A stretch of 48,458 nucleotides of DNA from an uncultured Comamonas sp. (GTDB taxonomy: Bacteria > Pseudomonadota > Gammaproteobacteria > Burkholderiales > Burkholderiaceae_C): NCBI GenBank assembly GCA_902175065.1, contig CABIIJ010000001.1, forward strand, positions 1 through 48,458. Reading direction: 5' to 3'. The position numbers were made by a program, and so were the translations under genes. Each line of letters begins with the position of its first letter. Within the stretch, counting starts at the first letter, position 1. Below the pieces are notes generated by a model, which was not told the DNA's origin, did no database searches, and saw nothing but the letters and a program-made list of their open reading frames with translations. This document shows positions 1-48,458 of the stretch, piece by piece.

Positions 1-87
1 CAGGTTCATCTCGTCCAGGAACTCGCGCTTGCGAGTCCTCTTGGTTTTGCGCTCGAATCCGCTCTCGCCCAGGCTCATCTGTTTCAT
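1..87 (-). CDS. IS5-family transposase, first 29 residues (cut by window edge)
   Basis: The first 29 codons of a DDE transposase, read leftwards from the ATG at 87. The visible protein starts MKQMSLGESGFERKTKRTRK and continues with REFLDEM, the characteristic N-terminus of IS5-subgroup transposases. The catalytic DDE residues lie outside the window, so whether this copy is functional cannot be judged. It sits next to the variable end of the capsule locus, where IS elements often accumulate. Confidence 0.8.
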   Translation of the reverse strand, partial: MKQMSLGESGFERKTKRTRKREFLDEMNL

Positions 88-139
88 ACCGCCACTGTCT
101 CACATCGGGCGCTGGCGCCGAGGTTGTGCAGACCTTCCC
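1..139 (-). mobile_element. IS5-family insertion sequence, one end only
   Basis: The window opens inside an insertion sequence whose transposase reads leftwards off the edge. Its outer end is placed near position 139, where the minus strand begins GGGAAGGTCTGCACAAC, which looks like an IS5-type terminal inverted repeat. The exact end and any target duplication cannot be confirmed because the other end is missing. Beyond position 139 the sequence becomes AT-rich, consistent with a boundary. Confidence 0.7.
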
Positions 140-516
140 TTGCTGTTATTAGTTCTGAAAGTATTTACCTTATAAAATCTATATTTTGATAGCAGAAGAA
201 GCTCTTTTTTTGAAAAGAATCGAGCAGAATGGATGGATGCTGCGTACGGGTAAACAAAACGCTGAATATTTTCATTGATATTACAAAGTGTCCGGCGTGT
301 CTGCTCCGGTAATTGATCCCGCGCCACCACCACAAAGGCGCTACCCACCCCATAAATCCACTCCATTTTTATTAAAAACCATAATTGACCATGAAACATC
401 AAAAATAACTTTTCATTATAACATCCAACATACAATAATTATTCATGATTTACAATTAACAACAATACATAGAAAAACCTTAGCATTACATTCTCAATTA
501 TTTTTTGGAGAAAGTA
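140..516. other. AT-rich gap with no confident gene
   Basis: About 375 bases between the IS end and the lipoprotein gene, clearly AT-rich. A minus-strand frame is open over roughly 140-435 and runs into the IS, so it could be the remains of a gene cut by the insertion, but I recognise no family in it. No convincing -35/-10 pair with correct spacing was found for the downstream gene, although the AT-rich stretch before 500 must contain its promoter if it is expressed. Confidence 0.4.
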
Positions 517-1323
517 ATGAAGTCAATTTTCTTACTATTGCCTGCCATCTTGCTTGGCGGCTGCAGCACCATCTCCGCTATCCCATCTTCATCCGTACCA
601 ATCGTGGACAACGATCAAGTCAAGGAGAAGGTTTCTCGAACTTCTCTCCGCCCGATGTCCAGTATCACTGCAATAGAGCATCCCAGGACTCAGGAAATAC
701 TGAACTGCTCCAGTAAATCAATAGACTATATCCCAATACCACCAATACCCGCTGGAGGGTACACAGAAACGAAGGTAGAGAACAATAAAATAATTATCAC
801 TCCACAAAACTGGAACATCGGGGAAGAATCTGCAAAGAAAAATAATGCATTACTTAATAATATTGCCACCAACATTGCATATAGCGATCATGGAGGAGGT
901 GCAAAATTAGCCAGCTTTTCTGCAGATCATAACCGCAAGCAATACGTTATCGACTTCATGAAATTCCGCATTGAACCCATGACCAATTCGGAAAATTTGA
1001 ACACTCCAATAGGCTGGGCAAGAGTAGGAGTTGGTCTTCGCATCATCGTCGATATAACTAAATCCAGCGGTGAGATTTCCGGAAGTCTACTCGCTTTAGC
1101 TGCCAGCGCAAAAGCGAATAAAACCCAGGGATCCATCAGCGTAGAGCTCATCGGCATTGATTCACCCGAAGTGACCGCATCTATGCCATTCACTGTCGAA
1201 CTCTCTGAAGGAAATATTCAAAAAGTTATTGAAACATTGGCAATCGTCAAGACAAAGTTATATGACAACACAACGACGATACATCCAAACTTCATTTCCC
1301 GCCTTGCTTGCCGTAAAGAGTAG
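517..1323 (+). CDS. Predicted lipoprotein of unknown function
   Basis: A 268-residue protein with a lipoprotein signal: a short basic start (MKS), a hydrophobic stretch and a lipobox LLGGC with the lipidated cysteine at residue 16. It would be processed by Lgt/LspA and anchored to a membrane. I chose the ATG at 517 over an upstream in-frame TTG at 505 because GGAG at 507-510 is a well-spaced ribosome binding site for 517. I do not recognise a domain in the mature part. The gene converges on the capsule locus and is separated from it by a strong hairpin. Its GC content is below that of the right flank. Confidence 0.75.
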   Translation: MKSIFLLLPAILLGGCSTISAIPSSSVPIVDNDQVKEKVSRTSLRPMSSITAIEHPRTQEILNCSSKSIDYIPIPPIPAGGYTETKVENNKIIITPQNWNIGEESAKKNNALLNNIATNIAYSDHGGGAKLASFSADHNRKQYVIDFMKFRIEPMTNSENLNTPIGWARVGVGLRIIVDITKSSGEISGSLLALAASAKANKTQGSISVELIGIDSPEVTASMPFTVELSEGNIQKVIETLAIVKTKLYDNTTTIHPNFISRLACRKE

Positions 1324-1340
1324 TCTTCTCCCCCCTCCAT

Positions 1341-1372
1341 TCGAATACGTACATGCTCATGTACGTATTCGA
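1341..1372. terminator. Perfect palindromic hairpin between convergent genes
   Basis: A 15-base arm beginning TCGAATACGTAC pairs perfectly with its complement around a 2-base centre. It lies 18 bases after the lipoprotein stop and 25 bases after the stop of the convergent glycosyltransferase. There is no long T tract on either side, so it is a probable rather than certain bidirectional terminator. Confidence 0.55.
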
Positions 1373-1397
1373 TCGTGATACTCCCCACTCACCAATA

Positions 1398-2870
1398 TCA
1401 AGCGCCTGAAGCGGATGCCAACTTCGCCCGGCGCACCTGCTCCGCAGTTACCACGATTTCCTGCGGGGCGATAAATGGGCGCTCTTGTGCCAAGACCTCC
1501 AAGTCCAGGGGGAGCTGGGGCAATACGCCCTTGCGCAGACAATCAATATGCCAAGCACCCCAAGCCTGCCAGTACGCCAGGCGCTGGGGAGAGATGCCGG
1601 TATCTGAATACCCCGTATCCCCAGCCGTCATCAAAGACCCTTCGCGGTGCGAACCAAGCGCCAACGGTTGAGCAATACGCTTTACTGCCCGCTTACCAAA
1701 CACCAGTTTTAAGCGAGCATGAAACTCACTATCCGCCCCAGTGCGCACCATATCCCAAGCCCCCATGCGCTTTAGCACCATCTCACGACGAAACAAAGGC
1801 GAAGACGGGTTAAAGCGCATCAACGGATGCACAGGCCGCGCATAAAAAACGCCATCGTCCTGCATACGCACCCAATGTGAGGTCGTAGCCACCAAAGACA
1901 CATCGTCCAACAAAGGCCTCACTTGGCGCTCAATCTTGACAGGATGCGACCAATCATCCGAATCGTGGCAGGTCACAAACTCCCCCTGTGCCAACTGCAA
2001 CCCCATACTTTTGGCCAAGTACGTGCCACCATTGGCAGGCAGGCGCAACAGACGCACACGTGCATCTCTACGTGCCCATGCCTCCACCAGATCTGTGGTC
2101 GCATCACCGCTGGCATCGTCCACCACAATGATTTCCAGGTTCCGGTACGTCTGATTCAATAAGGACTCGATTGCCACCGATGCCCGCTCACCAGTGCGAA
2201 AAGTCGTCATCAGCACCGACACCAGCGGCCCGTTCTCCCGCTTTGGCAAATCCACCTGTACCTGCACATTACATGGACTGGGCGGCGCATCTGGCTGCCG
2301 CAGCGCTACCGCTGGTACACCATGGAAGGCGAAAAACCGATTCAACCGCTCCAACTGCCTCAGTGGTGCATCAGGCGCAACCATCGTGCGGTACAGAGAC
2401 AGCTCGGGATAACGCGCCTCCTGCCCTTGCTCCTGGGCAGAAATAATCACTTTCAAAGCATCCTGTGGCCGTTGATTTCGCAACAACAAAGCCGCATACA
2501 ACGCTGGAGATCCAGCCGTATGCACCGGCTGCAGCACCTGCAAAGCCTCTTGCGGCATGAAAGGCGCCAAAGCATCCGCCAGAACGACCCGCAGACGCTT
2601 AGGCACACCATCCCAGCGCATCTGGGCCAATACCTGCCGGGCACGTGCATGTTCTCCACAAGCCGCTAAAGACACAACCATTGGCAACACATAAGGCAAA
2701 GCCGTCGGCTTCACAGGCTGCCTTCCCACCGTCGCATACATCCCTAAACGGTAATAGGCCCAAGGCAGCCACCCCCCCCATCCAGCAGGAGCGCAATTGT
2801 CAGCTACAGCTACAGCCCGAACAAATTCGCCTTGCAGCGCCAACGCCCCACCGCGTAAAGCACCTAGCAT
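1398..2870 (-). CDS. Glycosyltransferase family 2 with N-terminal extension
   Basis: A 490-residue predicted cytoplasmic glycosyltransferase that probably adds a sugar to the capsule repeat. The first 210 residues are a helical, alanine- and leucine-rich region of unclear role. From about residue 216 (PLVSVLMTTF) a GT-A fold begins, with VVDDAS (Asp 251-252) and HDSDDW (302-307), the nucleotide-sugar and metal binding motifs. I chose the ATG at 2870 because it overlaps the pgi stop (ATGCTAG), a typical coupled start; an upstream open extension lies inside pgi. It is the last gene of the minus-strand locus. A run of eight G bases at residues 31-33 could switch the gene by slippage. Confidence 0.85.
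   Translation of the reverse strand: MLGALRGGALALQGEFVRAVAVADNCAPAGWGGWLPWAYYRLGMYATVGRQPVKPTALPYVLPMVVSLAACGEHARARQVLAQMRWDGVPKRLRVVLADALAPFMPQEALQVLQPVHTAGSPALYAALLLRNQRPQDALKVIISAQEQGQEARYPELSLYRTMVAPDAPLRQLERLNRFFAFHGVPAVALRQPDAPPSPCNVQVQVDLPKRENGPLVSVLMTTFRTGERASVAIESLLNQTYRNLEIIVVDDASGDATTDLVEAWARRDARVRLLRLPANGGTYLAKSMGLQLAQGEFVTCHDSDDWSHPVKIERQVRPLLDDVSLVATTSHWVRMQDDGVFYARPVHPLMRFNPSSPLFRREMVLKRMGAWDMVRTGADSEFHARLKLVFGKRAVKRIAQPLALGSHREGSLMTAGDTGYSDTGISPQRLAYWQAWGAWHIDCLRKGVLPQLPLDLEVLAQERPFIAPQEIVVTAEQVRRAKLASASGA
2772..2779 (-). repeat. G8 homopolymer tract in a glycosyltransferase gene
   Basis: Eight consecutive C bases on the plus strand (eight G in the coding strand) encode part of Trp-Gly-Gly at residues 31-33. 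A one-base change would stop translation early and remove the whole catalytic domain. Its length is shorter than classic phase-variable tracts, so the effect is uncertain. Confidence 0.5.
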
Positions 2871-4501
2871 GTGGCCCCTTGCCCAACACAGCAATACGTC
2901 AGCAAGCCGGCCGTAGAAGCATCCAACCCTGTCACATCGCCAGAATCCATGCGCCCGCGCAAATCCCTGGCCAAAGTCTTGCCCAACTCCACTCCCCACT
3001 GATCAAAACTGTTGATCCCCCACACTGCACCCGCTACAAACACCCGATGCTCATGCAAAGCCAGCAAAGCACCCAATGACTCAGGCGTCAGCTCATCCAA
3101 CAGCATGAACGTACTGGGCCGGTTCCCCGGAAAATCCTGATGCCCTGGCAGCTGCCCTGGTTCAGCTTTTGCCCCCTGCATCAACGCCTGGGCCTGGGCC
3201 AAAGCATTGGCCAGCAACGCCTCCTGATGCTCAGGCAAACCGTGAGCAGCCCTTCGCGTCGCAATGAACTCCACCGGAATGCGCTGCGTGCCCTGGTGCA
3301 GCCACTGAAAGAAAGCATGCTGCCCATTGCTGCCCGGCTCGCCCCAAACCATGCCAGTAGTCAAACAGCCCACAGGCCGGCCATTAGCACATACCTGCTT
3401 ACCGTTGCTCTCCATCTCCAACTGCTGCAAATAGGCCGGCAAACGGCGCAACCCATGGTGGTAAGGAGCCACACAGCGTCCAGGCATTTGCAGAAAACTG
3501 GCATACCACACATCCAGCAAACCCAGCCATACCGGCGCATTTTGCTCCAGCGGCGCCTGGGCAAAATGCGCATCCATCTGCGCCGCTCCTGCCAGTAGCC
3601 GCTCGAAAACCGCCGGCCCAACGGCCAGAGCCACCGGTAATCCCACGGCAGACCAGATAGAAAAGCGCCCTCCAATACCTTCAGGAATATGCAGTGTCTG
3701 GGTAAAACCACCTTGGCGGGCCATATCTTCACGAGAAGAAACTGCCACAAAATGATCAGGCCAATGCAGGCGCTTAGTAGCGCATACCCAGGCCTTGGCA
3801 GAAGCCATATTGCGCTGCGTCTCAGCCGTAGACCAAGATTTAGAAGCCACGATGAACAATGTCCGCTCAGGCACCAGCCCTTGAAGCGCCTGGTGCAGAT
3901 CATGCCCGTCCATATTGGACACCACATGCACACGCGGCCCACCCACGCACCAGGGTTGCAGAGCTTGCAGCAGCAGTTCAGGCCCGAGGCCCGAGCCGCC
4001 AATGCCGATATGCACCACATCCGTAAAACGGGCCTGTTCACGCAACTGCCGCGCCAAAGTCAGCATGGTACGCAGACCAGCATGGCACTCGTCCTCTGAT
4101 TCACCCTCTAGCATGGAGGCGCCCTGCGGTGCCAAAGGAGCACGCAAACGCACATGCAAAGCCGGACGCTGCTCGGTTTCATTCACTACAGCCCCCGCAT
4201 ACAAGGCATCACGCCGCTGCACCACGCCAGCCTTATCAGCCAATTGCAACAAATCTTGCAACACGGCCTCATCCCACAGGGCTTTGGAGCAATCCAGCAA
4301 AACATGAGGCGCCTGCAAACTCAAGCCCTCAAAACGCCCGGCATTTTTCAAAACACGAGCCAAATCCAGCCCCTTGGAACACTCCTTAGCCCGAACCTGC
4401 AGCAACTGCCAGATGGGTGTGTCTACAACACGCAAAACATTGCCTTTCTTATCTTTTCTTCTTTTTTCTTTTGCATTCATAGCTCTACATGTCTTTTTCA
4501 T
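2864..4501 (-). CDS. pgi: Glucose-6-phosphate isomerase
   Basis: Interconverts glucose 6-phosphate and fructose 6-phosphate, and so links hexose-phosphate pools to the GDP-mannose branch (fructose 6-phosphate) and the UDP-glucose branch of this locus. Family signatures are visible: HIGIGGSGLGPELL in the sugar-phosphate site, a MESNGKQV segment, and VWGINSFDQWGVELGK near the C-terminus with the conserved lysine. Length (545 residues) is normal. The start at 4501 has AAGGA about nine bases upstream; an alternative ATG at 4480 would remove seven residues. The N-terminal 20 or so residues are unusually lysine-rich. The stop overlaps the next gene. It is probably a second, capsule-dedicated copy, but that needs the rest of the genome. 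Confidence 0.93.
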   Translation of the reverse strand: MKKTCRAMNAKEKRRKDKKGNVLRVVDTPIWQLLQVRAKECSKGLDLARVLKNAGRFEGLSLQAPHVLLDCSKALWDEAVLQDLLQLADKAGVVQRRDALYAGAVVNETEQRPALHVRLRAPLAPQGASMLEGESEDECHAGLRTMLTLARQLREQARFTDVVHIGIGGSGLGPELLLQALQPWCVGGPRVHVVSNMDGHDLHQALQGLVPERTLFIVASKSWSTAETQRNMASAKAWVCATKRLHWPDHFVAVSSREDMARQGGFTQTLHIPEGIGGRFSIWSAVGLPVALAVGPAVFERLLAGAAQMDAHFAQAPLEQNAPVWLGLLDVWYASFLQMPGRCVAPYHHGLRRLPAYLQQLEMESNGKQVCANGRPVGCLTTGMVWGEPGSNGQHAFFQWLHQGTQRIPVEFIATRRAAHGLPEHQEALLANALAQAQALMQGAKAEPGQLPGHQDFPGNRPSTFMLLDELTPESLGALLALHEHRVFVAGAVWGINSFDQWGVELGKTLARDLRGRMDSGDVTGLDASTAGLLTYCCVGQGATC

Positions 4502-4618
4502 GCAAAGCTATCCTTATAAAAGCATCTTGCGCTTACCATACAAAGATTTCAGGAATATTTCACCATAAATTCATTGCATAACAAGCGCAAGCAGCTATTT
4601 ATTCAGAAGCATTTAGGT

Positions 4619-5485
4619 CTAGGATCGCATTTTTTGCAACAGCGCCTCGAACTGCTCCCCCACCTCAGGGTGCTTGCGTGCCATGGCCAGCGTCGCTTCC
4701 AGGTAGCCGATCTTGGAGCCGCAGTCATAGCGCTTGCCCTGATAGCGGTAGGCCAGCACCTGCTCTTCCTTCATCAGCTCGGCAATCCCGTCGGTGAGCT
4801 GTATCTCCCCACCAGCGCCCCTACCCAAGCACGCCAGATGATGGAAGATGCGCGGCGTAAGCACATAGCGCCCCACCACGGCCAGGGTGGAAGGCGCTTC
4901 CTCCGGCTTGGGTTTTTCCACAATCGCATGCACGGCCTCCAGGCCTTCCTTGAGAGGCTTGCTATCCACGATGCCGTAGCTGCGCGTGTCTTCACGCGGC
5001 ACCTGCTGCACGCCCAACACCGAGCACTTGTAGTAGTCGTACACGTCCACCATCTGGCGCATCACCGCCGGCTCGCCATCCAGCAGGTCATCGGCCAGCA
5101 ACACGGCAAACGGCTCATGGCCCACCACAGGCTGAGCGCACAGCACGGCATGACCAAGACCCAAGGCCTCGGCCTGGCGAATGAAGACGCACTTCATATC
5201 TGAAGGCATCAGGCTGCGCACATAGTTGAGCATCTCGGTCTTGCCGCGACGCTCAAGCTCATTTTCCAGCTCGTAAGCCTTATCGAAATGGTCTTCGATG
5301 CTGCGCTTGCTGCGGCCTGTCACGAACACCATTTCCTTGATGCCCGCAGCCAGGGCCTCTTCCACCGCATACTGAATCAGCGGCTTATCAACCACTGGCA
5401 GCATCTCCTTGGGACTGGCCTTGGTGGCAGGCAAAAATCGGGTGCCCATGCCCGCGACCGGGAAAACTGCTTTTGTGACCTTCAT
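4619..5485 (-). CDS. galU: UTP-glucose-1-phosphate uridylyltransferase
   Basis: Makes UDP-glucose from UTP and glucose 1-phosphate in the cytoplasm. The 288-residue protein opens with [16 protein letters not shown], the nucleotidyltransferase signature with the catalytic Arg, followed by [14 protein letters not shown], and later DDLLDGE and [11 protein letters not shown], all typical of bacterial GalU. AAAGG precedes the ATG at a good distance. It follows ugd by 31 bases, so substrate supply and UDP-glucuronate formation are encoded side by side. The gap to pgi is 117 bases and AT-rich, possibly with a secondary promoter, which I cannot define. Confidence 0.95.
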
Positions 5486-5516
5486 CGTTGCAAACCTTTA
5501 ATGAACAAATGACGGC

Positions 5517-6692
5517 TCACGCATCGCCGCCGAACAAGTCACGTGTATAGACTTTGTGCGGCACATCGACCAGTTCATCCACCACGCGGTTAGCCACAAT
5601 CACATCAGCCATCTGCTTGAACTCCGACAGATCCTTGACAACCCGGGAATGGAAGAAATCGGGAGCATCGAGCACAGGCTCATACACCACCACCTCGACA
5701 CCCTTGGCCTTAAGACGCTTCATCACCCCCTGGACGGAAGAAGCACGGAAATTGTCCGAGCCTGCTTTCATCACCAGACGGTAGATACCCACCACCTTGG
5801 GACTGCGCTTCAAAATATCGTCCGCCACAAAATCCTTGCGCGTGCGGTTCGATTCCACAATCGCATGCATCAGGCTCTGCGGAACATCAGCATAGTTGGC
5901 CAGCAACTGCTTGGTGTCCTTGGGAAGGCAGTAACCACCGTAACCAAACGAAGGATTGTTGTAGTGCCCGCCAATGCGTGAGTCGAGACTGACGCCTTCA
6001 ATAATCTGGCGGGTATCCAGCCCATGCACGGCCGCATAGGTATCGAGTTCATTGAAATACGCGACGCGCATGGCCAGATAGGTATTGGCAAACAGCTTGA
6101 TGGCCTCTGCCTCGGTGCTGTCCGTCAGCAATACCTGCACATCCTTTTTGATGGCGCCTTCGCACAGCAGATCGGCAAACTGCTGCCCGCGCTCAGAACG
6201 CTCCCCCACCACGATGCGGCTGGGATGCAGGTTGTCATAAAGGGCCTTGCCTTCGCGCAGAAACTCTGGCGAGAAAATAATGTTCTCGCTACCCAGTTGC
6301 TCTTTCAGACGCTTGGTAAAACCCACAGGCACTGTCGATTTGATCACCATCACCGCATTCGGATTGATGGCCATCACCTCTCGGGCCACCGACTCCACCG
6401 ACTTGGTATTGAAGTACTGCGTTTGCGGATCGTAATCCGTAGGCGTGGCGATGATGACAAAATCCGCACCAATATAGGCATCCTGCTTATTCAGAGTAGC
6501 GCGGAAATTCAGCTTCTTTTCTGCCAGGAAACTCTGAATCTCGACATCCACAATGGGAGACTTCCTGTCATTGAGCAAAACTACTTTATGCTCGTCAATA
6601 TCAAGCGCCACCACCTCATGATACTGTGCCAACAACATGGCATTGGAGAGGCCGACGTATCCTGTACCCGCAATTGCAATTTTTAAATTCAT
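5517..6692 (-). CDS. ugd: UDP-glucose 6-dehydrogenase
   Basis: Oxidises UDP-glucose to UDP-glucuronate with two NAD+, giving an acidic sugar for the capsule. It is of the short type (391 residues). Visible are the Rossmann motif [10 protein letters not shown] (7-16), the KSTVPVG segment (118-124), SPEFLREG (141-148), and the catalytic cysteine in [11 protein letters not shown] (Cys 255). The pairing with galU directly downstream is common in capsule and slime loci. A 161-base gap separates it from manC, the longest gap among the sugar genes, so it may have its own promoter. A glucuronic acid residue in the capsule is inferred, not shown. Confidence 0.95.
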
Positions 6693-6853
6693 GATTTATT
6701 TTTCGAAGCAAGGTGAAGCAGCACTCTGAAATATGATTGAATTTCATTTATGCATTTACCTTATTCAGCAATCCTATGGCACTTATCTGCTACCCAAGCT
6801 GAAGTGCCCTGACAACGCTAAGCAGGACCAACAATGAAAGATTATTGATGTTA
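6693..6853 (-). promoter_or_regulatory. Gap between manC and ugd, possible internal promoter
   Basis: The 161 bases are more AT-rich than the genes around them. On the minus strand TTGCTG followed by AT-rich sequence could form a promoter, but the -10 match is weak. A 7-base inverted repeat (GGCACTT/AAGTGCC, 6778-6808) with a long loop is also present. Nothing here is certain; the gap length is the main reason to suspect regulation. Confidence 0.3.
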
Positions 6854-8269
6854 TTAGGTGCGTCCATATCGGTCTTCAAACCGCACTATGTCGTCCTCGC
6901 CCAAATATGAGCCAGACTGCACTTCAATCAACTCCAAAGGGATTTTTCCTGGATTTTCCAGCGCGTGAACCTGACCGACCGGTATGTAGGTGGACTGGTT
7001 TTCCGTCAACAGGTAAGTCTTATCCCCATTGCTGATCTGAGCTGTGCCACTCACCACAATCCAATGCTCCGCCCGATGGTGGTGCATCTGCACCGACAAC
7101 TTTGCGCCAGGCTTCACAGTGATGCGCTTGACTTGGTAACGCGTCCCGTTATCGATGCTGTCATACATACCCCAGGGACGGTATACCTCACGGTGGTTGT
7201 AGTGTTCACTGCGGCCATCAGCCTTCAGGCGCTCGACCACCTTCTTCACATCTTGTACTCGGCCCTGGCTAGCAACCAACACTGCATCTTTGGTTTCCAC
7301 AATCACCAAATCCTGCACCCCAACTGCGGCCACCAAGCGGTTGCTGGCATGCACATGGGTTCTCATACTGTCGAGCAAGATGGCATCACCCTGAACAGCA
7401 TTACCAGCGTTGTCCTTGGGGCTCACATCCCACAGCGCCGACCAACTACCCACATCGCTCCAGCCAGCGTCCAGAGGAACCACCACGGCATCATCGGTTT
7501 TTTCCATTACTGCATAGTCAATGGAATCCGCTGGACAGGCCTCGAATGCTGCCTTGTCCACGCGTACAAACGTCAGATCCTCCTGAGCATTTGCCATGGC
7601 CGCTTGGCAGGCCTTGAACATATCGGGCGCAAAGCGTTCCAGCTCCTGCAGATAGCGAGCAGCCTTAAACATGAACATGCCGCTATTCCACAGGAAACGT
7701 CCGCTGTCCAAATAGGATTGCGCAGTTGCGACGTCCGGTTTTTCAACAAAGCGGTTAATCACAAACCCGTTTCCGGTGACCGCTCCCTGCTCAATATAGC
7801 CATAGCCCGTTTCAGCGTGCGTAGGCACCACGCCGAAAGCCACCAACTTGCCGTCATTTGCCAGCGGCAAGGCCGCCTGCACACAGTGCTGGAACGCCGC
7901 CACGTCGGCAATGACATGGTCAGCAGCCAACACCAGCAGCACTGCGTCGCTGGTAGCCTGCAGCTTGCTCGCTTGCATTGCTGCCAGAGCGATGGCCGGT
8001 GCAGTATTACGGCCTGCCGGCTCCAGCAGTATCTGTGCCTCGTCTCGCCCGATGGAGCGTAACTGCTCAGCGGCAAGGAAGCGGTGTTCTTCGTTACATA
8101 TCAGCAGCGAAGATGCCACATCCAGCCCCTCCAACCGCTGTATCGTGGCCTGCAGCAGGGTGTGGCCACCAGATGCCAGCGGCAGAAATTGCTTGGGATA
8201 TTGCACCCGCGACAGCGGCCACAGACGGGTACCGGAACCTCCGGCCATGATGACGGGTATGACTTGCAT
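6854..8269 (-). CDS. manC: Mannose-1-phosphate guanylyltransferase / mannose-6-phosphate isomerase
   Basis: A bifunctional enzyme that turns fructose 6-phosphate into mannose 6-phosphate and mannose 1-phosphate into GDP-mannose, the precursor of the deoxy sugars made by gmd and colD. The 471-residue length suits the type II PMI-GMP family. The N-terminal domain carries [14 protein letters not shown] (about 8-21) and PKQFLPL; the C-terminal cupin carries [12 protein letters not shown] chose the ATG at 8269 because the GGSGTRLWP motif must lie near the start; an upstream extension to 8407 lies in the gmm gene. It begins 2 bases after gmm. A phosphomannomutase (manB) is not in the window. Confidence 0.95.
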
Positions 8270-8271
8270 GT

Positions 8272-8745
8272 TCAACTCAGAAAAGAAAAGTAGGCCTTGC
8301 TGTTCATATGAACGACTTCGCTGTGAGCCGCCACTTGCAGGGGCCACCAGCGAAACCGAGCATGTTGATCTCGCGGCCAGGTATGAGGCCCGTGTTGCGA
8401 ACCCCATAAAAGGGCGTAGGCCAGCACTACATAGTGAGTGCCTGCGCTGTTAGGTACGTTGCTGAACACGTTGTTGTCATAGAAATGCTCGAAAACGCCC
8501 AGCAGCCGAGCTTGCTCCCGACGACTGGAACGGCCCAGCTCATTGAGAGTCAGCCTCTCGAAGGCCGTGTCCAAACGTTCGTCTTTGCGCACCCGTCCGC
8601 CGGGAACAAACCATGTTCCCTGCGCTGGCCGGTTTAGCCGCTCGCCGAGCAAAATTTCGCCGCAATCGTTGCTAACAACCAAATCAATCGACACCAACGG
8701 TGCGGACTCAATGACCGTCCTGAATGCATCATCACTCAACAGCAT
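8272..8745 (-). CDS. gmm: GDP-mannose mannosyl hydrolase (Nudix family)
   Basis: A Nudix-type enzyme that hydrolyses GDP-mannose (and related GDP-sugars) to GDP and free sugar, usually regarded as regulating the GDP-sugar pool. At 157 residues it matches the family. The GDPMH variant of the Nudix box is seen from residue 49 (GGRVRKDE, then [11 protein letters not shown]), with the change of the usual catalytic Glu region typical for this subfamily. The start at 8745 gives [11 protein letters not shown], in line with WcaH/Gmm proteins; a longer frame overlaps colD. It is commonly found beside gmd, fcl and manC in colanic acid and O-antigen loci, as here. Confidence 0.9.
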
Positions 8746-8764
8746 GCCAACCCCATTACCAGTG

Positions 8765-9925
8765 TCACGCGACAAGAGAGTGTAGGTAATCGATTTGATC
8801 AATCAATTGGTAATGGTGATTACCGACGAAGAAACCAGCACGATCAATGTATTCCGCATTCTTCAAATCAGCGTGAATGGTGTAGTCAAACCATTTAAGA
8901 ACTTCGTTCTTGGCGAAGTTGCCCGCCACGATCGGACGCACGTCGATCTGGCTGGCCGATAGCTTATCCATCAAAGCTGAACGGCTGATTGGAGCGTCTT
9001 CCGCCAGCAGAAGCGAAAAACCGAACCAACTGCTCTCCCCAATTTCTTTCTGAATGCTCAACCAGGGATGCTTTTCGAACCGCTTGACAAAGTGTTCAGC
9101 ATTGTTGCGGCGTGCGGTGATCATGCCGGCTAGCTTCTTCATCTGTTCCTGGCCCACGGCGCCGCTCATTTCCAGCGGGCGCAGGTTGTAGCCTGGCAGA
9201 ACGAAGCGGAACGATTCTTCGAATGCGTTGTCGCTCTTTTCGCCACACACCAGGTTGTGCTTGGGCAAGTTGCGCGTCCAGCCGTGAGCACGGACGCACA
9301 ACAGAATGTGATACAGCTCCTCGTCATCCGTCACGACCAAACCACCTTCCATTGTGGCAATGTGGTGGCTGAAAAAGCTGCTGAAGGTACCCATCAGTCC
9401 ATGAGTGCCGGCTTGTTTGCCATCAAAGACGGCACCGAGGGATTCGCAGTTGTCTTCCAGCAGCAAGATGTCACGTTGACCAATGATCTTGCGGATTTCG
9501 GTGAAATCGTTCGGGTTACCCAGCAGATTGACCGTCAGGATGGCCTTGGTGTCATCCGTCACGGCCGTCTTCAACTGCTCCAGGTCAAGGTTCAGCGTTT
9601 GACGGTCGATGTCCACGAACTTCAGCTTCAAGCCGTACTGCTGCAGCGGGTGGTAGGTAGTGCTCCAGGAGACGGCAGGTACGATCACTTCGTCACCCCG
9701 CTTGAGCGAGCCTTGCTTACGGAACATCAGCGCCGCGATCATGGCCAAATTGGCAGAAGAGCCGGAGTTGACCATCACGGCATAGCGGCTGCCCACCCAT
9801 TCAGCGAACTGCTTCTCGAACTGGGCCACTTCCTTGCCCATGGAGAACATGCCTGATTTGAGCACGCGATCAATGGCGGCGTATTCGGCTTCGTCCCAGG
9901 TAGTGCTGGCGAGCGGATATTGCAT
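8765..9925 (-). CDS. colD: GDP-4-keto-6-deoxymannose 3-dehydratase (ColD-like)
   Basis: A 386-residue member of the DegT/DnrJ/EryC1 PLP fold. Where sugar aminotransferases carry the PLP-binding lysine, this protein has FFSHHIATMEGG, with histidines at 187 and 188. Loss of the lysine in favour of histidine is the hallmark of 3-dehydratases such as ColD (active-site His 188 in the E. coli enzyme, from memory) and the CDP-sugar enzyme RfbH/E1. No Cys-rich iron-sulfur motif of the E1 type is seen, favouring ColD. The expected reaction removes the 3-hydroxyl of GDP-4-keto-6-deoxymannose using PLP and glutamate. It lies 10 bases after the colC-like gene, in a locus with gmd and manC, which fits GDP-colitose synthesis. 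Confidence 0.85.
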   Translation of the reverse strand: MQYPLASTTWDEAEYAAIDRVLKSGMFSMGKEVAQFEKQFAEWVGSRYAVMVNSGSSANLAMIAALMFRKQGSLKRGDEVIVPAVSWSTTYHPLQQYGLKLKFVDIDRQTLNLDLEQLKTAVTDDTKAILTVNLLGNPNDFTEIRKIIGQRDILLLEDNCESLGAVFDGKQAGTHGLMGTFSSFFSHHIATMEGGLVVTDDEELYHILLCVRAHGWTRNLPKHNLVCGEKSDNAFEESFRFVLPGYNLRPLEMSGAVGQEQMKKLAGMITARRNNAEHFVKRFEKHPWLSIQKEIGESSWFGFSLLLAEDAPISRSALMDKLSASQIDVRPIVAGNFAKNEVLKWFDYTIHADLKNAEYIDRAGFFVGNHHYQLIDQIDYLHSLVA

Positions 9926-9935
9926 TTCAGGTTCC

Positions 9936-10853
9936 TTAGATTTGATTCAAATAGTATTGATAGGTCTTTGCCAGACCCTGTTCCAGGGTATGACCGGGCT
10001 GCCAACCCCACTTCATTGCCCGGCGTGTGTCGCTCAACTTACGTTGCATTCCGGTAGGTTTGGAGAGGTCGTGGTGGAACCCCCCTTGATAACCAACTAC
10101 TTTGGCGGCGATTTCGTAGTACTGGTTCACGGTGTAGTCGTGACCCAGTCCAATGTTCATCAACGAAGGCAGGCTTTCGAAGTTCGCCAGTGCACGCATG
10201 ATGGCATCGGCCAGATCGCCGGCATATAGAAATTCGCGCCTCGCCTGGCCTGTGCCCCAAATTTCCACGCTGTCCAAGCCTTGCTGCTTGGCTTGGTGCA
10301 GTTTGTGAATGACCGCAGGGATCATGTGCGACCAGCGCGGGTCGAACTTGTCATATGGACCGTACAGGTTGCACGGAATCACCGTCTTGTATTGCAGTTG
10401 TGGATTTTCACGACCGAGGTAATCGGCCAAACGAGCCACCGTGATTTTGGCCAGGGCATAGCCTTCGTTCGTGGGCTCCAGCATGCCTGTGAGCACATCG
10501 TCTTCGGCCAAAGCACCTTGCAGGTCTTTGGGGTACATGCAGGTGCTGCCAAAATTGATCAGGCGTGTGATACCTGTTTCCGCTGCCGCCATCAGCACGT
10601 TGCGACCCATGTCCAGGTTCTCCACGAGAAAGCGCACAGGCTCCCGCATGTTGGCTTGAATACCGCCCACTCGGCCTGCTGCATGAACCACGGCATCTGG
10701 ACGATGAGTCTCGAAATACTGCTTGACTGTGACGTAGTCAAGCAAGTTCAGTGCAGCACTGTTGGGTGTTAGCCAAACATGTTCTGACGCTGAAGGGTGG
10801 CCTTGAATGTTGCGCCCCACCATGCCTGAGGCGCCTGTGAGAAAGATCTTCAT
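9936..10853 (-). CDS. colC: GDP-colitose synthase / GDP-fucose synthase family reductase-epimerase
   Basis: A short-chain dehydrogenase/reductase of 305 residues that epimerises and reduces a GDP-4-keto sugar with NADPH. Visible are LTGASGMVG (5-13) for the cofactor, and a catalytic set Ser 103 (FGSTCMYP), Tyr 132 and Lys 136 (GYALAK), plus SHMIPAVIHK, all as in GDP-L-fucose synthase (Fcl/GMER). ColC is a close relative of Fcl acting on the 3-deoxy intermediate. Sequence alone does not separate the two, but the colD gene immediately downstream makes colitose the better guess. If the enzyme is Fcl, the capsule would contain fucose and colD would need another partner. Confidence 0.8.
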   Translation of the reverse strand: MKIFLTGASGMVGRNIQGHPSASEHVWLTPNSAALNLLDYVTVKQYFETHRPDAVVHAAGRVGGIQANMREPVRFLVENLDMGRNVLMAAAETGITRLINFGSTCMYPKDLQGALAEDDVLTGMLEPTNEGYALAKITVARLADYLGRENPQLQYKTVIPCNLYGPYDKFDPRWSHMIPAVIHKLHQAKQQGLDSVEIWGTGQARREFLYAGDLADAIMRALANFESLPSLMNIGLGHDYTVNQYYEIAAKVVGYQGGFHHDLSKPTGMQRKLSDTRRAMKWGWQPGHTLEQGLAKTYQYYLNQI

Positions 10854-10893
10854 GACTCGATATGTGGTTACACCTAATAATTGTGGACTTGAT

Positions 10894-12531
10894 TTATTGA
10901 CTGGTGAATTCAGGCGCCACCATGTTGAAGTATGCCTTGTTGGTAAGATTTAGATCAATACCTACGACCTTTATCACCTCATGAATGTTTTTTGCATGTC
11001 GCACTACAATTCCCTGAAGTTCAACAATCGCATTATGATGTGAAGCATTCTTTTCTGATCCCTCTCTGTGGTCGTTGTCCTCAAATTTGAGTAAATTGGA
11101 GCTGCTGACGCACATAAATGAAAGTTCTTTGTTGCGACTCATCACCGGACTATCGAGACTCCATGTGACAAGCCATAAGGATTTTTCAGGGTCATAATAA
11201 AGATTATCCAGCCTCTTGGTGAGGCTCCCCCCCCCCTCTATTACAAGAGCCCCGTTTGTCTGGGCCATGTTTATCACGAGGGCGACAACTTCTACATCCT
11301 CTTCCGTTTTAATAGTCAGAGCTTCACCATGAGAGAGTCTGGCAAACTCTTCCTTCAATAATGAAGTTTGCCGAACTGTCAGCGCCTTGTTTTTGCTGGC
11401 GTTGACTGGGATGTGGCTGAATTTTGAAATGGATACTTTGGATTTATTTATTTGCAGATGGGGCTCTGCTACTCGACAGAACAAATTGCGAATACTTTGG
11501 GATAAAACCGTTCCAAGGCATCTAGCCACAAAAATGTTGAGGTGGTGATCATCGTGAAAAAAACTTTGAGGCTCTCTTTTCCACCTTCTTGAGAGTGATT
11601 CAATGAACTGATGCCCATCAAAATAGGGTATTTGCTTATTCTTACAGAGTTCAATTAGCTTCTTCGGTAGCTTCAGTTCTCTATTGGCTTTGTATGCCCA
11701 CCTGGTCGGCATGATGAGAACCACGGGTATCACATCATATTTTGCGCACCAGCTTCCAATGTAGTCAATGATGCCGGAGATTAAATCGAAAAAATCATAT
11801 CCATAGTTTTCGGCTCGTTGTTCGTTGACGTAGAAATCAAGAATTAAGGTGCTGATTTTTTTGCCTTCAATTTGCTTCAATCGATATGGGATGAAGGTCG
11901 AATGGCTGGATCCAATGGATGCATTCAGCTGAACACATATACTCTCCATTGTAAGTGCATGGGTATACCCTTTGTTTACAGAATTTGATGTACCCAGAAT
12001 GCCGACTGGGATGCTTTGCCGGATGCTTTCAGGGGGACTAATGGCAGGAGGCGCATTTTCTGCAATGGAAAGATCGCGGGTTTTGCTGAATACTTCTACT
12101 CGGAAAAGATGAAAGTATCTCTCTTCTCCGATAGACACCCGCACATACCGGGCTTTCACCTGCCCTTGCAGTGGTAATGTGAAAGGCTCTCCATATAGCC
12201 CATCTGTAAAGAAAACAAGTCCGGCATGGATAAGCGTCCAGGATTTTTTGTCTGTCGAAATATCGACCTTGATGGTGCGAGCATTGTCGATGTAGCCATT
12301 GATTCGGTTGTGTAGAACAATCCGATCAATGGGGTATTCACACATCAAGTCCACATACCACCACGGGCTTGCTTCTACATCGGTATGAAATCCAAAATGA
12401 TCATGCCCCCATTGCTGAGTTCCACCCGTTGCTCCTGCTTGAGTCGACCATTTCGATAGGCTGCTCTGATAGGCAGGCTTGCACAGTGCAACATTTGTCA
12501 GCATGTGCGGAGTGGCATTATTTTTTTTCAT
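10894..12531 (-). CDS. Discoidin (F5/8 type C) domain fused to an SGNH-type hydrolase/acyltransferase
   Basis: A 545-residue protein of two clear parts and a third unknown part. Residues about 12-150 resemble a galactose-binding discoidin fold (ASPWWYVDLMCEYPIDRIVL and a KARYVRVS strand). Residues about 175-350 look like an SGNH fold, with a block I-like GTSNS (180-184) and a block V DDHHLN (Asp 327, His 330). The last 190 residues are unassigned. A likely role is adding or removing acyl groups on capsule sugars, with the discoidin part binding carbohydrate; this is inference. No signal peptide is seen, so it probably acts in the cytoplasm. A G10 tract at codons 432-435 may make it phase variable; the present state is in frame. 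Confidence 0.7.
   Translation of the reverse strand: MKKNNATPHMLTNVALCKPAYQSSLSKWSTQAGATGGTQQWGHDHFGFHTDVEASPWWYVDLMCEYPIDRIVLHNRINGYIDNARTIKVDISTDKKSWTLIHAGLVFFTDGLYGEPFTLPLQGQVKARYVRVSIGEERYFHLFRVEVFSKTRDLSIAENAPPAISPPESIRQSIPVGILGTSNSVNKGYTHALTMESICVQLNASIGSSHSTFIPYRLKQIEGKKISTLILDFYVNEQRAENYGYDFFDLISGIIDYIGSWCAKYDVIPVVLIMPTRWAYKANRELKLPKKLIELCKNKQIPYFDGHQFIESLSRRWKREPQSFFHDDHHLNIFVARCLGTVLSQSIRNLFCRVAEPHLQINKSKVSISKFSHIPVNASKNKALTVRQTSLLKEEFARLSHGEALTIKTEEDVEVVALVINMAQTNGALVIEGGGSLTKRLDNLYYDPEKSLWLVTWSLDSPVMSRNKELSFMCVSSSNLLKFEDNDHREGSEKNASHHNAIVELQGIVVRHAKNIHEVIKVVGIDLNLTNKAYFNMVAPEFTSQ
11227..11236 (-). repeat. G10 homopolymer tract inside the discoidin-SGNH gene
   Basis: Ten consecutive C bases on the plus strand, reading GAG GGG GGG GGG AGC in the coding strand (Glu-Gly-Gly-Gly-Ser). 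It is the longest G/C homopolymer I saw in the window. Tracts of this length in surface-polysaccharide genes are classic sites of slipped-strand phase variation. Confidence 0.8.
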
Positions 12532-12538
12532 TTGGTGC

Positions 12539-13657
12539 TCAGCGTTCCAGGCTCACTGCAGCGTCATAGCCATGCTGCTTCAGCAGAGCGTGCTGGCGGG
12601 CCTGTGTCAGATCGTGGGCCACCATCTCGGCGCACATTTCCTGAACGGTGATCTCGGGAACCCAGCCCAGTTTAGTCTTGGCCTTGGATGGGTCGCCCAG
12701 CAGTGTTTCCACTTCAGCAGGGCGGAAATAGCGTGGATCTACTGAAATCAGTACATCACCCGGTTTCACAGCGGGAGCCTTATCGCCTTCCACCTTGACC
12801 ACCACACCCTTTTCGTCAACTCCTTGGCCTTCAAAGCGCAAGGTGATGCCCAGTTCGGCCGCGGACCATTCGATGAACTGGCGCACGCTGTATTGCACGC
12901 CGGTGGCAATGACGAAATCTTCGGGTTGGCCTTGTTGCAGCATCATCCACTGCATGCGCACATAGTCCTTGGCATGACCCCAGTCGCGCAGGGCGTCCAT
13001 ATTGCCCATGTACAGGCAGCTTTCAAGCCCTTGGGCAATATTGGCTAGGCCGCGGGTGATCTTGCGGGTGACGAAGGTCTCGCCTCGGCGTGGTGATTCG
13101 TGATTGAACAAAATGCCGTTGCAGGCATACATACCATAAGCCTCGCGGTAATTGACCGTGATCCAGTAAGCATACATCTTGGCCACCGCATAGGGGCTGC
13201 GGGGGTAGAACGGTGTGGTTTCCTTCTGTGGAATTTCTTGGACCAAGCCATATAGCTCCGAAGTGGATGCCTGATAGAACTTGGTCTTCTTCTCCAGCCC
13301 CAGGAAGCGGATCGCTTCCAATAGGCGTAATGTGCCAATCGCATCCACATCGGCCGTGTACTCGGGCGACTCAAAGCTCACGGCCACATGGCTTTGCGCG
13401 CCCAAATTGTATACCTCATCCGGCTGGATCTCGGACAGGATCCGCGTGAGATTCGAAGAATCTGTCAAATCGCCATAGTGCAACTTGAAGCGGGCATTTT
13501 CCACATGTGGGTCCTGAAAAATGTGATCGACCCGTTGGGTGTTGAATGAAGACGCTCGGCGTTTAATGCCATGGACTTCGTAGCCTTTTTCCAGCAAGAA
13601 TTCGGCCAAATAGGAGCCGTCTTGTCCTGTGATCCCAGTAATCAATGCCTTTTTCAT
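12539..13657 (-). CDS. gmd: GDP-mannose 4,6-dehydratase
   Basis: Converts GDP-D-mannose to GDP-4-keto-6-deoxy-D-mannose, the branch point for fucose, rhamnose, perosamine and colitose. The 372-residue protein begins with [20 protein letters not shown], the Gmd form of the NADP-binding glycine motif, followed by [22 protein letters not shown], and [15 protein letters not shown] with the catalytic Tyr-x-x-x-Lys. It begins 3 bases after the fucosyltransferase-like gene and ends 7 bases before the discoidin-SGNH gene. With manC, colD and the colC-like gene it forms an almost complete GDP-colitose route. Confidence 0.96.
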
Positions 13658-13660
13658 TTT

Positions 13661-14464
13661 CTAAACCCTAATGTAATTGATAGCCCCCCAAATGGCGGCG
13701 AACGTACTAAAAGATGAGTGCTTTGTCCCGATAATGTAGCTACATCTAGAGAGAGCATAAAGATCGGCAACCGCCTCCTCTAACGAAGACAACCTCTCTT
13801 GAATATTTGATTTTCCGGCAGCCTCTGTTTTAGAAATATCCCAGTTCTTTCTTAAAACAAGCACTTTATTCTTGTATTTTTCCATAAACTCAAATTCAGA
13901 GTCAGGATTATCTGCAGACAAAATTATCAAAGACTTTGGATTGGATTCGAAATAGTGTTCAATCTGCTTGTGGAGCTCTGCATCACTTGGTGGCTCGATC
14001 CCCATCTTTATGCAATGATCTATCATATCAGTGCGCCTCAAATGCACACCGAGTATTTTATCTTGTTTATTTAAAAATAATGAATTGACAGATTTTTTTA
14101 TTGACTCTATAGGAGCCAGGTTTTCATAAAATTTTTTAATAATTTCATTAAATCGAACGGACTCATCTTTATCAAGATTGTATTCTTTTTCGATACTGGA
14201 AGGATGACTTCCGCAATGCGTTGGTCGCGTTTTATATGTAACCAACAGATTATCTAAAAGATTGGTGACAGCAGGCCCCTCCGAATTATCTATTAACTGA
14301 CAATTAAAAAGATCAGAAAAATTTCCGGGGCAGCTTGGATCCTTAATCCATTCATAGCTAAAAGCTAATCCCTTAACTGAGGCAAGAGCATAATGTCCAG
14401 CCATTGATCTCACCCTGTTAGACAGTCCGTAACGACCAGAAAATATTATATGTAAATTTTTCAT
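13661..14464 (-). CDS. Fucosyltransferase-like glycosyltransferase
   Basis: A 267-residue protein with features of GDP-fucose-using transferases of the NodZ/Fut8/O-FucT superfamily: an N-terminal GLSNRVRSM (13-21), comparable to the GxGNRL motif, the Arg-containing HLRRTD motif (141-146) that binds the nucleotide sugar, and a C-terminal GTKHSSFSTFAAIWG segment typical of the last conserved region. It probably transfers a GDP-activated deoxy sugar; given colD and colC next door, colitose is as plausible as fucose. The gene is AT-rich compared with gmd directly downstream. It begins 11 bases after the preceding glycosyltransferase. Confidence 0.7.
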   Translation of the reverse strand: MKNLHIIFSGRYGLSNRVRSMAGHYALASVKGLAFSYEWIKDPSCPGNFSDLFNCQLIDNSEGPAVTNLLDNLLVTYKTRPTHCGSHPSSIEKEYNLDKDESVRFNEIIKKFYENLAPIESIKKSVNSLFLNKQDKILGVHLRRTDMIDHCIKMGIEPPSDAELHKQIEHYFESNPKSLIILSADNPDSEFEFMEKYKNKVLVLRKNWDISKTEAAGKSNIQERLSSLEEAVADLYALSRCSYIIGTKHSSFSTFAAIWGAINYIRV

Positions 14465-14475
14465 AAATCGGAAGT

Positions 14476-16170
14476 TCAGATAAGAAACTCAGGTATTTGT
14501 TTTAAATATTCTTGATTATTTAAATAATTCGGATAAGAGAAATGCCTAGACAAATCTTTATTTATTTTTTTATAATTTTCGAGAAAAATCTCTTTATGCT
14601 TAGTTCTCTGAGATAAATCTGATTGCATGGATTTCCCATTGTTATCCACTTTATAGATGTCTGCAGTGAGGTTCATGCCGTCAAAGGGTTGAAACAACAC
14701 GGGGTATCTGAACCATTGAGTGCTATGCTTGCCCTCAAAGTATCGCAGACGCTCAATGAACTCGGTGTCCGCATTCTTTCGGATATTTTCATAATAGCCA
14801 TATTTCTGGTGCGAATTGGCCCGACAGGCCAGTGATGCCGTGCCATAACGCTCCACCTTGCCATCCAAAGCCAACAGCTTGAACTGTTTGTCTACTCGGA
14901 CGATATCGCCAAAGCAAATAATGGCCTTGGTGTCGGCTTTTTCAAGAAGGGACAACTGTATACCAGCCCGCTGGCAACAACTGAAGTCATCTGAATCATT
15001 GACTAAGTAGATCGTGTCGCTGTTGATGTGACGGTGGACCACCGAATTCCGGATCCAGTAGGTGCCCATGCTTTTCTTATTCTGCTCCAGAGTGATATCG
15101 AACTTGGAGGAATCAACAAGTTTCTTAAACGCTGAAACGATGTGCATGGACTGATCTGTGCTGACGTCGTCCACCATGTGAACACTACAGTGTGGATGAG
15201 TTTGCATTGCGACGCTGTACAAAGCCGACGCGATATACGAGGCTTTGTTGTAGTTCGACATAATAAATATGGCGCTGGCGTTGCTTTTCTGTAGCGGCCA
15301 TTGATTACATGTCGTGACGGTCAGAACCGTTCTAGCGGTCTGTAGACGGGTAGAGTCAGTCGGCTCGCTGCGCTGTGGCGCCGGGTTAATATCCAGTAAA
15401 ATTTGGCGACCTGGCGCATTGCGCAGTAGGCCTGGAATGGTGACCAGTTTGCTCTTGCGAAGAACTTCAATATCTTGCTTGCAAAAAGCGTCCAAGTCCA
15501 AGTCATTGTCAATCTGCCAAAGCCGCTTGTATTTGGCAGGAAGATGTCCGTCTATCAGAATATCAATCGATCTGAACGCCGCCTCACCACCAAAGCGCTC
15601 AAGCCCTTGTTTGGTGACAAACAAAGATGCAACGCCCGGGTTTTTGGCTTCCTGGCTGTGAGTAGCCTTGATTGGTTCTTTCCCAATAGACCAATACAAG
15701 CTTTCAAAGCTTTCAAGATTGATGCTTGGGCAGTCACGCAAGTACTTCTGCGAAACAGCTAGGTACTGACCATTGCATGCGCGTGCAATGCTTATTTCGG
15801 CATCCAGCAACTCCACCTTGAACTTCAGGAATTCAGCCCAAGTTGATTTGAGTTGTGGCAATTCTGCAAAAAAAACTTGGTCAACCTCTTGCCGCTTGGC
15901 AAACTCCATGCAGTCAAACCAAAATGCTTTGGGATCGTCCGTGATCAAAATTCGATCAATGGAACCCTGCGCAATCCAGTGAAGCAGACGTCTATTAAAG
16001 AAAAGCAATTCAGGCGTTTTGAATATAAGCGCAAGTTGGATATCAAAGCGCTTCTTTAGAAGATCAGCAACAAAAATCAGCTGATTGATATTGGAAACTG
16101 TTTTTTCAACAGCAATAACCAGCACAGAGCTTTGTTGCTTTTCATTGTGAATGCGATAAAATCGTGTCAC
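14476..16170 (-). CDS. Two-part glycosyltransferase with C-terminal GT2 domain
   Basis: A 564-residue protein. The first 290 residues are not recognised and look like a second, divergent alpha/beta domain (a possible glycosyltransferase-B half). A GT2-like GT-A domain starts near residue 299 (AIFIMSNYNKASYIASAL), with MVDDVSTDQS (Asp 334-335) and VNDSDDFS (392-395). The start codon is GTG at 16170, overlapping the TGA of the upstream gene (GTGA), a translationally coupled start. It probably elongates the capsule chain. The C-terminal third is more AT-rich than the rest. Confidence 0.75.
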   Translation of the reverse strand: MTRFYRIHNEKQQSSVLVIAVEKTVSNINQLIFVADLLKKRFDIQLALIFKTPELLFFNRRLLHWIAQGSIDRILITDDPKAFWFDCMEFAKRQEVDQVFFAELPQLKSTWAEFLKFKVELLDAEISIARACNGQYLAVSQKYLRDCPSINLESFESLYWSIGKEPIKATHSQEAKNPGVASLFVTKQGLERFGGEAAFRSIDILIDGHLPAKYKRLWQIDNDLDLDAFCKQDIEVLRKSKLVTIPGLLRNAPGRQILLDINPAPQRSEPTDSTRLQTARTVLTVTTCNQWPLQKSNASAIFIMSNYNKASYIASALYSVAMQTHPHCSVHMVDDVSTDQSMHIVSAFKKLVDSSKFDITLEQNKKSMGTYWIRNSVVHRHINSDTIYLVNDSDDFSCCQRAGIQLSLLEKADTKAIICFGDIVRVDKQFKLLALDGKVERYGTASLACRANSHQKYGYYENIRKNADTEFIERLRYFEGKHSTQWFRYPVLFQPFDGMNLTADIYKVDNNGKSMQSDLSQRTKHKEIFLENYKKINKDLSRHFSYPNYLNNQEYLKQIPEFLI

Positions 16171-17177
16171 AGCATACTCCCTTGTTTTTCACACAGCGTG
16201 TGCAAATTATACCCGTATTTTTTCAAGAAATATTTTTCCAAATTCTTAGTGGATATATCATTTTTTCCACCTGAAGCACTGGAGTTGTGTGCTTTAAAAA
16301 GACTGACGTCTCGATATTCAGCCGAATAATCAACAACAGGAAAACTCTTATAATCTGACGTAGATGCCTCAGGATTCAAAATCACAGACTTCACACCATT
16401 CAGACCACAGTGCCATTTGATCCATAAATCATCCGCAGTGGGAGTCAATTCAAGCGCCGCGTTGATATCAACGAAATCCCGAGTAAAGAACTTGGTGGAA
16501 TACAAAATACCATCCTTGCCTGTTGGTAGATTGTTCATGGTCGCCACTGTCTTGCCGAGTTCCCAGTTACTGTACGGATTGATACCACTACTGTTGGCTG
16601 TAATGTAACGCCCCCGAAATGCAATGACACTATCATGTTCAAGGTATTTATCATACAACGTTTGGATAAAATAATCTGGATACAAGGTGTCATCATCCAC
16701 TGTAATGAATATTTTATCTTTCGTTTTATTTTCAGAAAAAAAACTCTCCATAAATGGAATAATTTTTCTAAAAGGACCCGTATTCTTTGTCCAGTTTATC
16801 TCCAACAAAGGCAGTTTGATAAAGCTAGCCAACCGCGGATCATCTTTTCTAATACCCTTATCCAGGAGATAGGCCTCCTCCGAAATATTCAAATATATTT
16901 TTTGAGGCCGCAGCGTCTGCTTGTGCAGCGACTCCAATACCGGCAACAACCGACTCAAACGGTCGCTTATCGTGGTAAGAGTAATAAAAATTTCAGGCGC
17001 TTCAAAATTTTTATTTATTCCTGATTTAAGAATATTTTTTTTGCACAACTCAATATTTGCTGTAAAAATACATTTTAAATCAGGGTGCTCTTGCCCTATC
17101 CGCTGGTAAGCAGCAAGCGCCTTTTCATACTCCCCCTCTTGAAAAAGGAGATTGGCTTCTTTAGTGGAGATAAACAT
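16167..17177 (-). CDS. Glycosyltransferase-like protein with N-terminal TPR-like segment
   Basis: A 336-residue protein. Residues 4-40 (EANLLFQEGEYEKALAAYQ) look like one tetratricopeptide-type repeat. From about residue 62 a GT-A-like fold follows (ITLTTISDRLSRLLPVLESL) with an acidic DDD motif at 161-163 (ITVDDDTLYPDYF), the probable metal site. The ATG lies only 5 bases from the ISL3 element, so the native upstream sequence has been replaced. The IS inverted repeat gives an AGGG that could serve as ribosome binding site. The frame is open for only three codons into the IS, so the N-terminus might originally have been longer. Confidence 0.7.
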   Translation of the reverse strand: MFISTKEANLLFQEGEYEKALAAYQRIGQEHPDLKCIFTANIELCKKNILKSGINKNFEAPEIFITLTTISDRLSRLLPVLESLHKQTLRPQKIYLNISEEAYLLDKGIRKDDPRLASFIKLPLLEINWTKNTGPFRKIIPFMESFFSENKTKDKIFITVDDDTLYPDYFIQTLYDKYLEHDSVIAFRGRYITANSSGINPYSNWELGKTVATMNNLPTGKDGILYSTKFFTRDFVDINAALELTPTADDLWIKWHCGLNGVKSVILNPEASTSDYKSFPVVDYSAEYRDVSLFKAHNSSASGGKNDISTKNLEKYFLKKYGYNLHTLCEKQGSML

Positions 17178-17182
17178 AAAAT

Positions 17183-18547
17183 GGCCCTATGTCGTTTCGT
17201 GTGGAAAGCGCCGACCTCATTTCGCCGCAGTTGAAGTGAACGGGTGATCAGGCAGATGCGCCAGCTTGGACATGCGCAGATATGAAATGGCAATAAAGTT
17301 GCGCGTTGTCCGAAAATCCCTTGCCGCCCGCTTGGCTTGCTGCAGCAGGCCATTCATGGCCTCGACGAAGGAGTTGGAGCGGTTACCCAGCATGCCTTTG
17401 CCCCCTCCGTCGAAGTGGACGGTCAAGATTTTTGCCAGTTTCTTGAAGGACTCCAGGCGCTCGCGCCTGGCCCCGCTCAGCCAGGCCCGCAGGTCGGCCT
17501 GGGCACGCACGCTGTCGTTGTGCTCAAGGGCTGCGCCATAGACCTCGCGCAACGCCATCTTCAATCGCCAGGCGCGTACTGCCTTGGACGTGGAGTGCTG
17601 CAACCAGTGCATGACATGGGTCTGGGCAGAGCTCCTGCCGCTGGGGTTCTTGCGCATGCCCCACATCAACCCCTTGAGCACCTTTTTGTCTTTGCCGCCC
17701 AGCGCACTGGTCACCGCCCGGGGCTGCTCGCGCCACTCGCTGCGGCGCACCCCGTCCATCGCCTCAATCGCCATCTTGACGACATGAAAGCGCTCATAGC
17801 TGATGGCCGCGTTGGGCAGCGCCATACCCACTCCCTCGGTATAGGCCGCGCTCATGCCCTGGCAGACATGGGCGATGGCAGCCGGGTCGCCGCCGTGACG
17901 CTTGAGGCCATCCACAAAGTCGAGCACCGTCCGGTGGTCGCGTCCTTCGGTAGCTAACAGCAGGCGCTTGGCATCGAGATCGTGCACCACGGTGATGTAG
18001 TGCTGCCTGCGTCGCACGCTGGTCTCATCAATCCCCACGGTGCGCACCGCGCTCATATCGTCCAGCGCCCTGGCCTGCTTGACATAGAACTGAATGCACC
18101 GCCACAGGGGCTTGTCCGCGCAGCGCAGCAATGCGCCCGCCTGGCGCACCGAAAGCTCGCTGCACAGCGACAGCGCCAAGGCCTCAAACAGCGCCGTGAA
18201 GCCCAAGCCTTCGCGTGCCCAGGGGCGCACGCCCACCCGCGTGGTCTTGCCGCAGCCGGTGCACGCCACACGTGGCACGTCAGCATGCAACCAGGCCTCG
18301 AACTGGAACAAATCCAGATGTCGCCACGAGCGGCGCAGCCGGACCACCTCCCAAGGCGACACCAACCTCAAGGCACTGGTGAACAGCGCTCCGACTTCAA
18401 CACCCATGAATGGCTCCTGCTATACCTGACGAAACCGCTCGGCGGACATATGGACAAGCGGCTGGCGTGCCTTGCCCACATGCCCACCGAGCCCTACTAC
18501 CTACCAGCATTGTGAGTGTTGGATTCCACACGAAACGACAAAGGGCC
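17183..18547 (-). mobile_element. ISL3-family insertion sequence, complete
   Basis: A 1365-base element bounded by imperfect terminal inverted repeats of about 24 bases: GGCCCTATGTCGTTTCGTG at the left and the complement of GGCCCTTTGTCGTTTCGTG at the right, with one mismatch over the first 24. It carries one transposase gene in the direction of the operon. ISL3 elements normally make an 8-base target duplication, but the flanks here are CATAAAAT and AATGTGAT and do not match, pointing to an IS-mediated deletion or recombination after insertion. Confidence 0.9.
17217..18407 (-). CDS. ISL3-family transposase
   Basis: A 396-residue transposase without visible disruption. The N-terminal region has the CTGCGK zinc-ribbon-like motif of the family (only part of the usual Cys set is obvious), followed by the DDE domain with VGIDETSVRRRQHYITVVHD (first Asp and the conserved ETS), HVCQGMSAAY, and the C-terminal NRSNSFVEAMNGLLQQAKR carrying the last acidic residue. 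The length is normal for the family, so the element could be active. It reads in the same direction as the capsule genes and separates the coiled-coil/export half from the glycosyltransferase half. Confidence 0.93.
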   Translation of the reverse strand: MGVEVGALFTSALRLVSPWEVVRLRRSWRHLDLFQFEAWLHADVPRVACTGCGKTTRVGVRPWAREGLGFTALFEALALSLCSELSVRQAGALLRCADKPLWRCIQFYVKQARALDDMSAVRTVGIDETSVRRRQHYITVVHDLDAKRLLLATEGRDHRTVLDFVDGLKRHGGDPAAIAHVCQGMSAAYTEGVGMALPNAAISYERFHVVKMAIEAMDGVRRSEWREQPRAVTSALGGKDKKVLKGLMWGMRKNPSGRSSAQTHVMHWLQHSTSKAVRAWRLKMALREVYGAALEHNDSVRAQADLRAWLSGARRERLESFKKLAKILTVHFDGGGKGMLGNRSNSFVEAMNGLLQQAKRAARDFRTTRNFIAISYLRMSKLAHLPDHPFTSTAAK

Positions 18548-18563
18548 AATGTGATGCCGAATA

Positions 18564-20462
18564 TCACGACAAGCCAACTTCCACATCCCATTGATGATTA
18601 ACCATAAAGTCACAGGCCTTCTTAATCATAAGAAAATCCTTTCCTGTTTTTTTAAATTCTGGTATATTTGAATAATAACTATCAGGGCCTATTTTGTATA
18701 GAAGATCATAATTTTGCTCGGCTAGAAATTTTTGTAAAATTGAAACATCACATTTATGTCCAGTCTCAATCTGCAAAATTAAATTATTTTCTTTAATTAA
18801 TTTAACCCCACCTTTGATAACATCCAGTTCATGACCTTCAACATCTATTTTCATCACAATATTTTTTTTTGAAAAAGTAAATAAATTATCTAATGTATCA
18901 GTTTTAACCGTAATTTTTTCTTTAATCGAATCTTGCTCATGAAACGACGTATCAAGTACTCCATTTTTTCCGGAGCAATCGCCAAAATCTGAAAATTCAG
19001 TTTGTCCAATTTTTGAGGATAAGGCCAAATTTCGCGCATCAACGTCACCAGCATTTTTATTTTTTTGAAGATTTTGAACTAAATTAATATAAGTTTCCGG
19101 TGTTGGTTCAAATGCAATGCAGTGAAGGTTTGGAAAATATTTTTGTGCAATGAGCGTATAAAATCCAACATTTGCCCCCACATCAATCACAACAGATGGT
19201 TTGATCAATGATATGAATTGCAAAAACAAGGAAACCTGCAATTCTTCAATCTTCAAGAAGAATGGCCAACGCGCCTTGCTACGCTCTGTCAATATTAATC
19301 CGCGTATCAGTCTATTGTTTTCGAGTTCTTTTGCATGTTTTTCCAGGCGGTATAGCAAAGTTTTCTTTTCTTTATTTTGCTGCTCTTGATTTTTAAGAAG
19401 CTCTGCATTTTTTTTCTGCTCTAACATCAGCTGAACATTTGATTCCATTTGTGATTTAAGTTCAAATTTCCTGATTTCATCAGCCTGAATTTTTTTCAAT
19501 TTCTCAATCTGGAGCAGATGCTCTTTCGCCTGCTTATCCACGGCCACCTTGGCCTGGGTCAGTTGCTCCGTCTGGCTCAGACGTTCCTGTGCCAGCCTGC
19601 TCTGCTCCTCAAGCGCTTGGCTCATTTGCTCCAGTTGCTGAGCCAGTTCCTGCAAGCGCTTTTCAGCAGCAGCTTTAGTCTGGGTCAATTGCCTGACCTG
19701 AGCCTGAAGCTCCTGCAACAATTTCGCCTGTTCTTCGCCATTGAGACCCAGCCTTCTGCACTCGCTGCGATGCACATGCAATGCCGTCCGTGCATCTCGC
19801 ACAAACAATGCATACCCAATGCCCGGATGGCGATTGGCTTCGACCGCAATCTGCACCATGCCTTTTTGTTGAAGAAACTCTGCCACCTCTTCAAGATTCG
19901 TGCCATCTGGCATTGCGTGCATTTCGCCCAACAAGACTCTTGCAATGACTACATCCACCAGATTCAGCTTGCTGGAGGCTCGCAACAGAACACCTGCGGG
20001 CAGGCAGTCAATGACCAGCCAATGTCCTTCATCCACTGGCTGATCGACGTCTTCGCTCAGGTCGCTAAGTAGGGTGTCCAAAGTAATGGCACTCAGCTCT
20101 CTGACCTCTTGCGTTTGCAGGTTCGGCCAAAGACTCAAAAGCAATCGTGGCTCCAGCAGACCACTTTCCTGCTGACTGTTGGCCACAAAAAAGGACGCCG
20201 TGCCCTGTTGAGCAGCAACCACGGTATTGCGTATTTCGCAATGTTGAGCACGCTCGCCCAATAAGTTCAAGGTGCGCTGTAAGATCGAATATTGCAGAGG
20301 CTCCGCCTCTATAAACGTCACTCTGGACTCAGTCTGATGCGCCAACCATTGCGCCCAGGTTCCTTTGCCGTTACCTGCCCCTACCAGGGAAATATGCTTG
20401 GGAGGCATTAGTATTTTCAAATACTCCAGCCAGGATATGATGGTACTCATTGGGCTACTCAT
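18564..20462 (-). CDS. Two-headed FkbM methyltransferase-like protein with central coiled coil
   Basis: A 632-residue protein with three parts. Residues 20-230 are a divergent Rossmann methyltransferase-like domain (HISLVGAGNGKGTW at 23-36 for SAM; WLVIDCLP at 148-155). Residues 240-385 are a long, Gln/Glu/Leu-rich coiled coil. Residues 400-620 are a typical FkbM domain (VVIDVGANVGFYTL at 424-437; KIDVEGHELDVIKGG from 538). The N-terminal half is much richer in GC than the C-terminal half, so the gene looks like a mosaic. By analogy with WbdD, where a coiled coil spaces a chain-capping domain from the membrane, it may help set or end chain length; this is inference. An A9 tract (T9 at 18862-18870) lies in the second domain. 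The IS begins 17 bases after the stop. Confidence 0.7.
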   Translation of the reverse strand: MSSPMSTIISWLEYLKILMPPKHISLVGAGNGKGTWAQWLAHQTESRVTFIEAEPLQYSILQRTLNLLGERAQHCEIRNTVVAAQQGTASFFVANSQQESGLLEPRLLLSLWPNLQTQEVRELSAITLDTLLSDLSEDVDQPVDEGHWLVIDCLPAGVLLRASSKLNLVDVVIARVLLGEMHAMPDGTNLEEVAEFLQQKGMVQIAVEANRHPGIGYALFVRDARTALHVHRSECRRLGLNGEEQAKLLQELQAQVRQLTQTKAAAEKRLQELAQQLEQMSQALEEQSRLAQERLSQTEQLTQAKVAVDKQAKEHLLQIEKLKKIQADEIRKFELKSQMESNVQLMLEQKKNAELLKNQEQQNKEKKTLLYRLEKHAKELENNRLIRGLILTERSKARWPFFLKIEELQVSLFLQFISLIKPSVVIDVGANVGFYTLIAQKYFPNLHCIAFEPTPETYINLVQNLQKNKNAGDVDARNLALSSKIGQTEFSDFGDCSGKNGVLDTSFHEQDSIKEKITVKTDTLDNLFTFSKKNIVMKIDVEGHELDVIKGGVKLIKENNLILQIETGHKCDVSILQKFLAEQNYDLLYKIGPDSYYSNIPEFKKTGKDFLMIKKACDFMVNHQWDVEVGLS

Positions 20463-20517
20463 AAAAATTCTGCCATTTCAACCACACTCAGTGGCTCCGA
20501 TGTGGGCATGCAAAGCT

Positions 20518-22182
20518 TCAGTGTGACTGGCGACCTTTTCTGAATGCTTTGGCCTCGCCCAACAATGCCCAAGGCATAGTAATCCAACCGCCTAAAGTTT
20601 TTGAATTGCTAATCATGCGTGCGCCCAGCCGGTACGACAGGTGCTGCTTCACACGCTCCGCCTCATGTGCATCACGATATTGCGCAATCGGGGGGAGCTT
20701 TTGATTGGCACGTGCGGCATGGTTTTGCTTAAACCGTTTGATTTCGGCATTCAGCACAAATGGCATGCGCAGCCAGCCGCCTACAGTACGCGACTGGGCA
20801 ATCATGGTGGCACCCAGACGGTAAGAAAGCTGCTGCTTTACACGATCTGCAGCGCCGTAATAGGCCTTGGGCTGAACAGCAAGGCCTTGGGCTTTGAGCT
20901 GGCGGTTTTCCAGGTAATAACACTCCAGTTCTTCTTGCACTTTGTGCAGTTGACTTAAAAGCAGCTCGTTTTCTTCTTGCAGCTCGGGCATTTCAGCCAG
21001 TTTTTTGGCTTGCTCCTGGGACTGCAGATAGCGACTTTCCAGCTCTTCTTGCACTTTGTGCAGTTGGCTTAAAAGTAGCTCATTTTCCTGTTCGCTGGTT
21101 TGCAGTGCAGCGGTGTGCTTACTTAGCAGTTGCTCTTGCTCTTGCACGCGCTGCTGGGTACTCCGCTGGTTTTTTTGCAGTTGCTCAATCTGACGGTGGC
21201 TGTGCTGCAGTTGCTGTTGTCTGTCTTGCAGCGTTATACCTAGCTGTGCCAAACGCGTGGCAGATTGCTGCATGGCTGTTTGCTGGGCCACAAAGGCTGT
21301 CCATGCCTGGTAGTGCTGCTGTTGCAGGTCATGGCCTACCAGCAAGGAATTGCCCCGATGCTGCTCCCGCAGGGGCATGGAGGCAGCGGCTTGCAGCTGT
21401 GCGTACAGTTCCTGTGCCGCGAAATGCTCTTGCAGCAGTTGCTGCGCCAGCCATTGCGCCAATGGATTGCCCTGAAGACCTGGTGGCGTTGCAGCATGAG
21501 TGTCGGCGTGTGCAATGGAGGCTGCTGCTGCCTCAGCTTGGGGCACAGCCGGTGCGCCGTCGTCTGCCGCCGAGGTGCTGAACGGCCCCTGCGATGCACC
21601 GGGCAATTGCAAGGGAGCATCCATACGGGCGCTGAGCTGCTGCACATAGTTCGTAGCCGATGCTTGCACCTGATCTACATGCACCAGCAGGCTGCGCTCT
21701 GGGTTGCGTAGATGAAAACTCAGCAGCGCTGCGTTATAGGCCACCCAAGCATTGACTTTGGCTTGCAGTGCATCTGGATCGGTTTCCAGATGCTCAACGG
21801 CGTGGCGGGTCAAAGCGGTTTGCGGGGCGTCATACACCAACACAAACATGGTTTGTGGGTCTTGGGTTTTCCAGTAGTCCAGCAGATAAACGGCCTGCAC
21901 ATCCGCCCATCCCCATAGGGGCTGCTCCATATTGGCCAGTACCAAATCAAGCGCCAAACCTTGCCACACGGGTGCTACGGCAATTTGCTGCAATTCATCG
22001 GCACTTCGCACCTGCTGCACCGGCACCGCGCCATGGGCTTTGAGCAAAGTTGCACTGATTTGCTCTGGGGTAAACCCTTCACGGCGCGATGGTAGAGCCT
22101 GGGCCAAACCGCAAGCCAGCAATAACTCCTGCACCCTCTCCAAACCCGACTGCGGGTGCCCTGCAACAATGATTTTGTTCAT
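20518..22182 (-). CDS. Sulfotransferase-like protein with coiled coil and duplicated C-terminal module
   Basis: A 554-residue protein. The first 190 residues start with IIVAGHPQSGLERVQELL, resembling the PAPS-binding loop of sulfotransferases but with departures from the consensus, so activity is uncertain. A low-complexity Ala/Gln linker and a long coiled coil follow, in which ENELLLSQLHKVQEELE occurs twice. The C-terminus carries two copies of a roughly 42-residue module (about 447-488 and 510-554) with the shared pattern LSYRLGA-MI--S-T-GGW--MP. The module's function is unknown to me. The gene sits between kpsD and the FkbM coiled-coil gene, so it may act at the membrane export site or modify the chain. 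Confidence 0.6.
   Translation of the reverse strand: MNKIIVAGHPQSGLERVQELLLACGLAQALPSRREGFTPEQISATLLKAHGAVPVQQVRSADELQQIAVAPVWQGLALDLVLANMEQPLWGWADVQAVYLLDYWKTQDPQTMFVLVYDAPQTALTRHAVEHLETDPDALQAKVNAWVAYNAALLSFHLRNPERSLLVHVDQVQASATNYVQQLSARMDAPLQLPGASQGPFSTSAADDGAPAVPQAEAAAASIAHADTHAATPPGLQGNPLAQWLAQQLLQEHFAAQELYAQLQAAASMPLREQHRGNSLLVGHDLQQQHYQAWTAFVAQQTAMQQSATRLAQLGITLQDRQQQLQHSHRQIEQLQKNQRSTQQRVQEQEQLLSKHTAALQTSEQENELLLSQLHKVQEELESRYLQSQEQAKKLAEMPELQEENELLLSQLHKVQEELECYYLENRQLKAQGLAVQPKAYYGAADRVKQQLSYRLGATMIAQSRTVGGWLRMPFVLNAEIKRFKQNHAARANQKLPPIAQYRDAHEAERVKQHLSYRLGARMISNSKTLGGWITMPWALLGEAKAFRKGRQSH
20521..20844 (-). repeat. Two copies of a C-terminal protein module
   Basis: Coding units at about 20719-20844 and 20521-20655 encode related segments (VKQQLSYRLGATMI and VKQHLSYRLGARMI, each followed by GGW and MP). 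The DNA copies are similar but clearly diverged, so the duplication is not recent. Confidence 0.75.
20928..21095 (-). repeat. Direct repeat in the coiled-coil coding region
   Basis: Two copies of the coding stretch for ENELLLSQLHKVQEELE, near-identical at DNA level over roughly 45 bases (shared core CACTTTGTGCAGTTG on the plus strand). High identity suggests a recent tandem-type duplication and possible length variation of the coiled coil. Confidence 0.75.
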
Positions 22183-22206
22183 AAATTTCTTTTTTAATTC
22201 AAAAAA

Positions 22207-23964
22207 TTACAGGCCAAAAACGACTTTTGCGCTCACCGCGATCTGGTACATGATTTGCGTCATATCTTTCCAGAACTGGCGCTTTTTCTTATCCACTTTA
22301 GGCAGTACCAAGATCTGATCGCCTGCCTGAATGCCGGTACTTCCAAATACCCGGTTGGCTTTGACTTGCTCGAAAGAGCCATCACGTCGGGCTACGACCA
22401 CGCGGGCATTGTCTGCCATTTGGGTGAAACCGCCTGCGCGTTCGATGTAGTCGCCCAAGCTCAAGTTACCCTCAAAGGCAACGGCGTTGGGAAAAAGCAC
22501 TTCACCACTGACCAACACGAGGTCGTCCTTGCGGGGGATGCGAATGATGTCGCCGTTTTCCAGCAACATGCTATTGAGCCGACTGGCTTTGGCAATTTGC
22601 ACTTGCCCCAGAGGTTCGACTTTTTTAGCTCGTTCGATCCATTGCAGGGAGAGGTCAGCTTCTTCTTTACGCAGCCGAGCCTCATCGCTGCTGCCACTAC
22701 GAGCCGTAAGCAGGCTCATTTCCAGATTGTGCAAACTGGTGGCAAGCATTTCCTTTTGGCGCTGTTTGACGCTTTCTCGGTAGAGTTGCACGCTGGCCAT
22801 ATCGGCATCCTGGCGCGACTGGATTTGCTCCAGCAGGGTACCCATGGCCGTGCCGTAGGGCAGAACATATTCCTGGGCGCTGTCGTGCTCACCCTCCACG
22901 CGCACAGTGATGGTGCCCGGCTTCTTATCGGCGGTAAATTGCAATTCATCGCCATCCACAAGCTGAACGGTAGCGGCATCGCTCAAGGGGTAATACTCTG
23001 CATTGCGCACACTACCGGTATTGCGCACGACTCGCACATGGGTGGCATCGGGCAAAGGTTTGGCAAGCCGCATTAGTTGGGCAACAGTCTGCCCTTGGCC
23101 CTGGAACTCAAAACGCTTGGCGTTGGCAACCAACCCTCCAACTTTGACGCGCTCCGCATGAGGGGGGACAAAAATGACGTCGCCATCGGCCAATTGCACC
23201 ATGGGCATGGTGCCGTTGAGGAGGAAGTCGTACAGGCTGATGGTGGCCCGGACAGCCTGGCCGCGCTTGACCTGCACTTGCAGGTAACTGCCGCGCTCAG
23301 GATCAACGCCACCGGCCATGTCCAGATAGCGCAGGATGCTATCCATGCTGGTGCCGTTGTAGAGGCCGGGACGGTTCACATTGCCACCGACAAACACACG
23401 CACAGGTTGGGCAGCGGCAAGGCTGGCATAGCTGCTGACGTTGTTACGGAAAGTACGCCGCACAGCGGCCTGCACGACACCTTCCAGATCCTGATTGCGC
23501 ACACCCAGCACCTGAACGGGGCCAGCGTGGGGCAAAAAGATGTTGCCGCGAGGGTCAACCGTCAATACCTGATCAAAGGTAAATGCCCCCCACAGGCGTA
23601 CCTGGATTTGATCACCCAGGGTCACGGCGTAGTCCGGATTGAACTGAGTTGCTCCCGGCTGGCTGAAAGCACCGGTAAAGAGCTGGGCGCCAAAAACGTC
23701 GCTAGCCTGGTTGGTCAGGTGGTCCTGGGTCAGAAGCGGGTTGTCCTGACTTTTTACTTGCGCAGGATTGGCCGCCGGGGGGGCAGGCTGCTTGGCAGCC
23801 ATATCTGCCCCGGGCACCTGGGGCATGTTTTGTGCAGCAAAGGGATTGCTGGCGGTGTTTTGCTGCAAAACACCAGAGAGTCCAAGATCAACCTGTGCCC
23901 ACGCCAGGGGCGACAACCCAAGGGCCAGAGTTACAGCGGCAAGGATGGATGGTGTGTGTTTCAT
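22207..23964 (-). CDS. kpsD: Capsule polysaccharide export protein, outer-membrane/periplasmic (OPX family)
   Basis: A 585-residue OPX-family protein expected to carry the capsule from the inner-membrane complex to the surface. A cleavable signal peptide (hydrophobic core then AWA before Gln 24) is present and there is no lipobox, as in KpsD. The polysaccharide-export domain is seen at DYAVTLGDQIQVRLWG and DPRGNIFLPHAGPVQVLG, followed by SLBB-type domains (VRVFVGGNVNRPGLYNG; VLVSGEVLFPNAVAF). I chose the ATG at 23964 because GGA lies six bases upstream; other in-frame starts at 23970 and 24027 exist. It lies 16 bases after kpsE. The C-terminal region is hydrophobic. Confidence 0.9.
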   Translation of the reverse strand: MKHTPSILAAVTLALGLSPLAWAQVDLGLSGVLQQNTASNPFAAQNMPQVPGADMAAKQPAPPAANPAQVKSQDNPLLTQDHLTNQASDVFGAQLFTGAFSQPGATQFNPDYAVTLGDQIQVRLWGAFTFDQVLTVDPRGNIFLPHAGPVQVLGVRNQDLEGVVQAAVRRTFRNNVSSYASLAAAQPVRVFVGGNVNRPGLYNGTSMDSILRYLDMAGGVDPERGSYLQVQVKRGQAVRATISLYDFLLNGTMPMVQLADGDVIFVPPHAERVKVGGLVANAKRFEFQGQGQTVAQLMRLAKPLPDATHVRVVRNTGSVRNAEYYPLSDAATVQLVDGDELQFTADKKPGTITVRVEGEHDSAQEYVLPYGTAMGTLLEQIQSRQDADMASVQLYRESVKQRQKEMLATSLHNLEMSLLTARSGSSDEARLRKEEADLSLQWIERAKKVEPLGQVQIAKASRLNSMLLENGDIIRIPRKDDLVLVSGEVLFPNAVAFEGNLSLGDYIERAGGFTQMADNARVVVARRDGSFEQVKANRVFGSTGIQAGDQILVLPKVDKKKRQFWKDMTQIMYQIAVSAKVVFGL

Positions 23965-23980
23965 ACGCATTCCGGGTTTC

Positions 23981-25108
23981 TTAATCTTGGTGGTCACGCA
24001 CGATGGCCAGTAGCAGGTGCAGGACACCGGCCAGCAGCAGAATGGTCAGCACCCAAACGCTGGTGGTGTACAAGCGCCGGGGTTCCAGCGCGTCTTGCGG
24101 CAAGTTAGGCTGTTGCAATACCGAAAGTTTTTTCAGTGTGCGGGTAGCTTCCAGGCGACCTTGCTCCAGCGCTGTCAGCGCCGTTTTATACATATCCAGA
24201 TCAAACTTGGCTTGCAGTTCCAACTGGGCAAAGGCTTCTGCCGTGCGGTTGAGGGTTTTACCGCCAGGGGCGGCTAGCTTGGCTTGCTCCTGGGCAATTT
24301 GCTTTTCGATGGCATCAATACGCTGTTCCAGCAGCACGATATTGGGATGATCGGCCACCAAGTAGGCTTGCATGGCGCTGCGCTGGGCTTGCAGGTCAGC
24401 CAGTTGGCCTTGCAGATTGGCAACAATGGAAGCCAGCACCTGGGCTGCAGCCTCCGGAGAGATCAACCCCTTCTTCTCCTGAAACTCCAGCATGGTGCGG
24501 CGTGATTTCTGCACCTGGTCATAGAGTTTGCTGACCTGCCCTTCCAGAAAATTGACCTGATCCTGGGCAATGGCGTGGGCAGTACGGTTCATGAAGGCTT
24601 CGCCTTCTTGCACCAAGGCCTGGGCAATGCGCTGGGCTTGCTCGGCTTCATATGCCTGGGCCTTCAAAACCAATACGCCAGCAAATTCATCGTACTCCAC
24701 CTGCACGCGACGCAGGTAGTACTCATGAAACTCCTCGCGCGTTGCATCCGTACCGCCCCACATCCGCGAAAGCCAGTCACCCTGGCTGCCAAAGTGTTCA
24801 CGCAGGTGCAAACTAGCATCCAGTTTTTCTGCCATATCGGGGGAACGCAGATATTCGCGCAGCAGCAATTGGTCGGCACGGTTGGGGCCGGTGCTGCCGC
24901 CGGAAATCAAACTACCCAAATCAAAATTGGCGCTGGCATGGAGATTGGTGTTCTGGACAATAACACGCGACTCCGAAACGTAGCGATCGGAGGCAATCAG
25001 CAGCCAATATGCGCTACAAAGCAGGCACAACGCCGTTGCCAAACAGCGTAAGCGCGAACTGCACAGCCAGCGCAGGCTGCACTGCATGAAAGTAAGAGTT
25101 TCAGTCAT
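23981..25108 (-). CDS. kpsE: Capsule export inner-membrane protein (PCP-3 family)
   Basis: A 375-residue protein of the KpsE/BexC/CtrB type that bridges the ABC transporter and the OPX channel across the periplasm. It has an N-terminal membrane helix (about 18-38), a long periplasmic alpha-helical region with coiled-coil character (residues about 150-330), and a C-terminal membrane helix (VWVLTILLLAGVLHLLLAIV), the standard PCP layout. The ATG overlaps the kpsT stop (ATGA), so the two are translationally coupled. The order kpsM-kpsT-kpsE-kpsD matches ABC-dependent capsule loci. Confidence 0.9.
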   Translation of the reverse strand: MTETLTFMQCSLRWLCSSRLRCLATALCLLCSAYWLLIASDRYVSESRVIVQNTNLHASANFDLGSLISGGSTGPNRADQLLLREYLRSPDMAEKLDASLHLREHFGSQGDWLSRMWGGTDATREEFHEYYLRRVQVEYDEFAGVLVLKAQAYEAEQAQRIAQALVQEGEAFMNRTAHAIAQDQVNFLEGQVSKLYDQVQKSRRTMLEFQEKKGLISPEAAAQVLASIVANLQGQLADLQAQRSAMQAYLVADHPNIVLLEQRIDAIEKQIAQEQAKLAAPGGKTLNRTAEAFAQLELQAKFDLDMYKTALTALEQGRLEATRTLKKLSVLQQPNLPQDALEPRRLYTTSVWVLTILLLAGVLHLLLAIVRDHQD

Positions 25109-25782
25109 GATTTATCAATATCGGAAGTACTGTCGTGGTAGGCCTTGATGGCATCGTCAATTTGGTCAAACCATTGGGCTGTACCATCACGCAGAAAAAT
25201 ACCAGCCTGACAAAAATCCTTAAGGGTATTTTCGCTATGAGACACCATAATAACGCTGGATTTACCAACCATATCCTTGAATGCCTTTTTGGCTTTTGTC
25301 TGAAAAACACGGTCACCCGTAGCCGTTACCTCATCAGAAATATACACGTCGAAGTCAAAAGCCAAGGATAAGCCAAACTGCAAACGCGACTTCATTCCGG
25401 ATGAATAGGTTTTTACCGGCTCATTAAAAGCCGGGCCTATTTCAGAAAATGCTTCCACCTGCTCGACAATACGGTGAAGGTCATGCTCCATGCCATGAAT
25501 ACGTGCAACAAACTTGGTGTTTTGCCGCCCGGTGAGGCTCCCTTGCAGACCACCGCCAAAACCCATGGGCCAGGATACCTTGCAGTGGCGGCGCACCATT
25601 CCTTTATTGGGATAGTCCACCCCACCAATGATGCGTAATAGCGTAGATTTACCGGCACCATTACCACCAACCAAGCCAACACTGCACCCGGCAGGAATGG
25701 TCAAGTTAACACCACGCAAAATCCACGGCCCCATGCCGTGGTCGGTGTAGTATCGTTTATGAATGTCTAGGACTTCAATCAT
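25105..25782 (-). CDS. kpsT: Capsule ABC transporter, ATP-binding subunit
   Basis: The ATPase that powers capsule export, 225 residues. Walker A GGNGAGKST (39-47), the signature YSSGMKSR (126-133, the form typical of KpsT/Wzt) and Walker B VYISDE (146-151) are intact. It lacks the C-terminal carbohydrate-binding domain of O-antigen Wzt proteins, which places it with capsule transporters that do not recognise a terminal sugar. It begins 4 bases after kpsM and overlaps kpsE by 4 bases. Confidence 0.95.
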   Translation of the reverse strand: MIEVLDIHKRYYTDHGMGPWILRGVNLTIPAGCSVGLVGGNGAGKSTLLRIIGGVDYPNKGMVRRHCKVSWPMGFGGGLQGSLTGRQNTKFVARIHGMEHDLHRIVEQVEAFSEIGPAFNEPVKTYSSGMKSRLQFGLSLAFDFDVYISDEVTATGDRVFQTKAKKAFKDMVGKSSVIMVSHSENTLKDFCQAGIFLRDGTAQWFDQIDDAIKAYHDSTSDIDKS

Positions 25783-25786
25783 TGCA

Positions 25787-26581
25787 TCAATCCATCACCA
25801 GTCGTTGATTGAACTTCCGCAACAAAGCCAAACCAATAAAAACCAAAACCAAGGCCGCCTGATAAACAAACAGCAAATCGACCCCCGGCACCGAATGGTA
25901 ATAAGGGGAGAATGCAATACGCGCGGCTTCAATAGCATGGGCTAACGGATTGAGCAACAACAGGCTTAAATACGGCTCCTGGATGGCTGAAAGCGGAAAA
26001 ATAACACCGGAAATCATCATCAATGGCATCATGATGAAACCAATAATACGCCCTGCCTCTGGCACCAGTTTTACCAACACCGCAAACACCAATCCCAGCC
26101 CCAGCGCACACAGCCAAACTGCGATAAAGGCTTCCAGCACCCCCCAGGCATTGACGGGCCAAGCCATCCAGCCAATAAAAGCACCGGCCAGGAGTACCGC
26201 CGTACTGATGAGAAGCATCAGAAAGCCTTCCACCAACGCCCGTACCAAGGCAACATCCCCAGGGCGTACTTGTCGATACGCAAAAAGAGATTTATTCGCA
26301 CTAATACCATTCTGCACTTGGGTCAAGGTACGCCGGAAAGTTAAGAAGACCAACATACCGATTGCAATCCACAAGGGAGTCTCAATACCTCCCACATGCC
26401 GCACACGGACAATAGTAAAAATCGCCACCAACCACATTACATTGATCAGCGGCTCCACAATCAACCACATCCAGGCCATGCGCGAACCGAACATACGCGT
26501 TCCGGCCTCACGTAAAAAAAGCGCCTTCCATACAGCACTTGTCAGTTTCAGGGACTTTTGAAATGCGGCGGAGTTCTGCAT
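25787..26581 (-). CDS. kpsM: Capsule ABC transporter, permease subunit
   Basis: The membrane subunit of the capsule exporter, about 264 residues and about six predicted membrane segments in the ABC-2 type fold. Typical features are the N-terminal amphipathic FLREAGTRMFGSRMAWMW and the hydrophobic segments around VMWLVAIFTIV, FLMLLISTAVLLAGAFIGW and FIMMPLMMISGVIFPLSAI. I chose the ATG at 26581; an in-frame TTG at 26602 lies inside the preceding gene. It begins 5 bases after the alpha-oxoamine synthase, showing that lipid-type chemistry and export are in one transcript. Confidence 0.93.
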   Translation of the reverse strand: MQNSAAFQKSLKLTSAVWKALFLREAGTRMFGSRMAWMWLIVEPLINVMWLVAIFTIVRVRHVGGIETPLWIAIGMLVFLTFRRTLTQVQNGISANKSLFAYRQVRPGDVALVRALVEGFLMLLISTAVLLAGAFIGWMAWPVNAWGVLEAFIAVWLCALGLGLVFAVLVKLVPEAGRIIGFIMMPLMMISGVIFPLSAIQEPYLSLLLLNPLAHAIEAARIAFSPYYHSVPGVDLLFVYQAALVLVFIGLALLRKFNQRLVMD

Positions 26582-26586
26582 ATTTC

Positions 26587-27885
26587 TTACAGGCTGCGGC
26601 AAATGGCAGCCACCGTAGTATCGATATGCGCCGGTGTATGCTGATTGCTCAAGAAAAAACGCAGCCGCGCTGCTTTTTCTTCCACTGCCGGGTGAATAAT
26701 GGGCTGCACGTTGATGCCTTCCTTGAATAGCGCATTGGATAATTTGGCGGCCTTCAAAGAGCTGCCCACAATGACCGGCACAATGGAAAATCCCTGCGAA
26801 AGCCCAATATTCAACCCCGCTTTTTTCGCTTCACTCAAAAAATACTGGGTAATCTGGCGCAGCTGATGCACCCGCTGGGGTTCCTGGCGCAGTATTTCCA
26901 GGCACTTCAATGCAGCAGCGGCCAGCGCTGGTGCCAAACCGACGCTGTAGACAAAGCCAGGGGCAGCGTATTTCAGGTGCTCGACCAGGGCACGCTGACC
27001 TGCGATGTAGCCGCCGCAGCCGGACATGGTTTTGCTGAGGGTGCCCATCCAGATGTCCACATCGGTTCCCGGTACGCCATAGTGCTCATGCAGACCGGTA
27101 CCCGTTGCGCCCAGCACGCCCAGGCTGTGGGCTTCGTCCACCATCAGGAAGGCTTGGTGACGACGCTTGATGTCAATCAACGTGGGCAGGTCCGGGATGT
27201 CGCCATCCATGCTGTAGTGGCCTTCGACGACGATCAGCACGCGCTCGAACTGGCCCCGGATTTCAGTCAGTATCTGGTCAAGCTGGGCCGCATCGTTGTG
27301 CGCAAACGAGCGCCGCGCAGCCCCGGAAAGCTTGATGCCTTCGATGATGCTGTTGTGCGCCAAGGCGTCGTGCAGCACCAGATCCCTGGGGCCGAACAGG
27401 TAGCCGATGGTGCTGACGTTGGTGGCGTGGCCGCTGACGAAGACCACGCAATCCTCCACGCCGTACACCTGAGCCAGGGCGCGTTCCAGATCGCGCTGAA
27501 CCGGGCGCTCGCCCGCCACCAATCTGCTGGCAGATACCGTGGTGCCATAGCGGTCTATGGCGTCTTTGGCCGCCTGATTGACGCGGGCATCCCCATTCAG
27601 GCCGAGATAGTTGTAGCTGGAGAAGTTGATGAACTCCCGGCCATCGATCTGCGTAGTGGCACCAGCCAAGCCGTCATGACTGACAAAAAACGGATTCGCC
27701 AGACCAAAACGCTCTGCCGCTGCCTTGGGCACCAGCATTTTTTCGTAGCCGGGAAAACGGTCGAAGCGGGTGAAATCTTTGGAAACCTTGCTGACAACCG
27801 GGACAGGCAATGCCGAAGCGGCGCCCTGCGCTGCTTCGGCTTTTTTCCCAAGGATGCGGTCAATCAGCTTTGCTTTTTGTGTCAT
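26587..27885 (-). CDS. Alpha-oxoamine synthase (PLP-dependent acyltransferase, RkpG-like)
   Basis: A 432-residue enzyme of the family that includes 8-amino-7-oxononanoate synthase, serine palmitoyltransferase and 2-amino-3-ketobutyrate CoA ligase. These join an acyl thioester to an amino acid with loss of CO2. Visible are NFSSYNYLGL (87-96), the substrate-site SGHATN, VDEAHSLG (249-256), and the PLP lysine in GTLSKTMSGCGGY (Lys 285). It has an N-terminal extension of about 60 residues compared with BioF. Its start overlaps the PKS stop (ATGA), so the acyl donor is probably the PKS acyl carrier domain. The rhizobial RkpG is a similar capsule-linked protein. A role in biotin synthesis is unlikely given the context. 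Confidence 0.85.
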   Translation of the reverse strand: MTQKAKLIDRILGKKAEAAQGAASALPVPVVSKVSKDFTRFDRFPGYEKMLVPKAAAERFGLANPFFVSHDGLAGATTQIDGREFINFSSYNYLGLNGDARVNQAAKDAIDRYGTTVSASRLVAGERPVQRDLERALAQVYGVEDCVVFVSGHATNVSTIGYLFGPRDLVLHDALAHNSIIEGIKLSGAARRSFAHNDAAQLDQILTEIRGQFERVLIVVEGHYSMDGDIPDLPTLIDIKRRHQAFLMVDEAHSLGVLGATGTGLHEHYGVPGTDVDIWMGTLSKTMSGCGGYIAGQRALVEHLKYAAPGFVYSVGLAPALAAAALKCLEILRQEPQRVHQLRQITQYFLSEAKKAGLNIGLSQGFSIVPVIVGSSLKAAKLSNALFKEGINVQPIIHPAVEEKAARLRFFLSNQHTPAHIDTTVAAICRSL

Positions 27886-30800
27886 GAGGTGAATCGGGTT
27901 CCTGTCTCGGCCAACTTGGCTGCATCACGGGCAAGCTCGGCAATTTCCTGCTCAGTCAAATCGGCGGCGTGCTGGGCAACCACCGTACCCACCATAGCCG
28001 AAGGGGCTGAATTATCGCTGACGCCTTGGGCCGTATCACTGCCCAGCAACTTGTCGGCAATTTTTGCGCTGACCTTGTACACGCTGGGGCTGTCGCCCAG
28101 CATCATCACTGGCAGTTGGATGCCGAAGCGCTGCTCCAGTCCCAGGGCCAGCTCCACCGCCATGAGCGAATCCATGCCCATGTCATGGAGGCTGGCGCGG
28201 GGGGTGATGCGCTCCGGCGCAATGCACAGGATTTGCGCCACTTGCTGGGCCACCAGCTCTTCGATCATGGCCGTGGCTTCGGCGGCAGTTTTGCCTTCCA
28301 ACAGGCTGCGGATGTCCAGACCATCCTGTCCAGCATTGGCATCCTGGTAACGCCAGTTCAACTGCCCGAAGCGCGAGCCTTTGGCCGCCGATGGCAACAG
28401 CCGCGCCAGCACCGGCCAATCGAAATTGGCAGGAATGACGTGCAAGGCATCCTCGGCCCAGATGTTTTGCAGCTGATCCAATGCCAGCTCTGCCGCCAGG
28501 GGGGCTTTGCCCAGACGCTGGGCCAGAGCATCCTTCACCGCCTCGTTGCGGGTAAGGTAGCCCGCATCGGCAATCGGCCCCCAGCCGATGCAGGTGGCAG
28601 GCAGGCCCAGGCTGCGACGCTGGGCCGCCAGGCCTTCCAGCCCCATATTGGCCGCCACGTAGTTGGCCTGACCGGGGTTGCCGATGGCCGTCGTGACCGA
28701 GGAATACAGCACGAAGTGCGTCAGCGGCTGGCCCAGAGTGGCCTCGTGCAGATTCCACGCGCCGACCAGTTTTGTGCGCAGCACGGCATCCATGCTGGCG
28801 GCATCCAGATTCAGCAGCAGCCGGTCGTCGAACTGCGCTGCGGCATGCAGCACCCCGGCCAGGGGCGGCATGGATTGGGCAATGTTGGCCACCAGCGCTT
28901 GCACAGCCCCCGGCTGGGTGATGTCGCAGGCCAGCGCCAGGGCTTGCACGCCCTGGCTGGCAAATTCTTCCAGCAGCGCGGCTGCGCCAGGAGTGTCTGC
29001 CCCGCGACGCCCGACCAGGGCCAGATGGCGCACGCCATGCTGTACCAGCCAGCGGGCCGACGCTAAGCCAAAGCCGGACAGGCCGCCCGTCACCAGCCAG
29101 GTGGCCTTGCCATCCAGTTGTATCGCCTGTGCCGCCGTGGGCTGCTGGACTGGCGGCTTGGCATTGGCCAACGTGACGACGATCTTGCCGATGTGGCGGG
29201 CCTGCTGCATCAGGCGGAAGGCATCCACGACCTGATCGGCGGCAAAGCTGCGGTAGGGCAAGGGGGCCAGCACTCCCTCGCGAAACAGTGCAATGACTTC
29301 GCCAAACAGGCGGGCCGCCAGTTGTGGCCGCCCCGTGAGCAGCTGGTCGGCATCGATGCCGAAATAGCTGATGTTGTCCTTGAACGGACGCAGGCCCACC
29401 GGGGTGTTTTCGAAAAAGTCGCGCTTGCCCAGCTCCAGAAAGCGGCCAAAGGGCTTGAGCACGTCCAGGCTGCGGCGCATGGCCTCGCCGGCCAGGGAGT
29501 TGAGCACGACGTCCACGCCCTCGCCATCGGTCAGTTGCAGAACGTCTTCGGCAAACTCCAGGCTGCGCGAGTCGAGCACATGGTCGGCACCCAGCAGTTG
29601 CACGAAGGTGCGCTTTTCGTCCGTGCCTGCAGTGGCAAAAATTTCCGCGCCCAAATGGCGGGCCAGCTGGATGGCAGCGATCCCCACGCCCCCGGCAGCA
29701 CCGTGGATCAGCACGCGCTCGCCCGGCTGCACGTCGGCCAGTTGCTTCAGGGCGTAATACACCGTCAGGAACACCGTGGGCACCGTGGCCGCCGCTTCGA
29801 ATGCCCAGCCTTGCGGCATGGGGGCCACGGCATCGGCACGGGTAACGATATGGCTGGCAAAGCACGAAGAGCCAAAGCCCATGACGGCATCGCCGACCTG
29901 CAAGTGCGTGACGCTGCTGCCGACACGGCTGACGACACCTGCAAACTCCAGCCCCAGGCTGGCCCCGGCGAAGCCTTTTTCCACGGCCTCATCGGGCAGC
30001 AGGCCCATGAGATACATCACGTCGCGGAAGTTCAGGCCGGTGGCCTGGGTGCGCACCTCGATTTCATGCGCCTGCAACGGCGCGGATTCCTGCGGCAGCC
30101 ACAGCAGGTTGCGCAACTGGCCGGGCACCAGGAAGTCCAGCTTGAAGCGTGCGCCCTCCTCCCCTGTTTCATCACCCTGCAGGCCTGTGGCCGCAGCCGG
30201 TTCATGCTCCTGCAGCATCGGAACGTGGCGGACACCTTCGGTCAGCAGAATTTCATTCTGGCCGTCGGGCTGCAGCAACTCGCGCTCCAGCTGCGCCAGC
30301 AAGCTGGCCTGCGAAGCGACGGCATCCAGATCAATCAAGGTACAGGTCAGTTGCGGGCATTCATTCATGACCACACGCCCCAAGCCCCACAACGCCGATT
30401 GAGCCGGGCTGCGCAAGCCTTGACAGGTAATGATCCACAGGCGTGGCGGTGTCTCCTGCTGCTGCACGGTCTGCACCAGTTCAAGCAGGCGGGTGACGGT
30501 GGCAATACTGTCTTCAGGGCTGTCCTGCCAGCCTTGCATCCAGACTATGTGGTGCACCACCGGAGCAGCAGCGTCATCCAGCAATACGTGCTGCCCCTGG
30601 GCCTGCAAGCGCTGTTGCAAATCCTGGGCCGCAGCCGCTGTGCCCTGATCTGCCAGCAGTTGCCAGGTCTGGGCGGTCACAGGCTCTGCCACCGGCACAT
30701 CGGCAGTTTGAACAGGGGCTTGCGCCAGAAGCAGATAAGCGCCTTCGTGCAATTGCTGCGCGGCAGGCTCCTCGATCAGCGCCGCATCCAGCCAGCCGCC

Positions 30801-33800
30801 CGCTGCCAGTGATTGCAGCCATGCGGCTGGCGCCAACAGGCTGGAAGTAGCCTGGCCCTGGCTGTTTTGCTGCCACCAGGCGCTATCCAGCCCCTGGATC
30901 AGATTGACGCTCCAATCCGGATAGCGTTCAGCGATTGCCAGAATTGCCCCAGGGACCAATTTGGCTTGTAGTTTTGCAAGGACAGCTTCGGGGTTGAACA
31001 TGCGGTGCAGGCTGTGCTGCACGATGACCACATCAAACTGCGCGGGCAGGCTGCGCTCGGCGGTCAGCGCCCCATCAGTGGCGGCATAGTGGGCCACGAG
31101 GATGGGGGCATCCTCCTCGTATTCCGCCGCCTGGCGTGTTGCCAAGTCTTCGCTGGTCAAGGCCAGCACGTAATCCAGACGGTCGGCAGGCAAGGCATGG
31201 AGGGCCGTTTTTGGCAATTCGCTCAAACCGGCAGAAATCTCCAGCACCCGCAGGCGCTGCCCTTGCGGCAAAGCAGTTGCCAGGCGTTGCAGCAAAGCCT
31301 GCAACAGGCTGCGCGTGCCCAGATAGGCCGGGTCGGTGTGGTAGAGCGATTCGGCAATGGGCGAGCGCTGCAATTGGGCGTGCAGCAGTTGGCGGGCATC
31401 CGGTTCGGTCAGCAATGCCGGCAAGGCAGCCCCCGCCGTGCCCAGCAGGGACAGTTGGGGCAGGCACGCCGGGGCATCACGCAGCAGGGCTTGCCACAAC
31501 TCCTGGGCGGGGGGCAGGTCAGCCTCCGCGACCAGGGCCGTGCCATCCAGCAAATCCTGGCTGCGCAGCAAATCCAGCAGCCATTGGCCATACGGCGTCT
31601 GCGCCAGGGTGGCTTGCCAGTCGGCAGGCTGGCGTTGCTGCAATTGCCGACAGGCTTCAAATGCGAAGGAAAGGGACAAGGCTTCCAGCAGGGGCAGCGT
31701 CTCGGTAAACCAGCGCTGCCGTTCCTCGGAACTGTTGCCGTCGACCAGATGCGCGGCCAGATCGGCGACGCTGACAATGGGCCGGGCCGTGGCTGCAGGA
31801 TGCGGCTGCAGCCAGGGGGCGATATGCCATTGCTGGATGGCAGCATCCTCCCCATGCTTCAGGTACGCAGCACGGAAGCGGCAGCCCTGGGCGCTGGCAA
31901 CCAGTTGGCCCTGAACGTCGAACAACTCGAAATCTGCCAGCGCCGAGCGCGTGCCGAAGCGGCGCAAATGGGCACGGAAGGTCACCACCGGCGCACTGCT
32001 GCGCACGTCGAGCTTGCCGATCTTGACCGGCAACAGGGCAATGCCACGCCCGTTGGCAATGGGTTCGGCAAAGAAATCCACCAGCGCCTGAAAGCACAGG
32101 TCGAGGACAGCAGGATGCAGCACATAAGCGGCCAGATGCACACTCGCATCCAACGCCAGTCGTGCCTGCAGGCAACGGCTGGCCGCATCGACCGCAACGC
32201 AGTCGATGCCTTGGAAAACCGGGCCATAGTCCAGCCCCAGGATCTTGGCGAGCTGGTAGTGCCGGGTGTGCTCGACCAGCTCCTGCGCTGCTGCAGAGGC
32301 AGCGGGGATCGAAACCAGTGGAATACGTGCCTGGGGGGCTTGCTGGGTGGCCTGGAGCAGACGGCCTGCGGCGTGCAGGGACCAGGCATCGCTGGACAAG
32401 CGCTGGCGGCTGAAAATCTGAAAGCTGCCATCACGCGGCTGCACCACCAGACGCAGGCTGCGGGCGTGTTCGCCATCGAACACCAGCGGAGAGAGGATGT
32501 CCAGCTCCTGCAGGGCGCATGGCCCGCTGCCCAGCCATTGGCGGGCCGCTGCCAAAGCCATTTCGGCGTACGCGGCCCCCGGAAAGACGATGGCACCACC
32601 CACCTGGTGATCGGGCAGCCAGGGCAGGATGGTGGGATCGAGCACGTTTTCCCAGGTCAATACGGCATCGGGGATGGCCCAGCCCAGCAACGGATGCACA
32701 CGGCGGCGCTGCAGGGCCTGCAGGCTCTCGACCGTGGTGGGCTGCCAGTGGCGTTCGCGCTGCCAGGGATAGTTGGGCAAACGGATACGCTGCCCAGGGC
32801 AGGGAAAATGGGCTTTCAGCACTTGGACATCTGCAAGCAAAATCGCCTTCAAACCCGCATCCTGCAAGCGCTGAAAGCTATCATCGTTGCGTTGCAGGGT
32901 GGGGAGCACACGGCCTGTGGCCTGCACCGCATCCAGGCTTTCCTTGACGTAGCGCTGCAAGATGGCGTGGGGACTGATTTCCACAAAAATACGGCAGCCC
33001 TGGGCGGCGGCCTGGGCCACGGCATCGGCAAAGCGCACCGGCTGGCGCACGTTCAGCCACCAGTAATCGGCACCCAGTTCGGTACCGGCCAGCGCAGCTC
33101 CCGTCACGGTGGAAATGAATTGCGCCTGGGTGGCCGCGGTCGGCGCCAGCCCTTGCAAGCGCCGGGCCAGATCGTCCCGGGCGCCTTCCATGTAGTGGCT
33201 GTGGAAAGCGTAGTCCAGATCGAGCAGACGGAAAAACACCTTTTGCGGCGCCAGCAGCGCCTCCAGACGCTGCAAGTCTTGCAGGCTGCCGGACAAGGTG
33301 ACGTTGGCCGGGCTGTTGATGCCGGCAATTTCAATATCGGCAGCAATCCCCCCCTCTGCGCCCAGCCGGGCGATGGCTTCCTGCGCAGCGGCTGCCGACA
33401 TGCCCACGGCGGCCATGCGGCCCTGGCCACGGGTCAGGTTCTGCGCCTGGCTGCGGGCGCAGATCACGGCGATGGCCTGTTCCAGGCTCAAGGCCCCGCA
33501 CGCCCAGGCGGCGGCAATTTCACCGACGCTGTGGCCCAGAACGGCGGCGGGCTGCACGCCCTGCTCCTGCAACAGCCGGGTAATGGCCACCTGCATGGCA
33601 AACAGCAGGGGCTGGGCCACGGCGGTGTCCTGCAACTGTGAACAGGCCGCATCGGCCTGCAACTGCTCCAGCAGGGAAAAGCCCGCCTGGGGGCGCATGG
33701 CCACATCCAGCTCCTGCACGATGCTGGCAAAGCGCGGGCTGGTCGCCAGCAAGGTTTGCCCCATGCCGACCCACTGGGCGCCGTTGCCGGCATAAACGAA

Positions 33801-35453
33801 GGCAATGTTGCCACTGGAGGCCAGGGCTTCTTCCTGCACCAGAGCCGGCAGGGCGCCGACTTCCTCGCCCTGGGCAAAGCGTTGCAGCGTCTCTATGGCC
33901 TCCGCCACACTGGCAGGCGCAAGCAGCAGGCACTGGGACAGGTGTTCTCGCCCAAACAGCGCCGCATGGGCAACGTCGTAGTAGCGCTGCGGATGATTCT
34001 GGAACAACTGCGCATAACTCCGGGCCAGGGCACGCAAGGCAGGCAGCGAGCGGGCGGAAATCCGCAGCGGCGCCAGCGCCCCCTCCGGGGCTGGCGGGGC
34101 GGCAACCGCACCAGCCTGTGGCAGGTACTGCTCCAGAAGCACATGGGCATTGGCGCCGCCAAAACCAAACGAATTCACCCCGGCAGCCAGGGGCTTGCCG
34201 GGGGATGTCTGCAGGGGATGCTGGTCAAACACCAGTTGCAGATTCAGTCCGGCAAAGTCGATGTTGGGGTTGGGGGTTTGCAGGTGCAGCGTGGGCGGCA
34301 GGGACTGGTTTTTCAGCGCCAGCACGGCCTTGACGAAGCCCGCCATGCCGGAAGCCGGTTCCATATGGCCCAGATTGGCCTTGACCGAACTGATCGGCAG
34401 CGGCTGGCTGCGCCCCTGCCCATAGACGGCGCCGATGGCAGCGGCCTCGATCGGATCGCCAACGGGGGTGCCTGTGCCGTGGGCTTCGATGAAGTCCACA
34501 TCGCTTGCCGCCAGCCCGCTTTTGGCCAGCACTTCGCGCATCAGTTCCACCTGCCCATCGCGGCTGGGAATGGTGATGCCGGTCTTGCGTGAGCCGTCGG
34601 CATTCACCCCGGTGGCGCGAATGACGGCATGGATTTCATCGCCATCGGCCTGCGCCTGCGCCAGGGGTTTGAGCAACAGCACGGCACCGCCTTCGGAGCG
34701 CACATAGCCGTTGCCGGCAGTGTCGAAGGGCTTGCAGCGCCCATCGGCGGACAGCATGGATGCCTTGGTGAACCCGACGAAGGGATAAGGGTGCAGCAAC
34801 AGGTTGACGCCGCCAACCAGGGCCGTCGAGGCCTCGCCTGTACGCAAACTGTTGCAGGCATGGTGCAGGGCCACCAAAGAAGACGAGCAGGCGGTATCCA
34901 CGGCCAGAGACGGGCCATGCAGATCCAATACATAGGAGATACGGTTGGCGGCCACGCTCAGGGTATTGCCCGTCATGGTGTGGGCCGAAAGGCTGGCCAG
35001 ATCGTCCAGGGCGCGGGTGCCGTAATCCAAGCCGGAGATGCCGACATACACCGAGCAATTGGTTCCCGCCAACCGGGACGCGGGCACGCCGGCGTTCTCC
35101 AGCGCCTCCCAGGCCAGTTCCAGCAGCAGGCGCTGCTGAGGGTCAAGCCAGGCGGCTTCGCGCGGGGAGATACCGAAAAAGCCCGCATCGAATTCTTCGA
35201 TGCGCGAGAGCACGCCCGCAGAATAGGTGACGCTGCGCCCGGCCTCGGAACGCCTGCCATGCTGCAGCTCTTGCGTCGCCCAGCGCCCGGACGGCACCTG
35301 GGTGATCAAGTCCTGCCGGTTTTGCAGTGCAGTCCAAAACTCCTGTTCCTCGCTATGGTCGCCAGGAAAGCGAAACGCCATGCCGATCACGGCAATGGGA
35401 GCAGAATTTTCAGTCAGGCAATTATTTTTCGGGGCAGGAGGGAAATCGGTCAC
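27882..35453 (-). CDS. Highly reducing type I polyketide synthase (RkpA-like), 2523 residues
   Basis: A single-module, probably iterative PKS. Order: ketosynthase (15-445; Cys 189 in VDTACSSS, His 325 in EAHGTGTP, His 363 in KANLGH); acyltransferase (550-850; GHSVG Ser 642, YAFHS malonyl-type motif); dehydratase (918-1205; His 949, Asp 1118 in HPAVLDLCFQ); a degenerate methyltransferase-like region (1395-1560; VLEISAGLS); a non-catalytic KR-like region; enoyl reductase (1775-2095; HGAAGGVG 1917-1924); ketoreductase (2116-2330; GGLSGFG, Ser 2251, Tyr 2265); acyl carrier (2395-2470; GMDSL, Ser 2429). No thioesterase is visible. All reductive domains look intact, so a saturated fatty-acid-like chain is expected. 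The GTG at 35453 is my start choice; no strong ribosome binding site is seen, and a longer frame runs into fdxA. It leads the capsule locus. Confidence 0.9.
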   Translation of the reverse strand: MTDFPPAPKNNCLTENSAPIAVIGMAFRFPGDHSEEQEFWTALQNRQDLITQVPSGRWATQELQHGRRSEAGRSVTYSAGVLSRIEEFDAGFFGISPREAAWLDPQQRLLLELAWEALENAGVPASRLAGTNCSVYVGISGLDYGTRALDDLASLSAHTMTGNTLSVAANRISYVLDLHGPSLAVDTACSSSLVALHHACNSLRTGEASTALVGGVNLLLHPYPFVGFTKASMLSADGRCKPFDTAGNGYVRSEGGAVLLLKPLAQAQADGDEIHAVIRATGVNADGSRKTGITIPSRDGQVELMREVLAKSGLAASDVDFIEAHGTGTPVGDPIEAAAIGAVYGQGRSQPLPISSVKANLGHMEPASGMAGFVKAVLALKNQSLPPTLHLQTPNPNIDFAGLNLQLVFDQHPLQTSPGKPLAAGVNSFGFGGANAHVLLEQYLPQAGAVAAPPAPEGALAPLRISARSLPALRALARSYAQLFQNHPQRYYDVAHAALFGREHLSQCLLLAPASVAEAIETLQRFAQGEEVGALPALVQEEALASSGNIAFVYAGNGAQWVGMGQTLLATSPRFASIVQELDVAMRPQAGFSLLEQLQADAACSQLQDTAVAQPLLFAMQVAITRLLQEQGVQPAAVLGHSVGEIAAAWACGALSLEQAIAVICARSQAQNLTRGQGRMAAVGMSAAAAQEAIARLGAEGGIAADIEIAGINSPANVTLSGSLQDLQRLEALLAPQKVFFRLLDLDYAFHSHYMEGARDDLARRLQGLAPTAATQAQFISTVTGAALAGTELGADYWWLNVRQPVRFADAVAQAAAQGCRIFVEISPHAILQRYVKESLDAVQATGRVLPTLQRNDDSFQRLQDAGLKAILLADVQVLKAHFPCPGQRIRLPNYPWQRERHWQPTTVESLQALQRRRVHPLLGWAIPDAVLTWENVLDPTILPWLPDHQVGGAIVFPGAAYAEMALAAARQWLGSGPCALQELDILSPLVFDGEHARSLRLVVQPRDGSFQIFSRQRLSSDAWSLHAAGRLLQATQQAPQARIPLVSIPAASAAAQELVEHTRHYQLAKILGLDYGPVFQGIDCVAVDAASRCLQARLALDASVHLAAYVLHPAVLDLCFQALVDFFAEPIANGRGIALLPVKIGKLDVRSSAPVVTFRAHLRRFGTRSALADFELFDVQGQLVASAQGCRFRAAYLKHGEDAAIQQWHIAPWLQPHPAATARPIVSVADLAAHLVDGNSSEERQRWFTETLPLLEALSLSFAFEACRQLQQRQPADWQATLAQTPYGQWLLDLLRSQDLLDGTALVAEADLPPAQELWQALLRDAPACLPQLSLLGTAGAALPALLTEPDARQLLHAQLQRSPIAESLYHTDPAYLGTRSLLQALLQRLATALPQGQRLRVLEISAGLSELPKTALHALPADRLDYVLALTSEDLATRQAAEYEEDAPILVAHYAATDGALTAERSLPAQFDVVIVQHSLHRMFNPEAVLAKLQAKLVPGAILAIAERYPDWSVNLIQGLDSAWWQQNSQGQATSSLLAPAAWLQSLAAGGWLDAALIEEPAAQQLHEGAYLLLAQAPVQTADVPVAEPVTAQTWQLLADQGTAAAAQDLQQRLQAQGQHVLLDDAAAPVVHHIVWMQGWQDSPEDSIATVTRLLELVQTVQQQETPPRLWIITCQGLRSPAQSALWGLGRVVMNECPQLTCTLIDLDAVASQASLLAQLERELLQPDGQNEILLTEGVRHVPMLQEHEPAAATGLQGDETGEEGARFKLDFLVPGQLRNLLWLPQESAPLQAHEIEVRTQATGLNFRDVMYLMGLLPDEAVEKGFAGASLGLEFAGVVSRVGSSVTHLQVGDAVMGFGSSCFASHIVTRADAVAPMPQGWAFEAAATVPTVFLTVYYALKQLADVQPGERVLIHGAAGGVGIAAIQLARHLGAEIFATAGTDEKRTFVQLLGADHVLDSRSLEFAEDVLQLTDGEGVDVVLNSLAGEAMRRSLDVLKPFGRFLELGKRDFFENTPVGLRPFKDNISYFGIDADQLLTGRPQLAARLFGEVIALFREGVLAPLPYRSFAADQVVDAFRLMQQARHIGKIVVTLANAKPPVQQPTAAQAIQLDGKATWLVTGGLSGFGLASARWLVQHGVRHLALVGRRGADTPGAAALLEEFASQGVQALALACDITQPGAVQALVANIAQSMPPLAGVLHAAAQFDDRLLLNLDAASMDAVLRTKLVGAWNLHEATLGQPLTHFVLYSSVTTAIGNPGQANYVAANMGLEGLAAQRRSLGLPATCIGWGPIADAGYLTRNEAVKDALAQRLGKAPLAAELALDQLQNIWAEDALHVIPANFDWPVLARLLPSAAKGSRFGQLNWRYQDANAGQDGLDIRSLLEGKTAAEATAMIEELVAQQVAQILCIAPERITPRASLHDMGMDSLMAVELALGLEQRFGIQLPVMMLGDSPSVYKVSAKIADKLLGSDTAQGVSDNSAPSAMVGTVVAQHAADLTEQEIAELARDAAKLAETGTRFTS

Positions 35454-35696
35454 GCTACGGCTTACAAGAGGCTGGCAAAGGTTGCGGATTATATTCACCC
35501 CCCGGGACAAGGCCGTACATCTGCGGAACTGCTTGAAATGCCTTGCTTTGTCCCTCGGGAAAGAATTTTCGACCGCGCAAATTTCCGCAAAATATGGGCA
35601 CTGCCAGCATTGCCAATAGGGCCTTGGGCTGCCAGCGCTACGGAAAATCCCTAAAATCAGGGATTCCTCCGCTTCTTCAGTAATAAAAAGACTGCC
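35454..35696. promoter_or_regulatory. Divergent promoter region between the PKS and fdxA
   Basis: A 243-base gap from which the capsule locus (minus) and fdxA (plus) diverge. It must hold the main capsule promoter unless transcription enters from elsewhere. A 7-base inverted repeat AATCCCT/AGGGATT at 35646-35665 lies 31 bases before the fdxA start and could be an operator or a leader hairpin. No convincing -35/-10 pair could be fixed by eye. Confidence 0.4.
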
Positions 35697-36026
35697 ATGA
35701 CACACGTCGTCACCGAGAACTGCATCAAATGTAAATACACCGATTGCGTGGACGTTTGCCCCGTGGATTGCTTCCGCGAAGGCCCGAACATGCTGGTGAT
35801 TGACCCCGACGAGTGCATCGACTGCGCCGTTTGCATCCCCGAGTGCCCAGCCGACGCCATTTTTGCGGAAGAGGATGTACCCGCCGATCAACTGCCGTTC
35901 ATCAAGCTCAATGCCGACCTGGCCTTTGCCAAGGGGTGGACGAGCATCACCAAGCGCAAGGCAGCGATGCCCGATGCCGACGAGTGGAACGGCAAGGACG
36001 GCAAGGTGGGAATGCTGGAGCGCTGA
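35697..36026 (+). CDS. fdxA: Seven-iron ferredoxin
   Basis: A 109-residue electron carrier with one [3Fe-4S] and one [4Fe-4S] cluster, of the Azotobacter/Pseudomonas FdI type. Cysteines at 9, 12, 17, 21 and 25 ([18 protein letters not shown]) and at 40, 43, 46 and 50 ([12 protein letters not shown]) give the standard pattern. The C-terminal tail of about 50 residues, with the [10 protein letters not shown] segment, is usual for FdxA. It is a core gene, divergent from the capsule locus, and marks the right boundary of the variable region. Confidence 0.96.
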
Positions 36027-36063
36027 GCACCCACCCCTGCCGGACGGCCTGCCCTTCTACCAG

Positions 36064-36087
36064 CAACAGCCCCATCCGGGGCTGTTG
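36064..36087 (+). terminator. Hairpin after fdxA
   Basis: CAACAGCCCC pairs perfectly with GGGGCTGTTG around a 4-base loop, 37 bases after the fdxA stop. No long T run follows, only GGCATTTG, so termination may be incomplete. Confidence 0.65.
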
Positions 36088-36199
36088 GCATTTGAGGCAG
36101 AGCGTTTCACTTGGTTGTATCCAGGTGTTGCATTGACCAATCGGGCATTGTGGTTTTAAGCTACCAGTTTTGCTTCTTTTTCTGGATTCAGGAGCCTGT

Positions 36200-36538
36200 A
36201 TGAACACCAACGCCAGCCGCTTTTTGCCCACTGACCGTGAGGCACGGCTCAAGGAGCTGGATTTGGAAATTGTGCGCTTGGCCATCATCTGCAAAATCCG
36301 CCTGCTCGATCCCGGCGTTGCCGAGCGGGTACTGGCCAACGACACCAGCCTGTGCGACATCCAGCATTGCAGCAACGCCTTCCGCACCCTGCGCGGTCTG
36401 CTGCTGATGCACTACAACGAACTCAACGCCATCAACGCCGAAGCCGACCCGCAAACCATGCGCGTGGTGGCGCAAAACGTGCGCGATGCCCTCAAGGGCG
36501 TGATTGGCGGACAACTGGGCGGGCACGGGGCGATGTAA
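36200..36538 (+). CDS. Small protein of unknown function
   Basis: A 112-residue, probably cytoplasmic, mostly helical protein starting MNTNASRFLPTDREARLKEL. GGAG at 36191-36194 is correctly spaced before the ATG at 36200; a longer frame would start upstream without such a site. It contains two cysteines (DTSLCDIQHC) and a glycine-rich tail (GGQLGGHG). I recognise no domain. It converges on the DUF4153-type gene. Confidence 0.65.
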   Translation: MNTNASRFLPTDREARLKELDLEIVRLAIICKIRLLDPGVAERVLANDTSLCDIQHCSNAFRTLRGLLLMHYNELNAINAEADPQTMRVVAQNVRDALKGVIGGQLGGHGAM

Positions 36539-36571
36539 TCCCTCTTCGGGCAGGTATTTAGTGCTCCTGCC

Positions 36572-38398
36572 CTATTGCACCCGTCCGGTCGGTAGCCCCG
36601 GCACGGCCAAGTCACGCCAGGGCGAGGCCTGTACCTGGACGCGCCCTTCCCGCAAGGCCTGCACCAGTTGCGCGTGCTGTTGGCCGGTGGCCTGGGGCCA
36701 GCGCACTTCCCCGACCTGCTGCCAAGGCTCCTGCACCTGAGGGTCACGGGCAAACACCCGGCACGACAGGTTGTATCGCGCCGTAGTGCAGAGCAGCTGC
36801 TGGGGCTGCTCGCTGGTGCTGTCCAGAGACGCTTGCAAGACCAGGCAAGAGGCCGTTTGCGGATCAGGGGATGGCTGCGCACCCGCTGTTGGAGCGGATT
36901 TTTGTCCCGCGCCCCGGCAGACACTGCCACTGGTGATTTCCTTATTGGCCAGCGCTTGCCACCAGTCCTCGGGCGGCTGGGCATGGCCGGGGGCGACGGC
37001 CAGCAGGTTGCGCCAATCGGCGGCCGACAGCGCGCTGGCCTGCCGGGGCAGGTAGCGCTTGGCTTCGGCAGCCAGCATCTGGCGCACATCCTGCGCCACC
37101 TCCCCTTGGGAAAATGCGGGCAAACCTTGCAAACGCTGCAGCGCTGGCAGCCCGTGGCGGCCATGATCAAAGCGCAAATCCTGCAGGGCCTGCAGCGTCG
37201 GTGCCTGCGTGCCGTCCGCCAAGCGCTGGTACTGGCTGGCCGCACCAATACGGTAAGGATCGAGCAACGGGGTGTGCAACAGCACCAGCAGCGCCATGAC
37301 CAGCCAGGACATGGCCGGATTGATACGGCCAATGCGCTGCAGCCACGCGGCGGCATCGCGCTCCAGCGCCGCCCAGGCATAGCCCAGGGCATAGAGCATG
37401 AGCACGCCGGCAATGGTCAAGGCCCAGATGCGCTCATGCGTCCAGCCGTACTGGCGCACGCGCAACGCCACGGCCCACAGGGCCAGAGTGGCCAGCACCG
37501 GCATCAGCGCCAGGGCGGCAGCAATCAAGGCCCGCAGCGCGAAGGGGTAAGGCGCTGCCTGGCGGCTGCCGTCCTGGTAAACGGCATTCACAAAAACCAA
37601 CAGGCACAGCAGCACGCCCATCAGCAGCGGGGCCGCCTTGCGCGTTTCCCACAGCGGCTGCACGCCCGTGAAGGGCAAAAAAGCCACGAACAACACCACC
37701 ACCAGCGCCAATAGCGGCAGCAGCAGGCGGTACAGGGTCAGCACCAGTTGCAGCATCAGGCGCAGGGGCCGGGGCTGGCCGCGTGCCAACAGCACACCCA
37801 GGCCGGCCATCAACCCCGTGGCCATATACACGAAGGCCGGGGCCGTAAAAGTATCGGCAAACAGCCGCACCTTGACCAAAGCAAACAGCCCGGCCCACAA
37901 CCCCAGCACGGCCCAGCCCAGGGCAACAAATTGCAGGGCAAAGCCCAGCACCACGGCGTTGTTCCAGGCGTAATCAAACAACAGAGCATACGGCACGCGG
38001 CGCAGGCTGCGCTGTTGTTGCAGCGCCTGCATCCAGGCCAGGGCGATAAACAGCAATGCCCCCTGGCACAGCAACCAGGGCACCCAGGCGCTGCCACTGC
38101 GTGCACCCTGGCTGCCCAGCAGCCACCAGACGCTGCCATGCAAGGCCACCAGCAGCAGCCCCAGCGCCCCCATACCGCGCCACAGCAGGCGGTCGCCCAG
38201 CTGGCGCACAGACAGCACGAAGAAGCCTGGCACCGCCAGCAGCAAAGAGAGGGCGATCAGCCGCAGCGGCCCGGCAGGGCCAAACCAGCCCTCCAGCAAA
38301 GCGTACACACCCGCACCTTGCACCAGGGTGGTGAGCACCATCACCTCCTTGGTCAAACGCGGCAGATCGGCGGTGGGGGCGAAGCGGTCAGTGGCCAT
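36572..38398 (-). CDS. DUF4153-type multi-spanning membrane protein
   Basis: A 608-residue protein with roughly a dozen predicted membrane segments in the first 400 residues and a soluble C-terminal part of about 200 residues. The RVRQYGWTHERIWAL segment after the eighth or so helix is the family's most recognisable motif. The function of DUF4153 proteins is not established. It begins 35 bases after the hrpA stop, so the two may be cotranscribed. It belongs to the GC-rich core flank. Confidence 0.75.
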   Translation of the reverse strand: MATDRFAPTADLPRLTKEVMVLTTLVQGAGVYALLEGWFGPAGPLRLIALSLLLAVPGFFVLSVRQLGDRLLWRGMGALGLLLVALHGSVWWLLGSQGARSGSAWVPWLLCQGALLFIALAWMQALQQQRSLRRVPYALLFDYAWNNAVVLGFALQFVALGWAVLGLWAGLFALVKVRLFADTFTAPAFVYMATGLMAGLGVLLARGQPRPLRLMLQLVLTLYRLLLPLLALVVVLFVAFLPFTGVQPLWETRKAAPLLMGVLLCLLVFVNAVYQDGSRQAAPYPFALRALIAAALALMPVLATLALWAVALRVRQYGWTHERIWALTIAGVLMLYALGYAWAALERDAAAWLQRIGRINPAMSWLVMALLVLLHTPLLDPYRIGAASQYQRLADGTQAPTLQALQDLRFDHGRHGLPALQRLQGLPAFSQGEVAQDVRQMLAAEAKRYLPRQASALSAADWRNLLAVAPGHAQPPEDWWQALANKEITSGSVCRGAGQKSAPTAGAQPSPDPQTASCLVLQASLDSTSEQPQQLLCTTARYNLSCRVFARDPQVQEPWQQVGEVRWPQATGQQHAQLVQALREGRVQVQASPWRDLAVPGLPTGRVQ

Positions 38399-38433
38399 GG
38401 CAAGGGTGATGGGGCAGGTATTTGTTCAGGCCG

Positions 38434-41400
38434 TCAATGCTGCAACTGCGCCCACACTTTGTCCAGGCGCTTGCTACTGACCGGGTACGGCGTGCGCAGC
38501 TCTTGGGCGAAGAAGCTGACGCGCAGCTCTTCCAGCATCCAGCGGTATTCCTGCAGCCGCGCATCGTGCTGGCCTTTGCGCTGGGCCAGCAGGCGGGTAT
38601 AGCGCTGCTGCAGCGGTTGCAGTTCCTTCAATTTGGCGGCATCGCGGGCCGGGTCGGCGCGGACTTTGTCCAGGCGGATGGTGATGGCCTTCAGGTAGCG
38701 GGCAAAGTGCTGCAGCTGCGCCCAGGGGGTGCGGGCGATGAAGTCCTTGGGCATCAGATTTTGTAGCTGCTTGCCTGCGTCCTCTGTGGCCTCTTGGGCG
38801 TTTTTGGTGTCTTTGATCTTGCGCTGGGCGCTGGCGTATTCGGTCAGGATGGTGGCGGCCAGGCGGGCCACTTCCTGGGCGATCAGGGTCAGGCGGGCGC
38901 GGCCCTCTTGCACGCGCTGGGTGAACTGGGCGGCATCCTGGGGCAAGGGCTCTTGCACAAAAGCGCGCTCCAGCGCCACATCCAGAATCTGCGCCCGCAG
39001 CTCTTCTTGCGTGCCCAGCGGCATATAGGCCACGGCCATTTTTTGCAGGTCGGGGATGTTTTTTTCCAGGTATTTCAGCGCGTCTTTCACCTGCAGGGCG
39101 CACAGCCGGCGCAGGCCCTGGCGGTGGCGGGCGGCGGCAATGTCCGGCTCGTCAAACACTTCGATGGTGACGGCATCGCCCTGGTCGATGAGGGCGGGAA
39201 AGCCGATCAGCGTCTGCTTGCCCTGCTGGATTTCCATCAGCTCAGGGAGTTGGCCAAAGTCCCAGCTGGTGTGGCGTGCGCCTGCGGCATGGGGCGCAGC
39301 CGTTCCCGGTGATTTATCTTTTTCAGGAGCTGGTTGCGCTTTTAAATTGGTGTTTTTAGGCTGTTTTGGCTCTGAAACAGCTTTATCTTCAGCGGAAGAA
39401 GCTATTTTTAATGAAGCCAAGGCCTGGAAAGCCCCCCGCGCCTTGCTGCCCCACTGGGCCTTGAGGGCGGCGATATTGCGCCCCTGCGCCAGCTGGCGGC
39501 CATGCTCGTCGATGATGCGCAGGTTCATAAACAGGTGGGTGCCCAGCATGTCGGGCTTGAAATCGGCACGTTTCACGTCCAGGCTGGTCTCCTGGCGCAC
39601 CTGCTCCAGCAGGGCATCGATCAGCCCGCCCTGCCCCCAGCGCTCGGGCTGGGTGAACAGCGCGGCCAGGCGTTCGGCGCTTTCGGGCAGCGGCACCAGG
39701 CGGCTGCGCGGGCGCTGGGGCAGGCTTTTCAGGAGGGCCTGGATTTTTTCTTTCAGCATTCCCGGCACCAGCCACTCGGCGCGGTCTTCGCTGACTTGGT
39801 TCAGGGCGAACAGCGGCACCGTCACCGTCAAACCATCGCGGGCATCGCCCGGGCTGTGCAAATAGCTGGCCGCGCAATCGACACCGCCCAGGCGCACCAG
39901 CTTGGGGAAGGCATCGGTGGTGATGCCCGCCGCCTCGTGGCGCATGAGTTCGTCTTTGGACAAGCGCAGCAGCTGGGGCTGCTCTTTGCTGGCCTGGCGG
40001 TACCACGCGTCAAAAGTCGCGCCGCTGAAGATGCCGTCGGGGATGTGCTGGTCGTAAAAGGCGTAGATCAGCGCATCGTCCACCAGCACGTCTTGGCGGC
40101 GACTTTTGTGCTCCAGCTCTTCGACCTTGCGGATGGTTTTCTGGTTGGCGGCCAAAAACGGCCAGGTGGTTTCCCACTCGCCCTCGACCAGGGCGCGGCG
40201 GATAAACATTTGCCGCGCATCGTGCGGGTCTTTGCGGCCATAGCTCACGCCCCGGTTGTTATAGACCACCAGGCCGTAGAGCGTGGCGCGTTCAAAAGCG
40301 ATCACGTCGGCGCGTTTCTTGCTCCAGTGCGGGTCAAGCAGTTGTTTTTTCAGCAGATGGGCACCGACTTCTTCCAGCCACTGCGGCTCAATCGCCGCAA
40401 TGCCCCGGCCATACAGGCGCGAGGTTTCCACCTGCTCGGCGGCCACAATCCAGCGCCCCGGCTTTTTGCTCAGGTGCGCCCCCGGATGCGGGTGGAACTT
40501 GATGCCGTGTGCGCCCAGGTAGGCCTCGCTCTCCTCGCCCTTGAAGCCGATGTTGCCCAGCAGGCCGCACAGCATGGACAGGTGCACCGCCTCGTAGCCT
40601 GCGGCCTGGGTATTGATCTGCCACTGCTGCTCTTTCACCACGGTGAGCAGTTGCGAATAAATATCGCGCCATTCGCGCACGCGGCGGATGTTGATGAAGT
40701 TCTGGCGCAGCAACTGCTCCCACTGGCGGTTGCTGAGTTTGTGGGTGTCTTGCTCAGGCGCTATCGACTCAGTAGCTGCAGGCGCTTGTATACGCTGGGC
40801 TACAGGCAAAAAAGACTGATTTTTTTGCGCTACCGCCGGTGCCTTGTGCGCGGCCTGGGCCGCCATCTCCTTGCGGCTTTTGGCCACGGCCTTGCCGCCG
40901 CGGGCATCCTGCAGCCACTGCCACAGGCGCAGGTAGCCGGAGAACTCGCTTTTCTCATCGTCAAACTTGGCGTGCTGCTGGTCGGCCTGGGCCTGCGCCT
41001 CTAGGGGGCGGTCGCGCACGTCCTGCACACTCAGGGCGGCGGCAATCACCAGCACCTCGGCCAGCGCCCCACGGCTGCGGGCCTCGACAATCATGCGGCC
41101 CACGCGCGGGTCCAGCGGCAGGCGCGACAGGGCCTTGCCCATGGGCAGCAGGCCGCCGCGCTCATCAACCGCGCCCAGCTCTTGCAAGAGCTGGTAGCCA
41201 TCGGCAATCGCCCGGCCCGAGGGGGCTTGCAAAAAGGGGAAGTTCACCACATCGCCCAGCCCCAGCGCCTTCATGCGCAGGATGACCCCGGCCAGCGAGG
41301 AGCGCAAAATTTCCGGGTCGGTAAAGGCATCGCGCTGGTTGAAGTCGGCCTCGTCGTACAGGCGAATGCAAATACCGTTGGCCACGCGCCCGCAGCGCCC

Positions 41401-42444
41401 GGCGCGTTGGTTGGCAGCGGCCTGGCTGATCGGCTCGACCAGCAACTGCTCCACCTTGCTTCTGAATGAATAGCGCTTGACGCGGGCTGTGCCTGCGTCA
41501 ATCACGTATTTGATGCCAGGAACGGTGAGCGAGGTTTCCGCCACGTTGGTCGCCAGCACAATGCGCCGCTGGCTGTGGCTGTCAAAAATGCGGTCCTGCT
41601 CGGCCTGCGACAGGCGCGAGAACAGGGGCAGCACCTCGCTATTGCGCAGCGCCGGGTAGTGCTGCAGGTGCTGGCGCAGGTGGTCGGCGGCCTCGCGAAT
41701 TTCGCGCTCGCCGGGCAGAAAGATCAAAATGTCGCCGCCCGCGCCGCCTTGCCACAGCTCGTCCACGCCATCGGCAATGGCCTCGCTCAGGCCGTAATCC
41801 TTTTTCTCCTCAAAAGGCCGCCAGCGCATTTCTACCGGGTAGGTGCGCCCGGACACCATGATCACCGGCGCAGCCTGCCCCTGGGCATCGGCAAAGTGCC
41901 GGGCAAAGCGCTCGGCATCAATCGTGGCCGAGGTCACCACCACCTTCAAATTGGGCCGCTGGGGCAGGATTTGCTTCAAATACCCAAGCAAAAAGTCGAT
42001 GTTCAGGCTGCGCTCGTGCGCCTCGTCGATGATCAGGGTGTCGTAGGCTTTCAGGAGCGGGTCGGTCTGCGTCTCGGCCAGCAAAATCCCGTCCGTCATC
42101 AGCTTGACCGATGCGCCTTTCTGCAGCGTGTCCTGAAAGCGCACCTTGAAGCCCACCACCTCGCCCAGCGGGGTGTTCAGCTCCTGCGCAATGCGCTTGG
42201 CCACGCTGCTGGCGGCAATGCGCCGGGGCTGGGTGTGGCCGATCAGCCGCCCGCGCTGCCCTTGCGGCGCATTGCACACGCCCCGGCCCAGCGCCAGGGC
42301 GATCTTGGGCAGCTGCGTGGTTTTGCCGGAGCCGGTTTCACCGCAGACGATGATGACCTGGTGGGCCTGCAAGGCATCGGCAATCTCCTGGCGGCGGGCG
42401 GATACGGGGAGGGCTTCGGGGAAAGTGATCTGCAAGGAAGACAT
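38434..42444 (-). CDS. hrpA: ATP-dependent RNA helicase HrpA (DEAH box)
   Basis: A DEAH-box RNA helicase of 1336 residues, the normal size for HrpA, which in E. coli is linked to mRNA processing and ribosome rescue. Motifs: Walker A GETGSGKT (35-42), DEAH (139-142), SATIDAERF (from 170), then the helicase C-terminal, HA2 and OB-fold regions (VVNFPFLQAPSGRAI, a long DUF3418-type C-terminal part). The start is uncertain: ATG codons at 42444 and 42453 lack a clear ribosome binding site. A lysine- and proline-rich insertion (NTNLKAQPAPEKDKSP) lies in the second half and is probably a linker. Confidence 0.95.
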   Translation of the reverse strand: MSSLQITFPEALPVSARRQEIADALQAHQVIIVCGETGSGKTTQLPKIALALGRGVCNAPQGQRGRLIGHTQPRRIAASSVAKRIAQELNTPLGEVVGFKVRFQDTLQKGASVKLMTDGILLAETQTDPLLKAYDTLIIDEAHERSLNIDFLLGYLKQILPQRPNLKVVVTSATIDAERFARHFADAQGQAAPVIMVSGRTYPVEMRWRPFEEKKDYGLSEAIADGVDELWQGGAGGDILIFLPGEREIREAADHLRQHLQHYPALRNSEVLPLFSRLSQAEQDRIFDSHSQRRIVLATNVAETSLTVPGIKYVIDAGTARVKRYSFRSKVEQLLVEPISQAAANQRAGRCGRVANGICIRLYDEADFNQRDAFTDPEILRSSLAGVILRMKALGLGDVVNFPFLQAPSGRAIADGYQLLQELGAVDERGGLLPMGKALSRLPLDPRVGRMIVEARSRGALAEVLVIAAALSVQDVRDRPLEAQAQADQQHAKFDDEKSEFSGYLRLWQWLQDARGGKAVAKSRKEMAAQAAHKAPAVAQKNQSFLPVAQRIQAPAATESIAPEQDTHKLSNRQWEQLLRQNFINIRRVREWRDIYSQLLTVVKEQQWQINTQAAGYEAVHLSMLCGLLGNIGFKGEESEAYLGAHGIKFHPHPGAHLSKKPGRWIVAAEQVETSRLYGRGIAAIEPQWLEEVGAHLLKKQLLDPHWSKKRADVIAFERATLYGLVVYNNRGVSYGRKDPHDARQMFIRRALVEGEWETTWPFLAANQKTIRKVEELEHKSRRQDVLVDDALIYAFYDQHIPDGIFSGATFDAWYRQASKEQPQLLRLSKDELMRHEAAGITTDAFPKLVRLGGVDCAASYLHSPGDARDGLTVTVPLFALNQVSEDRAEWLVPGMLKEKIQALLKSLPQRPRSRLVPLPESAERLAALFTQPERWGQGGLIDALLEQVRQETSLDVKRADFKPDMLGTHLFMNLRIIDEHGRQLAQGRNIAALKAQWGSKARGAFQALASLKIASSAEDKAVSEPKQPKNTNLKAQPAPEKDKSPGTAAPHAAGARHTSWDFGQLPELMEIQQGKQTLIGFPALIDQGDAVTIEVFDEPDIAAARHRQGLRRLCALQVKDALKYLEKNIPDLQKMAVAYMPLGTQEELRAQILDVALERAFVQEPLPQDAAQFTQRVQEGRARLTLIAQEVARLAATILTEYASAQRKIKDTKNAQEATEDAGKQLQNLMPKDFIARTPWAQLQHFARYLKAITIRLDKVRADPARDAAKLKELQPLQQRYTRLLAQRKGQHDARLQEYRWMLEELRVSFFAQELRTPYPVSSKRLDKVWAQLQH

Positions 42445-42470
42445 AGAAGGCATAAGGGGCGGGATTATCG

Positions 42471-42600
42471 CTACTCCCCGCCCGCCACCCACTGTGCGGC
42501 CTTCTCCGCAATCATCAGCGTGGGGCTGTTGGTGTTGCCGCTGGGCGGGCGATGATCGGCATGATGTGCCCTGATGCGTCCGGTCGGCGCCGGGCCATGC
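42471..42600 (-). pseudogene. Remnant of a GMC oxidoreductase C-terminus
   Basis: On the minus strand, just upstream of hrpA, the end of a GMC (choline dehydrogenase-like) flavoprotein is readable: GNTNSPTLMIAEKAAQWV, followed by a stop at 42471-42473. This is the FAD-side signature of the family's C-terminus. The preceding part (DASGHIMPIIA) lies in another frame, so a frameshift separates them, and nothing further upstream matches. It is a short gene relic. The upstream limit is approximate. Confidence 0.75.
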
Positions 42601-42700
42601 TGCCTTTACCTTCGCTTACCAAAAGGCCTGCAGGGCGGCTTGTTATGCTCTCCCGCTTTGCCCACAGGGCACAACACACGTACCAGGTTGTCGAGAATCC

Positions 42701-43855
42701 ATGCTGACTTTGCTTGCCCCCATCGCACTGCTGGCCGCCCTGTGGCTGTGGCACCCCTTGCTGGCCACAGGCAAACGCTACTACGTGGCGGCAGTCGTGG
42801 TGACGGCATTTCTGGGGGCGATGCCCGCGTTATTGATCTGGGCGGCACGCAATACCGCCGCCAGCTACACGACGGTGGCCTACCTGCAGGTGCCTGCCGG
42901 ATGGCTGTTTGCCAGCATCGCGGCAGCGTGGCTGCTGGCGCTGCTGCGCGATGGGCTGGCGCTGCTGGGCAAGGTTCTGGGCGCACCGGGGCTGGCCCGG
43001 CACCTGTGGCAGCCGCATTACACCCTGCTGGCGGTGAGCGTGATGCTGCTGGTCTGCGGCCACGGCGCCATCCAGGGGCTGCGCGTGCCCGAGGTGCGCG
43101 AGCACGAGCTGGCCCTGGCCAAGCTGCCCCCCGAGCTGGACGGGCTGCGCATCGCGGTGATTGCCGACCTGCACGCCAGCCCGATCAACAATGCCTTCTA
43201 CGTGCGCGAAGTGGTCAACCGCACCAACGCCGCCAGGCCCGACCTGATCGTGCTGCCCGGCGACCTGATCGATGGCGACGTGGCCACCCAGGCCGTGAAC
43301 ATTGCCGCCCTGGCCGACTTGACCGCCCCCCATGGCGTCTGGGCGGCCCCCGGCAACCACGAGTACTACAGCGGCTACGATGCCTGGGCCAAGGTGTTTG
43401 CCCGCCTGGGCCTGCCCTACCTGGCCAACCAGGCCCACACCATCACCGTGCGCGGCAAGCGCCTGACCCTCTCGGGCGTGGGCGACCCGGCCTACGCGCA
43501 AAGCCACAATGCCGGCGGCGGCGTGCCCCCGGACATCGTCAGCGTCGCCAAGCAGGCCCAGGCGCAGCAGGCGCAGTTCCACATCCTGCTGGGGCACCAG
43601 CCCAAGCTGGCCCGCGAATACGCCGCACAGCACAGCGTGCATCTGCAGATTGCCGGGCACACGCACGGCGGGCACATCCGGGGTTTTGACCAATGGGTGG
43701 TGGCCCCGGCCAACAACGGCTTCGTGCGCGGGCGCTACGACGTGGGCGACATGGTGCTGTTCGTCAGCAACGGCGCCGGGCTGTGGGCCGGGTTCACCCT
43801 GCGCCTGGGCGTGCCCGCAGCGATCGACGTGCTGGTGCTGCGCAGCAAGAAATAG
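42701..43855 (+). CDS. Membrane-anchored metallophosphoesterase
   Basis: A 384-residue protein. The first 130 residues hold about four membrane helices, followed by a calcineurin-like phosphoesterase domain with all metal motifs: DLH (156-158), GDLIDGD (187-193), GNHEYY (218-223), GHQPK and GHTHGGH. It resembles the YkuE/YaeI group, which in some bacteria hydrolyses UDP-diacylglucosamine or phosphodiesters; the substrate here is unknown. It diverges from hrpA. A MITE-like element begins 4 bases after its stop. Confidence 0.88.
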   Translation: MLTLLAPIALLAALWLWHPLLATGKRYYVAAVVVTAFLGAMPALLIWAARNTAASYTTVAYLQVPAGWLFASIAAAWLLALLRDGLALLGKVLGAPGLARHLWQPHYTLLAVSVMLLVCGHGAIQGLRVPEVREHELALAKLPPELDGLRIAVIADLHASPINNAFYVREVVNRTNAARPDLIVLPGDLIDGDVATQAVNIAALADLTAPHGVWAAPGNHEYYSGYDAWAKVFARLGLPYLANQAHTITVRGKRLTLSGVGDPAYAQSHNAGGGVPPDIVSVAKQAQAQQAQFHILLGHQPKLAREYAAQHSVHLQIAGHTHGGHIRGFDQWVVAPANNGFVRGRYDVGDMVLFVSNGAGLWAGFTLRLGVPAAIDVLVLRSKK

Positions 43856-43859
43856 TTAA

Positions 43860-44020
43860 GGATCCTCTGCACAAATCGCCGCGCCGCCTGCATCTGCGGC
43901 CTCGGGCGGTCTGCGGCGTTGCAAATCCTCGCGATAGCTGCGGCTATCGCTGCGGTTTGCGCCTTGCATCCCATCCCGATCCGCAGCGCAGGCTTACCGC
44001 TCGATTCGTGCAGAGGACCC
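43860..44020. mobile_element. MITE-like element of about 161 bases flanked by TTAA
   Basis: Near-perfect terminal inverted repeats (43858-43878 and 44002-44022; 19 of 21 match, core TCCTCTGCAC) flanked on both sides by TTAA, which may be a target duplication. No protein is encoded. The centre holds a perfect hairpin GCGATAGC-TGCG-GCTATCGC. The ends resemble those of IS5-superfamily elements (IS427-like group), so it is probably moved by such a transposase in trans. Confidence 0.8.
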
Positions 44021-44027
44021 TTAAATC

Positions 44028-44051
44028 TATTTAACTAAATAATTAAATAAC
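44028..44051 (+). promoter_or_regulatory. Probable ArsR-type operator before the MFS gene
   Basis: An inverted repeat TATTTAA-8 bases-TTAAATA ending 23 bases before the MFS start codon. The arrangement and outer bases match a site in the arsR divergent promoter at 48389-48412 (17 of 17 outer bases, only the centre differs). AT-rich 12-2-12-type palindromes are typical ArsR/SmtB operators. Confidence 0.7.
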
Positions 44052-44054
44052 GAA

Positions 44055-44076
44055 ATAGACCATAATCGCGGTCTAT
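44055..44076 (+). promoter_or_regulatory. Inverted repeat over the MFS start codon
   Basis: ATAGACC and GGTCTAT, a perfect 7-base inverted repeat with an 8-base spacer; the right arm includes the first two bases of the ATG. No ribosome binding site is seen. It could fold in the mRNA and limit translation, or be a second protein binding site. Confidence 0.45.
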
Positions 44077-45283
44077 GCCAAACGCCGCCGCGCCCTCTTC
44101 CGCCCCTTCTTCCACTTCGGCATTGCAGGCCCGCAACCTGGGCCTGCTGGTCGCCGCCCAGGCACTGGGCGGTGCCTCGCCGCCGATCATCATCTCGCTG
44201 GGCGGGCTGGTCGGCCAGCAACTCTCCAGCAACCCCACGGCGACGACCTTGCCGGTCAGCATCTACCAGCTGGGGCTGGCGCTTTCCACCCTGCCGGCGG
44301 CCTGGCTGATGCAGCAGTTGGGCAGGCGCTGGGCCTATGTGCTGGGCGCGGTGCTGGGGGTGGTGTCGGGCATCGTCGCCGCGCAGGGAATCGCGCAGTC
44401 GGACTTTGTGACTTTTTGCATAGGCACGGCCCTGGCGGGCTTCTACGCCGCCTGCGTGCAAAGCTACCGTTTTGCCGCCGCCGATGCCGTGGCCGAGGCG
44501 CACCTGCAAGCCAAGGCCATCTCGCGCATCATGGTCGGTGGGCTGATTGCCGCCATCATCGGCCCGCAGGTGGTGATCTGGACGCGCGATGCCCTGCCCG
44601 CCACGCCCTTTGCCGGCAGCTTCTACAGCCAGGCGGCCCTGGCCGCGCTGGCCCTGCCCATCGTGCTGCTGCTGCGCCTGCCCGCGCCGAAAAAACAGGC
44701 CGCCACCGGCACGGCCCGCCCCCTGGCGCAGATTGCCGCCACGCCGCAATTCATCGCCGCCGCCGCTGCCGGGGTGGTCAGCTACGGGCTGATGGCCTTC
44801 CTGATGACGGCGGCCCCCATGGCCATGGTCGGCTGCGGGCACAGCGTGGGCGAGGCGGCCCTGGGCATCCAGTGGCACGTGCTGGCCATGTTCGGCCCGA
44901 GCTTTTTCACCGGGCGGCTGATCGGGCGCTTCGGCAAGCGCAAAATCACCGCCCTGGGGCTGGTGATGATCGCCGCCTCCGGCCTGCTGGCCCTGGCGGG
45001 GGAGGATTTGCTGCAGTTCTGGGGTTCGCTGATCCTGCTGGGCGTGGGCTGGAACTTCGGCTTCATCGGCGCCACCGCCATGCTGACCGAGTGCTACACC
45101 CCCGCCGAGCGCACCAAGGTGCAGGCGCTCAACGACTTCCTGGTCTTCGGCACGGTGGCCGTCGCCTCGTTCGGCTCCGGGCAGTTGCTGCACAGCGTCG
45201 GCTGGAACGGCATCAACCTCGGGATGCAGCCGCTGGTGGTGCTGGCGCTGGCCCTGATGGCGTGGCAAAGCCGCAAGAAATAA
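44075..45283 (+). CDS. MFS transporter
   Basis: A 402-residue major facilitator with about 12 membrane helices in two halves, and the loop 2-3 motif WLMQQLGRRWAYVLG corresponding to the family's conserved G-R-R sequence. A second-half copy is seen at GRLIGRFGKRKITALG. The substrate is unknown; by the shared operator it may export the compound sensed by the nearby ArsR protein. There is no clear ribosome binding site before the ATG, so the transcript may be leaderless or the start slightly internal. It lies between two different MITE-like elements. Confidence 0.88.
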   Translation: MPNAAAPSSAPSSTSALQARNLGLLVAAQALGGASPPIIISLGGLVGQQLSSNPTATTLPVSIYQLGLALSTLPAAWLMQQLGRRWAYVLGAVLGVVSGIVAAQGIAQSDFVTFCIGTALAGFYAACVQSYRFAAADAVAEAHLQAKAISRIMVGGLIAAIIGPQVVIWTRDALPATPFAGSFYSQAALAALALPIVLLLRLPAPKKQAATGTARPLAQIAATPQFIAAAAAGVVSYGLMAFLMTAAPMAMVGCGHSVGEAALGIQWHVLAMFGPSFFTGRLIGRFGKRKITALGLVMIAASGLLALAGEDLLQFWGSLILLGVGWNFGFIGATAMLTECYTPAERTKVQALNDFLVFGTVAVASFGSGQLLHSVGWNGINLGMQPLVVLALALMAWQSRKK

Positions 45284-45306
45284 ATAGCTTGTTGCGCTGA
45301 TGGTCA

Positions 45307-45340
45307 AATGGTTTCAGCATTGGATGATGCTGAAACCATT
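45307..45340 (+). terminator. Hairpin after the MFS gene
   Basis: AATGGTTTCAGCAT pairs perfectly with ATGCTGAAACCATT around a 6-base loop, 23 bases after the stop. The following GTGTTAT has few T bases, so it may work as a weak or Rho-assisted terminator. Confidence 0.65.
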
Positions 45341-45367
45341 GTGTTATAAGCGGCACAAGCTATCACA

Positions 45368-45577
45368 AGAACCTGTTCACGCTCTTTTCATGGTGCCCGC
45401 AAGGCAGCAAAAGGCCGCAATCTAGGCGCGTGCCGCAGCTCAGGCTGGTGGCCTGAGCAAGGTGCGCAACGACGAGTGCGGTTTTTTGCTGCCTTGCCCG
45501 AAGGGTTGCCCCGCCAAGACAGCATCTGCTGCGTTTGCGGGGCAACGGGCACCATGAAAAGAGCGTGAACAGGTTCT
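45368..45577. mobile_element. MITE-like, highly structured element of 210 bases
   Basis: Perfect 32-base terminal inverted repeats (45368-45399 and 45546-45577; each begins or ends with AGAACCTGTTCACGCTC). Inside are further nested pairings: a second arm pair around AAGGCAGCAAAAGG and its near-complement, CTCAGGC/GCCTGAG, and GTTGCCCCGC/GCGGGGCAAC. No coding frame of note and no clear target duplication. It is unrelated in sequence to the element at 43860-44020. Confidence 0.8.
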
Positions 45578-45614
45578 AAAAACCAAAGCTTGAATCCGCC
45601 CGCCGCACCACAAC

Positions 45615-47678
45615 ATGCCTGCAATGACCACCAATCCCCTTCTCGACACTTCGGGCCTGCCGCTGTTCGACCAGTTCCAGGCCGCCCACGTTGCCCCCGC
45701 CATCGAACAGCTCATCGCCCGCGCCAGCGCCGCGCTGGAAACCGTCACCGCCCCCGACTTCCCTGCCGACTGGCAAGCCGTCGCCAAGGAGCTGGACACC
45801 GCCACCGAGGCCCTGGGCCGCGCCTGGGGTGCCGTCAGCCACCTGAGCAGCGTGGCCGACACGCCGGAACTGCGGGCCGCCTTCAATGCTGCCCTGCCGG
45901 TGGTCACCGAGTTCTGGACGCGCCTGGGTGCCGACGAACGCCTGTACGCCAAATACAAGGCGATGGATGTCGCCGCCCTTGCCCCCGAACAGCGCAAGGC
46001 CCACGCCAACGCGCTGCGCAGCTTCGTCCTCTCCGGCGCGGAATTGCAGGGCGCGGCCAAGGAACGCTTTGCCGCCATCCAGGAGCGCAGCGCCGCCCTG
46101 GCGCAAAAATTCAGCGAAAACACGCTGGACGCCACCGACCGCTGGGCCTACTACGCCAGCGCCGAGGAAGTGACCGGCATCCCCGCCGACGTGCAGCAGG
46201 CGGCCCGCGCCGCCGCCCAGGCCGAGGGCCAGGACGGCTACAAGCTCACCCTGAAAATCCCCAGCTACCTGCCGGTGATGCAGTTTGCCGACAGCAGCGC
46301 CCTGCGCGAAAAGCTCTACCGCGCCTACGTCACCCGCGCCTCCGACCAGGCCGAGGGCGACGGCTGCCAGTACGACAACCGCGCCATCATCGAAGAAATC
46401 CTGGCCCTGCGCCGCGAAGAAGCGCAGCTGCTGGGCTACGAGAACTTCGGCCAGGTTTCCCTGGTGCCGAAAATGGCCGATACGCCCGACGAGGTCATCG
46501 CCTTCCTGCGTGACCTGGCCCACCGCGCCCGCCCCTACGCCGAGCAGGACGTGCGCGACCTGCGCGATTTCGCCCGCCAGCACCTGGGCCTGAACGACCC
46601 GCAGCCCTGGGACTGGACGTTCATCGCCGAAAAACTCAAGGAACAGCGCTACGCCTTCAACGAGCAGGAGGTCAAGGAATACTTCACCGCGCCCAAGGTG
46701 CTGGCCGGGCTGTTCAAGATCATCGAAACCCTGTTCGACGTGGCCATCGTGCCCGACCAGGCCCCCGTCTGGCACCCCGCCGTGCAGTTCTACGCCCTGC
46801 AACGCGACGGCAAGACGATTGCGCAGTTCTACCTCGACCAGCCCGCCCGCACCGGCAAGCGCGGCGGCGCGTGGATGGACGACGTGCGCAGCCGCTGGCA
46901 GCGCCCGGACAGCGGCCAGCTGCAAACCCCGGTGGCACACATGGTGTGCAACTTTGCCGACGGGGTGGATGGCCAGCCCGCCCTGCTCACGCACGACGAC
47001 GTCATCACCCTGTTCCACGAATCCGGCCACGCGCTGCACCACATGCTGACGCAGGTGGCGGAAAAGGACGTCTCCGGCATCAACGGCGTGGAATGGGATG
47101 CGGTCGAGCTGCCCAGCCAGTTCATGGAAAACTTCTGCTGGGAATGGGAAGTGCTGCGCCACATGACCGCCCATGTCCAGACCGGCGAACCGCTGCCGCG
47201 TGCCCTGTTCGACAAAATGGTGGCCGCCAAAAACTTCCAGGCCGGGATGCAAACCCTGCGCCAGGTGGAATTTGCCCTGTTCGACATGCTGCTGCACACC
47301 CGGCACGACCCGGCGGGCGACTACCTCGCCCTGCTGCAACAGGTGCGCGACGAGGTCGCCGTGCTGCCCACCACGCCCTACAACCGCAGCACCAACACCT
47401 TCAGCCACATCTTTGCGGGCGGCTACGCGGCGGGCTACTACAGCTACAAATGGGCCGAAGTGCTCTCCGCCGACGCCTACGCCGCGTTTGAAGAAACGCA
47501 AAACCCCGACGGCAGCCACAGCCGCGCCACCGGCCAGCGCTACCTGCACGAAATCCTGGAACGCGGCGGCAGCCGCAGCGCCCTGGAAAACTTCACCGCC
47601 TTCCGGGGCCGGGCACCGCAACTGGATGCGCTGCTGCGCCATCAGGGCATGGCCGAGGCAGTGACTGCTGCCGGATAA
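45615..47678 (+). CDS. prlC: Oligopeptidase A-type zinc metallopeptidase (M3 family)
   Basis: A cytoplasmic peptidase of 687 residues that cuts short peptides, including cleaved signal peptides. The zinc motif is FHESGHALHH (His 468, Glu 469, His 472), with the downstream metal ligand region in ELPSQFMENFCWEWE. Length and layout fit PrlC/OpdA. The start at 45615 or a second ATG at 45624 are both possible; no good ribosome binding site is seen. The structured element ends only 37 bases before the start, so promoter sequence must lie in or next to that element. Confidence 0.94.
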   Translation: MPAMTTNPLLDTSGLPLFDQFQAAHVAPAIEQLIARASAALETVTAPDFPADWQAVAKELDTATEALGRAWGAVSHLSSVADTPELRAAFNAALPVVTEFWTRLGADERLYAKYKAMDVAALAPEQRKAHANALRSFVLSGAELQGAAKERFAAIQERSAALAQKFSENTLDATDRWAYYASAEEVTGIPADVQQAARAAAQAEGQDGYKLTLKIPSYLPVMQFADSSALREKLYRAYVTRASDQAEGDGCQYDNRAIIEEILALRREEAQLLGYENFGQVSLVPKMADTPDEVIAFLRDLAHRARPYAEQDVRDLRDFARQHLGLNDPQPWDWTFIAEKLKEQRYAFNEQEVKEYFTAPKVLAGLFKIIETLFDVAIVPDQAPVWHPAVQFYALQRDGKTIAQFYLDQPARTGKRGGAWMDDVRSRWQRPDSGQLQTPVAHMVCNFADGVDGQPALLTHDDVITLFHESGHALHHMLTQVAEKDVSGINGVEWDAVELPSQFMENFCWEWEVLRHMTAHVQTGEPLPRALFDKMVAAKNFQAGMQTLRQVEFALFDMLLHTRHDPAGDYLALLQQVRDEVAVLPTTPYNRSTNTFSHIFAGGYAAGYYSYKWAEVLSADAYAAFEETQNPDGSHSRATGQRYLHEILERGGSRSALENFTAFRGRAPQLDALLRHQGMAEAVTAAG

Positions 47679-47715
47679 CCATCCTCACCCAGCGTCACAC
47701 CCACCATCCCTCGTC

Positions 47716-47784
47716 ATTCCCGCGCAGGCGGGAATCCAGTGCGCCCGATGAACGCTGTCGCCGGACACCCGCCTTCGCGGGTGT
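47716..47784. repeat. REP-like palindromic repeats
   Basis: Two short palindromes: ATTCCCGCGCAGGCGGGAAT at 47716-47735 and ACACCCGCCTTCGCGGGTGT at 47765-47784. The first, followed by CCAGT, is a widely dispersed intergenic repeat in Burkholderiales and related genomes (from memory). They lie in the 312-base gap between prlC and arsR, which otherwise holds only the terminator below. Confidence 0.75.
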
Positions 47785-47903
47785 GATGGAGAAAGAAGAT
47801 GCAGCTATGACAAGGCATCATTGCTTGCTATGAATTTAGATGCAATTATTCTGCAGGCAGTCATTACGCGCTATTAATAAAAAAGCTTCTTCCGTTTAAA
47901 AAC

Positions 47904-47941
47904 AAAGGGTTTCAGATGAAAAACCATCTGAAACCCTTTTT
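47904..47941. terminator. Strong bidirectional terminator between prlC and arsR
   Basis: A 15-base perfect stem (AAAGGGTTTCAGATG with its complement) around a 5-6 base loop, followed by T tracts on both strands. It fits termination of prlC from the left and arsR from the right. Confidence 0.85.
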
Positions 47942-47990
47942 ACATCAGCGGAAAAAGCTCCTTTTCCGAGAGCAACAACGCTTTCTCTTT

Positions 47991-48329
47991 CTACAACGCC
48001 GCCCGAAACGCATCGCTGGCGGCGGCCGCCTGTGCCAGCCGCCGCGCGATGTTGCCGCAGACCAGGTCGCACAGCGCATCCACCGAATCGTCGGCCAGAC
48101 GGTAGTAGACGCTGGTGCCGCGCCCCTCGCGGGTGACCATGCCTTGCTTGGTCATCAGCGACAGGTGGCGCGAGATATTCGCCGCCGTGTAGCCGCAGGC
48201 CTGGGCCAGTTCCCCCACGTTGTATTCGCGCTGGCGCAGCAGGTTCAGGATTTGCAGCCGGGTGGGTTCGGCCAGCACCTGGAAGTAGGCAGCGACTTGT
48301 TCCAGGGCTTGGGGGGGAAGGTCTTGCAT
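47991..48329 (-). CDS. ArsR-family transcriptional regulator
   Basis: A 112-residue winged-helix repressor. The helix-turn-helix is clear (NVGELAQACGYTAANISRHL) followed by the wing (REGRGTSVYYRLAD). No CxC metal-binding motif on the recognition region is seen, although cysteines occur in ACGY and LCDLVCG; it could sense a metal, a sulfur species or an organic ligand. I chose the ATG at 48329; a longer frame from 48374 would start almost at the predicted promoter. It diverges from the gene at 48429, with the inverted repeat between them, so it is probably autoregulated. Confidence 0.85.
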   Translation of the reverse strand: MQDLPPQALEQVAAYFQVLAEPTRLQILNLLRQREYNVGELAQACGYTAANISRHLSLMTKQGMVTREGRGTSVYYRLADDSVDALCDLVCGNIARRLAQAAAASDAFRAAL

Positions 48330-48388
48330 GGCGGCAGAGGGGAATGGCAGGAAAGGGCAGAAACGGGAAACCATGATACATTATTGAT

Positions 48389-48412
48389 TATTTAACTGAT
48401 TGCTTAAATAAC
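48389..48412. promoter_or_regulatory. Probable ArsR operator in the divergent promoter
   Basis: TATTTAA-8 bases-TTAAATA, nearly the same as 44028-44051. It lies 17 bases before the plus-strand gene and 60 bases before arsR. TTGATT at 48384-48389 could be a plus-strand -35 element overlapping it, so binding would block transcription. Confidence 0.75.
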
Positions 48413-48428
48413 TAATAAAGGAATCATC

Positions 48429-48458
48429 ATGGCTGTCCCCGCCCTCCCCTGGCTGCGC
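48429..48458 (+). CDS. Start of a gene cut by the window edge
   Basis: Ten codons (MAVPALPWLR) after a good ribosome binding site, AAGGA at 48418-48422, and the ArsR operator. The product cannot be identified from this. Its position divergent from arsR suggests it is the regulator's main target. Confidence 0.6.
   Translation, partial: MAVPALPWLR

Follow-up and report, generated by a model that had tools for sequence, protein, structure and literature searches.

A polyketide synthase and alpha-oxoamine synthase pair beside the capsule genes of an uncultured Comamonas, and a proposed sphingolipid base for the capsule

Described relatives of the gene pair

In Pseudomonas fluorescens MYb115, C24, C26, and C28 sphinganines are reported to depend on a polyketide synthase (PKS), encoded by sgaA, and an alpha-oxoamine synthase (AOS), encoded by sgaB (PMC12134224, 2025). 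Compounds 154 Da heavier were proposed from their mass to be phosphoglycerol sphingolipids; SgaB was described as a serine palmitoyltransferase (SPT) with a near-exclusive preference for serine, and SgaC, an SDR, was proposed to reduce the ketone, and no enzyme is named alongside them for the phosphoglycerol group (PMC12134224). The lipids occurred in free form and were treated as secondary metabolites that act on the host, an effect that required both sgaA and sgaB (PMC12134224). The words capsule, polysaccharide, kps, lipoteichoic, LTA, wcb, and rkp are all absent from that main text.

Genes of the same kinds have been described separately in capsule clusters. The rhizobial rkp-1 region, with the published gene order rkpABCDEFGHIJ, is said to make a lipophilic molecule or a specific lipid carrier, possibly an anchor, on behalf of the K antigen (PMC3557214, PMC4881576), and rkp-1 mutants are reported to lack that antigen (PMC4881576). 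This carrier has been a puzzle ever since the first description, in 1993, of the fatty-acid-synthase-like rkp genes. The Cobetia genes wcbPQRT are described as a capsule lipid biosynthesis set of little-known function (PMC11766843), and WcbR/RkpA is treated as a known PKS group (PMC3908369). The Burkholderia wcb and Cobetia clusters share with the genome studied here an SDR, a lipoteichoic acid (LTA)-synthase-like protein, a PKS, and an AOS; their gene order differs, and five Burkholderia-type loci also have an LpxC-like gene between the PKS and the AOS. The locus studied here belongs to a widespread and known family, represented by RkpA/RkpG in rhizobia and WcbR/WcbT in Burkholderia.

Two further systems offer partial parallels. 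The fumonisin proteins FUM1, FUM8, and FUM13 use the same logic of an AOS that releases the PKS chain, followed by a ketoreductase, but they are fungal, make a toxin, and have no associated capsule genes; the amino acid used by the fumonisin AOS is alanine. The group 2 capsules of Escherichia coli, on the other hand, share the Kdo-linker enzymes KpsS and KpsC, acting on lyso-phosphatidylglycerol (lyso-PG), and export by KpsMTED, but no PKS-AOS pair was found in the kps stretch of E. coli Nissle 1917, and the KpsS of that strain falls in another clade than that of the genome under study. Our literature search returned no paper linking the Sga sphingolipids to a capsule; as it did not extend to studies of these genes from 1997, 2009, and 2012, priority is uncertain. 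What is new here is the joining of three separate literatures, together with the evidence from KpsS.

The pair and its partner genes in the Comamonas genome

The window, that is, the whole stretch of 48,458 nucleotides that was analyzed, corresponds to contig C1, and the genome as a whole measures 3.23 Mb. On its minus strand, the PKS gene (27882-35453) is followed by the AOS gene (26587-27885), the stop of the former and the ATG of the latter sharing 4 bases, and then by the exporter genes: kpsM (ABC-2 permease; 25787-26602) and kpsT (ATPase; 25105-25782), both recognized by Pfam and curated family profiles, kpsE (KpsE/BexC/CtrB family by curated profile; 23981-25108), and a kpsD-like gene (Poly_export and SLBB by Pfam; 22207-24027). 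The kpsM gene begins at or near the end of the AOS gene, its start codon being ambiguous and its first open start a TTG at 26602. Downstream of the exporter, and in the same direction, glycan genes (1398-20462) for glycosyltransferases, Gmd, an epimerase, DegT, ManC, a UDP-sugar dehydrogenase, and Pgi continue leftward to the window end; an ISL3 element lies among them. The G+C content of the PKS gene (0.646) is close to that of the right flank (0.650), while that of the glycan genes between 10894 and 17177 is 0.444. A promoter scan gave promoter-like sites no more numerous than those in shuffled sequences.

The PKS, a type I enzyme of 2523 aa of the RkpA/WcbR/SgaA kind, starts with GTG, in a frame that stays open to a TTG 146 codons upstream. 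Its KS (34281-35399; DTACSSS, EAHGTGT, NLGHME), AT (32844-33800; GHSVGE and YAFHS, which we take to indicate the malonyl type), DH (31869-32696; HxxxGxxxxP and Asp), ER (29175-30071), KR (28569-29105), and ACP (28065-28256; GMDSL) domains all score above the Pfam cut-offs. In an alignment of 62 full-length rows (the window protein and 61 relatives), the KS Cys/His/His, AT Ser/His, DH His/Asp, ER GGVG, KR Ser/Tyr, and ACP Ser are invariant in 62/62, and there is no thioesterase among the 18 Pfam families reported for the protein. The initial annotation, which had described a KS-AT-DH-(MT)-ER-KR-ACP protein with intact active sites and without a thioesterase, its stop overlapping the start of the AOS, was correct on all these points. 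The methyltransferase-like region (30876-31307) is matched by two models below their cut-offs, and its SAM motif I is unconserved across the 62 rows and degenerate in the window; judging from this motif, the region is probably inactive. The degenerate motif led us to discard active C-methylation by the PKS.

The AOS is of the RkpG/WcbT/SgaB kind. It falls short of the curated cut-offs of all named alpha-oxoamine families reported (e.g., bioF, 350 versus 426 bits; SPT, 300 versus 640), and BioF, Kbl, and CqsA were rejected as identities on these missed cut-offs. Its best PDB match is a serine palmitoyltransferase, and Lys285, His177, Asp250, and His253, the presumed functional residues, are invariant in 26 aligned rows. 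The second AOS match in the genome, on contig C60, is presumably Kbl-like by its N-terminal sequence. An attempt to read the amino acid substrate off the active-site residues gave no answer; by homology, L-serine is the probable substrate.

Outside the window, contig C77 (locus L039) carries kpsC (162-2237), kpsS (4160-5383), an overlapping gene for an SDR, that is, a ketoreductase (5380-6147), and a gene for a 524-aa phosphoglycerol-transferase-like protein of the sulfatase superfamily (6137-7711), hereafter the transferase. Among solved structures, the latter is matched best by GacH, a phosphoglycerol transferase, and LtaP, a lipoteichoic acid primase (E about 1e-10). Five membrane segments are predicted ahead of its catalytic domain; E237, T279, D463, and H464, again the presumed functional residues, are invariant in 15/15 rows. 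The sulfatase-superfamily domain, the Glu/Thr/Asp-His set, and the N-terminal membrane helices would place it in the LtaP/GacH kind. Active sites of the LtaS type lie on the periplasmic side, and that of the transferase is probably periplasmic too. The SDR, the transferase, and KpsS, which belong to the gene set of the rkp-1/wcb lipid system, are thus all present in the genome on C77, which may or may not adjoin C1 with its PKS-AOS group; in another genome (G157), a single contig carries both groups, with ~11 kb between them.

The same set can be followed in the described systems. A Sinorhizobium meliloti record has, in order, a PKS, an AOS, an SDR, an unlisted ORF, a KpsS-like capsule biosynthesis gene, and KpsF; the first five would, by the published order, be rkpA, G, H, I, and J. 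The unlisted ORF encodes a homologue of the transferase (32% over 275 aa) with a Sulfatase domain. All five have counterparts in the window genome (57% identity for the AOS), although they are contiguous in S. meliloti and divided in the latter between two contigs, as PKS-AOS-kpsMTED and kpsC-kpsS-SDR-transferase. The rhizobial precedent of rkpA/rkpG, to which the initial annotation had pointed, is correct and extends to the next two S. meliloti genes, by order rkpH (SDR) and rkpI (phosphoglycerol-transferase-like). In MYb115 there is likewise a one-module PKS followed by an AOS, plus an SDR, but the SDR lies in the same cluster rather than on another contig, and the published interest is in host-acting metabolites without a capsule link, whereas the window pair adjoins kpsMTED. 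Among the loci we collected, the published sgaA forward primer matches 22/22 bases at the start of the PKS gene of Pseudomonas putida 31753 (L097), whose AOS is 58% identical to that of the window, and 20/22 in L090; the sgaA end primer matches 21/23 in L090 and 19/23 in L097, and the AOS end primer matches poorly. An annotated Pseudomonas plasmid (L185) has a similar order, with the same locus-tag steps from PKS to AOS to SDR as are quoted for MYb115, and we infer that its order corresponds to that of the sga cluster. In L097 and L185, the SDR and LTA-synthase-like genes adjoin KpsS and KpsC; in L097, the transferase, SDR, KpsS, and KpsC are grouped downstream of the AOS.

Partner genes across genomes and the KpsS and KpsC trees

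A profile of four AOS proteins retrieved at least 522 relatives from the genome collection, of which the best 80 loci were kept, in stretches of 4-21 kb each; metagenome-assembled genomes are included, and absences may be gaps. Since the C-terminal part of a PKS lies upstream of the AOS in all of these best 80 loci (within 400 bases in 75 and at ~1 kb in five), the pairing is not due to chance. The five with the greater distance are Burkholderia-type loci with a gene in between, which is LpxC-like, as it also is in L186. Within the stretches, the transferase was seen in 27 loci, KpsE in 27, the SDR in 23, KpsT in 22, KpsM in 21, KpsS in 13, and KpsC in 8. An exporter or KpsC/S gene is present in 41 of the best 80 loci, and none is within the available stretch in the other 39; counting the SDR and the transferase as well, 61 loci have at least one such gene. 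Two layouts recur. In that of the window, the order is PKS-AOS-(manC)-exporter, and the SDR and transferase genes lie farther away or on another contig, several times after KpsS, as in the window genome; in the other, the order is SDR-transferase-PKS-AOS, or the PKS-AOS pair is convergent with transferase-SDR-KpsS.

Of the best 80 loci, 48 were selected for a survey of whole genomes, which covered 47 pair-bearing genomes. The transferase was found in 39 of them (one copy with an internal stop, one partial), and KpsC/S at E 1e-10 also in 39, such that 33 have both, six the transferase alone, six KpsC/S alone, and two neither. The SDR, at 51-70% identity, adjoins the transferase in all 30 genomes whose transferase locus was compared. 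In a sample of 276 genomes of the class, the AOS occurs at E 1e-100 in eight, and a transferase above 500 bits in four, all within those eight; in the other four, the neighbor of the AOS is a different PKS (30-35%), or nothing there matches a PKS. Distant relatives of the transferase (218 and 247 bits) occur in two class genomes without the AOS. Among the 13 genomes of this sample with a KpsC/S match at E 1e-20, the transferase is present in 3/3 with the AOS versus 0/10 without it (Fisher, 0.0035; 0.015 without the window's genome). In a sample of 150 genomes of the family, four have a close AOS, all with KpsC/S and two of them with the transferase, which is found in 0/14 of the KpsC/S genomes without a close AOS. 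Over the KpsC/S genomes of both samples, the transferase is present in 4/6 with the pair and 0/23 without it, where pair-less means no AOS at E 1e-100 (class) or none of the four close AOS at >580 bits (family), so that eight or nine family genomes with weaker AOS matches (34-41%), including the KpsC/S genome G056, count as pair-less. These counts exclude the transferase as a general companion of KpsC/S; they equally exclude it as a universal companion of the pair, as it is absent from ten pair-bearing genomes, namely 8/47 of the survey and 2/4 of the family sample, in which a query with RkpI likewise found none.

Evolutionary distances of the AOS and the transferase are correlated (r = 0.80 in 31 genomes), including in the 15 whose transferase lies beyond the 10 kb flank (r = 0.81), although several of these are 11-30 kb off on the same contig and linkage is possible. 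In 11 genomes of the window type, the AOS correlates with the distant transferase (r = 0.70) but not with KpsT of its own locus (r = 0.01). By these sequence comparisons, the exporter appears to have been exchanged and the lipid genes not; vertical descent of the lipid genes could be the source of part of the co-variation.

If the pair supplies the lipid on which KpsS acts, its presence or absence in a genome should be reflected in KpsS but need not be in KpsC, which extends Kdo. When KpsS rows, 29 of them pair-bearing and 17 pair-less, are placed in a tree, the two groups fall on the two sides of one branch (99/89), a split recovered in 100% of 200 bootstrap trees, while shuffled labels average 14 changes. 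For an identical set of 36 genomes, KpsS requires one label change (100/100) and KpsC seven (at least five of them forced); no bootstrap tree of KpsC has one change. KpsC is still more clustered than its shuffles (12 changes), and the pair label is therefore not independent of capsule history. The contrast is also seen between the window's genome and its pair-less congener G128, which share 75% identity in KpsC over 467 residues and 29% in KpsS. The KpsS of E. coli Nissle 1917 falls on the pair-less side (100/99, with the long-branched G354 omitted); E. coli KpsS is reported to act on (lyso-)PG (PMC7694667). This kpsS was taken from the Nissle 1917 record, because a search for E. coli kpsS by DNA similarity gave only kdsB among the matches listed. 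The pair-bearing rows come from 18 of the 39 surveyed KpsC/S genomes, 6/6 of those in the two samples, and five named loci, and the pair-less rows from 18 of 23 genomes (five partial matches omitted), less G422, dropped for its short open frame. All were retrieved with two pair-bearing KpsS queries, the more similar protein being chosen where a stretch had two. No alignment column separates the two groups at 90% in each. The clade of the candidate sphingolipid-using KpsS subfamily coincides with the pair and excludes a known PG user; its co-inheritance with the pair may be partly linkage, as KpsS often adjoins the SDR and the transferase.

A proposed capsule sphingolipid and the alternatives

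The pair very probably makes an unusual long-chain sphingolipid. The sphingoid product foreseen in the initial annotation is well supported, as the homologous SgaAB system makes sphinganines; their formation, the use of serine, and the dependence on both genes were established in that homologue by others (PMC12134224). Our comparisons of gene content, conservation, co-inheritance, and the KpsS/KpsC contrast suggest that the sugar capsule is assembled on this lipid. We accordingly propose, with a probability of about 0.6, that the pair, the SDR, and the transferase make a lyso-PG-like sphingolipid that primes and anchors the capsule via a dedicated KpsS subfamily. The iterative PKS would use its own ACP to assemble a very long, saturated acyl chain, and the AOS would free it by decarboxylative condensation with L-serine to give 3-ketosphinganine, which the SDR encoded beside kpsS would reduce to sphinganine. 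The LtaP/GacH-like membrane enzyme would then move glycerol phosphate from phosphatidylglycerol to sphinganine. The product, a sphinganine phosphoglycerol, would resemble lyso-PG in having one chain, a phosphate, and glycerol. The dedicated KpsS would add the first beta-Kdo to it and KpsC would extend the linker; the glycan would be built on this linker and exported by KpsMT-E-D with the sphingolipid as its anchor. Of these steps, we infer those of the SDR, of the transferase in this organism, of the KpsS acceptor, and of capsule anchoring. The putative capsule role put forward in the initial annotation has support from comparison. Its suggestion of a lipid in place of the usual one would hold for the lipid under the Kdo linker, but not for the linker itself, which is expected to stay because the genome has KpsC and KpsS; for the same reason, we rejected a lipid in place of Kdo.

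The main difficulty for this proposal is one of topology: with KpsS on the cytoplasmic face and the transferase probably catalyzing in the periplasm, the lipid would have to be flipped back inward. For lysolipids, such inward movement is known from E. coli (LplT). Also against it are the ten pair-bearing genomes without the transferase, its presence in only 4/8 close-AOS genomes of the class sample, and the six pair-bearing genomes, Nitrosomonas europaea among them, with the transferase but without KpsC/S at E 1e-10. In these six, the first sugar would have to be a different one; in two of them, the SDR is preceded by three glycosyltransferase genes, which are of the same kinds in both.

Alternatively, the PKS, AOS, and SDR could yield sphingolipids that stay free in the membrane or are secreted, with hosts or membranes as their targets, and with the capsule genes as mere neighbors and the transferase making free PG-sphingolipids. 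This would agree with the free sphinganines and PG-sphingolipids of MYb115 and with a host effect that needs both sgaA and sgaB (PMC12134224), with the 39 loci lacking an exporter or KpsC/S gene in their stretches, and with AOS relatives outside capsule loci. The latter include L176, with an MMPL gene, L175, an AMP-ligase-ACP-AOS fusion, and L171, whose PKS is a different one (30%) and precedes an AOS (61%), an SDR (62%), a glycosyltransferase resembling family 28, and a fusion of a fatty acid hydroxylase with a glycosyltransferase, an arrangement that would fit a hydroxylated glycosphingolipid. However, exporter or KpsC/S genes occur in the 41 other loci, the presence of the pair splits KpsS once, unlike KpsC, and the K antigen is reported missing from rkp-1 mutants (PMC4881576), which together make free lipids an unlikely explanation.

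A little more doubtful is a second alternative, which keeps the lipid as the capsule anchor but has the GacH/LtaP-like enzyme add glycerol phosphate to the polysaccharide rather than to the lipid; it would do so in the periplasm, where its active site would be well placed. The capsule of Cobetia marina, whose genome has wcbPQRT, contains Man-6-P-glycerol, and its authors hold that WcbQ can transfer glycerol onto the chain, a published view that counts against our proposal (PMC11766843). Yet the variation of the transferase follows that of the lipid genes rather than that of the exporter, PG-sphingolipids were proposed in MYb115 (PMC12134224), and the transferase is retained in S. meliloti; for strain Rm41, the KR5 antigen is reported to consist of glucuronic acid and a derivative of pseudoaminic acid (PMC4881576). 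A deoxysphingoid or amino ketone, arising if the AOS used alanine or glycine or if no reductase acted, has the precedent of Fum8 and an AOS sequence that gives no substrate reading, but is very improbable given the almost exclusive use of serine by SgaB (PMC12134224) and the SDR, present in this genome and adjoining the transferase in 30/30; the amino ketone end product of the initial annotation is thus unlikely where the reductase is present.

Returning to the sphingolipid-primed capsule, a wider formulation, which we hold at even odds, is that an entire branch of the ABC-exported capsules of Proteobacteria has as its anchor very-long-chain sphingolipids of polyketide origin (sphinganine phosphoglycerol or, in some variants, ceramide) that replace phosphatidylglycerol and are used by a specialized KpsS subfamily. 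RkpI/WcbQ would then be the headgroup enzyme that the Sga pathway still lacks, and the rkp carrier, the wcb lipid, and the Pseudomonas PG-sphingolipid would be the same kind of molecule. Joining the 2025 sphingolipid result to the capsule genes gives a definite structure to seek at the capsule end and predicts, testably, which KpsS enzymes accept which lipid. If true, sphingolipid-anchored surface polysaccharides may be common in bacteria not known for sphingolipids.

Ceramide is considered on account of two of the transferase-less genomes, G032 and G027 (variant loci L285 and L286), in which KpsS adjoins a reductase of the epimerase/3-beta-HSD family and then a PF13480 acyltransferase, as identified by Pfam in G032; the G027 copies are 46% and 54% identical to those. 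We take these two enzymes to resemble the ceramide reductase and ceramide synthase of Caulobacter. In the KpsS tree, G173, G195, and G164 share one subclade with G032, G027, and S. meliloti. A bacterial ceramide synthase and reductase are also mentioned in the MYb115 study (PMC12134224). Finally, GNAT genes of about 190-230 aa adjoin the pair, the SDR, or the transferase in several loci.

Capsule genes of a pair-less congener

Within the congeneric genome G128, which lacks the PKS-AOS pair, the KpsC frame is shortened and is 75% identical to the KpsC of the window's own genome, and the accompanying KpsS belongs to the other KpsS clade (both in stretch L190, 13199-17037). The PKS, AOS, SDR, and transferase genes are absent from the 35 kb of L190 examined. 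Near this kpsC remnant lies a relative (L190 10447-11721; 63%) of the ISL3-family transposase whose gene is found amid the glycan genes of the window (17217-18407).

Variant arrangements of the lipid genes

An LpxC-like deacetylase gene separates the PKS from the AOS in L186 (14929-15843), L076, L086, L088, L104, and L109, and a more distant gene of this kind (37%) adjoins the transferase in L089 and L166. A single 1114-aa frame in L175 (6476-9820) fuses an AMP-ligase, an ACP, and an AOS of the window AOS family. In L171 (3091-15100), a different PKS is followed by an AOS, an SDR, a glycosyltransferase, and a fatty acid hydroxylase-glycosyltransferase fusion, an order suggestive of a glycosphingolipid cluster in its own right. 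In two pair-bearing genomes without the transferase (L285 9520-13029; L286 13457-16915), KpsS has an epimerase-type reductase and a PF13480-type acyltransferase as neighbors, a possible ceramide-anchored variant.

The SDR-transferase combination is also present in Nitrosomonas europaea (G155, L178) and Leeia (G156, L180), where genome-wide searches gave no KpsC/S match at E 1e-10; upstream of it, both loci carry three glycosyltransferase genes in a common order. The Sinorhizobium meliloti record L184 (CP090106.1) is labeled plasmid pSymB, yet it spans 3.7 Mb and carries the rkp-1 genes, which the published description places on the chromosome; the label is probably wrong.

Further features of the window and its genome

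A TATAAT hexamer lies at 35488-35493, ~35 bases upstream of the GTG start of the PKS; this position is not among the sites called by the promoter scan. In the product of 20518-22182, residues 444-529 match the O-methyl phosphoramidate transferase family weakly (39.6 bits versus a cut-off of 600). Elsewhere in the genome, a predicted AAA-ATPase/PD-(D/E)XK gene is situated between kpsC and kpsS (L039 2032-3837), and contig C14 harbors a second large PKS region (L031 3600-19600), which contains frames 3232 and 2101 aa long and shows only distant similarity (31%) to the window PKS.
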